In this document: piece after piece, positions 1 through 64,000 of the stretch
Position numbering within the stretch: position 1 is the first letter of the stretch
Layout of the letters: each line of letters opens with the position of its first letter
Assembly: GCA_026770025.1 (NCBI GenBank)
Contig: JAMXDE010000048.1
Location: forward strand, 186,001 to 250,000
Origin: Craspedostauros australis
Lineage: Eukaryota; Bacillariophyta; Bacillariophyceae; Mastogloiales; Achnanthaceae
DNA length: 64,000 nt
Direction of reading: 5' to 3'
Notes under the pieces: model-generated
The model's input: the letters and a program-made list of their open reading frames with translations, nothing else
Told to the model about the DNA's origin: nothing
The model's database searches: none
Program-made: the position numbers and the translations under genes

Positions 1-2559
1 GTCATCGAATTTGGGTGGCGCGCCGGAGGCGTCGGACAGCGAGCCATCGTGCGTGTCCGCAGTGTAGGCCGTGCGCAATTCATCGGGAGAGTCCTTGGCA
101 CTTGCGCTACCATCTGCGAGGAGGGCGCCGATGCCATGGAGGTAGCTGGCGGCGAGGGAGAGGTAGAAGCAGGAGTTGTGGATGAGCTCCTCTTCTTCGT
201 TGTGGTTTGTAGATCCGGCATCGTAGGCCATGAGGTACAGGACGTTGTGCAGGATGTCGCCCTGCGTGTCGAGCGTGTCGTTGAGGTTGGTGCCGTGGCT
301 GGTGAAGAGCTCCTCCACGAGCCTGCGATGATCCTGCAGCTCCGAATCCCAATGGGACGTGCTCTTGAGCGCGAGCTTGTCCGGCATGGTGGCCGGATCG
401 TTCCAGTTGCTGTTGCCGTTGGACTTGCTGGTGGCGGATGCGGCCTCGGCCTGTTCCGCAATCTGGGCAAGCAACGTGCGGTAGGCCTTGGCGATGTTGA
501 AGAATGTGTCTGCTGACCCACCCTTGTCGGGATGGTGCACGCGCGCCAGCTTGCGGTACGCTGCCTTGCATTCCTCCAACGTGGGGAAGGTGTGGGATTT
601 CGTGGGCAGACCCAAGATCTCCTGAGGCGACTTTCCAGTTCGGCCGTTGGCCCCTGTGTTGGACTTTCCTGGTGCCGATGCCGCTGGATACCTTGAGCCG
701 GTGCTGGCATTGTGAGTGGCAGACTGCCTCGATGCGGAACCGGACATCCACGGAGCTTGGGTAGAACCGGGACGTCGCACCACCAACGCACAATCCAACA
801 GCGACAGCTCCATGGCCCGTTTCAAGGCCTCCTCTTCGCACTGCTCCGGATGGGATTGGGCAAGGTAGGAGAAGGTCTGGTTGATGGAGTGATTCATCTG
901 CATCTGCTCCGCCTCGTTGTTGTCCCTGCGATGCTTCATGCGTGGTTTTTGCCAGCCTTGGAACCATCTCCTCGGCTGTTGGTCGCCGCCAGCATTGTTG
1001 CGGTTGCTGGCATTATTGCGGCTGCTGGCATTGCGTTTGTTGCTGTTGTTGGTGTGATTATTGTTGTTGGATGGAAGTCCGATGCCGAATAGGGAGGTCG
1101 GAAGACGCGCCTGCTTGTGCCCTTGTTCGTAGACAGCAGTAGGTTCCATCGGCATGGACACTGGCATGGGAGAGATCGCGGCAGACATGGCAGACTCCGC
1201 GAAGGACGATCGTTGCATATTGAGAGACGATGCCGCATGTGTTGTTGTTGTTGTTGTCGGCGGTGGTGGCATGAAGGTGCGAAAGACGGCCGGAACATGC
1301 TTCGACACATCGATCTCCGACCAATGCTGTCCAACACGCAGACACGCCACGGCTTCCAACCACGTGCCGGCATCGAGGATCGGAACCTGATTCGATTCGG
1401 CCTGCGCCCAGGTCGTTTGAAGGTGCAGCGAGGAGTAGGTGTTGCGGACCGTCGGATCATTGGTGACGGGCGGTGGCCACACGGCGTGCGTGGCGTCGTT
1501 CAATGAATTGGCGACGGATCCGCCAAGCGAGGAGATGAAGGACGCGACATCATGCCCCACCTTGTCATGCGATAGCTTCTCGATGTAGGACACCTCGATG
1601 TGATCCGCGGCGTTGTCGATCTCCACAATCTCCGAATTCAGGTTGTTGGTGTGGGTGCTGCCGGCAAGGTCCTGTTCGCTGTAGACCGGGAGGACGTATA
1701 TCTTGGCACCCTGCAGCGGGTCTGTCGGCATGTCATCGCCGTCGTCCGCGACGAAGGAACGGTTGCCTCGGTTCAACATTTGCAATTGTAGGTTTCGCTC
1801 CGCGGCAGCTCTGCGTTCGAGGGCACGTTTCTGCTTCCTCTTGGAGTTTCGCTTCTTATTTTTCTTGTTCTTTGGCTTGCCGCCGTTGCCGTTGTTGCCT
1901 GTGTCGCTGGCGGCACTGCTGGTGGTGTGGTTGCTTTGACTGTCGAGGTAGCTTCCGTCGCTCCTTCTGGAGTTGTCAAGAAGGGGAGTAGCAATGGTAT
2001 TCAACACGGGTTCCGATGCCATCCGCGCTGGAGCCGTTCTGATGGAATCGAAGTCAGCAGACTTGCTCTTGGCCTTTCTCCTTGTGCTTCCCTTGCTTGT
2101 ATTGCCGTTGCCTGTATTGCTGGCAGCGTTGTTGTCGTTGCCGTTGCTGTTGCTGTTGCTGTTGCGACGGACTCTGCCTTTGCTTTTACTCCTCCTCCTG
2201 GTTCTGGTGCTCGAACTGACGTGGTCGCTGCTTCCAAGGTCACCCCTCCTTTTGATTCTGCCGCTGCCGCTTCCTTTGCTCCTGCTTTTGCTCCTCGTTC
2301 TGGTGAGACTCTTGCTTCTGGACTTGCCGCTGCTCTGAGTCTCGCTGTCTGTCGGAGCTTGCAGCGATTGCTCTTTGTCCTGTTTGCCTTCTTTGCTGCT
2401 TGTGGTCGGCTTGCGCGGAGATCGTCCTCTTCGTTCGACTCCTTCGTACGTTGCTTGAGGTGCTCCCAGCTGATCCTGATGTTCTTCCTGTTGTTGTTGC
2501 TGCTGTTGCTTGGCAGATCGTTTGTGCGGACGCAATCGCGACAGGAATGAGAGTTTCAT
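1..2559 (-). CDS. J-domain (DnaJ-type) co-chaperone, C-terminus outside the window
   Basis: One uninterrupted frame runs leftward from an ATG at 2557-2559 to the window edge (853 codons seen). Residues 1 to ~640 are low-complexity: a poly-Gln stretch near residue 20, Ser/Arg/Lys-rich repeats, and Asn-rich segments near residues 490-520. A J-domain follows at about residues 641-700, with the diagnostic HPD at 676-678 in the context VHHPDKGG. J-proteins stimulate the ATPase of Hsp70, and the HPD is needed for that contact. The rest seen (700-853) is mostly helical and acidic, with no zinc-finger or DnaJ C-terminal domain visible, so this is a class C J-protein. The client is unknown. No intron is needed in the visible part. 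Confidence 0.85.
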   Translation of the reverse strand, partial: MKLSFLSRLRPHKRSAKQQQQQQQEEHQDQLGAPQATYEGVERRGRSPRKPTTSSKEGKQDKEQSLQAPTDSETQSSGKSRSKSLTRTRSKSRSKGSGSGRIKRRGDLGSSDHVSSSTRTRRRSKSKGRVRRNSNSNSNGNDNNAASNTGNGNTSKGSTRRKAKSKSADFDSIRTAPARMASEPVLNTIATPLLDNSRRSDGSYLDSQSNHTTSSAASDTGNNGNGGKPKNKKNKKRNSKRKQKRALERRAAAERNLQLQMLNRGNRSFVADDGDDMPTDPLQGAKIYVLPVYSEQDLAGSTHTNNLNSEIVEIDNAADHIEVSYIEKLSHDKVGHDVASFISSLGGSVANSLNDATHAVWPPPVTNDPTVRNTYSSLHLQTTWAQAESNQVPILDAGTWLEAVACLRVGQHWSEIDVSKHVPAVFRTFMPPPPTTTTTTHAASSLNMQRSSFAESAMSAAISPMPVSMPMEPTAVYEQGHKQARLPTSLFGIGLPSNNNNHTNNSNKRNASSRNNASNRNNAGGDQQPRRWFQGWQKPRMKHRRDNNEAEQMQMNHSINQTFSYLAQSHPEQCEEEALKRAMELSLLDCALVVRRPGSTQAPWMSGSASRQSATHNASTGSRYPAASAPGKSNTGANGRTGKSPQEILGLPTKSHTFPTLEECKAAYRKLARVHHPDKGGSADTFFNIAKAYRTLLAQIAEQAEAASATSKSNGNSNWNDPATMPDKLALKSTSHWDSELQDHRRLVEELFTSHGTNLNDTLDTQGDILHNVLYLMAYDAGSTNHNEEEELIHNSCFYLSLAASYLHGIGALLADGSASAKDSPDELRTAYTADTHDGSLSDASGAPPKFDD

Positions 2560-4695
2560 GAGGTCCTCACTTCACCACTCTCCTTTTCGTTCATGGAGTT
2601 GATTGCAATGAGAACGATGAGAACGATGGGTGGGGTGCGATGGGCACAAAGGATGTGATTGGTGCAATTGATGCAATTGACTTTCTCAAACCTTCTGTTG
2701 GTGCTTCTTTGGGTCGTGCGGTTGGTTCTTGCTTCAGCGCCTCCGCGATCAAGACCTCAAATGAAGTCGAAACAGCTCCTCGCTTCCTGTGTCATCCAAG
2801 ATACGAGAGAGTGGAGGGGATCGTATTGGTACCAACACGAAGAGCACTGCGATAAGGTGGAGAGTAGTCGTGTGATATCTTCCAAGAGAGGGGTGCGAGT
2901 ATGATGTGAGCCCCTTCGTGTGTCCCAAGCAAGAAGGTTACATGCGCAAGAATCTCTGTTCTTGGTGTCGTGCTTTGATTGAAATCGCTGGATTCTGTTC
3001 TCGTTCCCATTCTCGTTGTTCGCACAGCACCTTCTTCCATGTTGTTTCTTTGGTCACATCACGTCATGCCTTGACAGATCACGCACCCCACGCGAATGGC
3101 AGCGATCGCAACCGTTGAATTTGGTCGCGCAGTTCGTGTCTCGCCTCTCTGCGTGATTGGGTCGTGACTGGGATGTCACTTCAGTCAGACACAATTCCCA
3201 TTCAATCCCGGGTATGCTCATTCTTCAATCACGGATTTGTGTCATCGCCAAAGAATGAACACGAGCTCCTCTATCGACCTCGCGAATCGATCATGTCATA
3301 AAGAAACTAATCGAGCTCTTTTTGGCTTCCACGGTACACGTTTGGACGGGAACAACCACAATTATCAAACGTCCAACGCAACGGACATGGCGAACGAATG
3401 TTCGAATTCATGGCGATGTCTGTTGGTTCAACTCCTCCTTCTTTTCCGCGGTACTCGTCGTTCGCGTTTGGAGATTCGCGGAGGCGTATCAATGAAAACA
3501 ACATCAAGCGAAACAGGCAGCGAGAAAATGAGCGACTCGATGCGCTGCGACGTTGGCCACGTTCGCAACTGCAACATCTCATCACTTTCTTCACACCTTC
3601 TTCACTTGCGGCGGTGACGTTGCTGTTGCTGTTGAAGGTGAAGGGTGGCGTGAGTTGTGGTGCTGGTTGTGACTGTTGTGATTCTTCTGCTTGCCCGTGG
3701 CAACATCATTCCGATCTGCGCGTCTCGCTGCGTGTGACTCTGTGGCTGTCCGCGTCCACGTTTTCGTTTCGAAGATGTGGAACCGCAACACTGGTGCGAG
3801 CAGCAACGAGAGCGCCCGGCTCTGCTATCATACATCTAATCATCAGTATGGGTGGAAGAGGAGGTTCGTGGGAATGCATGTGTGCGGCAAGGGCTTGTTC
3901 CCTCTCTCCACTCTCTCTCTCTCTCTCTCTCTCAGCGCTTGTCCCACCAATTCTGTATTCGAAAGTGTCAGACTATTGCGAGCAAACGAACATGTCACGA
4001 GTACTCCATTGCATCGCGCATGCGAGAAACAGAACCACGAGCGACACTGAGTGCGCATGACAGGAATGACGAACGGTGATGCCGATGACGACGATCGAGG
4101 GATGAGTGAATCCATGGAACCAATTGATGACGTGTGTGCGAACAATTCCATGGTTCATGAGTTCGTGTTGTTTGCCAGCCTTGACGTTGATGTTGTCATC
4201 CATCGAAGACATGTCATGATCATGGTCCAAGTGATTCCGCCATTGCGCTGTCCGTGAGGATGGTATGGTTGCGCCTTTCCATGTATGCAGTACTCCAGCT
4301 GCAGCTTCTTTTTCTTCTTCTTCTTCTTCTTCTGCTGTTGCCAAGGTGACGTGTGTCGTGTTTCATGTGAGTACACTTCGATGCAAGCCAATCTGCCCTT
4401 GCTCTGAAGCGAAGTCGATGTTTCGTTGTCCGTGGGGCTTGGCATGGCTTGTGTGCTCGCATGGGTGCATTGGCGTGTCTTTGGTTGTGTATTTGCATTT
4501 GGTGGCAGAGAGTAGGTTTGCTCGTTCATGTGAAGATTCATGTGGAGCATCCTTGATGAGAAGTTTGCAACAGCATGGACTTCAACGTTCGCTTCATCGT
4601 GTGATGATGCCATCCGTTAATTCTGCTTCACTCCGGTCTGTTTCCGCGAAGGGAGGAGCTTGTGCTGCCACCAATGTGTATCAACACCGACACCA
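2560..4695. other. Gene-poor interval with microsatellites
   Basis: Upstream region of the J-domain gene. Only short, biased reading frames occur on either strand. It contains (CT)n at 3911-3933 and (TTC)n at 4311-4332. A minus-strand frame starting ATG at 4613 could be a stray exon of the neighbouring 4.7-6.1 kb locus, but I cannot support it. Confidence 0.5.
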
Positions 4696-6082
<1,387 letters not shown>

Positions 6083-7852
6083 ACATACGTATGCATGTGC
6101 AGTTGGGATTCATCCTCCTCAGACCACGAGACTTACGTTCCACAAGTTGCACGCACATTCCATGTGCATGTAGGTGTCTGGATGATAGAGTTGTGTCCTT
6201 GGGGCATACCATTTATGGTTGTATCATCAAGCACGATTGCGCTCCGACAAGAGAGAAACCAATCCTATTTCTCATTCCTGCCTCTCTCGTGCAATCGGCC
6301 CGTCTCTTGGCGTGGGTGCAATACCAGGGAGCCAAGTACGACAGAGCATTCCACTCTCCTCAGAGGTGGCCACTTTGTTCATCGAGGTTCCATCATCACC
6401 CCCAAGAATCGTGCCATCTGTCATCTTTCCGCAATGGGAACGAAGAAGGCGCAACTCCAACTTTCTCGCTCCATCGCCACAAATGGTGGATGTTGCCACT
6501 GACAACACACACACCACGCACAGTAGCAGCAGCAACAACAACAACAACAACAACAACATAGAAACAGAAGGAATGTGCGTCACTGGCACGGAACGTCTTC
6601 TGTGGGCGTTTGCAAGTTTGACAACCCGAGCAACTCGATCATTGTTCGCGTTGTTCTGTGCGCTTTGTCTCCTTCCCCCTCCTTCCTTCCTGCTTCCTTG
6701 CCAGTCGGTTGCTGACTCCATCTGCTTCTCAACAAAAAATTACCATGGCTGATGATTGGGAGGTACTCGACATGTCAGGAGGGTTGTCACAAAGCAGATG
6801 GGGCTGATGTTTCGAAGGCCTACAATTGTGAGGGGCTTTACGTGAACGTTGGACGCTTCCAACGCAAACCCAGAGTGAAACGTCGCCAGCGATATCCTCC
6901 GTCCCTATGTACCACAACAAACCAAACTTATGCAAGACCAGCCTGCCCAACCTTTTCGCATCCTCTCACTCCAACCACGTGCGGGAGGGGCCTTTTCGTA
7001 CTTTCCGCCACAACATTCCATCCAGTTTGGAGCAAAAAAGGAGAGAGCGGGTGGGCAAGCTATTCGAGCGCACCATTTGTATTATGATTCATTGTGATCG
7101 CAATGACGAACCAGCAACATCAGAGTGCTGCACAGGGCAACACAGAGCTCCTCAAAACAGCACAGTGAAGCACAGAAAGAGAGAGAGGAGGCAGCATACC
7201 ACAGGCCACACCCGTCCTTGGTTACATACGCCACCTCACTTCGCAAGTTGTTGCCTTGCTTTTTGTCGAGGGACCTACCATACCTGTTGTGTTGGTTCTG
7301 CATCATTGGTGCGGTGTTGGTGCTCGTCGTGGACAGTGCAGTGCTGATGTGAGTTCCATTCCCTCTCCTGGGCCTCCTCTCTCAAGTTGAACTTGGTGTT
7401 GGTACCATCCACTTTGGGAGTCTGCTCTGGCTGTGGTCTTTGTGGCTTCGCTGTTTTCTTGTTGCTCTGCACACCCCCTCCCATTTCCGATATCGCCATC
7501 GCTTCTCTTTGTTCTCTGCACAGAGGATCCCTCTCCAGTACACTATGCCTGTGAGCCACAAGGAGGATGAAGCAGCAGTTCTTGAACTATTGCAATACTC
7601 CAAGAGGGGAGCGAAACGCCAAGATCCGGCTGGGCCACAGAAGGTGGCGATAGTGATCATGGTGCCCTTTCTGTGAGATGGAAAGAGACAAAGCATAGTT
7701 GAATAGTACTCCTCTGTTTGTACAAGCTTTCTGTGGAACATGGGCTGGGACTGTACTTAATAGTAAAGGGTTATATTGGAAGCTGCGGTAAACTATGTTC
7801 CTGTTATTCTCAATACCTCTTCCTGAGTGCCACTGGCTCGCGAACATGTCAT
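6083..7852. other. Gene-poor interval
   Basis: No gene can be supported. A (CAG/CAA)n tract lies near 6526-6557. A minus-strand segment around 7275-7530 reads as a plausible charged protein end (EEAQEREWNSHQHC) behind an acceptor-like pyrimidine tract, but nothing upstream joins to it. Confidence 0.45.
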
Positions 7853-8368
7853 CAACAGACTCCTTGTTGTCTGCACGATGTCGCAATACTGTGTCATCAT
7901 ATGACGCCATTTCTCTGAGTTGCTCAAGGAGATACCTCCATCTCAGTATCAGACCTTTGTCCATTTTTACTTTCTGTTCGTGGTGATCATGTGGGTCGAT
8001 GCGAGCCTTGGGCATAGACAAAGGTGTAGCTCGTCATGGTCTACAAGTCATCACTTTTGGGAGTGCCCTGCTGTGTATCATGATCGCAACTACAGCATTT
8101 TAATCTGCGCTGCATCAGGATGCAGGAATACCTACTGCCACTATCAAGGTGCTCTCAATCTTACAGGGCTTGCCACATTCCAGTTGCATTCGCCCAACGC
8201 TCTTGTATGCATAAATTAGTGAAGGCTGTGCGTTGCATGCTGGAATTTGCTCGTTTTGTTTTGACATGTTGTTATCAATGTCTCTGTGATGCACCTTGCC
8301 AATTCCTCAGTGTGTAGCTTTGAATGAGACCCCTTCATGTATGTGTTGTCACAAGTGTCATCTAGACA

Positions 8369-9133
8369 ATGGAATCAACAGAACGCAAAAAGAAGAAACA
8401 CTTATCTACAGACCAACAGATTCAGATCTTGGTGACGCTGTTGCTGTTGCAAGTTGACAGCCGTTGCAAGGGCAGGGTGCTCGATCATCTGGCAGCACGC
8501 TACAACGTTCATCGCACCACAATCCAGAGAATCATGATCAATGTTAGAAAGGCTGTGGCCAGCAACTTCCAATCATCTTGGAGCTTGCTGCCACAGTATC
8601 ATGCATGTCATGGTGTGCGCAAATGGGACAGAGAGGACCTGAAAGAACGTCTATGACATCTTAACCGCAATGACGCTGCAACCCTTTGTACAGCTGCTGC
8701 TGCCCTTGGCGTGCTGCCAACTATGCTACACGAAATGCGAATCGCAACAAAGCACTGCATCAAAAACATATTCGGACTCTTGGAGAAGCACAAGGCCGAT
8801 AGCCTTCGCTTCTGTATCAATCACATGGCTGATGATGGGTTGCTCCAGAGCTTGGATGATATTGTCTACTTGAATGAGAAGTGGTTCTTTGTTCACTTAA
8901 CCTCATGTGAGCGATGGTGCGTTGTGGGTGAAGACCCTCCGGCCCGATACGGAAACACAGCAACGACTACAATCCAAGAGATGGTCTTTCTTGCACCGGT
9001 GCTGAAGTTGCAGCATACAAGGACAAAGAAAATGATATCGCAATCCACAAGTGGCATGCAGGACCATGATAGGTACAGTAGACAGCAGCACAACAATGTT
9101 AGTGGAACATCTGCTTCACATGTGGCTTACTGA
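8369..9133 (+). pseudogene. Tc1/mariner-type transposase remnant, copy A
   Basis: An N-terminal helix-turn-helix region (8369-8653; HLAARYNVHRTTIQRIM) is followed in the same frame by a segment typical of mariner transposases of plants and stramenopiles. That segment includes LNEKWFF and a stretch corresponding to the usual '..E..P.R....I..VMFLA.V'. A TGA at 8654-8656 interrupts the frame. The first catalytic Asp, normally HIDEKWF, is Asn here. The frame ends near residue 254, before the second and third catalytic Asp, where family members usually run well past 300 residues. It is a dead relic. No terminal inverted repeats were found around it. Confidence 0.75.
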
Positions 9134-9562
9134 TGAATTGGATGGAGGAAAATGAAGTGTGATGAATTGCAAGAGTATGCGGACAAGTACTGGACCACAG
9201 ACACGGGCATTGGCGCAACCGCGAGTACGAATGTGTGGAGGAGCAGAGGGGAGAGCAAGGGAGCAACAACTAGCAGGCTCTGCATGACGAAGCATGAGGA
9301 GACAACGAGGATGGCACGAGCAGGAAGCAGATGCCAACATGGATACCATCAACAATTATAGTATGGTGCAGAGTGATGCATTGTCTTTCAGTTGAGTCTG
9401 TCAAAGGTAGGAGTGCACGATGAGCAGCACGCTGTGTGTATTGACACGTCTATGTATTGTAGTCTACTTCGTCATATGAACACGCATAGGAGAATAGTGG
9501 AGAACCCGATTCACTATTGAAGATAGACTGACTGTGTGGGATGAGTTGGATGCTCTATATGA

Positions 9563-10216
9563 ATGATATCACATCGAATCTGCAGTATCATACCAATGTA
9601 CTCAGTATATGGCATGCACATCAGAGCTCGAAGAGAGTTCAGAGCTCGCGCACGTGTCACCCTACGTCATCATGTCCAAGAACGTGACAACCTATCAGGC
9701 TTGTTGGGAACGTCATTCCGAGGGGCTCTTTCTAAAATTGCCGCGGCTCCCACGACGCTGAACAGCAGGCAAACGAACTGCGAGGTGGGCAAGGTGCAAC
9801 AAGCTCGTGCGAACGGAGGAGTTGAGCACAGCTCCTGTTGCCACACTCGGCTGCTCTGCTATGATTCCATTGCATCCACGACCAACTGGGAGGGCCGCAA
9901 GATCCGCATCATTCATGTTCCCAATTGCCGACTCGTACTTGCATTCGCAGACATAAAAGGCTCGCGCAGCTGCAGCTGCTCCAGATCCTCCATCTGTCGG
10001 GGCTGGGCAAAAGGAGGTTCGTGTGAGTGGGTGTGCGCGCCAACGGCAATGACATCTCTCTCACGGGGGTATAATAGCTCGCCAGAGATCTTGTGTGGCG
10101 AAGCTCCTGCCGTCCGAGTGGCTTCGCAGGACAATACCTTGCAATGCCCCACCAAGGACCAATGCAGGAGCTTGCAGATCATGGGAAAGTTTGTACGTGC
10201 GTACGCGTACGAGTAG
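9563..10216 (+). CDS. Unidentified 217-codon ORF of the duplicated unit, copy A
   Basis: ATG-started frame with exactly the same length in both copies of the unit (the other is 27636-28289), differing by about a dozen residues. It is Cys- and Arg-rich with no recognised domain. The opposite strand is also largely open in copy B, so the strand is uncertain. Equal length across a diverged duplication is mild support only; it may be chance conservation of recently copied DNA. Confidence 0.2.
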   Translation: MISHRICSIIPMYSVYGMHIRARREFRARARVTLRHHVQERDNLSGLLGTSFRGALSKIAAAPTTLNSRQTNCEVGKVQQARANGGVEHSSCCHTRLLCYDSIASTTNWEGRKIRIIHVPNCRLVLAFADIKGSRSCSCSRSSICRGWAKGGSCEWVCAPTAMTSLSRGYNSSPEILCGEAPAVRVASQDNTLQCPTKDQCRSLQIMGKFVRAYAYE

Positions 10217-11021
10217 AGCATGACGCAACCAGGGGCGAAGTGCGTCCGACTGCATAGAGCATACGACTAGTATAGTAGATCGCAAGAATGCGAGTATTCG
10301 CAAGACTCTTTGTCGCTCAGTCATCTTTATCATCGCAAAAAGTAGGTCGCCATTGCTGGCATCGTCACCGGTGCTCATCCAGTTGTTGGTGTTATTCGTG
10401 TTAGGGAAGTTGCCGCATTGGATCACTTTACGGATAAAGTGCTCCACTTTACCGAGGAGAGACAGAGAGAGCGGAAAGGATGTGACTCCGCGTGACGAAC
10501 GCCGCATCGATTGTTTGTGTCAATGGATGTAAATGGTTGGAAGGAACCGGCCTCTTTGGAATGATTGATCAGCCGAGGTGCCAGTCATTGTATCAATCAG
10601 TCAATGAAGGAATGGATCGATCGATCCAGCGTGTGACAACCGTTCGCTTCGTTGCAGGACGTCATCGCAGTTTACTGTGCGTGTGCAGCTATGTATGGCA
10701 TTTATCATCTTTACTGTAGGTCATATGGTACAAGGGTCATGTCTATGTCTTTCTCTCTCTCTATTTCCAAGTGCCCCTGTTGTCGTGCTGTCGTTGCTGC
10801 TGTAGATATGTAAGAATGGTATGACATGCTACCATGTGCGCCGTTGCGGATTATCTTGGTGCTCTCACCTGTGGCCCCCAACTGCTGCATCCGTGGTGGC
10901 AAGCACGTGTTTGGGTATGATACAGTGGACGTTGGCAGGCGTTGTGTCGCGCTGAGAGCCATGTCAGGGATAGCTCTGCTCTGCCTTGTCCGTAGTTGTC
11001 TCTCTCTCTCTCTCTTCGCTC

Positions 11022-11735
11022 TTAGAAGAGGTCAAAGGTAGGTATGCTGTCGTACACCTGCTCTCTAGTGATGTCCATGATAGAGATGGGAGAGACAGGG
11101 TCTTCCTTGAGGAATGGGAGCAGCAGCCCCAACCGACGCAGAGGAAGGACGGCGCCGCTGCGTCAGAACTTCGAAAGACAGGCCGGCAGGTTGGTGTTGC
11201 TGCTGCCAGCTGGGGTGTCCGGGAGGTCTGGGATGACGAACTTGCTTGCGAGAGGGCGGACGATCACATTCTCCAACTGCTGTCTCCACGAGGGGAAGCT
11301 GCTGATGCTCTGTTGGCTGCAGCTCACATCGTCAGCCCCAGTGTGGTGGACCTTGACTCTCTTCCAGCTCCTCTTGCGTGGTGGTGGTGGAGGCGAGAGC
11401 ATGGAGCGCTTCGTTGTCATCTTGGTTGTGCTCTGGCTTTGCTCGTTGATGTGCGCATTTCTCTGTGTGTTTGTGCATGTGTCGTGTGCTGGGAGGTTCA
11501 TTTGTCTTGTGGACAGTGGCATCGTTGGTTCGCCGACTGTCGATGTGCTGGTGTTCGTTGACTCCTCTGTTCTTGTGAGTGCAGACAGGATTGCTGCTGT
11601 TGCTTTCTAGTTTGAGATCGCTCTGTCCTGCGGTTGATTTCTGATGTCCATGTCGCTCTTCTTTGGTTGGATTGCTTGGCTCATCATTGTCATTGTTGCG
11701 ACGCTTGGTCTTGTTGATGTTGGTGTTGGTGTCAT
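11022..11735 (-). pseudogene. Unit ORF2, copy A, interrupted (IPDLxDxP protein)
   Basis: Counterpart of the intact 236-codon frame at 29090-29800. Here the frame carries TAG at 11607-11609 (GAG in copy B) and TGA at 11163-11165 (CGA in copy B, a CpG transition). Length differences between the copies are multiples of three. The protein has a Pro-Lys-Arg segment (PPPPPRKRSWKR) and the motif VIPDLPDTPA. Function is unknown. Confidence 0.4.
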
Positions 11736-11975
11736 GATGATAACTTTTGTCGTGTTTGGCTCTTTGGTACTTTGGTGCTTTGGCATGCTGACTTTCGGTT
11801 TTATGATGTCATACCTGTTGGGTTTCGGTTTGTGATCGCGTTCTGTGCTCAGGTACAACCACTACCATCTCCTACCAGTACGTATACACAGCGTTTCATT
11901 GTTGCCACCACTAACACAAGCCGTCTCGACAAATTGGCGTTGGGTTTTTCGTCATCTCTCGTTCTGCCCGGAAAG

Positions 11976-11979
11976 CGTG
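11976..11979. repeat. Target-site duplication (CGTG), left
   Basis: CGTG at 11976-11979 is repeated at 17982-17985 and occurs once at the empty site 30037-30040 in copy B. Shared bases leave the cut ambiguous: 2 bp (GT, ends GGGAAG) and 4 bp (CGTG, ends GGAAG) both give symmetrical termini, and up to 5 bp (CGTGG) are duplicated. Confidence 0.85.
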
Positions 11980-12009
11980 GGAAGCGCGGTAAATACGTTA
12001 TAGGCGTCG
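11980..12009 (+). repeat. Transposon terminal inverted repeat, left
   Basis: Begins GGAAGCGCGGTAAATACG. It matches the inverted right end (17952-17981) at 23 of 30 positions; the 14 outermost bases differ at one site. Confidence 0.85.
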
Positions 12010-12170
12010 TTTTCCTATGGGACTCCATCAGTAGTCCAAGTAGTCCGTGTCGGACACGTCGATTGTCTAGAAGGTACTACCATAGTCATCCCATCAGCAT
12101 TGTTTGATCACGGCTAATCCATGTATTCGCTAAATGTGTTATTGTTGTTTGTGTGTGTTTTGGGGGTCAT

Positions 12171-14087
12171 CTAATCGGTCTGTGTGCTTTCGTCATCGTC
12201 TTCATCGAAGTTCTCCTCTTCTTCGGATTCCTCCTCGCTGTCGCTATCGCCATCGGCGATCAGGTCAATCAATTCTGGAGCACGTCTGCGGCGCTTAGTT
12301 TTTGCGATTCGCGGGTTGCGGGCGCTGGAGGGAACAGCTGAGGGAACAGGTGCAGGAATCTGGAGAGAAGTCAGGATGGAAGGAACAGGACGTTCTGGAG
12401 TGCGACGAGCGCGTCCGCGAGAAACAGAACGGCGCGAAGCACGAGCAGACGTCTTCGTCATGTTCACAGCCACATGAGTGGCTTTTTTACGAGTGAGCTG
12501 TGCGGTGGAAAAGAAACCAGATGCGTGAGTCAAAATGATCGAGTCATGAACAACAAACGATCTTGTTTTCGCACGGACTTACTTACCTTTGGAGATCCTC
12601 CGAAACGGGTTCCTTGGCAAGCACGAGCAGGTGGTGCACGAGCAGTTGGCGCACGAGCAGTAGAGGGGACCATCGACAACTCGTCCTCATCAAATGAGGA
12701 GAAGCCATCGTCGCTATTCGCGACTCCTACGTTATGATTAATTGTTTGGTTGCGTCCGTAGCGTGCCAAGTTCTTTGCTGTGTGTGTCACAGGATTTGTG
12801 CTGTACACAGGCACCAAGCAAACAATGAGCAGGGGCGCATCAGTGCGCACATCACTTTCGCGGTCATTGATGTTCAGTGTGGGGTTGAGAAAGTCAATGC
12901 CATGCATGGCATTGTCGGGGGTCATCTCGAATCTGTCACTCACTTGAATGGGGAGGAGCTCCTTGTGTACGCGAACAGCATGTGAGCATCCGCGGCACAT
13001 GTTGCGGACAGCAAGCGCATAGGACTCGCTCCGCTCGCGGTGCCCGCGGAAAGAACGGACATGAGCAAGGGAGGGACGCAACTCATTCAGCAGGTCAACC
13101 AGCTCGTTGTCAATTGCCCTGGATGACCTGAGTTCTTGATTCTGCCGGATTCTGACCTCCAGCACTCACCCACGCTCCTTGATTGCCACGTCAACGTCAC
13201 CAGAGCATGTCCCTCCTGGGAGTTCGAAAGTGATTTCGAACACCTCCCCAAGCCCTTCAGGACAGTACGCATGACGCACTGCAGGCAAGAAAATCTCGCT
13301 GTTGCTCTTCATCCAAGCTGAAATCGCGTGCCCATGACTGGGACCCTCTTGCAAGGGTGTCCCAGTTTCAGTGTTCTGCACGATCGTGTCACCTCCAACA
13401 GCGCCAGGAAGAGCAGCAGCAGGAGAGGTCACGGATGGCAAAGGCACATGAACAGACGAGGGATCCACTGTGCCGTACGCAGGTCTGGCGGTCGGTGGCG
13501 GATGGGTTGGGGCCGGGGACGAGACGTGCGCTGTAATTGGTGGGGCGGACGAACGGGCAGCTGCCACCATGGGGACTTGGTTGGTGGGTTCGGGTTGGTA
13601 CGCAAGACGAGAGAAGGCGTTCATGGTCACCTTTGCTTCTTCGGGCTTCTGCTTTGCGACTTGAGCGATTGTTTCATCAAATTGATGTTTGAATTCGGCA
13701 GCGTTCGCAACGAGATCGGAAACGTTCGGAGAGTATTTTGTGTCCATGCGCACTGAGAAGGGTGAGTGACTGTTGATGATACTGCAAGATTCACACCATG
13801 ACATTTCCCGACATGATCGCGCCTAGTCACGTACCGGCTTCAGCGGCCTTTCTCGCTTGATTTCTCTCCACAGATTGGTGGAGCTTGTGGAGGTTGCGAG
13901 CAAAGTTGCGCCGAGACAAGAAGTGGAGATCAGCGTTCTCTTCCCAAACGACTCGTGGGGGCGTCGTCATTGGAATCGCGCCACTCTCAATTTTCGCCCG
14001 CAGGTCCTTGATCTGAGAATACAAAGTCTTGTTCCACTCCGCCCCATCGTTGCTGTGCTGCTTGGATACAGAAGCCTTCCTTGGCAT
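12171..14087 (-). CDS. Transposon partner protein: Trp-rich helical N-terminus plus beta core, spliced, with an in-frame stop
   Basis: Exons: 14087-13835, 13752 to ~12587, and 12497-12171. Introns 13753-13834 (GTACGT..CAG) and 12498-12586 (GTAAGT..CAG) keep the frame, giving ~580 codons. Residues 18-75 (W18, W48-E49, H55, N61-F62) share a pattern with the protein at 21612-23882 and could be a SANT/trihelix-like DNA-binding domain. A Pro-rich linker leads to a core with YCPEG and VAIKERG, then an Arg-rich segment and an acidic tail. A TGA at 13166-13168 falls where the homologue has Trp after Gly (GW), so TGG-to-TGA is the simplest reading; a 42- or 51-bp intron from GTGAGT is the alternative. 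The start is the ATG at 14087. Probable role: DNA-binding helper of the transposase. Confidence 0.7.
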
Positions 14088-14748
14088 GATTAACTGTACT
14101 TACTCGCGGAAGATGGAATGGCGGTTGGCAGAGTGCTGGGGATGTTGCATCGATGACTTTTATGAAGCGATGATTGTCGAAGGGCTTCCTTTTGCCTTCG
14201 TCTCCAGCATGTGATGACCAACCAGTTTCTGACATGCAGCATCCGTGGTTGGGAGGATTGAGGGAGTGATCAATCACCGTGTTGCAGCGTAATAGTACAC
14301 GGCATGACGTGTAGTGCTACTCTCCTCCACTAGCGTTCAACGCATGGTAGACGCCTGGCTAGTCCCTCATCTTAGGTCGTATACTCTATTTATAATATAA
14401 TGAATGTACATTGAATAAATATGTATATGTTTATTACGAGTATATATCTACAAAGGTTGGTGTATAATTGAAGTACACTAGACTCAACGCTCGACGTACG
14501 CTAAACACGGTTCCTGTGAGTCGACGATTGAGGATACACATGGTTCTTCGGCCTGCGTCACACACGCCTCCAACAATGCACGTGCACTCTGACGTGACGT
14601 GATGGCTCTTCACCATGTGCGCCGTTTCGTCAGGGAATCGTTGAGGCAATTCTGTCAGGGCTCGCGTGCGACTCACCATGTGCCTCTATGTGGAGTGCGT
14701 TAGGATAGACACCAACATGACATGGGTGTGCGACACGCATGAGACAGG

Positions 14749-14814
14749 ACAGGCATCGACAAGCAAACGAGGGGCGATCGACCAGCAAACGAGACACGAT
14801 CGACCAGCAAACGA
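14749..14814. repeat. Array 1: three 22-bp repeats
   Basis: Tandem units share the core CGATCGACCAGCAAACGA (the first unit is degenerate), with variable 4-base leaders (gggg, gaca). The array lies ~0.7 kb upstream of the partner gene, between the two divergent transposon genes. Possibly binding sites. Confidence 0.85.
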
Positions 14815-15148
14815 CACTTAATCAGTACTAATTTGCACAAATTTACAGCAGATCTGTCACTGTGACATGTGGCGATAGTTCACCATGCTACAATATCTAA
14901 TATAGTCGTCTTTTTATTGGCAGTATGGTGCATAATGTGCAAGTAGATAGGACGAATGGAACATACTCTCTATATTGTTCAGCAGAAGTGCTTGATGTTG
15001 ATTGACGACAGCATTCCGAAGCACAATCGACATGAGAGTTTTGCATCGCAGCGTTCGCAAGCTTGTCACCTACGCAATTGTGACACGCTTCCATAAGGAA
15101 AAATGTCGTATGAGACGTGTCGAAAGTTCTGAAATAGGCGAAAATCAA

Positions 15149-15213
15149 TGCACAATCGACCAGCAAACGAGGGGCGATCGACCAGCAAACGAGACACGAT
15201 CGACCAGCAATCG
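15149..15213. repeat. Array 2: three 22-bp repeats
   Basis: Same units, order and leaders as the array at 14749-14814, in the same orientation. The last unit has one changed base (CAATCGA for CAAACGA). Confidence 0.85.
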
Positions 15214-15904
15214 ACATGACATGAGCGCGACGTGAAAGCGATATGAGCACGACTTTTGCAAGACATAGACACGCCATGTGTTGGATTCCAATGCAAGCCT
15301 GCCGTCCGTATTTGCATATTCATGATTGTAGGTCCATCATTGTTCATACTGCGCACAAGTCCTAGCCGGAGTCCTCAGTGTGGGTGACAACATCGCGCTC
15401 GCAGGAATTTGCCATCACAAAGGATGACCGGCGACTCCAAACATGTTCGCTCTGCTCTCCTCAGTGCTCTTGTCTTACAGTACAGGGACGAACGAAACAG
15501 CGCACACGTCATTCCAAGTGACCACCCACACGGAGTCGCGGATACACACCAGGATGATGATGTTGTATTCGGCCATGAAGAAAAGAATACGGCCTCGTCG
15601 TCCGTTGGATGCTGGTTTCTTTAGCACCCTTGCGCAATCGAGTGGCATCGCGGGGACAACAGTTCGCGTTTGTCGCTGGGCGTATCGTGTGATCAGCTCC
15701 CCAAAGGCGAAAGGCGACAACAACTGTTCTACCACAAGACAAGCAGAGTTCTACGAGGGGAAACACTGTTTCGTCGTTGCCAAGTTGCAGTTCTTTCATG
15801 CACAATGCTGACGATGATGGGAGTTGCTTGCTGACATTTGTGTTTTCGCTTCATTTTGACATTTCTAGACACACGAAGAGCTCACAATTCGCAACAGCAC
15901 CAAA

Positions 15905-16917
15905 ATGTTGCTCCCTCACGGAACGTTCGCAACTGTTGGTTTTGGGCTGATTGGCTCTCGCCCAAGAGGCATGCTCACCAATGACCTTTCGAGGGAGTCA
16001 TTGCGACAGTTTGTGTCTGTGTTTGGGACACATCCGGACATCGTACACATCTTGTGGAACGAGCTCGCAGACGCTCGAGCTCTGCCACGCGCGGCCAAAC
16101 CCAAACACCTCCTTTGGACGTGCGCGTTTCTTCGCATGTACGTGTCTGAAACTGCGTTAGCCGCTGTGTGCAAGTGTTCTGCAAAAACTCTTCGCAAATG
16201 GATGTGGCTCATGATGGCAGCCGTTGAAACCGTTAAAGATCGAATCGTAAGTACTAAATAAATCCCATACCCAAACTGCGACACAAAATTATGTTCACTT
16301 CATTCACTCACACACGGTTCTTTTTGTCGTGGTACCGCTTGCATTGACAGATTGTTTGGAACCGTCGTTTCGTTGGCGCAAGTCACAACGCAAAAGCTCT
16401 TGTGACGGTTGACGGAACTGACATGCGAATCATGGAACCGAAACCGTTTGACAAGAAGTGGTACTCGTTCAAATTTCGCGCTGCTGGTGTGCGTTACGAG
16501 TTGGCTGTTGCGATTTCCACTGGTGAGATCATTTGGGCGAATGGGCCTTTCCCGTGTGGCCTGCTGAACGATCTCTCGATCTTCCGTCTGGGACTGAAGC
16601 CAAGATTGGCGCAACACGAAGTCGTAGTAGCAGATTCCGGATACCGTGGAGACCCTTGCGTATTTCCCCCAACTTTTCATGCAGATGGGATCATGCGTTG
16701 CCGCCACGAAACGGTCAACAGGCGAATCAAGCACTGGTAATGCATGCACTTGAAGTGGCGGCACCATGTTGACAAGCATCGCCTGGCATTCAACGCGGTG
16801 GTCATCCTCACCCAAATTGAACTGAGCAACGGCTTCCCCTCGTTTGACGTTGTTGTCGCCATGCAAGAAGCACGTGAACGTGCCATCGCCCAAGCAGAAG
16901 CACAGCACACACACTAA
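15905..16917 (+). CDS. PIF/Harbinger-type DDE transposase, one intron, in-frame stop near the C-terminus
   Basis: Exon 1 (15905-16246) and exon 2 (from 16351) are joined across a 104-bp intron (GTAAGT..GACAG, phase 0). Exon 1 encodes a helical region ending in KTLRKWMWLM. Exon 2 has the DDE_Tnp_4-type catalytic pattern: VTVDGTD, then VVADSGYRGD, then RHETVNRRIKHW. The segment EPKPFDKKWYSFKF and NGPFPCG are also characteristic. A TAA at 16738-16740 interrupts the frame, and coding-like sequence (KWRHHVDKHRLAFNAVVI) continues to TAA at 16915-16917. The frame is open upstream to an acceptor-like site at 15868, so a 5' exon is possible. The enzyme would cut and join the element ends; the stop falls just after the last catalytic residue. 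Confidence 0.82.
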
Positions 16918-17951
16918 ATAGCCTGTCCCACTTAGTAGTAACAAATAGTCAAAATTGAACATGCAAACAATGTTAATCCTGGATTCTCTCCCTTGTCTGC
17001 TCTAGTGAGTTCGTGTCTGGTGTCCTTGTTTGAAAAGGCAAGCTCAGCATTACACTGACTGGAGCATCATGCGAGTGCCATGTTTTACTGCAGGGAACAC
17101 TATTTGTCAACAATACATCTCGGACCCACTGGTAAGCCGTGTGGAGAATGGGGAAGGAGCTACGTCCACGTGGAGGTGAGACATCCTTCTTTGGATAGAA
17201 AGAGGATTGACTAGGCAACCAGACACTGTTGATTGCGCAAGACAATCCCAGTGTGTCCTAAATGAAACGAACGAAAACACCAGGGAAGCATCTGGAGTGT
17301 GCAACAACACGCACGTTGAGCGGAGGGGCAGGTAGGTGTTCACTGCTGAGGCTGACAATGAGAGCCATGTGAGGCAGGGGTTATCACCCCAGAACGCGTG
17401 CCCATCAGTACCAGGAAAGGGAGGACATGACGCTGCCTACCCCCCTGCGAACGAACATGCTCACTATTGTCACAGGTGTGCTGTGGAGAGCGACATGATG
17501 AAGAACCGAAGTACACCGGGAAAGAGGATGATCAGATAACGTGTGTTTGTTGGAGTGCTGCACAGCAATGAATTGTGGCGCGAAAAGGAACCACCCCCAC
17601 GCGTTCGAGAGTCGCCCCGTGCGAAGAAACGCGAACAACCAATGCGAATCCAGCACTCTTTTGAAAAGCAAGGGCAATTGAGCCGAAGGGCTGTCACGGT
17701 GGAAAGGAGGCAATGTGACGTCGCGGGTTTGGGAATGGCGCTGTCTTGGAGCAGACACGAAAGGGTGGAAGGAGAGCAAAGCGGACATCATTGGCACGTT
17801 CACATGGTGTTGGACATCGCCAGGGCACGCACGTTAATAAGCGCAACGTCACGCCGACACGGGAAAGGCGTGCTCTAGTAGTCGCATGAGTCGATGATCC
17901 GAACGAACAAAGCACGGCAGAACACGCTTCAAGCGTGAATAAAGTACAAAT
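16918..17951. other. Right arm of the transposon, no gene
   Basis: Between the transposase and the right inverted repeat. Only short frames on either strand; no coding sequence can be supported. Confidence 0.5.
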
Positions 17952-17981
17952 CGACACATGTAGTGTCTTTACCGCACTTCC
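17952..17981 (-). repeat. Transposon terminal inverted repeat, right
   Basis: Read inward from 17981 it starts GGAAGTGCGGTAAAGACA and pairs with the left end at 11980-12009. Confidence 0.85.
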
Positions 17982-17985
17982 CGTG
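17982..17985. repeat. Target-site duplication (CGTG), right
   Basis: Second copy of the CGTG found at 11976-11979. From here sequence continues as in copy B from 30041. Confidence 0.85.
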
Positions 17986-20076
17986 GTGACACGTACCATC
18001 GTTCGCCGACCAAGGAGTACCTCTGAGCGTCTTTGCCGTACTACTACTGGTTCGTGCTCGCTCCTGTCTTTTGCCTCCCACGCTTCTCTCCTTCGATCGC
18101 ATTCTTCTCGCTGGTTCCACTGGCCAAGTCATTGTGGTGTGTATAGTACCATACACGTACGTGTTGCGTCGCCAGTGAAATTCTACGCATTGGCCCAGTA
18201 CTGACTCTGTGCTAAATCGTGCCTTGCACTCACGCAAGTACACACGAACCCGCTGTTTCTTGTCCTCGTCTTTCACGAAGGATGCATTCGTCACCCAACG
18301 CATTCTTCCGCGCTTATGGGTGGTGTCAAATCGTCATTGCGAAAGCAGATTGGCACGTTCGAGCGCAGCGCCTGAAGTCGTTCGCTTGACCATCGAGCGT
18401 GCACCAGCGACTCTTTGGAAGCGCAGATGCCAAATTTTGTGATCCGCACCCAATGCTGCGACTTACTTAGGCGGACGTTATCCGGACTGGCCTATTGTAT
18501 GCTCGATGCGACGTCGCCAAATACAGTTACTTACAGAAACAATGTGTCGCAGGCATTCCCAGAAAAGGCAGCGTGACGACAAGGAGAAGCTGCACCATCG
18601 TTGTTCTTTCACTGACAGCAACCATCTGGCAGGGCTTTATCGCACTGTTGGATTGGTTTTTCATTGGTTCTCAATTCCTCAACGGAAGCTCGGTTGGTCC
18701 ACTGAAAAAAGCAAACAGCTGTTCAGGGCGCACATAGCATTCACCAACAAATTGGGATGACGTTCAGACGCGAACCGTTGTCAAGTTCATAGCGAAGCAG
18801 CACGAACATCCAAACTCCGCGCCACAGTCCGCAAATGACGGAGATTCCAGACGCTTCATTCCACTTTGTCCGTGGTGTGATGAGCCACGGCACAAAGCGA
18901 GAATGTCAATGGCTGAATTTCAATCTCGAAGAAGAAGAACAACAACAACAACAAACAACTACAACACCCGCCAACAACAACGACAACACCAACGACGATG
19001 ACGTCCATGACAGTGTCCACAAAAATTGTGCACGGTTCGACTTGCATTTCACAGATCAATGTTCTCTTCGACGTGGATACCGCGCGATACCTGGTATGTA
19101 CGTGCTCGTACGGTACACTCAAGTACTTAGCAGAAGCTGGAACTATGCGTGTGGATGAGATGAACTGCGGCCCAAGCCGGGTTTTGCGACCTCACGTCAT
19201 CATACTGCGACAACGGAAGAGACTGCGGCCCTGATGATGACGCGGCAGGCGCACTGATGCCGTCACGTTTGTGGCGATGATGCGAAGATGCAAGGATCAC
19301 ACAAGAGTTGATGCACCGTGGTCATGGGCAACGAACAAGTATCCTGGATACGGTTGTTTTGCTTCATAGTCCTGTCTCCTGCCGACCAGCTCCTCGACCT
19401 CTGCCACCACTATCGGCAATTGTATCTGTGGTCGTATCATTACGCAAAGAGACTATGGACCATACTGCGAGGGCACAGCACACTCGTATCGAATGCATTG
19501 GCATGGTGCGACCCTGCAGATCGCAGAAAGTGCCGCCTGGCCCCAGGAAGCGGAGGAAGAGTACTTGTGCTGCGACTGCTTTGTAGGAATCACGAGAAGT
19601 CACACTTTCCAACAAAGCGAAATGAAAGACTGATCTTAACATACGATCTAATTGATGAGAGCAGACCAGCACCGCAGACTATCTCTGCGGCAACGCGTCA
19701 AGCTTCGAGTGGTTGTTGGTCATCAGTCATTGGTTATGTGAGTTGGGTCAAAGAGAGCGCTCTGGAGCACCAGCATACGATGTATCCAAGCACCCACTCC
19801 ATCATGTAATAGCTCGCAGCTATGACTATGGTAGTAGTCGTATGCTTCCGCGCTCACTCCCAATGTTTCTTCTCTGCTCGTATTATATGATGGGCAGGCG
19901 GGAGGAAAGTTCGCTCCTCGTTTGCTATGTATCATGGAATGAACTCCAGTCAGTGTGATATTCTATGATGCAGCGATCAAGTAATGCCAGTACTACGTAC
20001 AGTAGGTACATCTCTCATGAATAGTATTGCATGCTATACTCAGGTAATACCATTGACGCGGAGTGGCGTGGAGGTG
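17986..20076. other. Middle of duplicated unit, copy A
   Basis: Aligned to ~30041-32124 in copy B. It holds a (GAA/CAA)n tract near 18928-18965 that differs in length from copy B, and several short frames on both strands, including a basic minus-strand segment near 18300-18000 that is frame-shifted in copy B. Apart from the ORF at 19318 I see no gene to support. Confidence 0.4.
19318..19809 (+). CDS. Unidentified ORF of the duplicated unit, copy A (out of frame with copy B at its end)
   Basis: Counterpart of 31378-31785. The two share about 110 residues (for example LSPADQLLDLCHHYRQLYL) with one in-frame 6-bp indel, then diverge because a single base differs near 19670. No domain is recognised. 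The late loss of frame suggests a non-functional remnant or a wrongly read frame. Confidence 0.2.
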   Translation: MVMGNEQVSWIRLFCFIVLSPADQLLDLCHHYRQLYLWSYHYAKRLWTILRGHSTLVSNALAWCDPADRRKCRLAPGSGGRVLVLRLLCRNHEKSHFPTKRNERLILTYDLIDESRPAPQTISAATRQASSGCWSSVIGYVSWVKESALEHQHTMYPSTHSIM

Positions 20077-21210
20077 TCAAGGCAGGTCGGGCCTTGGCCT
20101 CGCGGACTCATGCGAAGGAGGCGGAGACTCGCGACCGTCGATGCTGTTGCTGTCGTTGTCGCTGACTTGTTCGCAAGAGGGAGAAACGAAGCGCGCCGGC
20201 AGCGAAGTGGAGACTCCACTGTGCTGGGGGTTGACCCGCATCAGCGAGCGTCTGTGTGTCGTTATTTGGTACCGTGTCAGTCCTCCTGGCCCGCATTGAT
20301 GCGTCACCATGCCAGTCCTCCCGAGGTTGTTGCCGTTGTTGCTGCTTCTGCTACTGCCGCAGTGTTGGGACATCAGCGGCCGAAGCACCTCCACTCGATG
20401 TTGCTGTTGCTGCTGGCGTTCATGATGACCATGATAGTTTCGGTGCTTGTTACAGCCGTCATGTTGAGGGGGGCAGACCACGCGAGTTCTGAGAGAGTTG
20501 AATGGCCCCATTGCCGTTGAAGGCGGCGCCTGCATCGGGGCTTGTATCGGAACCGGCTTCGGCAATGACACTGGCAACGATTCGGGTGAATGCCTATGTC
20601 CGTTGACACGGTGCGGCACTGCCCTTCGCGCTGTGAGCGTAGCATGGTGTCCAGCCGCCATCAAGGGCTTTGATGGGATTACCTTGAACTGAGATGCGCG
20701 GACTCCAACCAGAACAGACACACAGCCAAGAGCCTGACCGTCGGATCTTGGCTTCAGCGTGAATGACGGCGCGTTGTTGCCTTCAATCTTCTGGTTTTCC
20801 TTGCCGGTGACGCCCCACATCTCATCACCATGGCCGGCTGAGGGGACATCCGTGAGATCCGGGATGATGAGCGATGTCGGTGGCGATCTGCGAATGAGGT
20901 CGTCTTTGCGGAAGTGGTGGCATCCGATCCTGGTGCTTGCAGATGAAGGTGAAAGAAACCTCCTTCGCTTGCATGGTGGTGAAGGCATCACCGGTTTTGA
21001 CGATCCTTGTCGGGGTCGGTCGATGCCCATGCCCAAGCCGTGCGTCGTCATGGTGATGGTGTCCACCATTTCTGAGCGCCGTCGTTGTTGGCGTTTCTGT
21101 CTTGGAGGAGATGCTTCCATGGCTGCGAAGTGTTGCAGGTTGTTGCTGATTGCGAAGTGCGGCGTTGCGTTGCGGTGATGCGGTGATGTCTCAGGCGCTC
21201 GCTTGCTCAT
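20077..21210 (-). CDS. Unit ORF1, copy A: basic, Ser/His/Gln-rich IPDLxDxP protein
   Basis: Open for 377 codons from an ATG at 21210; a second ATG at 21120 is shared with copy B. The protein is basic and probably disordered. Near residue 80 it has CKRRRFLSPSSAS, followed by SLIIPDLTDVPSAG, the motif also present in ORF2 of the same unit. A Gln run lies near residue 270. The frame is open in both copies, but most differences between copies change the amino acid, suggesting weak or no constraint. No known family is recognised. Confidence 0.4.
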   Translation of the reverse strand: MSKRAPETSPHHRNATPHFAISNNLQHFAAMEASPPRQKRQQRRRSEMVDTITMTTHGLGMGIDRPRQGSSKPVMPSPPCKRRRFLSPSSASTRIGCHHFRKDDLIRRSPPTSLIIPDLTDVPSAGHGDEMWGVTGKENQKIEGNNAPSFTLKPRSDGQALGCVSVLVGVRASQFKVIPSKPLMAAGHHATLTARRAVPHRVNGHRHSPESLPVSLPKPVPIQAPMQAPPSTAMGPFNSLRTRVVCPPQHDGCNKHRNYHGHHERQQQQQHRVEVLRPLMSQHCGSSRSSNNGNNLGRTGMVTHQCGPGGLTRYQITTHRRSLMRVNPQHSGVSTSLPARFVSPSCEQVSDNDSNSIDGRESPPPSHESARPRPDLP

Positions 21211-21611
21211 CGTCTCTGTGCGTCTCGTGTGGAGGATCGAAGAGTTTATGTCCTTTGTGGGAAGCTTGGTCTTTCTCTGCGAATTGTGTGCGAATTGTGA
21301 GGCAAGTGGATGTCTTGGGAGAAACTCGACGCAAATCAGCGTTTTGCGTTCCTCCGCAGTGCAAAGGATGTATGGACCACGGGGAGTTGCCGGAAAAGGA
21401 GAAAAGTTTACTTTTTATGTCGGAATTGGCAAGACTAGGTACTTGATTAGACATAAATATGTGATTTGCACCCATCATGGTACTTTGTTTGTTCCTACTA
21501 CTGTTTAGTACTTAGTTAGTTCTCTCCTTTGTGTTTCTGTTTCTGTCGTTTTCGTTGTTTTTTGGTGTTTGTTTTGGTTTTGTTCGTACTGTTGTTGTTA
21601 TTCTGTGTGAT

Positions 21612-23882
21612 CTACTCTGGGGAGTAGTGCTCTCTGTCTGTGATTTCTGCCTGCTTTGCTGGTTCTCGTGTGATGTTCCTGTTGTTGACGCATTCACGCT
21701 GATGCGGTGTTTTTGTTGTTGTTGTTGACGCATCCAGGCTGATGCGGTGTGCTGCGTTGCGCTGCACGTAGGCGTTCACAGTGTGCCCTGTTGCATCGGC
21801 AGACACAACACTGCCATTCACTCCATCAGGCATTCCTGCTGCAGCTCCGCCTGATACCTCACCCACTTTCAGGCGGAGCACATCATCATGACGTGGGGCA
21901 TCCTCACCGTTGCGGGGGCGCACAGAGCCCGTCAGAGCTGTTATCTCCATCTCGACAGTGGGGATGGAGCTCCCAGTACTGCTGGATTGAGAGGAGCTCC
22001 AGACTGGGTCGGGAACGCCACCACCAGGCAACCCACTGGAGCTGTGGGCAGCCAGGGATGCGTTGGTGTGAGCTTGACGGAGCTGCACCTCAAGCTCAGC
22101 CAACCAGGCCTGCGCATGCTGCTCACGAGCATGAGCTTCGTTGCGCATGGCCTCGAACTGGGCCCGAGCTTCATGCTCAATTCGGGCCTTGGCCTGAGCA
22201 TCCAGCTGGGAGTGCTCTTTTGCCGCATGCAAGAGAGCCTCGCATTCGGCCCGTTCCTTGCGAGCTAGCTCTTGCGCTCGAGCAACTTGAGCCACGGCCT
22301 CATGCTCCATCTGCTGGCGGATCGCAGCAGTCTGCGCAGCATTCTGATTGGTTGCAGGAGGGCTGGCAAACCCGGCACCAGCATTGGGAATTGGAGATCC
22401 GAATGAAGCAGGATGATGGTTGCCACTGGCGCCACCTGGCTGGGCTGGGGAAGGATGGCCAAAGGGGTGGGAGCTGAATCCTTGCGCGGTCGGGATGGCG
22501 GGCGCAGGCATGGTGGGATTGAAGGAGTACACCATCCCATCCAAGCCTTGGACGCCACGACGACCAGCCGTCCCGAACTGCTGCTGATTGAAGCTCTCTT
22601 GGAAAAAGCAGAAAGTCACCAGCGTGGTGGTTCCGAGGTAGTTCTCCACGATCTCGAAGTTGGGTTCCTCGAGGTCCTTGGTCTTGACGTTGCGGAAGAG
22701 GCTGTCAATCTTCCTTGGGAGGCTGAACTGGCAGCTGACAACAAGCACGCCTGCATCGTCGGTGACCTTCCGAGCGAGATCCTGGAAATATTTTTAGCCT
22801 CCGCAAGGCTTGTAGAAAACCCTTTGTCATACCTGTAGACTCCGTAGATGCACTCTGCTGTGAAGTACATCTTTGGTACTTTGTATGTCAGCTTCAATGT
22901 CCACCCTTCATCCTCCGTAGACAGCGCCACAGAATCCGGATCCACCTTTGCGTCCAGGACCACAAACATGTGAATCCCCTCACAGTAGCGCCCAGTTCCG
23001 TTTGCAGCTGTCAAAGGATCGAAAGCACGTTCAGTGAATGATCCGAGCTTGACCATGTCCAGTGCAGGGCTCATGGCGCGATCTGCACTCCGGATTCCCA
23101 TCTTGCCCATGGCATCCACAATGGTCTTGTCGTTGGGTGTGGCATCGCGCTTGGGGGCAGGAGGAGGTGTTGGTTTGCTCACGTCTCGGACAGGGGGTCC
23201 ACGAGGGCCTTGAACTCCACGACGAGGCATAATGAATGGTGGGGTAGCTTGAGAGAGATCGTCGTCAACGAATCCTGGGTCGAGCTCCAAGCTGTCTGAA
23301 GATACAGCAGAACCGAGACGATCAGAATGAACAGAAGGAAGGTAACTTTCGTCGTCGTCCGAAGAAGAACCGCGAGCAAGATCAGCAGCAGGAGGGTGAT
23401 TGGCATCGGTGTTGTTAACAGCGCCTTGTGCTGGTCGGTAGTTGAAGTTGATCTCGCGTTCTTGACGCAACTCTGCGAGGCGTTCTGTGGAATCCAGACC
23501 GCACCTCTTGCGAAAATCAGATCCAAATCCTGTGCACAGCGAAGCAAATCAGAGCTGTGTGAGAAGAGATTTGGTTCACGAACATGTCAGGACAGTCGGC
23601 GATCACAATAATAGTCACACCATGCAACATCACAAAACGGACGCACCTTTTTCCACTCTCGAGGAACTTCAGCAGACGGGCCCAACAATTGAGAAAATTC
23701 TTCTTCGTGTTCTTCTGGCTGTACAGACTGTGCCACTCGACGTGCGACTCCCAGAAGTTCGAGAAGCCTTCCTTGGTTGGTTGGAAGCGAGGAGGATTGG
23801 AGATGAAACCTTTGATGATGTATGCAGCGTGATCTCCTGCGGGTGACCACCTTTGAGCTCGAGCAACTTGGATTTGTGCCAT
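21612..23882 (-). CDS. Homologue of the transposon partner protein, with coiled coil; one frame break
   Basis: Starts at the ATG 23880-23882. Residues 1-75 repeat the partner pattern (W12, W44-E45, H51, N62-F63). An intron of ~127 bp then probably follows (donor near 23656, acceptor CACAG ending 23530), leading to FRKRCGLDSTER. Next come an acidic Ser/Asp region, a Pro-rich part, a beta core with YCEG, VALSTEDEGW and FSLPRK, and an Ala/Glu/Gln coiled coil of ~80 residues. The frame changes once in an A5 run on the minus strand at 22791-22795, within the core, so the copy is either a recent pseudogene or carries a one-base assembly error. It ends at 21612. No transposase lies beside it. Confidence 0.65.
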
Positions 23883-24298
23883 CTTGGAGGTAAGCTGAAT
23901 TGTGGGCTTGTGACGGACACCCCTGCTACAGCAGATACTGCGAGTGCAACGCTGCAAACAACTCGACCAATGCTGGGAGATGGTATCATCGATCGATCAA
24001 CCAGCTGTCTATTCAAATCAAGCACGCAGGTAGGAGCAATGCAGCCAGACTACGGCAAGCATTCAGGCTGTCACATCCGCCATTGCCTGTTTCAATCACC
24101 AGTATTACACAGATGAGGAGGGTCGTGGTGCGTATATGAGGGCATGAGGTCCCATCATCCTGTTTTGTTCGGAATGCAACTTCCTCGTGGGTCGAATTTG
24201 CTCTTTGTGGGAGCTCAGTTGGATTTGGTGAGCATACTCAGGTTCATGTGCTTTGGACGGCTCACTTGGAATGATGTCTTCAAATCTGGATATTGTCC

Positions 24299-24572
24299 CT
24301 CCGACAAGAAATTCTTAGGAACCGACGGTATTCGTTTTTGGGGGGACAAGTACCTGGTTTTCGCCGACAAGTCTCATGTGTGCTTTCCTACGCAACAGCC
24401 AGTAGTAGCTCACGTAGAAATCAAAAGATAGAATTTGTGGTTCGCCATTTCTACTCCGACAATTCTAAAGTTCTAGTCCGACGGTTACTAAACCGTTAAT
24501 TTTCTTGCCTATTTAGTATCTGTCGGATGGAAATCGTGTACTTGTCGGATGCGAATTGCGTACTTGTCGGAC
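24299..24572. repeat. Inverted cluster of CCGACAA / TTGTCGG motifs
   Basis: CCGACAAG occurs at 24301 and 24364, CCGACAAT at 24456 and CCGACGG near 24478. Beyond a small palindrome (CGGTTACTAAACCG, 24482-24495) the orientation flips: TGTCGGATG near 24521, CTTGTCGGATG at 24541 and CTTGTCGGACG at 24563. It lies 0.4-0.7 kb upstream of the gene starting at 23882. Such mirrored clusters resemble subterminal repeats of transposons. Confidence 0.7.
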
Positions 24573-25931
24573 GCCTTTTTGGCTCCTCGATTTGAAATGG
24601 TGTGGAGTGGAGTACTCAACGCTACTTGTCATTGGCTTGTGTCGAAGTTGGTCCCACCGAACAGCATGTTGACCCCGTCGCAGGACAGCTCATCGCAGAG
24701 GTGCGCTTTGGCCGATCGGCCTGTTCTTCGATTTGCGTTGCCACATGCAACGGAAGCAGACACACGAACCAGGGGTGGTGCTTCACAACGACGATTCAAG
24801 CCAAGCACCAACATCTCTTGCTCCTCTCTCCTGTGTCGAATTCAGACGAAGAAGAACACCATCCAACCCTCCCGGAGGCGGCCCCTCGGCGGAGGACACC
24901 ATCAACTGGGGCACCCCGGTCACCACAGAACCATGCTCTTCGGTTTTCGCATCGCCATCATCGCACGGCCAACATCAATAAAAACCACGAACACAACGCG
25001 ATGCTCTGTGTCCAACGATTCAAATGCAGAGGGGTGCGAATCGTTCCATGCCAGTGGCTGCATCTACTGGTGCAAGCCAGCAACCATGGGCACAAGAAGG
25101 CAAATGAATCAGACAGCCCCATCATCGGACACAGATTCTCCCAAGTCAGTTGGCCGATCCTTCATGATTTGGAGAGGCAGGGACAGCCATCACTTCAGCT
25201 CCAACTTCTTCCTTCGATCAAACACCCAACCAATGTTGAATGGCGCCTACGACCTGTCAGGAATCGAGGGTACGACTCTGTCGAAAAGATACCCATGATT
25301 GCCGCAACTCCCAACATTATTTGTCACACCTTTGGATATTATTCGTCACACCATTGAATATTGTCCATTCCACCCACGACACGAATCACACGGGAATGAC
25401 CTCAGTCTTACCAAGCAAACAAGCCTGTCCTCAATGAATCAAGAAAAGGCCACGACATCTAAATCATGTGAAGGAAGATGATGACCGACACATTGATGAT
25501 CACCCCATCTGGAGATCATGGCACGTGTCAGCCACGGACTAGAACAACTCAGAAAGGGCATCAACCATGACATCAATCATGACACCAATCGTAAAGTTTG
25601 GTGTCAGGAGATCAAGAGAGAAGCGCAAGACTGTGGAATCGTACCGCAGGGAATGTAGAATAAGGATATGCACGACGAGGTGCATGGAAAGAATGCCTAC
25701 AGATATGCACGACGATATGCATGACAAAGGATGCCTGCGGATGTGATCTCATGTATGCAAGCGATGATTCATGATGATGAGATGCATGAATGCAACAGTA
25801 TAACACGATGCTGCTGCAGGAGATGCTATATGAGAAACGAAAGGCAAAGGAGCTGAAGAGAATGAGCTCACAGTTCTGAATAGTACGATCTAACAACCAA
25901 TTAGTTCTCACTAACACTAACCCCGGATTTC
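24573..25931. other. Spacer between unit copies; possible ORF remnant
   Basis: From ~24600 to 25360 two plus-strand frames stay open for ~250 codons each and a third partly, which is typical of biased composition. A Pro/Ser-rich stretch (NPPGGGPSAEDTINWGTPV) in the third frame looks the most protein-like. I cannot decide on a gene. 25360-25931 shows only short repeats. Confidence 0.35.
25663..25740. repeat. Two imperfect ~38-bp tandem repeats
   Basis: Units begin ATATGCACGACGA and end ATGCCT(A/G)C, with a few mismatches between them. Confidence 0.6.
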
Positions 25932-26441
25932 CAACAGACTCCTTGTTGTCTGCACGATGTTGCAATACTGTGTCATCATATGCCGTCATTTCTCTGAGTT
26001 GCTCAATGAGATACCTCTATCTCAGTATCAGACCTTTGTCCATTTTTACTTTCTGTTCGTGGTGATCATGTGGGTCGATGCGAGCCTCGGGCATAGACAA
26101 CGGTGTAGCTTGTCATGGCTTACAAGTCATCATTTTTGGGAGTGCCCTGCTGCGCATCATGATCACAATTACAGCATTTTAATCTGCGCTGCATCAGAAT
26201 GCACGAATACCTACTGCCACTATCAAGGTGCTCTCAATCTTACAGGGTGTGCCACATTCTGGTTGCGTTCACCCAACACCCTTGTATGCATTAATTAGTG
26301 AAGGCTGTGCGTTGCGCGCTGGAATTTGCTCGTTTTGTTTTGACATGTTGTTGTTAACGTCTCTGTGATGCACCTTGCCAATTCCTCAGTGTGTAGCTTT
26401 GAATGAGAGTCCTCCATGTATGTGTTGTCACAATCTAGACA

Positions 26442-27206
26442 ATGGAATCAACGGAACGCAAAAAGAAGAAACACTTATCTACAGACCAACAGATTCAGAT
26501 CTTGGTGACACTCTTGCTATTGCAAGTTGACAGCTGTGGCAAGGGCGGGGTGCTCGATCATCTGGCAGCACGCTACAACGTTCATCGCACCACGGTCCAG
26601 AGAATCATGATCAATGTGAGAAAGGCTGTGGCCAGCAACTTCCAATCATCTTGGAGCTTGCTGCCACAGTATCATGCATGTCATGGTGTGCGCAAATGGG
26701 ACAGAGAGGACCTGGAAGAACGTCAATGACACCTTAACGACACTGACGCTGCAACCCTTTGTACAGCTGCTGCTGCCCTTGGTGTGCTGCCAACTACGCT
26801 ACACGAAATGCGAATCGCAACAAAGCACTGCATCAAAAACATATTCGGACTCTTGGAGAAGCACAAGGCCGATCGCCTTCGCTTCTGTATCAATCACATG
26901 GCTGATGATGGGTTGCTCCAGAGCTTGGATGATATTGTCCACTTGAATGAGAAGTGGTTCTTTGTTCACTTAACCTCATGTGAGCGATGGTGCGTTGTGG
27001 GTGAAGACCCTCCGGCCCGATACGGAAACACAGCAACGACTACAATCCAAGAGATGGTCTTTCTTGCACCGGTGCTGAAGTTGCAGCATACAAGGACAAA
27101 GAAAATGATATCGCAATCCACAAGTGGCATGCAGGACCATGATAGGTACAGTAGACAGCAGCACAACAATGTCAGTGGAACATCTGCTTCACATGTGGCT
27201 TACTGA
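26442..27206 (+). pseudogene. Tc1/mariner-type transposase remnant, copy B
   Basis: Nearly identical to the relic at 8369-9133. It has the same in-frame TGA (26727-26729), the same Asn in place of the first catalytic Asp (HLNEKWFF) and the same early end. Sharing these defects means the transposase was dead before the unit was duplicated. Confidence 0.75.
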
Positions 27207-27635
27207 TGAATTGGATGGAGGAAAATGAAGCGTGATGAATTGCAAGAGTATGCGGACAAGTATTGGACCACAGACACGGGCATTGGCGCAGCCACGAGTA
27301 CGAATGTGTGGAGGAGCAGAGGGGAGAGCAAGGGAGCAACAACTAGCAGGCTCTGCATGATGGAGCATGAGGAGACAACGAGGATGGCACGAGCAGGAAG
27401 CAGATGCCAACATGGATACCATCAAAAATTATAGTATGGTGCAGAGTGATGCATTGTCTTTCAGTTGAGTCTGTCAAAGGTAGGAGTGCACGATGAGCAG
27501 CACGCTGTGTGTATTGACACGTCTATGTATTGTAGTCTACTTCGTCATATGAACACGCATAGGAGAATAGTGGAGAACCCGATTCACTATTGAAGATAGA
27601 CTGACTGTGTGGGATGAGTTGGATGCTCTATATGA

Positions 27636-28289
27636 ATGATATCACATCGAATCTGCAGTATCATACCAATGTACTCAGTATATGGCATGCACATCAGAGC
27701 TCGAAGAGAGTTCAGAGCTCGCGCACGTGTCACCCTACGTCATCATGTCCAAGAACGTGACAACCTATCAGGCTTGTTGGGAACGTCATTCCGAGGGGCT
27801 CTTTCTAAAATTGCCGCGGCTCCCACGACACTGAACAGCAGGCAAACGAACTGCGAGGTGGGCAAGGTGCAACAAGCTCGTGCGAACGGAGGACTTGAGC
27901 GCAGTCCGAGCCACCACACTCGGCTGCTCTGCTATGATTCCATTGCATCCACGACCAACTGGGAGGGCCGCAAGATCCGCATCATTCATGTTCCCAATTA
28001 CCAACTCATACTTGCATTCGCAGACATAAAAGGCTCGCGCAGTTGCAGCTGCTCCAGATCCTCCATCTGTCGGGGCTGGGCGAAAGGAGGTTCGTGTGAG
28101 TGGGTGTGCGCGCCAACGGCAATGACGTCTCTCTCGCAGGGGTATAATAGCTCGCCAGAGATCTCGTGTGGCGAAGCTCCTGCCGTCCGAGCGGTTCCAC
28201 AGGATAACACCTTGCAATGCCCAACCAAGAACCAATGCAGGAGCTTGCAGATCATGGGAAAGTTTGTACGTACGTACGCGTACGAGTAG
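27636..28289 (+). CDS. Unidentified 217-codon ORF of the duplicated unit, copy B
   Basis: Same length and frame as 9563-10216. A minus-strand frame of 200 codons overlaps it (27786-28388), so the coding strand, if either, is uncertain. Confidence 0.2.
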   Translation: MISHRICSIIPMYSVYGMHIRARREFRARARVTLRHHVQERDNLSGLLGTSFRGALSKIAAAPTTLNSRQTNCEVGKVQQARANGGLERSPSHHTRLLCYDSIASTTNWEGRKIRIIHVPNYQLILAFADIKGSRSCSCSRSSICRGWAKGGSCEWVCAPTAMTSLSQGYNSSPEISCGEAPAVRAVPQDNTLQCPTKNQCRSLQIMGKFVRTYAYE

Positions 28290-29089
28290 AGCATGACGCA
28301 GCCAGGGCGAAGTGCGTCCGACTGCATAGAGCATACGACTAGTATAGTAGATCGCGGTACTGCGAGTATTCGCAAGACTCTTTGTCACTCGGTCATCTTT
28401 ATCATCGCGAAAAGTAGTTCGCCATTGCTGCCATCGTCATCGGTGTTGTTTTGGTTGTTACTGTTGTTCGTGTCCGGGACGTTGCTGCATTGGATCACTT
28501 TACGGATAAAGTGCTCCACTTTACCGAGGAGAGGCAGAGAGAGCGGAAAGGATGTGACTCCGCGTGACGCACACCGCATCCATTGTTTGTGTCAATGGAT
28601 GTAAATGGTTGGAAGGAACCAGCCTCTTTGGAACGATTGATCAGCCGAGGCGCCAGTCATTGTATCAATCAGTCAATGAAGGAATGGATCGGTCAGTCCA
28701 GTGTGTGGCAACCGTTCGCTTCGTTGCACGACGTCATCGCAGGTTTACTGTACCGGTGCGGCTATGTATGGCATTTATCATCTTTACTGTAGGTCGTATG
28801 GTACAAGGGTCATGTCTATGTCTCTCTCTCTCTCTTTCCAAGTGCCCCTGTCGTCGTGCTGTCGTTACTGCTATGAATGTGTAAGTGTGGCATGGCATGC
28901 TACGGTGTGCGCCGTTGCGGATTATCTCGGTACTCGCACCTGTGGTCCGCAACTGCTGCATCCGTGATGGCAAGTACGTGTTTGGGTATGATACAGTGGA
29001 CGTTGGCAGGCATTGTGTCGCGCTGAGAGCCATGTCAGGGATAGCTCTGCTCTGCCTTGTCCGTGGTTGTCTCTCTCTCTCTCTCTCTC

Positions 29090-29800
29090 TTAGAAGAGGT
29101 CAAAGGTAGGTATGCTGTCGTACACCTGCTCTCTAGTGATGTCCATGATAGAGATGGGAGAGACAGGGTCTTGCTTGAAGAATGGGAACAGCCCCGACTG
29201 ACGCAGAGGAAGGACGGCGCTGCTGCGTCGGAACTTCGAAAGGCAGGCCGGCAGGTCGGTGTTGCTGCTGCCAGCTGGGGTGTCCGGGAGGTCTGGGATG
29301 ACGAGCTTGCTTGCGAGAGGGCGGACGATCACATTCTCCGACTGCTGTCTCCATGAGGGGAAGCTGCTGATGCTCTGTTGGCTGCAGCTCACATCGTCAG
29401 CCCCAGCGTGGTGGACCTTGACTCTCTTCCAGCTCCTCTTGCGTGGTGGTGGTGGAGGCAAGAGCATGGAGCGCTTCGTTGTCATCTTGGTTGTGCTCTG
29501 GCTTTGCTCGTTGATGTGCGCGTTTCTCTGTGTGCTTGTGCGTGCGTCGTGTGCTGGGAGGTTCATCTGTCTTGTGGACAGTGGCATCGTTGGTTTGCCG
29601 ACTGTCGATGTGCTGGTGTTCGTTGACTCCTCCGTTCTTGTGAGTGCAGATGGGATTGCTGCTGTTGCTTTCTCGTTTGAGATGACTCTGTCCTGCGGTT
29701 GATTTCTGGTGTCCGTGTTGCTCTTCTTTGGTTGGATTGCTTGGCTCATCATTGTCATTGTTGCGACGCTTGGTCTTGTTGATGTTGGTGTTGGTGTCAT
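29090..29800 (-). CDS. Unit ORF2, copy B, intact (IPDLxDxP protein)
   Basis: ATG-started frame of 236 codons: Thr/Ser-rich N-terminus, then MLLPPPPPRKRSWKR, then KLVIPDLPDTPAGSS, and a hydrophobic-acidic end (SIPTFDLF). The copy A counterpart has two stops. The PPxKR and IPDLxDxP spacing parallels ORF1, 2-4 kb away on the same strand, so the two may be diverged paralogues or act together. No known domain. Confidence 0.4.
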   Translation of the reverse strand: MTPTPTSTRPSVATMTMMSQAIQPKKSNTDTRNQPQDRVISNEKATAAIPSALTRTEESTNTSTSTVGKPTMPLSTRQMNLPAHDARTSTQRNAHINEQSQSTTKMTTKRSMLLPPPPPRKRSWKRVKVHHAGADDVSCSQQSISSFPSWRQQSENVIVRPLASKLVIPDLPDTPAGSSNTDLPACLSKFRRSSAVLPLRQSGLFPFFKQDPVSPISIMDITREQVYDSIPTFDLF

Positions 29801-31377
29801 GATGATAACTTTGTCCTGTTTGGCTCTTTGGTACTTTGGTGCTTTGGCGTGCTGGCTTTCGGTTTTATGATGTCATACCTGTTGGGTTTCGGTTTGTGAT
29901 CACGTTCTGTGCTCAGGTACAACCACTACCATGTCCTACCAGTACGTATACACAGCGTTTCATTGCCACCACTAAAACAAGCCGTCTCGACAAATTGGCG
30001 TTGGGTTTTTCGTCATCTCTCGTTCTGCCCGGAAAGCGTGGTGACACGTACCATCGTTCGCCGACCAAGGGAGTACCTCTGAGCGTCTTTGCCGTACTAC
30101 TACTGGTTCATGCTCGCTCCTGTCTTTTGCCTCCCACGCTTCTCTCCTTCGATCGCATTCTTCTCGCTGGTTCCACCAGTCATGTCATCGTGGGTGTGTA
30201 TAGTACCATACACGTACGTGTTGCGTCGCCAGTGAAATTCTACACGTTGGCCCAGTACTGACTCTGTGCAGAATCGTGCCTTGCACTCACGCAAGTACAC
30301 ACGAACCTGGCTGTTTCTTGTCCTCGTCTTTCACGAAGGATGCATTCGTCACCCCACGCATTCTTCCGCGCTTATGGGTGGTGTCAAATCGTCGTTGTGG
30401 AAGCAGATTGGCACGTTCGAGCGCAGCGCCTGAAGCTGCTCGCTTGACCATCGAGCGTGCACCAGCGACTCTTTGGAAGCGCAGATGCCAAATTTTGTGA
30501 TCCGCACCCAATGCTGTGACTTACTTAGGCGGACGTTATCCGGACTGGCCTATTGTATGATCGGTGCGACGTCGTCAAATACAGTTACTTACAGAAACAA
30601 CGTGTCGCAGGCATTCCCAGAAAAGGCAGCGCGACAACAAGGAGAAGCTGCACCATCGTTGTTCTTTCACTGACAGCAGCCATCTGGCAGGGCTTTATCG
30701 CACTGTGGGACTGCTTTTTCATTGGTTCTCAATTTCCCAACGGAAGCTCAGTTGGTCCACTGAAAAAAGCAAACAGCTGTTCAGGGCGCACATAGCATTC
30801 ACCAACAAATAGGGATGACGTTCAGACGCGAACCGTTCTCAAGTTCATAGCGAAGCAGCGCGAACATCCAAACTCCGCGCCACAGTCCGCAAATGACGGA
30901 GATTCCAGACGCTTCATTCCACTTTGTCCGTGGTGTGATGAGCCACGGCACAAAGCGAGAATATCAATGGCTGAATTTCAATCCAGAAGAAGAAGAAGAA
31001 TAACAAACAACTACAACACCCGCCAACAACAACGACAACACCAACGACGATGACGTCCATGACAGTGTTCACAAAAATTGTGCACGGTTCGACTTGCATT
31101 TCACAGATCAATGTTCTCTTCGACGTGGATACCGCGCGATACCTGGTATGTACGTGCTCGTACGGTACACTCAAGTACTTAGCAGAAGCTGGAACTATGC
31201 GTGTGTGGATGAGATGAACTGCGGCCCAAGCTGGGTTTTGCGACCTCACGTCATCATACTGCGACAATGGAAGAGACTGCGGCCTTGATGATGACGCGGC
31301 AGGCGCACTGATGCCGTCACGTTTGTGGCGATGATGCGAAGATGCAAGGATCGCACAAGAGTTGATGCACCGCGATC

Positions 31378-31785
31378 ATGGGCAACGAACAAGTATCCTG
31401 GATACGGTTGTTGCGCTTCATAGTCCTGTCTCCTGCCGACCAGCTCCTCGACCTCTGCCACCACTATCGGCAATTGTATCTGTATCAGTACGCAAAGAGA
31501 CTATGGACCATACTGCGAGTGAAGAGCATACTTGGATCGAATGCATTGGCATGGTGCGATCCTGAAGATCGCAGAAAATGCCGCCTGGCCCCAGGAAGCG
31601 GAGGAAGAGAACTTGTACTGCCACTGCCCCGCAGGAATCACGAGAAGTCACACTTTCCAACAAAGCGAAATGAAAGACTGATCTTGAAATACGATCTGAT
31701 CGATGAGAGCAGACCAGCATCCGCAGACTATCTCTGCGGCAACGCATCAAGCTTCAAGTGGTTGTTGGTCATCAGTCATTGGTAA
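31378..31785 (+). CDS. Unidentified ORF of the duplicated unit, copy B
   Basis: 135 codons, similar to 19318-19809 until the copies fall out of frame. No recognisable family. Confidence 0.2.
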   Translation: MGNEQVSWIRLLRFIVLSPADQLLDLCHHYRQLYLYQYAKRLWTILRVKSILGSNALAWCDPEDRRKCRLAPGSGGRELVLPLPRRNHEKSHFPTKRNERLILKYDLIDESRPASADYLCGNASSFKWLLVISHW

Positions 31786-32124
31786 TGTGAGTTGGGTCAA
31801 AGAGAGCGCTCTGGAGCACCAGCATACTATGTATCCAAGCACGCACACTATCAAATAATAGCTCGTAGCTATGACTGTAGTATACTAGTATGCTTCCGCG
31901 CTCACTCCCAATGTTTCTTCTCTGCTCGTATTATATGATGGGCAGGCGGGAGGAAAGTTCGCTCCTCGTTTGCTATGTATCATGGAATGAACTCCAGTCA
32001 GTGTGATATTCTATGATGCAGTGATCAAGTAATGCCAGTACTATGTACAGTAGGTACATCTCTCATGAATAGTATTGCATGCTATACTCAAGTATTACCA
32101 TTGATGCGGAGTGGTGTGGAGATG

Positions 32125-33555
32125 TCAAGGCAGGTCGGACCTTCGCATCGCGGACTCATGCGAAGGAGGCAGAGACTCGCGACCGTCGATGCTGTTGCTG
32201 TCGTTGTTACCAACTTGTTCGCAAGATGGAGAAACGAAGCGCGCCGGCAGTGAAGTGAAGACTCCACTGTGGTGAGGATCGACCCGCATCAGCGAGCGTG
32301 TGTGTGGGGGTGTTTGGTACCGTGTCAGTCCTCCTGGTCCGCATTGATGCGTCACCATGCCAGTCCTCCCGAGGTTGTTGCCATTGTTGCTGCAACCGCT
32401 ACTGCTGCAGTGTTGGGACATCAGCGGCTGAAGCACCTCCACTCGATGTTGCTGTTGCTGCTGGCGTTCATGATGACCATGATAGTTTCGGTGCTTGCTC
32501 CAGCCGTCATGTTGAGGGGGGCAGACCACGCGAGGTCCGAGAGAGTTGAATGGCCCCATTGCCGTTGAAGGCAGCGCCTGCATCGGGGCTTGTATCGGGA
32601 CCGGCCTCGGCAATGACACTGGCAACGATTCGGGTGAATGCCTATGTCCGTTGACACGGTGCGGCACTGCCCTTCGCGCTGTGAGTGTGGCACGTTGTTG
32701 AGCCGCCATCGAAGGCTTTGATGGGATTACCTTGAACTGGGATTTGCAGACTCCAACCAGTCGAGACACACAGCCAAGAGCCTGACCGTCGAACCTTGGT
32801 TTCAGCGTGAATGACGGTGCGTTGTTGCCTTCGTTCTTCTGGTTGTCCTTGCCGGTGCCGCCCCACACCTCATCACCATGGTCGACCGAGGGGACGTCCA
32901 TGAGATCCGGGATGATGAGCGATGTCGGTGGCGATCCGCGAATGAGGTCGTCTTTGCGGAAGTGGTGGCATCCGATCCTGGTGCTTGCAGATGAGGGTGA
33001 AAGAAACCTCCTTCGCTTGCATGGTGGTGAAGGCATCACCGGTTTTGACGATCCTTGTCGGGATCGGTCGATGCCCATGCCCAAGCCGTGCGTCGTCATG
33101 GTGATGGTGTCCACCATTTCTGAGCGCCGTCGTTGTTGGCGTTTCTGTCTTGGGGGAGATACTTCCATGGCTGCGAAGTGTTGCAGGTTGTTGCTGATTG
33201 CGAAGTGCGGTGTTGCGTTGCGGTGATGCGGTGTTGCCTCGGTCGCTCGTTTGCTTGCTGTCTCTGTGCGTCTCGTGTGGTGGATCGAAGAGTTTATGTC
33301 CTTTGTAAGAAGCTTGGTCGTTCTCTGCGAATTGTGAGGCCAGTGGATGTCTTGTGAGAAAATCGACGCAATCAGCGTTTTTGCGTTCCTCCGCAGTGCA
33401 AAGGATGCATGGACCCATGGTGTGTTCTGTACGAGGGCGTGTACTCGAACTAGTAGCGTACCAGGAACGGAGGAACCACACAGGGAATCTCTCCCCCTTT
33501 GTCGGAAAAGAGATGCCGGCATCGCAATTAGAGGCCTATCGCATTTCACATTCAC
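32125..33555 (-). CDS. Unit ORF1, copy B: IPDLxDxP protein
   Basis: Open for 476 codons, the first ~50 lying outside the duplicated unit. The part shared with copy A begins near TASKRATEA, and the common ATG is ~347 codons from the end. It contains CKRRRFLSPSSAS and SLIIPDLMDVPS. About 46 residues differ from copy A over ~370 by eye, including clustered replacements near the C-terminus. Function unknown. Confidence 0.4.
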   Translation of the reverse strand: MNVKCDRPLIAMPASLFRQRGRDSLCGSSVPGTLLVRVHALVQNTPWVHASFALRRNAKTLIASIFSQDIHWPHNSQRTTKLLTKDINSSIHHTRRTETASKRATEATPHHRNATPHFAISNNLQHFAAMEVSPPRQKRQQRRRSEMVDTITMTTHGLGMGIDRSRQGSSKPVMPSPPCKRRRFLSPSSASTRIGCHHFRKDDLIRGSPPTSLIIPDLMDVPSVDHGDEVWGGTGKDNQKNEGNNAPSFTLKPRFDGQALGCVSRLVGVCKSQFKVIPSKPSMAAQQRATLTARRAVPHRVNGHRHSPESLPVSLPRPVPIQAPMQALPSTAMGPFNSLGPRVVCPPQHDGWSKHRNYHGHHERQQQQQHRVEVLQPLMSQHCSSSGCSNNGNNLGRTGMVTHQCGPGGLTRYQTPPHTRSLMRVDPHHSGVFTSLPARFVSPSCEQVGNNDSNSIDGRESLPPSHESAMRRSDLP

Positions 33556-34628
33556 ACCCCTGTGTTCATGTCACATGTGGCACTCACGTTCGGATTTCAC
33601 ATTGGTACTCGTGACTAGTTCGTGACCTACGCAGAAAGACGACCAACATGACTGAATCGGCTTCTCTTCTGTAGAATAGAGCTCTAGTTTAGACTGCTCT
33701 GATATGAATGCTCCTGGCATGTTATTGCATCACTTGTTGAGACCAAAGGTTGATAGAATCATTAATGGGTGTGATCTGAGTTGCACGCAACGCACATCCC
33801 TCTTTCTTCTCTTAGGAGCTTTGTGTTCTGAGAGTTTCGCTGCCATCTCTTCTGTCTCAACTTTGCCACAAACAGAGGTCCGGTAACATATGCGCAAGCA
33901 CTTTGTCCCTGCTGATTCATAGCTTGTTCAAGGCTCTGGTGCCAATATCGATGACAGAGACCTCTTGATCACTGTATCATGGAGATGGATCAGCAGTTTG
34001 TTGTCCAATAGAAGGTCTCCACGCAGTCTACACAGAACTATTGCGATTGCACGTTGGGTTGGTTGGAGACCAACAACGACTTCCGATATGGCAGTCAGGA
34101 TCTCCAAAAGATGCAAAATGCGCGTTGGTCGAAGTCCCTGGTCGTATCTGACGACACTAATCCTCAGAGCATCAGGAACACGCCGCGGATGTTGTATCGG
34201 GTGAAATAGGATATGAGCAAAGATTCCTCAGCTGGATCATGAAGGGGTCCTTTTATATTTGCGCGCAGATATCATATGTGAAGCTTACAGGCATATTCGA
34301 CATCGTAATCGCTCTCTATCGCTCCATGCACCTCTCATTCCGAATGCTAGTTTCATCATCACTAGCATCTCAAAAAATATCATTATTACGACAAGGACGA
34401 CTCAACATTGCTGCAAATGAAGAGAAATGATTGGCCACTGGTTTCTTTCCAACACGTGGAAGGTTGGATTGCCGGGACTGCAATGTGAAACTCAACCGTG
34501 TTTTTGGCTCCTAACACGCAATCGAGTTTCACTTTCCGAGGGGGAAGTTCGCATGTTGCCCCTCTAAAAATATCATTATCAGGTTATTTTGTACCGTGGG
34601 ACTCCCAATGTGAAATGCGATAGGCCTC
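33531..34628. mobile_element. Non-autonomous TIR element (MITE-like), TA target site
   Basis: Perfect 22-bp inverted repeats (33531-33552 and 34607-34628) starting GAGGCCTATCGCATTTC. They are flanked by TA on both sides (33529-33530, 34629-34630), the hallmark of Tc1/mariner insertion. The 1098-bp interior has only short frames and no transposase signature, so it would depend on an enzyme made elsewhere. It lies 115 bp beyond the end of duplication copy B. Confidence 0.8.
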
Positions 34629-34630
34629 TA

Positions 34631-36348
34631 TTGCCTCCACAGGTAGTGTCACCGCCCACAACATCACCTGCTCCTCCAAAACCGAAGGTTCGCATCTTGC
34701 TTTTGCGCGCGCAGCGATGACCCCAAGCGCCAATCTGTCAGTACACTTCAGCCAATACGGGTCTTCCATACTCGTGCCTCCACAGCCACACAGCCAAAGA
34801 GAGAGAAGAGGATGATCTCGAAGAACAAATCCATTGTGTCCATTGCATCCATCGTTTCCATCACATCAATCTCCTCCTTCGTCTTTGATGTGCACGATCG
34901 TATGTGATTTCGGCTACTCCCACCAAAACGCCTCCACTGTCCGCCATGCACTCCTCCCGCCCGCGAATCTGAAAGAGAACTTGACGAGTATCGCTCCAAA
35001 AAGGAACCAGAGAGCAGTCTTTCTCCCTGGGGTGTTACGATCCGGACCGCCGAATGGTTTCTGATGCCTCCGCAATGTCCATGCGGCGCGCCAATTCAAT
35101 TTCTTGGTGGGTGACGTCAATCTTCATCACACACGTCATGCAACACCATCCTCCTCATCTCCCACCTCATTCATCATCAGCGCGGTATTTGCATCACCCC
35201 AGTACTCCCGCGCACGATGGCCCACATGCTCTGTTCTGCCATCATTCCAATGACGGAAAAGTTGGATCGAGCAGAGTGGAGTACTTCCTCTACCAATAGA
35301 GAGGGGGAGACAGAGGTGTCTACACAGGTGTCGTATCCTCCCGTACCGTATTCTATCGTACGGTACCACATCGTGCTCTGACAACGGTGTGGCGCAGGGT
35401 TATCCTGCTCAGTAGTAGCACACGGATCCAAAAGAGGAAACCGAGACTGCGGCATTGGCCATGTTGTCCGCAAGGTGGCGCCATCGCGACAACACGTGCT
35501 CTGTTTACCCGTGATGGTAGATTTGATGTGTCGTGGGAATGAAGCGCATCATTGCGACCGGAGGTAAGAATCTGGCCTGCTCTTGGCGCGGTCATGGCCA
35601 TCTCATTGATACCATCGGAAGAAAGCAGGAGATAGGGCCATTCCTGAATGGCAAGCAATGCACGTGCCCCTCTTGTGCGTCCGTCTTCACTTTCGTGGAG
35701 ACGCCAGAGATCAGTTTCCACATGCCTTGGGCGAAGTTTCGGAGAGGCGGAGGTGTCGCTTCGGTTCGATTCGTGCGTCACTGTGCCAGCGGCGAACACA
35801 AAAATGATGGAGAGGCGAGGTGAGTTCTCACTGCGCGCGGTACCATACCAGAGGCATGATTCCGCATGATACCATGCGGGATGGCAAATGTCCCAAAAGG
35901 CGGTGGCGATGTGGGGTTCGGCACCACGACCCCAAGTGATACAGACCAAGATTGCATTCACCATAGTCGTACCAATGCATACGTACTTTCGTGTCGCATC
36001 GGAAAGCTGAGGAGGGCCGCTTTCTGGAATGCAACGGAAGTGCACAATCACGCAATACCGCACCGCGCAATGTCAAGGTTATGCAACCTCAACGCCGCCA
36101 CTTGCTTCGTTTGCGCGGTCAAAGGATGGCACGATCACCAAAGTGGTTCCCTCCCACTCAAGCGGTATCACCGAGAACCGCGCCATCAAGTATCCAGAAA
36201 TCAGCGCAAATGTCCTTCAACCCGTACAGCCTCTCTGTGTATCATACGCATTCCACATACGTGCCTCCGCACGAATATTCGTACCAAAACCATGGCACTC
36301 TTGAGAGCATGGTGGAGGATGATCAGCAGTGCTATATTCCGCTGCTTA
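34631..36348. other. Gene-poor interval
   Basis: Short frames on both strands. A 96-codon plus-strand frame at 35533-35823 has a CxCPxC-like segment (CTCPSCASVF), and a 236-codon minus-strand frame overlaps it. Neither has a recognisable domain, so I leave both uncalled. Confidence 0.4.
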
Positions 36349-37755
36349 TCATTCGCCGCGGATCGCCTCCTTCCACGCCGCCGACCAGAATGCGAAAGGC
36401 TGCTCCAACAGCGTGGCTTCGTTCTTGTGACCTATTGCTTCGGTGGAAGCTGGACCTGCTCGGTTGATGACGTCTGTTGAAACGACCGTGATGGTTGGGT
36501 AGGGACTCCGCTTCTCGAAAGACAGCTGTTGCTGATCATCGCCGAATCTCCATCCGGGATGGAACGGCGCCAACGTCACTGTTTCGCTGAACTCGCTGCG
36601 ATCGTACCAAAAGTCTTCAAGGTCGACGAAACATGAATAGAAGTCTTCGAAGTTGGCGAGCCAATGATCGTCGTCGCTCTGGCGATTGCAACTGTACTCG
36701 GAAGTGGTGTCCCCATCACCGGTGTCGGCAATATCGTTGTTCACGCCGTCCCGTGGAAAGGAAATTCCCTCGCCATCAACGTCATCGGGCGCGAAAACGA
36801 CGAAGTAAATTGCTGCTGATTCAAGTGGCTTGGACGCAGTTGCATCGGCTGAAGCTTCAATCCGCGCCGCCGTTTCCCGTTGCGATATCGATGGGTGATC
36901 GTCGTCGTTGGCATTGCCTTGCTCATCATCCGTGGGCTTGGCGATGAATTCACTGCTGCTCCTGCCATCCAACACGTCAGCCTCGAACTTCATTGCTACG
37001 GACTCAACGATCCGTCGCAACGCTGCTGTTTCCACATCGTCTTCATCATCGTCATCGTCATTGTAATCGTCATCGAGATTATCGACAAAGTCATTCCCAT
37101 CGTCGCTGGGATTCGCCTGCTGTTGTTGCCGTTCCCGTTGCTGTTGCTGCCGTTTCGTCGACAATGCGTCCGCGAAACCGTCGACATAGGCAACCGGGAC
37201 GACGAAGATCTGGAATGCTCGGTGCGTCTCCAAGCTGGACCGTGCCCACGGACAGAGCTCATGCGCGAGCACGAAGTTCTTGGACCAGCTCCAGGTCTCC
37301 GCGGCAGCTCGTGGTTGCCTCCGCTGCTGCGTGGCCATCCCGTACTCTTCCCATCCAACGCATGAGTAGTCCAGCTCATCGTCGCTCAGCTGACCGTCGC
37401 TGTTGGAAGATGTCGAGGGTCGCGACGATGCCGATGATATCTTCCAAACGAATGGCTTTGGGAATGCGCCATCCGCTGAAGCCTGTTGCTGCTGCTTGTT
37501 CTCAGCATGTTTATCCGATGAAGCATCATCGCGGTGCTCTCCTCTCTGGGAATCCTCCCCATTGGATTGATCTTGCATTGATTGCAAGCATGCTGTCTGT
37601 CTGGCTTGTGATGGATGGATGCCGAGAGCCAAATGGGAGTCACGGCTTGGCGATCCCCTCAATGAAGATCTATGCGACGATGTGAGGTGGAACGAATCCG
37701 AACGCAATGGAAGACACAGGGCCACCATCACCCGCAGCAATGGGGTCGTTCGCAT
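36349..37755 (-). CDS. DUF1415 family protein, possibly plastid-targeted
   Basis: Single exon, 468 codons, ATG at 37753-37755. The DUF1415 signature is split by acidic inserts: NFVLAHELCPWARSS near residue 160, then VTLAPFHPGW and KRSPYPTITV near 400-430. Bacterial members are about 200 residues; this one is longer because of Asp-rich insertions (residues ~215-240) and a poly-Gln stretch. The biochemical function of the family is not established. The N-terminus is a hydrophobic signal-like stretch followed by SDSFHLTSSHRSSLRG. A Phe just after a predicted cleavage point and a Ser/Arg-rich follow-on resemble the diatom ASAFAP plastid leader, so import into the plastid is an inference. Confidence 0.8.
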   Translation of the reverse strand: MRTTPLLRVMVALCLPLRSDSFHLTSSHRSSLRGSPSRDSHLALGIHPSQARQTACLQSMQDQSNGEDSQRGEHRDDASSDKHAENKQQQQASADGAFPKPFVWKISSASSRPSTSSNSDGQLSDDELDYSCVGWEEYGMATQQRRQPRAAAETWSWSKNFVLAHELCPWARSSLETHRAFQIFVVPVAYVDGFADALSTKRQQQQRERQQQQANPSDDGNDFVDNLDDDYNDDDDDEDDVETAALRRIVESVAMKFEADVLDGRSSSEFIAKPTDDEQGNANDDDHPSISQRETAARIEASADATASKPLESAAIYFVVFAPDDVDGEGISFPRDGVNNDIADTGDGDTTSEYSCNRQSDDDHWLANFEDFYSCFVDLEDFWYDRSEFSETVTLAPFHPGWRFGDDQQQLSFEKRSPYPTITVVSTDVINRAGPASTEAIGHKNEATLLEQPFAFWSAAWKEAIRGE

Positions 37756-38928
37756 CGTTTCAGTTGCACGAGCACGAGCACGAGAGCTGTTGTGTTCGAG
37801 TTGTGCTCGTTTTCGTTATCGTCGTTGCAGAGGCCGAGGCTGCCGTACCAGCAACGATGCACGCAAGAATTTACTGGCAGCGTTGGCGCAAGTAGCCTCT
37901 CGACGGATCAGTTGGTCAGCTAGCTGGCTGGCTGGCTGGCTGGCTAGTGGGCAAGTCTTCATCCTGGGTTGACTTCATCGCTCCGGACGATCGTCCCAGG
38001 CATCGACATCATCGCGGCTTCCTCTCTTGGATCCATGATGGGTTGCGTCGCATCGCTGAAGATCTTGTTGTGGTGCGTTTGTGTGGTGGACGATGGATTG
38101 GCGCCAGAAATGATGTTGTTGGCGGGAGATGAGTCGATTGGGTCTATTTAAGTCGTGGGGGTCGATGGTTGGTGTTTGGCTCGATCGCGAAGAGTCTAAC
38201 AACTATCTTCCTGAAACCAGTACCAAGGCAAACATAATGATATGCCTCACTATGAGTACCACAAACAAATCACGGAAATCCCCAACCGTGAACAAGATTC
38301 ATGACGTTTTCGCCGCGACTCGTTTTGTCTTGGGCATGTTCTCTTGGACAAATGTGTGAGCGAGAAAGCCTAAGTGCATGGAATGACGGTTTCGGACAAT
38401 GGAACGTGACTTTTATCGCCCACCGATAGATGTTTCAGACTTGCGATCCAATGTATCTTAGAAACACAAGCCTTGCGGCTTGAAAACAACGATCACCGAG
38501 TACCAACCAGGCCCCAAATGACGAAATTCGGTTTTGCGATGACATCTTCTTCACACCGTGGGCTCGGCACGATCGCACCCAACGGATCATCGACGCACCC
38601 AACATCAACATGAATCCCAAAGCAAATGCGAAAGGGAACCTGTTTGTGTGCGTTTCTTGCAAAAGACCATGACAAAATTGTATGCAGTTCGGTCACAAAG
38701 TCGACTGAGAAACCAAACCACGCGCTCGTGCTTCATCATCACCGTGCCAAGCTAAACCAAACCAAACCAAACCAAGCCAAACAAGTTCAGCATCCCATAA
38801 TCTCACAATCAGCCATTCAGTCAATCAGTCAATCAGTCAAGCAATCAAGCAATCAAGCAATCAAGCAATCAATCAACCAAGCAATCAAACAATCAAGCAA
38901 TCAAACAATCACCAAAGCAAAAGCAACA
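37756..38928. other. Intergenic region with microsatellites
   Basis: Divergent promoter space between the DUF1415 gene and the next plus-strand gene. It has (CTGG)n near 37920-37945. No gene seen. Confidence 0.5.
38753..38925. repeat. (AACCA)n and (CAATCAAG)n repeats in the presumed 5' leader
   Basis: Tandem AACCAA units, then CAATCAGT/CAATCAAG units, run up to the ATG at 38929. The frame is open through this tract, but the repeat and the context favour the ATG at 38929 as the start. Confidence 0.8.
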
Positions 38929-39450
38929 ATGACATCCTCCAACATGGCACCACCGAAGAGCTGCATGAAGAGCGGCGAGTCCAGCTTCGGCGAGGAGGAC
39001 CAATACACAGGATCCCGCTTTCTGAAGCGGGTGTGGTTCGACCACGTGAGAGTCATCGAGCTGCCGATCATCCTCGGAGACAATCCATCCCCGTGCGAAG
39101 GTGTTCCGATCACCGTCGGCTGGAAGGCGCAGGACATCGAGTCCTTCGATGTTGACGAGTTCGAAGTGCGCCGACAGAATCACAGACGGTCCGGCCAGAA
39201 GAAGCTGCGCATCTCGCCGCAGAGAAGGACGGAGCTGGCCCTGATCAGCGGAAGCTCGCTCAACGATATCTCCAACACGTGCTACAAAATGGCCGACATA
39301 CAGCTGCACAGAGCCAAGGCGTCCAAGAAGACGACTATGGAAGCGATCAAGGACAAGCTGAAGGCCATGAAGAAGCCGTCCTCCAGATTCACCAAGGTCC
39401 CATCTGAGGCCAAGTCAGTCATCAAGAGCTGGACCAACGCTGCGGCCTAA
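38929..39450 (+). CDS. Small stramenopile 'LGDNP' motif protein
   Basis: 173 codons. The region VWFDHVRVIELPIILGDNPS, followed by EGVPITVGW, matches a pattern I know from many diatom proteins, usually written V.F..V.I.E....LGDNP....GPP...GW. It is followed by an acidic-basic segment (DVDEFEVRRQNHRR) and Leu/Ile-rich helices. Function is not known; the motif resembles short docking segments rather than an enzyme. The start at 38929 is chosen because the upstream open frame is simple repeat. Confidence 0.7.
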   Translation: MTSSNMAPPKSCMKSGESSFGEEDQYTGSRFLKRVWFDHVRVIELPIILGDNPSPCEGVPITVGWKAQDIESFDVDEFEVRRQNHRRSGQKKLRISPQRRTELALISGSSLNDISNTCYKMADIQLHRAKASKKTTMEAIKDKLKAMKKPSSRFTKVPSEAKSVIKSWTNAAA

Positions 39451-40077
39451 TGTGCTGCGATGGCATGCCATGCTGTGAGATACCGTGACACAACGTGACA
39501 TGACATGACATAACATTACATACCAGCATGGACTCGCACATGCCATGGATACCAACCGAGCGACCTGATCTTGCATGGTCTGCCGACTCCGCCCGCTGCG
39601 ACGATACCAACGTCCACCAATTTTGCTCTTCCATCCCCATAGACGACGACTCACCCACACGCAACACAGGACTCACCATAGACATCATATAAAAACGAAT
39701 AGAGTAGATCAAATCTAGAATAGAATAGACACCTTTGAACCAAAGACATATGGTGATACGACCATCTGAAGTTCAATTGAGTAGAGCACCACCTATTATA
39801 TATAATAGAATATTATATTCTAGAATATCATACAGCATTGATAGTAGATTCGAATGAAGGACGCGCACAAGTGTAACGAATGCGCAATTGCTCCACTCCA
39901 CACTTGGATGCAGAAAAGACGGTTTCATCCTTTGTTCTATTGTTGCTATCCCTCTGCTCGTACTGTTCGTCAAGGTGGCGATGTTCACTTCAGCTCACCC
40001 CGTCCTCATGTTGTTGTTGACGAGTATGCCACCACCAGCATGGTAAGCAGAGTATGGTGCTATAACAGCTCCCTTCA
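39451..40077. other. Convergent intergenic region
   Basis: Between the ends of two convergent genes. It has 5-bp repeats around 39487-39525 and an AT-rich stretch at 39790-39830. No gene seen. Confidence 0.5.
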
Positions 40078-43000
40078 TCACTTTGCGAATGACAGCACTT
40101 GCATGTCATTGGCCAACCGATCACCCGGTGTCTGCCCACCGAAGGCGATGATTTCCGACTTGCCAGCATCCCAAACGGTGGCATGTCCGCAACGCTTCGC
40201 GCCACAGTCCAAGACACGACCACCACATTGTCCTGGTTGCTGCTTTCCTGATGCTGCATCGTTCGAGCTGATTGCAGGGTTCAAGGCAGTTCTGTGATAT
40301 GGCATATGCTTTGGCTTCGGTCCGATGCTCCATGTCCACGTGGTCGTGTCTAGAAGATAGCTCGCCTTGAAGATGTTGCTCTTGACTTGCAAAGCGCTTC
40401 TTCTGCTGTTGTTGTTGTTGTTGCTGCCGCCGCTGCCTCGGCTGTCATCGTCGTTGTCGTCATCGTGGGCATTTGGATCCCATCCACCGTAGATGCAGAT
40501 GGTCTTGCCATCTTCCAACAGCGTGGCGGAGTGATCTGTGCGTGGGAACGGCGCCTTGCCCCTCACCTGTGGGTGCGACCATCTCCAGGCCTTGCTGGTG
40601 CCACCCGTCGGTGGTGGTTCCAGCACATGCACCGTGTTGAAGCTCTTGGTTTCGTTGTTACCGCCAAAGATGACGATCTTGTAATGCTTCTTTGCGTTCG
40701 GCATGGCGCCAGGATTGCTCAGCACGGCAGTGGCGGAATGGTAGGAGCGAGCCTCCGGCAAGATGCCCTTTGCGTTGACCCTCTTCCAGACCCATTTGTG
40801 AGTGTCGAGGACGGAGACGGTGTTGTACCACTTGCAGGCGCCGTTGGAACCGGCAAACACCACCAGCTGATTCGTGTGGGGGAGCAAGGTGGCGGAGTGT
40901 CCAGCGCGTCCGCCTGGTGTCACCCCGGACGTCGCCGGCGGGTACCAGAGCATGAGCTCCGTGTCCAGCACTCGCAGCGAGTTCGTCACGACGATTTTCT
41001 TCGACTCTGCGGCCGCTGTTTGTGCTGCCTTTGTCGTTGAGGCAGATAGCGGTGCCTTGGATGCCTCCGACGATGCCGCGATGGAGGTGGACAGCGAGTA
41101 CTTGCCTGGCTGGTTGTGCTTGGCGTTCTGCACATGCTGGAAGGTCTCGCCACCAAAGCACAGAAGCATGTTGCGTTCTGGCAGGTACGTCGCTGTGTGG
41201 AACTTGCGCGGATCTCCGGCGGCCATAACTGGCGCGCTCCAGGCTTTGGTCTTGGGATCGAAGATGTGGACGTCCGACATGATCGCGGAGTCTTCTTGAT
41301 CATCGTCTGCGACGTTGGCGTGGTTGGCGAATGCTTGGCCACCATGGACCAGCACACGTCCATCCTGCAGGGCGGTTGCGGAATGTCCCCATCGTGGACA
41401 TGGCGGCGCAGTGGATTGGATGCCATCATCTGGGCGTCCCACGGCATCATCTGCTGCATTCTCACCGTCGATGGTCATCTGCGTGTGAGAGCCGGCGTTG
41501 GCACAGACGTCGTCAGCATCATCCTGGATGACGACCGATGAGATGGAGAACTGGTGCTGTGACGATTGCGTGCTGCTGTTGTTGAAGCCGGCATCGTTCG
41601 AGTTCATTCCATCTTGTTGGTGTGCACCGTTGTGCAGACTGGGGTGGCTGGACATGGTGGAGTTGCCGAACGTCCCCATGGTGTCAACAGTATCATCACG
41701 TTGCAAGATCTCCTCCATGGCCTGATCCATGTCAGTGGCTGGGGTTGGTTCTGTTGCCTTTGCCGTTGCCGCTTCCTTTTCATGTGGCTTGCCAAAAGCA
41801 TCGAACCGGCGTTGCTGTTTGGATGGTTTGTCACCAGACAGATGCGCATCGTCCTGACCAGAACCTGTTTCGCCGTCAAGATGGCGCTTGCGTTGTGGGA
41901 GCGGTGGTGATTGTGGCGATTGTGGCGATGGCAGCGCAGGTGCGTCAATGTCTGCGGAAGCGAACGGAAGATCATCCGACAGCTTGTAGTAGAATGCCTG
42001 CGGCTCGTCCAGGAGGTTGTCGTGGTACACGACCTTGAGCTGGGTGATGCCAGTCAATCCCGCTCTGTCCAAACTCTTGTTGGATCGCTTCGGTGTGCCC
42101 GCGGTCTTGGCGTCGCGGCCGCGCTTGTTGGTCTTCGACTTGTCCTTCGTGGCGTGCTTGGGCTTCCGAGTTGGCGTGCCAACAACCTTCTGCTTCTCAT
42201 TTTTCTTCTGGACTGCCTTGCTCTTGCTTTTGGCATGGCCGGTGGTTGCGTTGCCACCTGTCTTGAGTGCCGATGATGAGGTTGGCTTCTTGACGAACGA
42301 AGAAAAGCAGAGCTTTTGCTGACGCAGTCCACCCTTGCCATTGTCAACAGCCTCGTCTCTGTTGTCCATCCCGCCGTGGTGATTACCCTCGCCGTCGTCG
42401 ATATTGCTTCCATCATGATGATCCATATCAACGGGATGCTCGTTCAAATCCATCACTTGCGTCGCGGGAGAGGACGCTGTTGAATCGGTCCGGTTGTATT
42501 GCTGACCAGCTCTCGGCGCTGGGGATGGCTTGGACTGGACGAGGCGTTCTGGTGTGGTTGGTTCGTCTTCCACCACGCGGCGCTGATTGGGTCGGTGGTC
42601 AGTGGAAGCTCCATCGTTTCTGCTGCCACTGCCTCCGCTGTTGTGGCCACTGCTGTTGCCATTGCCATTGCTGCTGCTGTCGCAACCTTGACTTCTGTGC
42701 CGGTCCATTTCCGTGGTGTCAGTCGTGGTTGCCGGGATGGCCTGCATGACCTTTTCTGGGATGTGCACAATGAGCTTCCCAGTGAAACCGTTCAAGTCCA
42801 AAGTCATGCTCGTTGCTCCTGTCTGGCAGAGAGACACCGCGCCATGATTGGGTGCGTTGGAGCTGCTGCTGTTGTCTGAAGTGTTCCAATTGGACGTGTG
42901 CGGCACAAGCGCGAAATCGACGCCTCCAACGGACAAGGTCAGCTTGGTGGGTGTAGCATCGCGTGCAGATTGGATGGTGCTGTTGCCACTGCTTCTGTCG

Positions 43001-43308
43001 TTGCTGTTTCCGTTGCTGCTCTTCGTGGCTTGCGCGGTTTGGATCTGGGATGGTGGTTGCGTTGGCTTCATGTTCTTGATCATCTCACGATCGCTGCTGT
43101 TGGCATCGCCACGCTCCGTCGTTGCTTTCGTTGGATTCATGGCATCGCCTTTGCTCACGCTTGTTCCATCACCGCCGCCGCGGCCATCGGCACTATCTTG
43201 CGCGCTGTTGTGTGAGAGGGTGTGATCAATGCCATGACATCCATCAATGTAGCTGCCATCATCGTCGGTTTCGTATACAGGCACAGTCGTTTGCATGAGA
43301 GTGGGCAT
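40078..43308 (-). CDS. Kelch-repeat beta-propeller protein, 1076 residues
   Basis: Single exon. The first ~630 residues are Ser/Asn/Gly/His-rich with basic patches (RKPKHATKDKSKTNKRGRDA, near residues 380-400) and a short conserved-looking segment near 420-440 (LKVVYHDNLLDEPQAFYYKL). From ~638 to the end there are six kelch-type blades, each with a GHSAT/YHSAT-like strand followed by a double Gly: VLVHGG, LLCFGG, VVFAGS, IVIFGG, ICIYGG and IIAFGG. Kelch propellers bind partner proteins and carry no enzymatic residues here. The basic linker suggests nuclear localisation, by inference. No BTB or F-box domain is visible. Confidence 0.85.
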   Translation of the reverse strand: MPTLMQTTVPVYETDDDGSYIDGCHGIDHTLSHNSAQDSADGRGGGDGTSVSKGDAMNPTKATTERGDANSSDREMIKNMKPTQPPSQIQTAQATKSSNGNSNDRSSGNSTIQSARDATPTKLTLSVGGVDFALVPHTSNWNTSDNSSSSNAPNHGAVSLCQTGATSMTLDLNGFTGKLIVHIPEKVMQAIPATTTDTTEMDRHRSQGCDSSSNGNGNSSGHNSGGSGSRNDGASTDHRPNQRRVVEDEPTTPERLVQSKPSPAPRAGQQYNRTDSTASSPATQVMDLNEHPVDMDHHDGSNIDDGEGNHHGGMDNRDEAVDNGKGGLRQQKLCFSSFVKKPTSSSALKTGGNATTGHAKSKSKAVQKKNEKQKVVGTPTRKPKHATKDKSKTNKRGRDAKTAGTPKRSNKSLDRAGLTGITQLKVVYHDNLLDEPQAFYYKLSDDLPFASADIDAPALPSPQSPQSPPLPQRKRHLDGETGSGQDDAHLSGDKPSKQQRRFDAFGKPHEKEAATAKATEPTPATDMDQAMEEILQRDDTVDTMGTFGNSTMSSHPSLHNGAHQQDGMNSNDAGFNNSSTQSSQHQFSISSVVIQDDADDVCANAGSHTQMTIDGENAADDAVGRPDDGIQSTAPPCPRWGHSATALQDGRVLVHGGQAFANHANVADDDQEDSAIMSDVHIFDPKTKAWSAPVMAAGDPRKFHTATYLPERNMLLCFGGETFQHVQNAKHNQPGKYSLSTSIAASSEASKAPLSASTTKAAQTAAAESKKIVVTNSLRVLDTELMLWYPPATSGVTPGGRAGHSATLLPHTNQLVVFAGSNGACKWYNTVSVLDTHKWVWKRVNAKGILPEARSYHSATAVLSNPGAMPNAKKHYKIVIFGGNNETKSFNTVHVLEPPPTGGTSKAWRWSHPQVRGKAPFPRTDHSATLLEDGKTICIYGGWDPNAHDDDNDDDSRGSGGSNNNNNSRRSALQVKSNIFKASYLLDTTTWTWSIGPKPKHMPYHRTALNPAISSNDAASGKQQPGQCGGRVLDCGAKRCGHATVWDAGKSEIIAFGGQTPGDRLANDMQVLSFAK

Positions 43309-44598
43309 CCTGCCGTCTGCTTGGTTGTTTGCTTTGTTACTGTGTCGCGTCGAGTTGACTTGAGTTCAGTTGCAGATGAAGTTATGGGCACAACAAACTC
43401 GTTCACAATCGCAAAAGCACACATGATGGTGGGAATGCGGAACGAGGTGTTGTCGTGTCACGATTTGTCGTCGTGATTTCCTCGCCTCTGCGCTTGTGCG
43501 TGTGTGTTTGTGGTGGAGAATTGCGTGACAAAAATCTGGCGCGAACTCGGCGCAACAGGTCGAGGGAGTCATTCAGCGATTGGCGGAGGGAAAAACTGGC
43601 GCGAAGTTGGCAGCATGTTTGGTCGGCAGGAAGTGTTGGCGATGAAGTCGAAGAAGTCATAAGCAAGCGATTAAAGTAATTAAAATGTAAATTTGCCGCA
43701 ACCTTTGATCCAAAGTTCCTCCCAACAGCCATCTGTCCCCATTTTCAAATATAACGTCCCAAACCCCATTATTGGACAACGTGAAGAAAATATTTTTCTG
43801 GAGAGATGAATCGCCAAACTGCCCGTTCTTGTGCGAGGAATGTTCTTCGCCCGTCGCTTCTCTTGTGTCGTGGATGGCAAATACACAAATCGTTCTGCAC
43901 AAGACCAACACCGGACAATTTTGGCAGTGGCCACAAAATCGTCGAAAAAAGGCAGCGCACCCCTGCACCCTCACCAAATCCACCATCCTGACACTGCGAT
44001 AGCGACCGGCGACGCGCCACAACATCCCAACATAGTATTACTTCTATTCGGCAAGGTGGCACCATCCTTGTTTTGTTCATGTCTCCAAGTTTGACCAACA
44101 ACGACAGGAGCAACGAAAGGCTTGCTTGACACAGACAAAGGCACAATCGGCATCGACCAATACTACTATTATATTCCAGATTCAATTCAGGTTTCGGCGA
44201 CGGCACAAGATCCAACACTTCACTCACTCTCTCACATCAACATTTGACATCAACATCTGCACTGCACCCTTCCCGACGCAGTGCTTGTCGCCATCACCAT
44301 CGTGAACAATCATCGCACCCTCGGTGCCGTCGTTCGTTGCCATCGACACTGTCGTTCTCATCGAGTACGCTGCTGCATGCTTCGTGCCATATTCATTCCT
44401 TCTTCGATTCGTTTCTCCATTAATTCATTTCATCACCATCGCTCCTGCACCAACCATCAAAACGCCCATCCTCTCATCTGAGCGCAGTTGGCGACTTAAC
44501 TCGAGTACACACTCAATCAGACTCTTCGTGCTGCACCGACCGATTCCATCATCGCAACTTCAGTGGGCAGAAAACACACACAGCTGACAATCGACACC
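43309..44598. promoter_or_regulatory. Shared divergent upstream region
   Basis: 1.3 kb between the starts of the kelch gene (minus) and the 667-residue gene (plus). No open frame of note and no clear core promoter element by eye. Confidence 0.4.
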
Positions 44599-46602
44599 AT
44601 GTTCCGTTTCCACAAACCAAAGGCCTCGAACAACAGCCGTGGACAAGCACAAGTGCAACCGCAAACGCAACCGCAAACGCAGGGACATGGCACCTCCATG
44701 CAAGGAAACACCAACACATCGCAGCTTCCGTCATCTCCGAAGCTCAATGCTGCCAACGTCCATGACATTAGCAACACCAGCCGAGGCATCCCAATGAAGC
44801 ATGGGCACGATGGTGCTGGCCCATTCGCCACCACCAAGGACTCCAATGTTCAACAACCGCATGATATCCGCGACACGGATTCTGAAAGCGTCTCAGCAAC
44901 CTCCATTTCCGCATCTAGTTCGATCGGCTCGGGCACGGCAGAATCCACCTCGGGCTCGTCTTCGGCCAGCCGTCGTGGCTCTCGCAATACTGCGCGCGGT
45001 ATCACACCGAATACCAATGCTGAGTTGCATTTGCATTCACATTCACATGCATCACCCCATGCACGCGCAAAACATGGAACTGCCGCTGCATCACCAGCAT
45101 GCACACCAAGCACCGCCAGCATGATGACGCCAGGTGGAAGACAGCGCTTTCTCAACGTCAACCTGAGCCTCAACATGAACGTTGGCATTCCATTCGCATC
45201 AAGCATTGCAACGAAACGATCCGTGCCCAGGATGACCACGGCCGGGGCGTCCCTGTCTGCCAGCGATGGCACAAGGCGCCAGAAGATGCTCGCCCTGCTC
45301 GAGAGCGAGGTGTACGAAGAGAATGTGCACGGGATCAAGCAGCTCATCCAGATGATCCACGTGGAGCTCATGAACTCCAACCGACTTGACAGCCAACGAT
45401 CCCGTCAGCAGGGCGCGAGGCATCTGCCGACCCCAGCGAATCTGTTCAAAGCAGGTAAGGATCGCAGCGACGTCCGCGGACACCACACGATCGCTCTTGA
45501 CGACCTGTACAACTCGCTCTCCTACCAGCTCTTCTTGGGCGGCTCCAACACCATCGACAGCAGTCTCCATGCTTCCGGTGACAACAATAACGACGATGGG
45601 GACGATTGCGACAACAGCCTCACAAAGATGCGCAACATGGTGGGTCTGAGCACGAACGCACGAAGCAAGCAGCTGCAGCACAGCGAAGACGAATTCACGG
45701 ACCGGCTGCAGCTTGCGGTGCTGTCATTCTTCCGCCAAGCGGTGCCATCTAACATCATCACGATCACCACACCGAAGAATTCGGAAACAAAGAACATCGT
45801 CGACACCACGCCAAAGCAGAGGAACGGTGTCGTTGTTTCCATCGCAAGCAACCGCAACAGCAATACCAGCAACGATCTTGCCAACTCCGGGCATCCCCGA
45901 ATGTCCGAACTGTCCATCACTCGCAGCAATTCTCTTGACAGTGACGACGGTGCCAGCCTGAACGGTTCCATCGTTTCGGAATCCTCGTCAGTATCGATGG
46001 ATTCCGCCGGTGCCGGCAAGAATCGCGAACGCCACCCAGGCCCCACAATGGGCGCTCCCATGAGTGGCAAACACCAAGGACGTTTGCAACTGGCGTGCCT
46101 TCGGGCGCTGACATCCGCGCTGCAATGCCTCATCATGGCGAATGGGACCTACCTGGCGACCTTGGTGAACCATCACGAAGAAGGGCGGTCCTCATCCACA
46201 AAGACAGCGAAGACAGCCTCCAAGATGCCATTCCAATCGCTGCGCCAGCGATCCGCGTTCTGCGAGCAACTTGCGGAATGTTCGGCTTTGGTCATGGAAC
46301 GAACCAACCCGACCACGGTGATGGAGATGTCGTTTGTGTGCCAATGCTTGAGGCATATGACGAAGCTGGAAGCCAAATGCCTCAAGGTCAGCAGCAGCAA
46401 CAGCAAGGCAGCTCGCGACGGCGCCACTGCCGACATGGACCTGCCGTTCGCACAGTGGATGCAGGATAGCGTGCTGCCTGATATCACTCATGTCAAGGAT
46501 ACTGTGGTGCGTGGCACCAGCAATGGGCATTCCATCCACGGGGGCCGCATGCTGATCCGAGAGGCGGATCGGTTGCTGAAGCTTGTGGAGAGCTTCCAGT
46601 GA
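44599..46602 (+). CDS. Conserved-looking helical protein of unknown function, 667 residues
   Basis: The start is the ATG at 44599; the frame is open a little further upstream without an ATG. The first ~190 residues are low complexity (Gln, Ser, Thr, a His-Ser run). Helical segments follow at about 215-260 (KMLALLESEVYEENVHGIKQ) and 370-385, then a Ser/Asn-rich spacer, then a longer helical region at ~495-667 rich in Leu, Cys and Met. The alternation of helices could be an armadillo/HEAT-like fold, but I see no repeat register and name no family. No signal peptide or membrane segment. Confidence 0.7.
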   Translation: MFRFHKPKASNNSRGQAQVQPQTQPQTQGHGTSMQGNTNTSQLPSSPKLNAANVHDISNTSRGIPMKHGHDGAGPFATTKDSNVQQPHDIRDTDSESVSATSISASSSIGSGTAESTSGSSSASRRGSRNTARGITPNTNAELHLHSHSHASPHARAKHGTAAASPACTPSTASMMTPGGRQRFLNVNLSLNMNVGIPFASSIATKRSVPRMTTAGASLSASDGTRRQKMLALLESEVYEENVHGIKQLIQMIHVELMNSNRLDSQRSRQQGARHLPTPANLFKAGKDRSDVRGHHTIALDDLYNSLSYQLFLGGSNTIDSSLHASGDNNNDDGDDCDNSLTKMRNMVGLSTNARSKQLQHSEDEFTDRLQLAVLSFFRQAVPSNIITITTPKNSETKNIVDTTPKQRNGVVVSIASNRNSNTSNDLANSGHPRMSELSITRSNSLDSDDGASLNGSIVSESSSVSMDSAGAGKNRERHPGPTMGAPMSGKHQGRLQLACLRALTSALQCLIMANGTYLATLVNHHEEGRSSSTKTAKTASKMPFQSLRQRSAFCEQLAECSALVMERTNPTTVMEMSFVCQCLRHMTKLEAKCLKVSSSNSKAARDGATADMDLPFAQWMQDSVLPDITHVKDTVVRGTSNGHSIHGGRMLIREADRLLKLVESFQ

Positions 46603-47112
46603 GCTGCTGGCGATTGTTGTCGGTATGACGAGCACAGTTCATGCTGAGCCAACCGTTCACACTCTTTGGTATGTCCACGTTCAAGTATGTGCAATACTAT
46701 TATACAATTATAGAGTATTCAAATGAGCGATCAACTCCACTCTGCATCAATACGACTACCAATAGCCATGCATGTCGACAGGCAGTATGCTCGACCTCTC
46801 TGTCTGCGTTGACACGTTAGAGTATTCTGATCTACATCACGTTCTTTGTCGTAAAGAAGTCTATAGCGAACGAGAATAGAATTAATGAAACACGAAATTG
46901 GCGATCACTCCTTCGACACACAAGAAATGAACAACGTGTTTTTCGGCCAAATCATCATCACCGTCATCATCACCATCACCATGCTTTGCTTGCGTTGACG
47001 GCAATAAATCTGCACCAAATCTTTGCAAGAGAGGACTCAATCAACCACTCTGACACAACATTGTTCCACTCTACTCTACTATACTCTCCTGTTTGTGTTG
47101 TCGCAGACAACG
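46603..47112. other. Intergenic, no gene seen
   Basis: AT-rich stretch near 46690-46720 and a short (CATCAC) tract near 46950-46980 upstream of the next ATG. Confidence 0.5.
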
Positions 47113-48924
47113 ATGACAATAGCTTCCATGGAATATCCGTACTCCAAGAACCGGCTGCTCTCGATCCACGATGACGGCTTCCACGATGACGGCTTCCACG
47201 CTGCTGGAATAGCAGCAAAGACAAGACGACGGCACATGCTGAAGCGCCTCAGCGGCATTCACAATCGCGACAGCTACTTCTGCCTGCTGGCGTTGGAATG
47301 GGGCGCCATCCTGCTGCTGACGATGTGGTCGGGCTGGTCCATGTACCTGCAGGTCGAGGAGATGCTGTCGCAGGTGATGAGGAACGGGGTGCTGTCGGCC
47401 CTGCTGGTCTGCTGCATCCCATGGCTGAGGCGGACGTGGATGGCTCTCGTGCGCATCCTCCTGCGATGGTCGATGGACACCTTCTGGTGCTGGTGGATGC
47501 TGCGCAGTTCGCAGCAGCGCGATGACCGCAATCACGGCCGCACGATGATGCTGTGCCATGACGGATTGCCCGTGTGGCATCACGTCAACTTCCTGCGCAC
47601 GAGGGTGGCCATCAGTCATGGCGAATACGAGGTCAGCAACGGACCCATCGTCTCCATCACGTATCCCTGCCGACGCGACGATTCCTACTTTCGCAAGCAC
47701 AAGTACGAGCAGGCGCTGCAGTGCAACGTGTTGCATTGGAACATTCCGTTGGTATTTGAAGGTCAGATCCGGATGATCATGAAGGATCGGGTGTGGGTGG
47801 ATCCTCGGTATCGGTGTTTGGATGAATCTGGGAGACATGCGGTTCGGTTGCGGAGAGGGGCTTCTTCGCGGTCTGGCATGACGGAGAAGCACTTGTCGTC
47901 GCGCTCAACCTCAACTCCAACCTCAACGATGTCAATGAGATCAACGTCATCATCATTGCCACTGCCACTGCCACGAGTGTCGGTGCCTCCACCGGCACCT
48001 GCCCAACCTTTGCAACAGCAACAGCAGCAACAACAACGACAACGACAGGAACCAACACCAGCTGATCCATCCACGCAGCAAGCGCAACCCCCAAACCAGA
48101 ATGACACTGCACCCGCCAACCACATGCCCCCCGCGATGCCACCCAAACTGGCCTACAACCCCGCCATCCTGTTCGTGCCCAGCGGCATCACACCGTTCGG
48201 GGTGCGCACGACATCGTGCACCGCCACGTTGAGCGCCCCCGTTCTATCTTCGCTGGTACGCGGCACACGACGCATGGTCTACGCTCTCGAAAGCCCGCAG
48301 ATCCCAGACCTCTTCCAGACGCTGAAATGGATGCGATCGCGGCGCGATGTGACGCACGTGACGTGCATCGCCGTGGCCGATACGGTTGTCCTTTCCGCGA
48401 TCCTGTTATCGCAGAATCCGCACTTGCTGCATCAGTTCTGCATGTCGTCGGTATTGCAGCAGGCGTATCCGCGGTTGTTTCACGATTACCATGGTGCGAT
48501 TGGGGAGCGCATCGCGCAGGAGCTGCCGGTGATTGATGGCTTCGTGAGTTTGTATGGTGGCGAACAGAAGAAGCAGCAGGCGTGGGACGCGCTGTCCATG
48601 TTGCGACGGCATGACGAGAACCAATCCAGGATGCAGTTCCCACCGAGTCTGTTTGTCCTGGGCGGCACCGATGCGAATGGCAACGAGTACGTTGAACAAG
48701 TGCACGCAGCGTTGCAGAAGTGCTGCACAGCGCAGTTGGATTGCACAAGGCAGGACCATGGACATGACGCAGGCTTTGAGTACGAAGTAATGGAACAAGA
48801 TGCGGAATTGGGAGATGAGGTGGAAGGAGTGGCGCTGTTGCAATGGAGATGGTTGCAACCGCAACAGCGTCTGCGGGCGGCACGGATCCATGAGCGCATC
48901 CATAAATTCGTGAACGGTCTATGA
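47113..48924 (+). CDS. Membrane-anchored alpha/beta-hydrolase-like protein, 603 residues
   Basis: First in-frame ATG at 47113. Two hydrophobic helices lie at ~53-77 (LLALEWGAILLLTMWSGW) and ~92-113. A conserved-looking domain follows (HDGLPVWHHVNFLRTRVAIS, FEGQIRMIMKDRVWVDPRYR). A Ser/Pro/Gln spacer with a poly-Gln run (~280-330) separates it from a C-terminal part with an alpha/beta-hydrolase-like strand order: MVYALESPQ, THVTCIAVADTVVLSAIL, VIDGFVSLYGG, PPSLFVLGGTDANG. The nucleophile elbow would be AVADTV, lacking the GxSxG serine, so if this is the fold the enzyme may be inactive. The fold assignment is tentative. Confidence 0.6.
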   Translation: MTIASMEYPYSKNRLLSIHDDGFHDDGFHAAGIAAKTRRRHMLKRLSGIHNRDSYFCLLALEWGAILLLTMWSGWSMYLQVEEMLSQVMRNGVLSALLVCCIPWLRRTWMALVRILLRWSMDTFWCWWMLRSSQQRDDRNHGRTMMLCHDGLPVWHHVNFLRTRVAISHGEYEVSNGPIVSITYPCRRDDSYFRKHKYEQALQCNVLHWNIPLVFEGQIRMIMKDRVWVDPRYRCLDESGRHAVRLRRGASSRSGMTEKHLSSRSTSTPTSTMSMRSTSSSLPLPLPRVSVPPPAPAQPLQQQQQQQQRQRQEPTPADPSTQQAQPPNQNDTAPANHMPPAMPPKLAYNPAILFVPSGITPFGVRTTSCTATLSAPVLSSLVRGTRRMVYALESPQIPDLFQTLKWMRSRRDVTHVTCIAVADTVVLSAILLSQNPHLLHQFCMSSVLQQAYPRLFHDYHGAIGERIAQELPVIDGFVSLYGGEQKKQQAWDALSMLRRHDENQSRMQFPPSLFVLGGTDANGNEYVEQVHAALQKCCTAQLDCTRQDHGHDAGFEYEVMEQDAELGDEVEGVALLQWRWLQPQQRLRAARIHERIHKFVNGL

Positions 48925-49198
48925 TTGCTGTGCAGAAAACGCTGAGAAATAATCACTTCGATGCAATCGCGTGTTCGATGTCTCCTCCAAAGACAAGTAG
49001 AGTTTGTGCGTATGTAAGACTAGCGCTATAATGGTATGTATCTCTGCAGAGGATTGTAATGTAATTGTGTACTCGTGTACTCGTGCTGGTAATATTATGG
49101 AACGGGCAGAATACAAGCGATGCAAGCAACATATGTGGAGTAGTCGAGTGTGCTCTTCTCCACTACGCTACAGTAGACTGTACTCCACTGTACTCCAT

Positions 49199-50044
49199 TC
49201 AAGAAGCAGTCTCTTCTGTGTTGGAGTTGTCGGCGGACGAAGCGGTGGTGACCTTGTGCTGCTCCATCTCCTCTTCCACCCTGTGCGAGAGCCCCTTGGT
49301 GGCATCGACGATCCGATCGAGCATGGAGACGACGTGACGCTTGTTCTCGATGCGGCTTCCAAACTGCGCCGAAGAGAGCTTGAGGACGTCGGTCTCATCG
49401 TTGTAGCGGGCGCCGACGATCTCCTTGAATATGTGGCGCTGCACGTCCGCCGTGAATGGCAGGTGCTTGCCCTGGATCTGCAGCGTGACCTTGTGCTCGT
49501 TGGGCATGACGAAGGGCTCGCGCAGGAGGCGGCCGTAGCTGGTGGTCTTGAAGCGCATGGCGTGCTCCGGGACGCCCGATCTGGTGTGCGTGACTGGCGG
49601 TGGACGGAACTCGGTGGCTCCGTTGCCCAGGAAGGTCTCGTTGCGCTGGATGGATTCGTACCACTTGGCGAATGGCGATTCGTAGAACCTTCCGCTCATG
49701 GCCGCGCCGCTGCTGCCAGGGGGAGCGTTGCTGGATGGTGCCGCGGAGCTGGACTGTCGGCGTCGCTGTGCGCCAACGTGCTGACTGTGTTGACCGTGCT
49801 GACTGTGATGGGCGAAGCTGCGGACGCTGCCATCTGAGGTGGCGGAGCTGGTGCCCAGGGTCTGTGGCTGCGACTGAGATGGCAGAGATGCGTGGCATGG
49901 TCCGCTGGTCATTGTTCTGCTGGCATTCATGTTGGTGCTCACGTTGGTGCTCATGGCGGAAACAGCCGTTGCCATCGATGGCGCCAGCTTGGATTGCATT
50001 GCCGCGATCCTTTGAACGGACCGGAGGGATGATGTGCAGGACAT
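49199..50044 (-). CDS. MRPS35: Mitochondrial small-subunit ribosomal protein mS35-like
   Basis: 281 codons from the ATG at 50042-50044. The N-terminus is Ser/Thr/Arg-rich without acidic residues (MSCTSSLRSVQRIAAMQSKL), fitting a mitochondrial presequence. The family region (the one usually called MRP-S28/mS35) is at ~175-265: KVTLQIQGKHLPFTADVQRHIFKEIVGARYN, DVLKLSSAQF, then NKRHVVSMLDRIVDATKG. It is a component of the small mitoribosomal subunit. The frame is open ~100 codons upstream, but that extension has no targeting character, so this ATG is preferred. Confidence 0.75.
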   Translation of the reverse strand: MSCTSSLRSVQRIAAMQSKLAPSMATAVSAMSTNVSTNMNASRTMTSGPCHASLPSQSQPQTLGTSSATSDGSVRSFAHHSQHGQHSQHVGAQRRRQSSSAAPSSNAPPGSSGAAMSGRFYESPFAKWYESIQRNETFLGNGATEFRPPPVTHTRSGVPEHAMRFKTTSYGRLLREPFVMPNEHKVTLQIQGKHLPFTADVQRHIFKEIVGARYNDETDVLKLSSAQFGSRIENKRHVVSMLDRIVDATKGLSHRVEEEMEQHKVTTASSADNSNTEETAS

Positions 50045-51035
50045 GGTGATGGCTTGGCTATTATCTTTGTCGTTTCTCTGTCTGTTGGTATCTGTTCTGG
50101 CTTTGGTGCTGCGGATGATCACACAATTGGCGAATCTCTTTTGTGAGAATGTGGGGAGTGGTCCTTGTGCTTCGATCCTTTGGTGCATTGATCCTTCGAT
50201 GGCGTGTTGTGGCGATGATGCCAAACACCGGAATTTCAGTTGTTCGAGGAGGTGGTTGGCGGTGCACCACTTGTCACGGATGGATACGAGAACACGCAAA
50301 TGCGCAACTGCGCAAATGCAAACAACACAGCACAAACCAACCAAAATGACGGTTCGTCACTGCCACGAAAGCGAGGCGACAACACGGACGCAGCACGGAC
50401 GCCAAACAGAAACGAACCCGAACCCCCAAAATGACGTCATGAAGGGACTACTCTGCGTTCACAAGACTTCGACTGCATGGACCGACCAAAACGAAGTCGC
50501 GATGCGGATTTAACGGTCATGTTAACGCTCAATGCAATATGCCGCATTGACACAGAGAAGAAGAGGCGCACCGCAACGCACAACACGCACTTTGCAGTCA
50601 CACACACACGTCAATGCGCAGCGCGGATCCAAGGCAAGGGTGCGCAACAAGAACAAACGCAACGCGAAAGGAGAGAAAATGGAAACAAACGAACAGATCC
50701 AGAAGTAGCGAAGAGACAAAAGGCGAGCATTCCAAGTCACAACAGGCATCGGATCGTCATTGTCATCGTCATCGCTATTATCATCGCCGTTCTCGTCATC
50801 GTGGTCATCATCGTGGTCATCATCGTGGCGATCGTCCCCACTCAAGCCATCGTCGTTGAACACAGATCAAGCAGCGGGCAATAAGAAGTCCCGCTCCATC
50901 CACTCTTGAGCAGAACAACACAAAGACAAAGACAGAGGCAGAGGCAGAGGCAGAACAACACAGCGCCAGACAAGACAAAGACAAGACAAAGACAAAGACA
51001 AAGACAGAGGCACAGACAAGAGACAAGAGACAAAC
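50045..51035. other. Divergent intergenic region
   Basis: Between mS35 (minus) and the BAR-like gene (plus). It has (ATCGTC)-type repeats at ~50758-50835, which make a false Asp-rich frame on the minus strand, and (GACAAA/GAGGCA)n at ~50920-51030 just before the next ATG. No gene seen. Confidence 0.5.
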
Positions 51036-53379
51036 ATGGCAAAGACAAGAGTGGGCGTGAGGCTGAAGGATGCCGTTGGAGGAAAGGCCAAGTCGCATTA
51101 TCAGAGCGAGGATCTCAAGTCGCTGACGGAACGGTACAACGTATTCGTCAAGAAGCTCAAGAAGCTCATTGCCTTCCTCAAGGCGCACAACGACATTCAG
51201 GATGAAGTCCTTCGGCGACGATTGGCGGTGAGTTCATGTGTCTTCGTTGCGTTCATATCCTTTCAATTATATTCAATCCAGTTCTATTCATTTCATTCCG
51301 CACTTCACACCCGTTCTGGAATGGTTCCTTGTCTGCACAAGTGTCTTCTTTGCACATTGCATCTACCACATCGCATCTATTCTCATATGAAGAATCTCCA
51401 CGGCTCCATCTCTCTCTCTCTCATTTTTCTGGTTTGTTCATGCTTATTCGTACTTGTTCATCTCCTAATGGGTACCATCGCATCTTTGCATACTAATACA
51501 TTCTGCTCTACCCTTTTCTTGTTCTTTGAATGCGATCACCGGAAACGAAATGCAATACAATGCAATACAACCCAACACAACGTACTTCAATTCAACTCGA
51601 TGTCGACCTTCCGCCACAACCAAATGGATTGCACCGACGGTGGCATTGTTCATGTCAATATTCATGATGATTGTGGCGACAACATCAATCCTCATCATTG
51701 CGGCGTTGGTATTGGAATACACAACGTCATGCGACAAAACGATACAATACCATGCAATGCAATGCAACACGATACAATACCATTCAATATGATACAATGA
51801 AATGCAATATGATACATTATACTCAACTCGACCATACTCCATTGAATTCGGATGGAATCGAATGCAAACCATGTCAAAACAACAACAGGTCGCCAACCAC
51901 CTTGCGGAAATGGCCCAGCAGAGTCCGCTTGCGCAGCTGGTCGGAGTTCCGGCGCCTGTCGCGGACCCCAAGGACAAAGATTCCAACAACCAGGGTCAGC
52001 CCCCGCCGCAGCCAGATCCCTACGCAGGAGCCGCCCAGGGGGATGGACAGTCCTACATGGCCATCCATGCCAGCGCCGAACGCAAGGGAGCGCTTTACGC
52101 AAGCAAGTACAAGCAGCACGTCATCGACTACGTCATCGAATGGGAGAAGGTCATCACCACCCGTGTGTCAAACGGCCTCAAGAAATGGGAACAGGTCCGC
52201 GTGGAGACAGATCACTACCACAAGAAGGTGGAGGGACTGCGTCAAGCCGCCAACACCGCCATGTCCAAGGGCAAGCAGGTCGATCCAAAATCCGCGGACA
52301 AGCTCACCAGAAATGAGGAAAAGTGGATCCAGGCCAGGCAGAGTCACCAGAAGGTCACCACGGAGCTCTGCATCCTCATCGACGAAATTGTCAACCGCAG
52401 CTGGAGGGATCTGCACCCCGTCATCATCAAGCTCACGCAGTTTGATATGACCACGGCGGACGATTCCAACCGCACCATGCAGCAGCTCACCGCCGTCGTC
52501 GCCAAGCTCAAGAACTTGGCCGCCGCGGAGGGCATCAAGCCCCAGGCGCGTCTCTCCGACCTGCAAGCCATGGACCCGGCGCACCTCAGCACGCGTCCTG
52601 AAGGCGTCCCGAAGCCGGGTGCCCTAGCCATCGAACCGGCCATGGGCGGCATGTCACTCGACAACGCCGGTCTGGGAGACCCCTTCTCGCCTGCCAGCGC
52701 TGGATCCATGTCATCGCCGGAGGCTCCAGGCGGTCCTGGTGGATACCCCGTTCCCATGCCCGTGCAGCGCAACACCTCCAACTTCAGCCGCTCCTCCAGT
52801 ATGGGCAGCTTCAGCAGCACAGGGAACATGTACCCTCCACCGCAGGCGGCTGCGCCGGCAATGGACATGCTGGCCATGCAGAACCATTCCGCACCGGCAC
52901 CCACGATGGACCAGATCCAGGGAGCAGGAATGATGGTCCCCATGACCGGACCGCCCACCTCTTCCGGCTACAACCAGTACACCATGTCACCGCAGCCGCC
53001 GCCACACACCGGAAACCGAAGCCGGCATTCTTCCCTCGATGGTAGCCTGCACTCCGAATTCTCTTCAGGATTGGCACCACCGCCCATGGGTGCCCCACCT
53101 CCACCACCCATGCAGCAGGTTGATCCGTTCGGATCCGGATACGGCGCTCCCGCCCCGGCCTCCACCAATCCCTTCGGCGCACCGCCATCGCCCGCCCCGG
53201 CCGGTGGCATGAGCACTCTGGGTGGCAGCATGGGCAGCCTCAACGGCATGTATAACCCCGCCCCCGCCAACAACAACGTCGGCGGTCCCAACCAATTCTA
53301 CGGCGGCAACCCATCGCCAGGGCAACCACCCCTGCCACCCACCTACCAGAGGCGGTCGTCGAATCCATTCGACATGTAA
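51036..53379 (+). CDS. BAR-like endocytic adaptor with DPF and NPF motifs, two exons
   Basis: Exon 1 51036-51227 and exon 2 51889-53379, joined over a 661-bp intron (GTGAGT..AACAG, phase 0), giving 560 residues. Residues ~15-235 are amphipathic helices resembling a BAR domain: LTERYNVFVKKLKKLIAFLK, EVLRRRLA joined to VANHLAEM, and YVIEWEKVITTRV. The rest is Pro/Gly/Ser/Met-rich and disordered. It carries DPF twice (GLGDPFSP, QQVDPFGS) and NPF twice (STNPFGAP and NPFDM at the C-terminus). DPF binds the AP-2 ear and NPF binds EH domains in known systems, so a clathrin-endocytosis role follows by inference. The junction is chosen because it keeps a continuous helix; the acceptor lacks a strong pyrimidine tract. 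Confidence 0.75.
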
Positions 53380-53937
53380 TGCGTATGCGATGAACGGATA
53401 GACCGAATGGAGCGAAATTCGAAAAAAGTAATTGATGTCACAGACATGGAGACGAATGCATGACGAGGAAGGGCTATGTGCATGGTACAACATCACACCG
53501 ATATGCTGTACGCTGCTCCGTTCCAACAGATCGACTCACCACCTCGGGCAATGCCAACAGGAACAATGAGATGCGCGCACAAGCAACACTTTTGGGTTTT
53601 ACACACTGGTGCCCGATCGACGAATCAACAACCACCATCACAATAGAAGAGTGCTCTACTTCCAGGAAGCATTCAACTAATGGTCAGCAACATTATAACG
53701 ACATCTATCGCGCACTTGCTCTGTGCGAGGATTCACCAGGATTGGGCGCGTCGGTGTCATGATGCTATGTACATAGCAAACCTGCTCTGCTCCACCGAGG
53801 CTCCTGAGTACAAATACTCAACTCGGCACGCATCGAGAGTACGAGCAGCTAATCGCAGTGTTGACGCGCATGCCATTGAGGCACTCCCACGCATTGCATG
53901 ACATACTCGACTCTGCTCTACATTAATTTACTTTAAT
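53380..53937. other. Convergent intergenic region, no gene seen
   Basis: Only short frames; contains the 3' ends of the flanking genes. Confidence 0.5.
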
Positions 53938-54894
53938 TTACTTCACACCGTACTTGCCCACCTTTTGCTTGTTGGCCCATTTGCAAAACTTCCGTATGCT
54001 GTCGTCGCTGAGCAAGGCCTCCATCGTGCTGTACTCCATCGCCAGCGTCATGTTGTCGTGCGTGCGATGGATCTGCGAATGGCAAGGTCGGCAGATATCG
54101 ATGGTGTGATGCTGCAGCATGGTCCTCAGCAACGATTTCTTGATGGATACGACGCCATTCCCCACATCCTCGTCTGCAGCATTGTCATTGTTGGACCGTC
54201 CGCGCTGCCGCCGTTTGCGCCGCCCGGGAGATTCCTGGCCATGTTGCTGCTGCTGCACCAGAATCCGTGCCCAATGTGCCAGACCGTCTCCCAAGATCTC
54301 CTCTTCCGCGCGCTGCCATTGCTGCTGCTCCCTCGCGGGCACGTCTTCGCCATCCTCCCTGCATCGGCATCCTTCCAAAACCTCGGCCGCACGCAGCAAT
54401 CGCGGCATGACGCGGGGCCAGGTCTGTCGCGGGATCAGGTGATGCCGCGTCAATCGGATATACCTTTCGCACATTTCGCATTCTCCGTCGTCCAGCAGCT
54501 CTCCATCATCGTCGCCCATATCATCGCCGTAGTTCTCGTCGTCGTTATCTTCGCCAATATCATCATGATCACCAGTGCCATCAGATTCATCTTCATCTGC
54601 ATCATCGTCATCATTCTCTGGCACTCCCATGACCGCCTTCAGCCTGATGACGAACCGCTCGCACTGCGGCAACGACAGATCGAGACAATCCTGCAACGCC
54701 TGCACAACCTCCTGCTCTGGAAATGTGTTGGCTTCCAACCACGTGAGCACTGGGTCCGTGGATTGCGGACCATCCTCTGCAATGATCTCTGCTATTCCGT
54801 TGGCCTCTTCCAAGGATTCGCAGTGGCCTTCCGACCGCAGCAGCTCCGCGAGAGCCTGGATGGGCAGAATGGCGTCGCTGTCATCGATTGCCAT
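53938..54894 (-). CDS. HNH-type zinc-binding protein (putative nuclease fold)
   Basis: 318 codons, ATG at 54892-54894. The N-terminal ~95 residues are helical with no known domain. A long acidic run (~95-135) follows. The HNH-like core is CEMCERYIRLTRHHLIPR (~139-156) and CRPCHSQIHRTHDN (~268-282). That is two CxxC pairs plus an HH, matching eukaryotic HNH proteins with the ending 'DN.TLA.EY.T...L'. The core is split by a ~110-residue charged insert with Gln runs and a basic RRKRRQRGR patch. HNH domains cut DNA in many systems; activity here is untested. The opposite strand is also open for 318 codons, but only this strand shows conserved motifs. Confidence 0.72.
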   Translation of the reverse strand: MAIDDSDAILPIQALAELLRSEGHCESLEEANGIAEIIAEDGPQSTDPVLTWLEANTFPEQEVVQALQDCLDLSLPQCERFVIRLKAVMGVPENDDDDADEDESDGTGDHDDIGEDNDDENYGDDMGDDDGELLDDGECEMCERYIRLTRHHLIPRQTWPRVMPRLLRAAEVLEGCRCREDGEDVPAREQQQWQRAEEEILGDGLAHWARILVQQQQHGQESPGRRKRRQRGRSNNDNAADEDVGNGVVSIKKSLLRTMLQHHTIDICRPCHSQIHRTHDNMTLAMEYSTMEALLSDDSIRKFCKWANKQKVGKYGVK

Positions 54895-55292
54895 GGCCAG
54901 TGGGTGCGTACTGAATTATAGCCGAATGGAGCTGCGCTTCCAGTGGCAGAGGATCAACTGATGCTCGCACACACTGGATGGTCAGAGTATGACTTCGTCG
55001 AGCACAGGTACTCTGTTGCCTTCCCTCTTCTTCCTCCTCCTCCTCCTCAACAACAACAACAACATTATCATCATACTCGTGCCCGTAGTCGTATGCTTCA
55101 CCATCGACATCATCCGTTGCAAGCGCGACGAGTGCGTTGATGATGATTGCGTTTCAGCTGACTCGAACTTCCAGACGTGGATTGAAAACTGTTCTTGAAA
55201 CGAGCCGATCGCGGACAATGGACGAAATACGAGCTCTGTGACCTTGGTGTCATCTTTTGTGCACGAGTCTGATCACGTGCAAACTTGCAGGA

Positions 55293-55958
55293 CTAAAAAG
55301 CACGAGGGTCGTGGCACGACTGGAATTCTTCATTCTTTCGGCATGCTACAACATCTACTGACAAAAACAGTCGTGACTCGTTTGCGCAATCGTACTGCAG
55401 AGAATGAGCGCTTTTGGATAGACCTGCACCTCCCTGTTGATTCCTCTGCACCATCGCATGGTAGGATAATGAGCGGTTTTGATAGGAGCCGCACCATCCT
55501 CGTATTGCGAAGAGTAGCAGACCGCGGTATCGTCCGAGCGTCTCTTGCTCATCAAGCGAACTGTTCCACTTTCTACTTTCTTCCGCCATCGGGGGTTGTT
55601 GACAATCCCGTGAACTTGCTCCACAGTACTCAAGTGCTTGTTTTTGCCTTCCTACCCCGTGTGATGTCAGGAGCACCATGGCCTGTTGCTCCTCCTGTTC
55701 CGTCGTGGTTGGGATGTCCTCGGCCACATTCCGAGCAACATCGGCGTCATTGCCCTGAAGATGCCTCAGTCCCAATTCGTGGGGCAAGGTCACTTTGGGA
55801 CACACATCCACACCCACAATCGCGAATGTGTTTTGCGTTGCTTGGCGTCGAATCTCTGTGGCCGCTGTGGCGGCATGGTATCTTGCTTCCAAATCGTTCC
55901 CATTTCTTACCACGACACGAAGTTGTGTTTTTTGGAGCGGCCAGATCAATCTTCCCAC
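55293..55958 (-). CDS. Hypothetical ORF, strand uncertain
   Basis: 221 codons on the minus strand, with a plausible soluble composition (LRVVVRNGNDLEARYHAATA, EDIPTTTEQEEQQAMVLLTS). A 284-codon plus-strand frame (55238-56092) overlaps it and looks less protein-like (many Trp, Pro, His). No domain is recognised in either, and there is no splice evidence. Confidence 0.2.
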   Translation of the reverse strand: MGRLIWPLQKTQLRVVVRNGNDLEARYHAATAATEIRRQATQNTFAIVGVDVCPKVTLPHELGLRHLQGNDADVARNVAEDIPTTTEQEEQQAMVLLTSHGVGRQKQALEYCGASSRDCQQPPMAEESRKWNSSLDEQETLGRYRGLLLFAIRGWCGSYQNRSLSYHAMVQRNQQGGAGLSKSAHSLQYDCANESRLFLSVDVVACRKNEEFQSCHDPRAF

Positions 55959-56099
55959 CTTGGGCTGGACTAATCGGAGCTCAGGGCCACCCTGATCAAA
56001 TTCTCATTTTGGAGGGTGCCGCCCTCGGTCCTTGGTGCAAGTATGCGTACTTCGGGCATTCTTCCACAGACGCCCGAAACATGAATGTGTGAGATATTA

Positions 56100-56163
56100 A
56101 CATACCATACCGTACCATACCATGTTATACCTTGCCATGCCACACCACACCACACCACACCAT
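56100..56163. repeat. Pentanucleotide repeats (TACCA / CACAC-type)
   Basis: About twelve imperfect 5-bp units, changing from ATACC to ACACC. Confidence 0.8.
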
Positions 56164-56400
56164 TTCATACCAGTGGGTGCTGGTCTCAATGCATCTCGTG
56201 ATTGCAAGCATGGTGGATAGTAGTGGGCGCATCACCTTCATGCTGCGGTGGCACGCAGTTCGCTTGTTCCACGCGGAATGAACGGCGATACCCGTTGTAG
56301 CAACGCGGTGGTTTGTGGACGCTGACTTGTCCCTGTGCCATTCTACTCGCAGAGAGGCGGATCACCAGTGCTTGGTCTTTGAATTGGCACAGAACGGCCA

Positions 56401-58422
56401 TCAACCGGGACCTTTCTTCGGTTTCGCTTTGCTCTTGGCCTGACTTGGTTCGTTTACCCCGTCGCTTCGACTCGCTGCCGCAGCATCATCTGTATTTGTG
56501 TTGGAGGCGAGTTCTTGAGGAGGAGGAGGAGGCAGCGCTGCTGCTGCCGCAGCCGTGGGAATTGGTCCCGCTTGGGTATTCGGCAACGTGGAGGACAATG
56601 TCGGCGTTGTCATGGACAGAAGCATAGCCAAAGCAGCCCCAGGCAAACTTTGTACCTGACTCTGCAGACTTTGTTGCCGCGCGTGCTGAACTTGACGGGC
56701 CAAATGCTGTTGCTCTGAACGGGCGAGCTCGAGCAAGAGGGTTTGGTTCCGTTCCTGGGCTTGGCGTTCCTCGTGCTGCCGCCGCCTCAATTGTTCATGC
56801 TGCTGCTGCTGTTGTTGTTGTTGTAGCTGCTGTTTCTGCCATTCCATCAATTGCGATGCGATGAGGTCAGATAAAAGCTGGCGATTTATGCCTTCTTGGT
56901 CAGGCGTACTCGCACTCGCACTATTAGTTACGCGTTGTTGGTCTTGGTCCTGCTGTTGGTGTCGAGCAAGACCATGATGGGCGCTCTGCGCTGGGGAGAG
57001 GCCTGAGTGACGCGACAGCAACTCTTCAACCAATCTAGTTTCGTTATCAGCAGTCGAAGCATCCCCACGCAACTGGGCCAGTGCAAGCGTATGCTGATCC
57101 GCAGATGATGCTACCGGTGGCAGTGGAGGAGCAGATGACGTGGATCTCAGAATTGAATCAATGAGCACCGACGAAGAACCAAGAGCGTTGGCCGTGACCA
57201 TCGATGCTTGATGGAGGCCCGGGGATGCCGCAGATGATGCAACCGCGGTTGGGGCCAGAAGCGAAGCCAATTGGGCTGATAAGGGAAGAGACGATGCCAG
57301 CGAGGGGGATCGCGCGTTGGGCAGCATTCGTGTGCTTGGCATTGCCAGCAAAGTTCCTGGAGGCTCTTGAAGGGCAGTGACTGGGCGGGGTTGCGCGCGC
57401 AATACGTTCAGTTGTGCCTCCCTGACTCGTTCCCTGATATCCTCCAGTGTCATCGTCGTCGTCGTCGTCGCCGTCATCGTATTTGTTGTTGACGGAGGAA
57501 GTCGAGGATTACTTGGATGGTCCATATTTCGGTTTGGTCTCCTTACGACATCGCCAGTGATTGTGCTCAAGGCATCGCCTCCTCCGCCCAAAGATTCCCT
57601 TGCCAGTCGCATCGACGATGCGCTTGTTGCAGCTATCAGAGCCGCAGCAATCGATGCTGGCAAGGTGGTCGGTGTTTGCGCTGCTGCTTGGGACTGGGAC
57701 TGTCCTTGTGATGCTACAACAGGAACGGATGAAGAAAGAACGCTGCGTTCATCTCCAGGAGAATTTCGTTGTCGGAGAACTTCAGTAATTGATGCGAGTG
57801 ACGCCGTTGACATGCTCTGCGTCCCCTCTCTACCAATGGTGAGTGGATCCGCAGTCATCTGCGTACCGCTGGCGTGCAGATGAGATGATTGAGGTGTTTG
57901 TGGCATCTGCAACGATTGCAGTGCATTCAGCGCTCCACCCGCAGGCTGTGAATGCGTTTGCGCCTGCGCTGGCATTTGTAACTGTTCATTTTGCAATGGC
58001 TGGTATGATCGTGACGTTTGCAGCACCTGCAATGACTGCAATGCGGACAGCCGGGGGTGCAGGTCTACATCCTTCCTTGGGCGATTGCGAAATGCATGGC
58101 TGATCTTATCGCGAGCCACCTCATCAGACACCACCTCCCATAGATCAAATGCACCCTCCACGTCTACCCGACGCAGAAAGCGGGCACCGCCTTCGCCCAA
58201 AATTGTTGAAATCACAAGCTTCGCAAGGACGGGCTTGTCGGCCCGAGAGGCGTTGCTGTACTCGTCACGATACTGGTTGATGATTCGGTGCATTCGGAGG
58301 TTGCCTGGATGATCCTGGTAGGGTTTCCCCTTGCCAAGCAGGATATCAAGTGGCCGTATCTCGCGCGTATTCAACTGTTGGCGGCGGACAGCAGCCCTCG
58401 CAGGTCTCTTCGCACGGCGCAA
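56401..58422 (-). CDS. DUF6824 domain protein, probable regulator; 5' exon not located
   Basis: The frame gives ~673 codons down to TGA at 56401. At about residues 24-100 it has the diatom DUF6824 pattern: ILLGKGKPYQDHPGN, then INQYRDEYSNASRADKP, then GGARFLRRV, then SHAFRNRPRKD. This domain is widespread in diatoms and thought to act in gene regulation. The remainder is Gln/Ala/Ser/Leu-rich and disordered, with repeated LQSLQ units (~110-165) and a poly-Gln run (~530). There is no in-frame ATG before the domain. A pyrimidine tract ending near 58412 could be an acceptor, so a short upstream exon probably supplies the start. Confidence 0.75.
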   Translation of the reverse strand: MRRAKRPARAAVRRQQLNTREIRPLDILLGKGKPYQDHPGNLRMHRIINQYRDEYSNASRADKPVLAKLVISTILGEGGARFLRRVDVEGAFDLWEVVSDEVARDKISHAFRNRPRKDVDLHPRLSALQSLQVLQTSRSYQPLQNEQLQMPAQAQTHSQPAGGALNALQSLQMPQTPQSSHLHASGTQMTADPLTIGREGTQSMSTASLASITEVLRQRNSPGDERSVLSSSVPVVASQGQSQSQAAAQTPTTLPASIAAALIAATSASSMRLARESLGGGGDALSTITGDVVRRPNRNMDHPSNPRLPPSTTNTMTATTTTTMTLEDIRERVREAQLNVLRAQPRPVTALQEPPGTLLAMPSTRMLPNARSPSLASSLPLSAQLASLLAPTAVASSAASPGLHQASMVTANALGSSSVLIDSILRSTSSAPPLPPVASSADQHTLALAQLRGDASTADNETRLVEELLSRHSGLSPAQSAHHGLARHQQQDQDQQRVTNSASASTPDQEGINRQLLSDLIASQLMEWQKQQLQQQQQQQQHEQLRRRQHEERQAQERNQTLLLELARSEQQHLARQVQHARQQSLQSQVQSLPGAALAMLLSMTTPTLSSTLPNTQAGPIPTAAAAAALPPPPPQELASNTNTDDAAAASRSDGVNEPSQAKSKAKPKKGPG

Positions 58423-61400
58423 GGAAAAAACAGCACATGTTGTAGATGCCGGGTCATGTCCAGAATCCGTAGATACACAAGGAAGGCAAGGGGAGGGTCA
58501 ACGCACATGCATGCGAGCGCGATCAAGGAAGAATAGCAGAGGATCGTGAGCGCACAAAAGCATGATGTACTACGAGCACCTACTCGTGGGTATCAAGTAC
58601 GACCATGAGAATGCCACTGCACGGATGACGGTGATAGCGCCGATGATAGCGACAGACCAACAGCAATCATGCGGTATTGAATTGACGCGGTATGCACACG
58701 GGTGAACCCTGATGTGGATCGCGATTCATGGCTTCACCGACAGGCAAGCAGGCAGGGCCAGGAACGGCAGTGATAGTGCACCAAACGATAATCCACGGCA
58801 GAATAGACTTCACAGGCATGCTATGAGCATGATACGAAGCTGACAGTGTTGCTTACCTCGCCCCGTCCATCACTGGGGCCGCCACCACCGTCTCCAGTCA
58901 CACCAGCGCCGCCATGGCGTACCCCCTGCTCTTCGTCCGACCTTCTTGCAGCGAAGCCCCGACCCTGATCCATCCCAATGGATCACCGAAAGTGTGTATC
59001 GCAGCGAGGTGTACTGTTGGCGTTTTGCAGCACACTGCGTCGCGCTTCGCTGCACCTGACTGCACCCCCTATTGTGCCAGTTTGATTCAATATGAACCGC
59101 AATGACGTGGTACCCCCAATGTCCCTGCTCTGCCTTTTCTCTTTCGTGTGCATGTACTATTTGAAGGATACCTGGTCGAAGCTTTACACCACTATACTCG
59201 TATCGTGGTGCTATACTCTGCTAGTACAACACGATGCGATCGTGCAGACAGCAGCCTCAGTGCCCGCAGCAGGGCCGAAAGTCACGATGGTGATGGAGAG
59301 AATCAGATGCTCCTCTACTCGTGGAAGACCTCGATATCCGCAAGCCTCGGACGCTGCAACCGCAGAGATCGCCCTTGCTCCGATCGAGGGTACGAGTAAG
59401 ATGAGTATCTGCCCCAACGCTGGGGCGATGAACCACGGAGGCCAAGCTTATCTTCAGCGCTCGTTCGTTGGTCAGCCAACCACCCGCAGATCATGGAGGT
59501 TGGTGGTGAGTGAACTGGGACTCGAAAATGGTCGAAGATGAAGCTGATCTTGTTTGTGGGCATTCAACATGCACCGTGTACAACCACGTGCAGCCGCGAC
59601 CAGCCAAGACGCCACCGACCCTTACTCGTATTTGTAATGGCGGAACACCGATCGGAGACTGTGAGGCCCGTGTGATGAAGCTGTGCCGGAATGGCTCGGG
59701 CAGGAAGGATGGCGATAAATCAGCTATTTTCCGCTTCAGGTTCAAATGCAGATGCGAAGAGAACACGAGAGCGGCAACCGGCGATGGACGAGCTTCCAGC
59801 TTAGTCGCCGTCGTGCTCGATCGCCTGTTGCTGTCGCGGGCTGGTTGATTTGCCTGATTCCGCGTGGCTGGTCTGCAATGGAAGAGAGCGATCGTCCGTC
59901 AATACTCGTACAGTCGTCGTATAGAATGCTGCCCTTGCCATCGATAGTCGTGCAATACTTCTACAATCCTAGATGCATGAATGGCACAGTACCAACTGGG
60001 ATACGAGGGATTGTCGCGGCGCTCCTGGCTTGCCAGATCTAGAGCACTTGCTTGTGCTGATTGATTTCACTCTTGTTGATTTGTTGTAATTGTTGCTGGT
60101 GTTTTGTGTGTATGGCAACTTCGTGTTGCTTCTGCGCGCGATGTGGTTCGTTTCGCAACACTGTGCGCGCTGGTCTTGGCGTTGATGTTTGTCAGTAGTT
60201 CTTGTTCGGCGCGCTTCGAGAACTTTGGTGTGAGAGCGTGGGAGTGAAAGCGTGCGAGTGAGAGAAATGGCCCAAGGAATCCAGTAATCGCAACCAATTG
60301 CTGCCAAAGGCAGAGGCAATCTGCTCTTGTTGCGTGGTGCGTGGTGTGTGATGTGTGGTGATCGGCACACCAATGCCGCCCAGTATGGTGCCAACCACTT
60401 CCTTTTTGAAACAAGGTAGCTGCTGGCTGATCTTTCGTGTGTTCATGTGTGGGTGTGTACATGCGTGCGTGCGAAGGTGGTGTGTGTTTGAGTGTTTTGT
60501 GCAGTGGCTTGGTGTGGTGCCGTTAATGTTCACGGTGGAATCGCTGGTTGGTCTCTCCCTCTGTCTGCATTTAACGCGAATTGTGGTTGTCCTGCTACGC
60601 GTTGTCGTGTTGGCGCTTGTAGGGTTCAGCCGCACGCAGATTTGTTTGGACCCTGCCTGGGATGTTTCCTGCTTCACGAGTATGCATGGTAATAGGGGTA
60701 ATTTGGGCAGGAGATGGAAGTAGCAAAAGTTCTTCTGCTCCTACGCATAGTATGGTATTTACACGAACTACTCGTACTTCTCTCTCCCCTCTCTCCAGAG
60801 AGTAGTATGTGCGACATGCAACAGTGCGAAGTGGTGTCAGCTATTTGCCGTTCGCAACAAACAAGAACATTCTGTCTTGAGATTTGCTCGTGCGTCAACC
60901 CAACTTCGGCAGTCCACACCTTCGTCATCGCGGGTCCATCTCTAGATCAGACGCTTCTGTCGAAGGCCGAGGATTGCAAAGCAGCTGAAGTATTTCAAGA
61001 TAGTATATGATATAATATAATATTGTGTAATGCAATATTATTCTGTTGCACATTCTAGCAGAGCAGAGGAGCTTACTCTCGATCATGGTGTCATACGAGT
61101 AGAGTCATTGTGTTCAATGGTAACGATTAGCAACGAAAGAGGACGGGGCGGGGAATGCCGCGTGCATGCTGGATCATCGTTTACAAGACATGACCCATGG
61201 TTGACGTTGCTGCCATACATATACTAGAATGTAATGCAATGCAATGCAATGTAATAGGTAAGTACTGGCACTCGTGCTCGTTTGACAGAAATGAAGGTGG
61301 ATACGGACAGAATCATATCATATTTCTCTCTCTCTCTAGCTGGCTCGTAAAGTATCATAGTGGAGTAGAGTAGGCTAGAGTACTCTCAATCAATCCCGGT

Positions 61401-64000
61401 CAGTGGCCCTCCTTGGGATCTTGACACGAGCAACCAACAGCAGGTGAATGGGAGCAAAATATCGCATCGCGGGTAGAGCAGTGCTGCGAAGGATACAACC
61501 AAGTACGGGTCCTCGTACGTACGAGGATGGTACCGGGACGTGGCCACCGCACCTGCGTGCCACACATGCACAACACCACACATTACCATCAACGACGGAA
61601 CGAAGACGAGCACCTAAATTTCACGAGCAGGGGATGTTGTGGAAACGCACGGTACGTGTGCGAGTACGAGTACGACCCACGAGTACGGAGGTGATGCCAT
61701 GCAACATGATGAGGAGGATTGAGCGGTGGATGACTTCAAATCCAAACACCCACCATCTCTCATCGAGTATTGTGGCTCCCTTGATGCCTGCTTCAACCTG
61801 ATCTTAAGGTGGGGAGAGTGTGCTTCAGGTCCGTCGCCTGTCGTCGCTGTTTGGTATCGGTACCAACCTCAATAGAAGTATCCGCACCGTACTCTTATAT
61901 TGTTCTGCGGGCACGTTGGCGAGAAGGCTTGATTGAATTCACTTTAACAAAAGCGCCACGATGAACATTCGGATGAAGCTCGCGCGACATCGCAGCTGAT
62001 TCTCCATGTAGAGGCGAAATTGTGTCCCATGAAACAAATGTGCCCCCTCATAAGTCGTTGACGCACATTCTTTGCTTCATCAAGGCGCTCTGGTGCTCTT
62101 AATGTCGTATCACTGACTCCATGCTTCGAACATCTGGAGGGCACCACATCGGCCAAGTGCGTGATTGTGTCTGTTTGCACACCAAGACATCACCATCTTT
62201 GAGCTGTTAAGTCAGGCTCGCACTTTCGTGGATCAGATCACACAATGGCCAATCACAATCCGCAGTCTGTCGACGAGTTTGCACCACGTCAACACAAAAT
62301 AATTTAGATCCGGATGTGAAGCACCCAAAATGCCAGAACCAAGACGCTTCGGACATGAACTTCTGGGTCCCACCACCACCTTCACGATTTGGGCTTGGGC
62401 AGAGTGTCGCACACGAATACTCTACGAGTAACTCGTTCATGCGCACTGAGCAAACGGCGGAAGAGAGAAAACAGAAGGCGAACAGCCTCGAGGACAAGAA
62501 TGGCCGCGCTGCGAATCTGCGATGCCATCGCAACTTGGATCCGCACCCATGTCCATGGCTTCACTCTCTCACTCCTGCAAGTACGAGCCATTCTGCTCTG
62601 CTCCACGTTACACTGTTCTGTTCTAAACCTCATCAGCTACCGCCTGCACGTGAAAGCACGGTAGCTCGTACAGTGGAGTATCAGTACATTGTACTGCGTG
62701 TGAGGATATCTCCATCTGAATGTGGGTCTGAAGTTGGGTCTCCGATCGCCCAAGCGCCCCGCTGAGCGAAAGAGAGAGAGAGACGACGACGACGAAGACG
62801 ATGACGGAAACAGTCGTATTCAAAATGTCTTCACATCCACCATGGCATCTTGACATCTTGACATCTCGAACACCTTCACGCCGGGTCATCAGCGGTGGTG
62901 CTTTGCACGATTGGAGTCAGCAGCTACGCTCCTTTCGTGTTCAATGAACATCCTTGGTACGACCAATGTCATCATCCATGGACGATGAGCACATCCAGCT
63001 CGCTCGTTCCAAACATCTCACCCGGCCATCGGCATGCGTGTCACGCTTGGCATGATCGACGAAGAACTCAACCATGAATTCAGCCATGAACCCAACCTCT
63101 CGCACAGCCAACACACGACTCCGATCTCTTCATCTGTCTTCCTCTTACCCTTCCCGTCCAGCCAATGATGTGATACTGACCCATTGACAATTGGAGTTTG
63201 GAGGTCAGCATGTGAGCCGGACCTTGTTCCATGGCTCCACAACGTGGCGGCTCACCGATCGTATCTGGACAATGAAACGGATGCATTCTGGAGCATCAGC
63301 CAGGTGGTTACGAGGACTGCGAGCTATTACATAGTAGATGAATATGCCAGATTGTTCATGTATGTGGAGGCGGGAAGGCTGAGATCAAGACGATCAACAT
63401 GCATCACGTAAGCAACGCAATTGCATGGCTAGTACCATCAGCAGATGACCAGCTGGTGAGAAATGCTGGGAAGTTGGAGGGCCCAGCAATTGCACCTGTC
63501 CAGCAATACAATGCAAGGTGATCTCGTGCAAACACTGGGGCAGGGGCAACCAACGAAAACTGCATCGGGAATGCACATACTGGCACATACCAAGCTATCT
63601 GATCACTGGCTGAGAAAAGAGACTCATTATGAAGCATGCAGCCAGGCCATTAAACAGTCATGCGGCCATACAGCTGGTCAAATGAGAAGAGACAGTTGTC
63701 TTTCCATAATGAGACACGGGTCGGCATCATGCAAACATGCGATGTCATGCACGTATTCTGCCGGTAGGTGCCCCCATTAACAGCAGCAACAGCAGGTAAG
63801 TGTATCGTAGGCAATCTTGCCTTGGTGGACCTAGCGGTCAGCTGTCCACAAGTATCTGCGATGCGGATGATTGACGCATAGGCAGGGTGACTTGGTTGGC
63901 TCGTACTCTATCCCACACTCATTCTACTCACTCACGTCTATTCCTCTTCTATCTACGAATTGATGCCATCAGGAGAGCTACGCGGCTGTTTGCAGCGAAC
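58423..64000. other. 5.6 kb without a supportable gene
   Basis: Many short frames on both strands, none with a domain or splice support. The best is a Cys-containing plus-strand frame at 59510-59848 (CGHSTCTVYNHV, ICNGGTPIGDCE), too weak to call. Microsatellites: (ATGCA)n at 61229-61257, (CT)n near 61325-61340, and (GA)n/(CGA)n at 62770-62800. The 5' exon of the DUF6824 gene is likely near 58.45-58.9 kb. Confidence 0.45.

Follow-up and report, generated by a model that had tools for sequence, protein, structure and literature searches.

Two decayed Harbinger-like DNA transposons of Craspedostauros australis and their partner genes with a predicted alpha-crystallin/CS-like core

The window, that is, the whole 64,000-nucleotide stretch of Craspedostauros australis DNA analysed here, contains two loci at which a partner gene lies on the minus strand within a DNA transposon. 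The features of the two loci are as follows.

11976-11979: left target site duplication of element 1, 4-bp CGTG
11980-17981: element 1, a full-length, decayed two-gene DNA transposon of 6002 bp with the ends GGAAGCGCGG...CCGCACTTCC; the same family boundaries are found in many copies, and there is an empty site
17982-17985: right target site duplication of element 1, CGTG
30037-30041: empty site of element 1, within a diverged segmental duplicate (25932-33415)
12171-14087, minus strand: partner gene 1, with inferred exons 14087-13835, 13752-12587 and 12497-12171; the putative introns are GT-AG and keep the frame
13848-14042, minus strand: predicted N-terminal three-helix domain of partner 1 (alignment and AlphaFold2 model of the relative L005)
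12800-13321, minus strand: predicted alpha-crystallin/CS-like core of partner 1, with a two-helix insert (alignment and model of a relative)
13166-13168, minus strand: in-frame TGA of partner 1; R in near-identical copies
12174-12280, minus strand: C-terminal tail of partner 1, with a SUMO-interacting-motif-like LIDL and an acidic stretch
14755-14814: array of a 22-bp tandem repeat between the divergent genes of element 1
15151-15214: a further array built from this 22-bp unit
15869-16258, plus strand: open stretch that precedes the catalytic part, without a Pfam match, probably the N-terminal part of the element-1 transposase
16348-16737, plus strand: catalytic part of the element-1 transposase (VDGTD ... 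ADSGYRGD ... HETVN)
21382-25312: element 2, internally deleted to about 3.9 kb from the about 6.04 kb of a full copy, with the partner gene retained and the transposase lost
21612-23882, minus strand: partner gene 2, decayed by a 1-nt insertion near 23652 and a 1-nt deletion near 22790
22599-22993, minus strand: predicted alpha-crystallin/CS-like core of partner 2 (model of the full copy L014)

Both partner genes are coding-like, as the initial annotation had proposed, and its placement of the first one in a transposon together with a DDE transposase was confirmed by the element boundaries, the empty site and a match of the window piece to Pfam DDE_Tnp_4 (PF13359, E 1.1e-5, 25.5 bits against a cut-off of 24.8). 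The catalytic frame is 130 aa long in the window, compared with 171-231 aa (mostly 189-192) in other copies of at least 90% identity. DDE_Tnp_4 matches were found at 150 or more places in the genome, every one above the cut-off, and the cut-and-paste families of both loci are abundant there. In these families one gene encodes the DDE transposase and the other the partner protein; most of the families have the two genes on opposite strands.

The gene at 21612-23882 had been regarded as a lone gene. The nearest listed transposase, that of element 1, is 6.1 kb away and none lies within 6 kb, as would suit a domesticated host gene rather than a transposon remnant. However, the gene lies between terminal repeats, which the deleted copy retains on both sides while its flanks show no match, and it shares 93-96% identity with copies dispersed elsewhere in the genome. 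One of these, a copy of about 6.04 kb on contig C1, was read through the part missing from the window and carries a DDE transposase. The reading frame of the window gene is also broken. A host gene is thus largely refuted by the frameshift and by the sister copies of full length, and we consider it extremely improbable. The association with a transposase was also checked for homologues, and transposases adjoin nearly all other close copies of partner gene 2. For these counts, the transposase list comprised at least 200 places merged from several transposase searches, and 70 of the 74 partner matches were entered; the four omitted were one at E 0.39 and three rows that overlapped or were split. 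Among the group-2 N-terminal rows 24 were weaker, of which one search supplied 23 and another 1. The figure of 152 of 182 is the sum of the four neighbourhood-comparison lists, and many genes enter this sum through both the group-1 N-terminal list and the group-1 core list. From these sequence comparisons, the partner and the transposase are a pair. Likewise, terminal repeats, target duplications, the empty site and near-identical dispersed copies show that the elements are mobile. Purifying selection is also seen in the sequence, the 30 pairs compared having been drawn from selected copies and not the full set.

Short terminal inverted repeats, a short target duplication and an empty site were found, as in the IS5/Harbinger-like (PHIS) type. 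The duplication was CNNG in the window copy of element 1 and in all ten other copies read, and CNG in all seven full copies of element 2 (CAG/CTG in five, CGG/CCG in two); the 3-bp TWA duplication of canonical PIF/Harbinger was seen in none of these. The duplication may instead be 1 bp in element 2, the reading that was first considered, or 2 bp in family 1, as the constant C and G are the same as the end bases of the elements. Since C-N-G flanks all seven full copies, and given the parallel CNNG of family 1, a 3-bp duplication is the simpler account for element 2. The NuwaI group of PHIS resembles our families in its two genes and in ends beginning with GG(G). Its CWG duplication fits five of the seven copies of element 2 and may compare with their CNG, but it differs from the 4-bp CNNG of element 1; the group has been reported from animals only, with a Myb/SANT partner (Han et al. 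2015, PMC4482050). The Pangu group has a second open reading frame without a known motif and has also been reported in a heterokont and in algae (PMC4482050), but its ANT duplication occurs in none of the 17 copies read, nor in element 1.

The proposal that the partners, in two diverged types, join an N-terminal helical domain to a beta core and end in a tail that is acidic or a coiled coil was supported. The predicted layout is a three-helix N-terminal domain, which probably binds DNA, followed by an alpha-crystallin/CS-like sandwich with a two-helix insert and by a basic/acidic tail or coiled coil. The three helices were modelled with ten-residue pLDDT means of 93-98 across model residues 31-80. 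A SANT/trihelix domain as such, which had been suggested, found no support at the profile level: the weak Pfam hits listed for 14 group-1 and 6 group-2 N-terminal domains include no Myb/SANT family. Phage_int_SAM_5 was matched weakly (E 0.024) in two of the six group-2 N-termini and serves as a lead only.

The core is probably an alpha-crystallin/CS sandwich, as judged from the predicted models, which have a sandwich of alpha-crystallin topology. Confidence in the models is middling (mean pLDDT 63.9 and 71.9), and model 1 (L005:1492-2802) was made from a single open frame in which the intron is read through, so that it holds residues outside the spliced protein. All 50 structural matches listed for each model were small heat-shock protein (sHSP) or CS domains. 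The structural re-alignment (VIA) covers only Foldseek's own top 1000, and its best Z of 8.8 is a modest excess, because the typical best Z without a clear match is 7-8 according to VIA's note. Foldseek against the PDB gave no match at E<=0.001 for either model, and the first four rows for model 2 were GntR-type or putative regulators. Pfam HSP20 (PF00011) was not matched by 15 group-1 cores (up to E 10) or by eight group-1 and five group-2 proteins (up to E 1), and CS families were likewise absent among the hits of the full partners of both groups and of the group-1 cores. Besides the transposase families DDE_Tnp_4 and DDE_Tnp_1, Pfam gave scattered weak hits (best E 0.016) for the window pieces, full partners, N-terminal domains and cores. 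In a PDB sequence search the cores and group-1 N-termini had no match below E 0.2, scanning IMG/VR twice with core profiles brought up no relative, and a BFVD fold search gave no convincing match, listing a viral CS at E 0.41 and a viral sHSP at E 0.46. Against the host HSP20 profile, the HH probability was 0.3% for the group-2 core and 17% for the group-1 core, the latter aligned exactly over the lPG-DV motif. It is distinctly unlikely that the core is a generic beta sandwich of unrelated function, assigned to this fold by an accident of modelling; the agreement of all 50 entries for each of two models and the register over the lPG-DV motif argue against it. The partner core shares the predicted topology, and in group 1 the lPG-DV-type motif, with sHSP and CS domains, but differs from them in the lack of a Pfam HSP20 match, the fusion to a helical domain, the carriage by a transposon and the two-helix insert, whose approximate place is presumably the beta5-beta7 loop of sHSPs. 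As the sandwich is predicted to be of the alpha-crystallin/CS kind, its fold is probably a described one, although the core had been offered as a candidate for something undescribed; in the literature, we found no description of this domain paired with a helical domain for Harbinger-like transposons. This prediction comes close to an outcome named beforehand as refuting the proposal, namely that the core would match a well-known unrelated domain.

Several letters that appeared common to the two partners turned out to be private to the window copies. In alignments read by eye, the shared N-terminal signature did not hold: WE was present in 4 of 14 group-1 and 2 of 5 group-2 rows, H at the proposed spacing in 5/14 and 1/5, and NF in 7/14 and 1/5. 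Another H, two residues after WE, is present in 5 of 5 group-2 rows. In the core, VA occurs in 2 of 15 group-1 and 2 of 10 group-2 rows, the W of GWVL in copy 1 is the TGA codon (GRVL in near-identical copies, and W in none of the 15 group-1 core rows), and where copy 2 has YCEG, the full copy on contig C1 reads YREG. When the profiles of the two groups were compared, the N-terminal domains gave no significant match (HH probability 6.2% and 3%) and the cores a weak one (26%, or 2.9% when a smaller alignment was used). The private letters and these profile results would suit unrelated partners recruited independently by related transposases, with the likeness of the window copies due to chance and a common beta-sheet arrangement. 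Nevertheless, the parts stand in the same order in both groups, the strand order is equal with the two-helix insert at the same place, the best structural matches are of the same kind, the gene arrangement is alike in most copies, and the transposases are related. The core-to-core match at 26%, short of proof, lies in the expected register (P 0.0007). We consider independent recruitment unlikely. Both beta cores probably share a single fold that carries a common helix insert; this part of the common-core proposal stands in substance. Upstream of eight other transposase subfamilies, examined in one stretch each, a recognisable group-2 partner was found in one (L067) and none in seven (L068-L074), which counts against the explanation given next.

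Taken as a whole, the two loci are best explained as decayed members of sister two-gene cut-and-paste DNA transposon families of the IS5/Harbinger-like type, whose partner would combine the three-helix domain with the alpha-crystallin/CS-like sandwich, and we regard this explanation as likely. The PIF/Harbinger ORF1 (Myb-like; Ping/Pong, Harbinger3_DR) is likewise encoded next to a DDE_Tnp_4-type transposase, has a three-helix domain and is probably needed for mobility, as the partner would be here; our families differ in that no Myb/SANT profile was detected, a predicted alpha-crystallin/CS-like core is added, and the target duplication is not TWA. By analogy with Harbinger ORF1 (PMC2836001), the helical domain may guide the transposase to the ends of the element and help it enter the nucleus. 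The core could serve as a dimerisation and transposase-holding module, as suggested by the alpha-crystallin domain (ACD) proteins IDM2 and IDM3. According to two reports (PMC5758694, PMC5462541), these Arabidopsis proteins probably act as bridges or chaperones within a complex to which the Harbinger-derived HDP1 and HDP2 belong, one of which binds DNA; there the partners are separate host proteins, whereas here a single transposon-coded protein would unite both parts. A tentative joint reading, which we hold with more doubt than confidence, is that a Harbinger-like lineage carries its own small-heat-shock-type module fused to a DNA-binding partner, which would oligomerise at the element ends and chaperone the transposase. 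It would parallel, independently, the way ACD and Harbinger-derived proteins work together in the Arabidopsis IDM complex, and in this reading the partner and transposase lineages differ in target spacing, CNG or CNNG.

The need of Harbinger-type transposons for a second protein is known in outline only, as DNA binding and nuclear entry. If the partner does contain an alpha-crystallin-like domain, it would supply a concrete module for holding or oligomerisation, and transposons would be linked to the association of ACD and Harbinger-derived proteins in plant chromatin. What sets the spacing of the cuts could be studied by comparing the sister families, as their target duplications are 3 bp in one and 4 bp in the other. 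Because the families are abundant and some copies are identical across the 4 kb compared, the system could be active even now and open to testing.

Two genes of one partner family, each encoding an N-terminal helical domain, a beta core and a tail, are real in the window, as the initial annotation had proposed, and their structures were read on the minus strand.

12171-14087, minus strand: partner gene 1 (group 1), three exons (14087-13835, 13752-12587, 12497-12171), GT-AG introns, frame kept, splice sites inferred from sequence
12174-12280: stretch of the window copy with the group-1 tail pattern
21612-23882, minus strand: partner gene 2 (group 2), two exons, broken frame

Partner gene 1 is interrupted by a TGA at 13166-13168, a codon that reads R in near-identical copies. 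Partner gene 2 has a 1-nt deletion near 22790, which breaks the frame, and a 1-nt insertion near 23652; its exon 2 is uninterrupted for 593 codons in the full copy on contig C1. The signatures by which the family had been proposed were partly wrong in their letters, because some letters are private mutations of the decayed window copies: the W of 'GWVL' in copy 1 corresponds to that TGA stop, and the full C1 copy has YR in place of the 'YC' of copy 2. The family itself is real and mobile, and its window copies are dead.

Partner gene 1 is a transposon gene within element 1. DNA searches of the genome placed the ends of the element 1 family at window 11980 and 17981, and CGTG flanks element 1 on either side. 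An empty target of this element lies near 30037 in the window, inside a duplicated segment, 25932-33415, with about 94-95% identity. The 4-bp CNNG was duplicated in all ten further family copies with both ends fetched. The transposase piece of element 1 gives a Pfam hit to DDE_Tnp_4 (E 1.1e-5). Between the element's divergent genes a single 22-bp unit forms two arrays (14755-14814 and 15151-15214), possible candidates for protein-binding sites.

The gene at 21612-23882, described at first as a lone gene, is a transposon gene within element 2 (21382-25312), an internally deleted copy that has lost the transposase region. Seven dispersed copies of this family have the termini GGGAGTTG...CAACTCCC, equally spaced at about 6.04 kb. 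In a comparison of 4,004 bp, six of the seven, including the reference, were identical and one had 4 differences. The C1 copy carries a divergent DDE transposase (one copy was read through the upstream part). The target duplication differs between the sister families, being CNNG (10/10) for element 1 and CNG (7/7 full, dispersed copies) for element 2. In the window, the outer 60 bp of element 2 differ on one side and its flanks are mismatched. The segmental duplication (7853-21378 and 25932-33415, about 94-95% identical) surrounds element 2, and the homology of the left duplicate stops at 21378, adjoining the element end at 21382.

The count of homologues beside a DDE transposase was positive for most partner matches in all four lists. 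Among the 200 transposase places listed, a transposase was found within 6 kb of 40/45 group-1 N-terminal matches, 56/70 group-1 cores, 39/43 group-2 cores and 17/24 of the weaker group-2 N-termini, where about 3% would be expected by arithmetic. When 150 transposases were ranked by how closely they resemble the element 1 transposase, a group-1 partner was near 57 (ranks 2-74) and a group-2 partner near 42 (ranks 66-149); the two ranges overlap through a single group-1 row at rank 74, which is a partial match. Both groups were near the rank 1 transposase, in the window, and neither was near 50, among the matches listed. No such partner was detected upstream in seven of eight other transposase subfamilies (one stretch each), and locus L067 has one. 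Partner and transposase travel together. The transposase usually lies upstream on the opposite strand from the partner. Eight of the 43 group-2 cores had it on the same strand, as if one gene were inverted in that subfamily, at the following places in the source genome.

C16:1326366
C6:461337
C39:132292
C2:2464874
C4:2863867
C7:2033070
C32:101523
C15:82238

The partners are constrained proteins, with dN/dS of 0.07-0.24 in 27 of 30 pairs of chosen copies; two others were near-identical (0.34 and 0) and one had saturated dS. The beta core, first called unknown, is predicted to adopt an alpha-crystallin/CS-like fold. Group-1 tails carry [VIL][VIL], a polar residue and [VIL], and then eight residues of which five or more are acidic or serine (e.g., VIDLLSDDS), which we take to resemble a SUMO-interacting motif. 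This pattern, noticed before it was counted, was present in 7/7 group-1 loci with tails examined (L040-L046, three of them from one subfamily) and occurred 17 times in 470,194 six-frame residues of 104 loci, eight of them in L040-L046 and the window copy. A long asparagine-codon microsatellite directly precedes the L043 partner start (minus strand); its counterparts in L044 and L046 are much shorter. Group-2 N-termini (L022:1501-1737 and relatives) weakly matched Phage_int_SAM_5 (E 0.024, 2/6 members) and, in 1/6, an integrase repeat, unlike group 1. By eye, an ankyrin-repeat-like open frame (L050:2198-3100) adjoins a group-2 copy.

For IS5/Harbinger-like (PHIS) transposons, Han et al. give TWA, AT, none, ANT, CWG or (C)TNA(G) as target duplications, and Myb/SANT, YqaJ or unrecognised second proteins (PMC4482050). 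Later reports add TA duplications with TET/JBP (PMC12730594) and Ectocarpus elements of the ANT and TNA kinds whose two genes are arranged tail to tail (PMC12477816). Within these descriptions, NuwaI is the group closest to element 2 by target duplication; the CNNG of element 1 is absent from them. No Harbinger or other transposon partner with an HSP20, alpha-crystallin or CS domain or a SUMO-interacting motif was found in the literature searched, mostly open-access papers.

In Ping/Pong and Harbinger3_DR both proteins are required, and Harbinger3_DR ORF1 binds the element ends and the transposase (PMC2836001, PMC9179366). The diatom pair probably divides the work likewise, as its two-gene layout, co-inheritance and selection support; what it adds to the Harbinger scheme is the predicted alpha-crystallin-like core. 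Arabidopsis has a complex in which two ACD proteins, IDM2 and IDM3, act together with HDP1 and HDP2, both derived from Harbinger; IDM2 and IDM3 have been suggested to bridge or chaperone the components of that complex (PMC5758694, PMC5462541). By analogy, the core may dimerise the partner and may hold the transposase.
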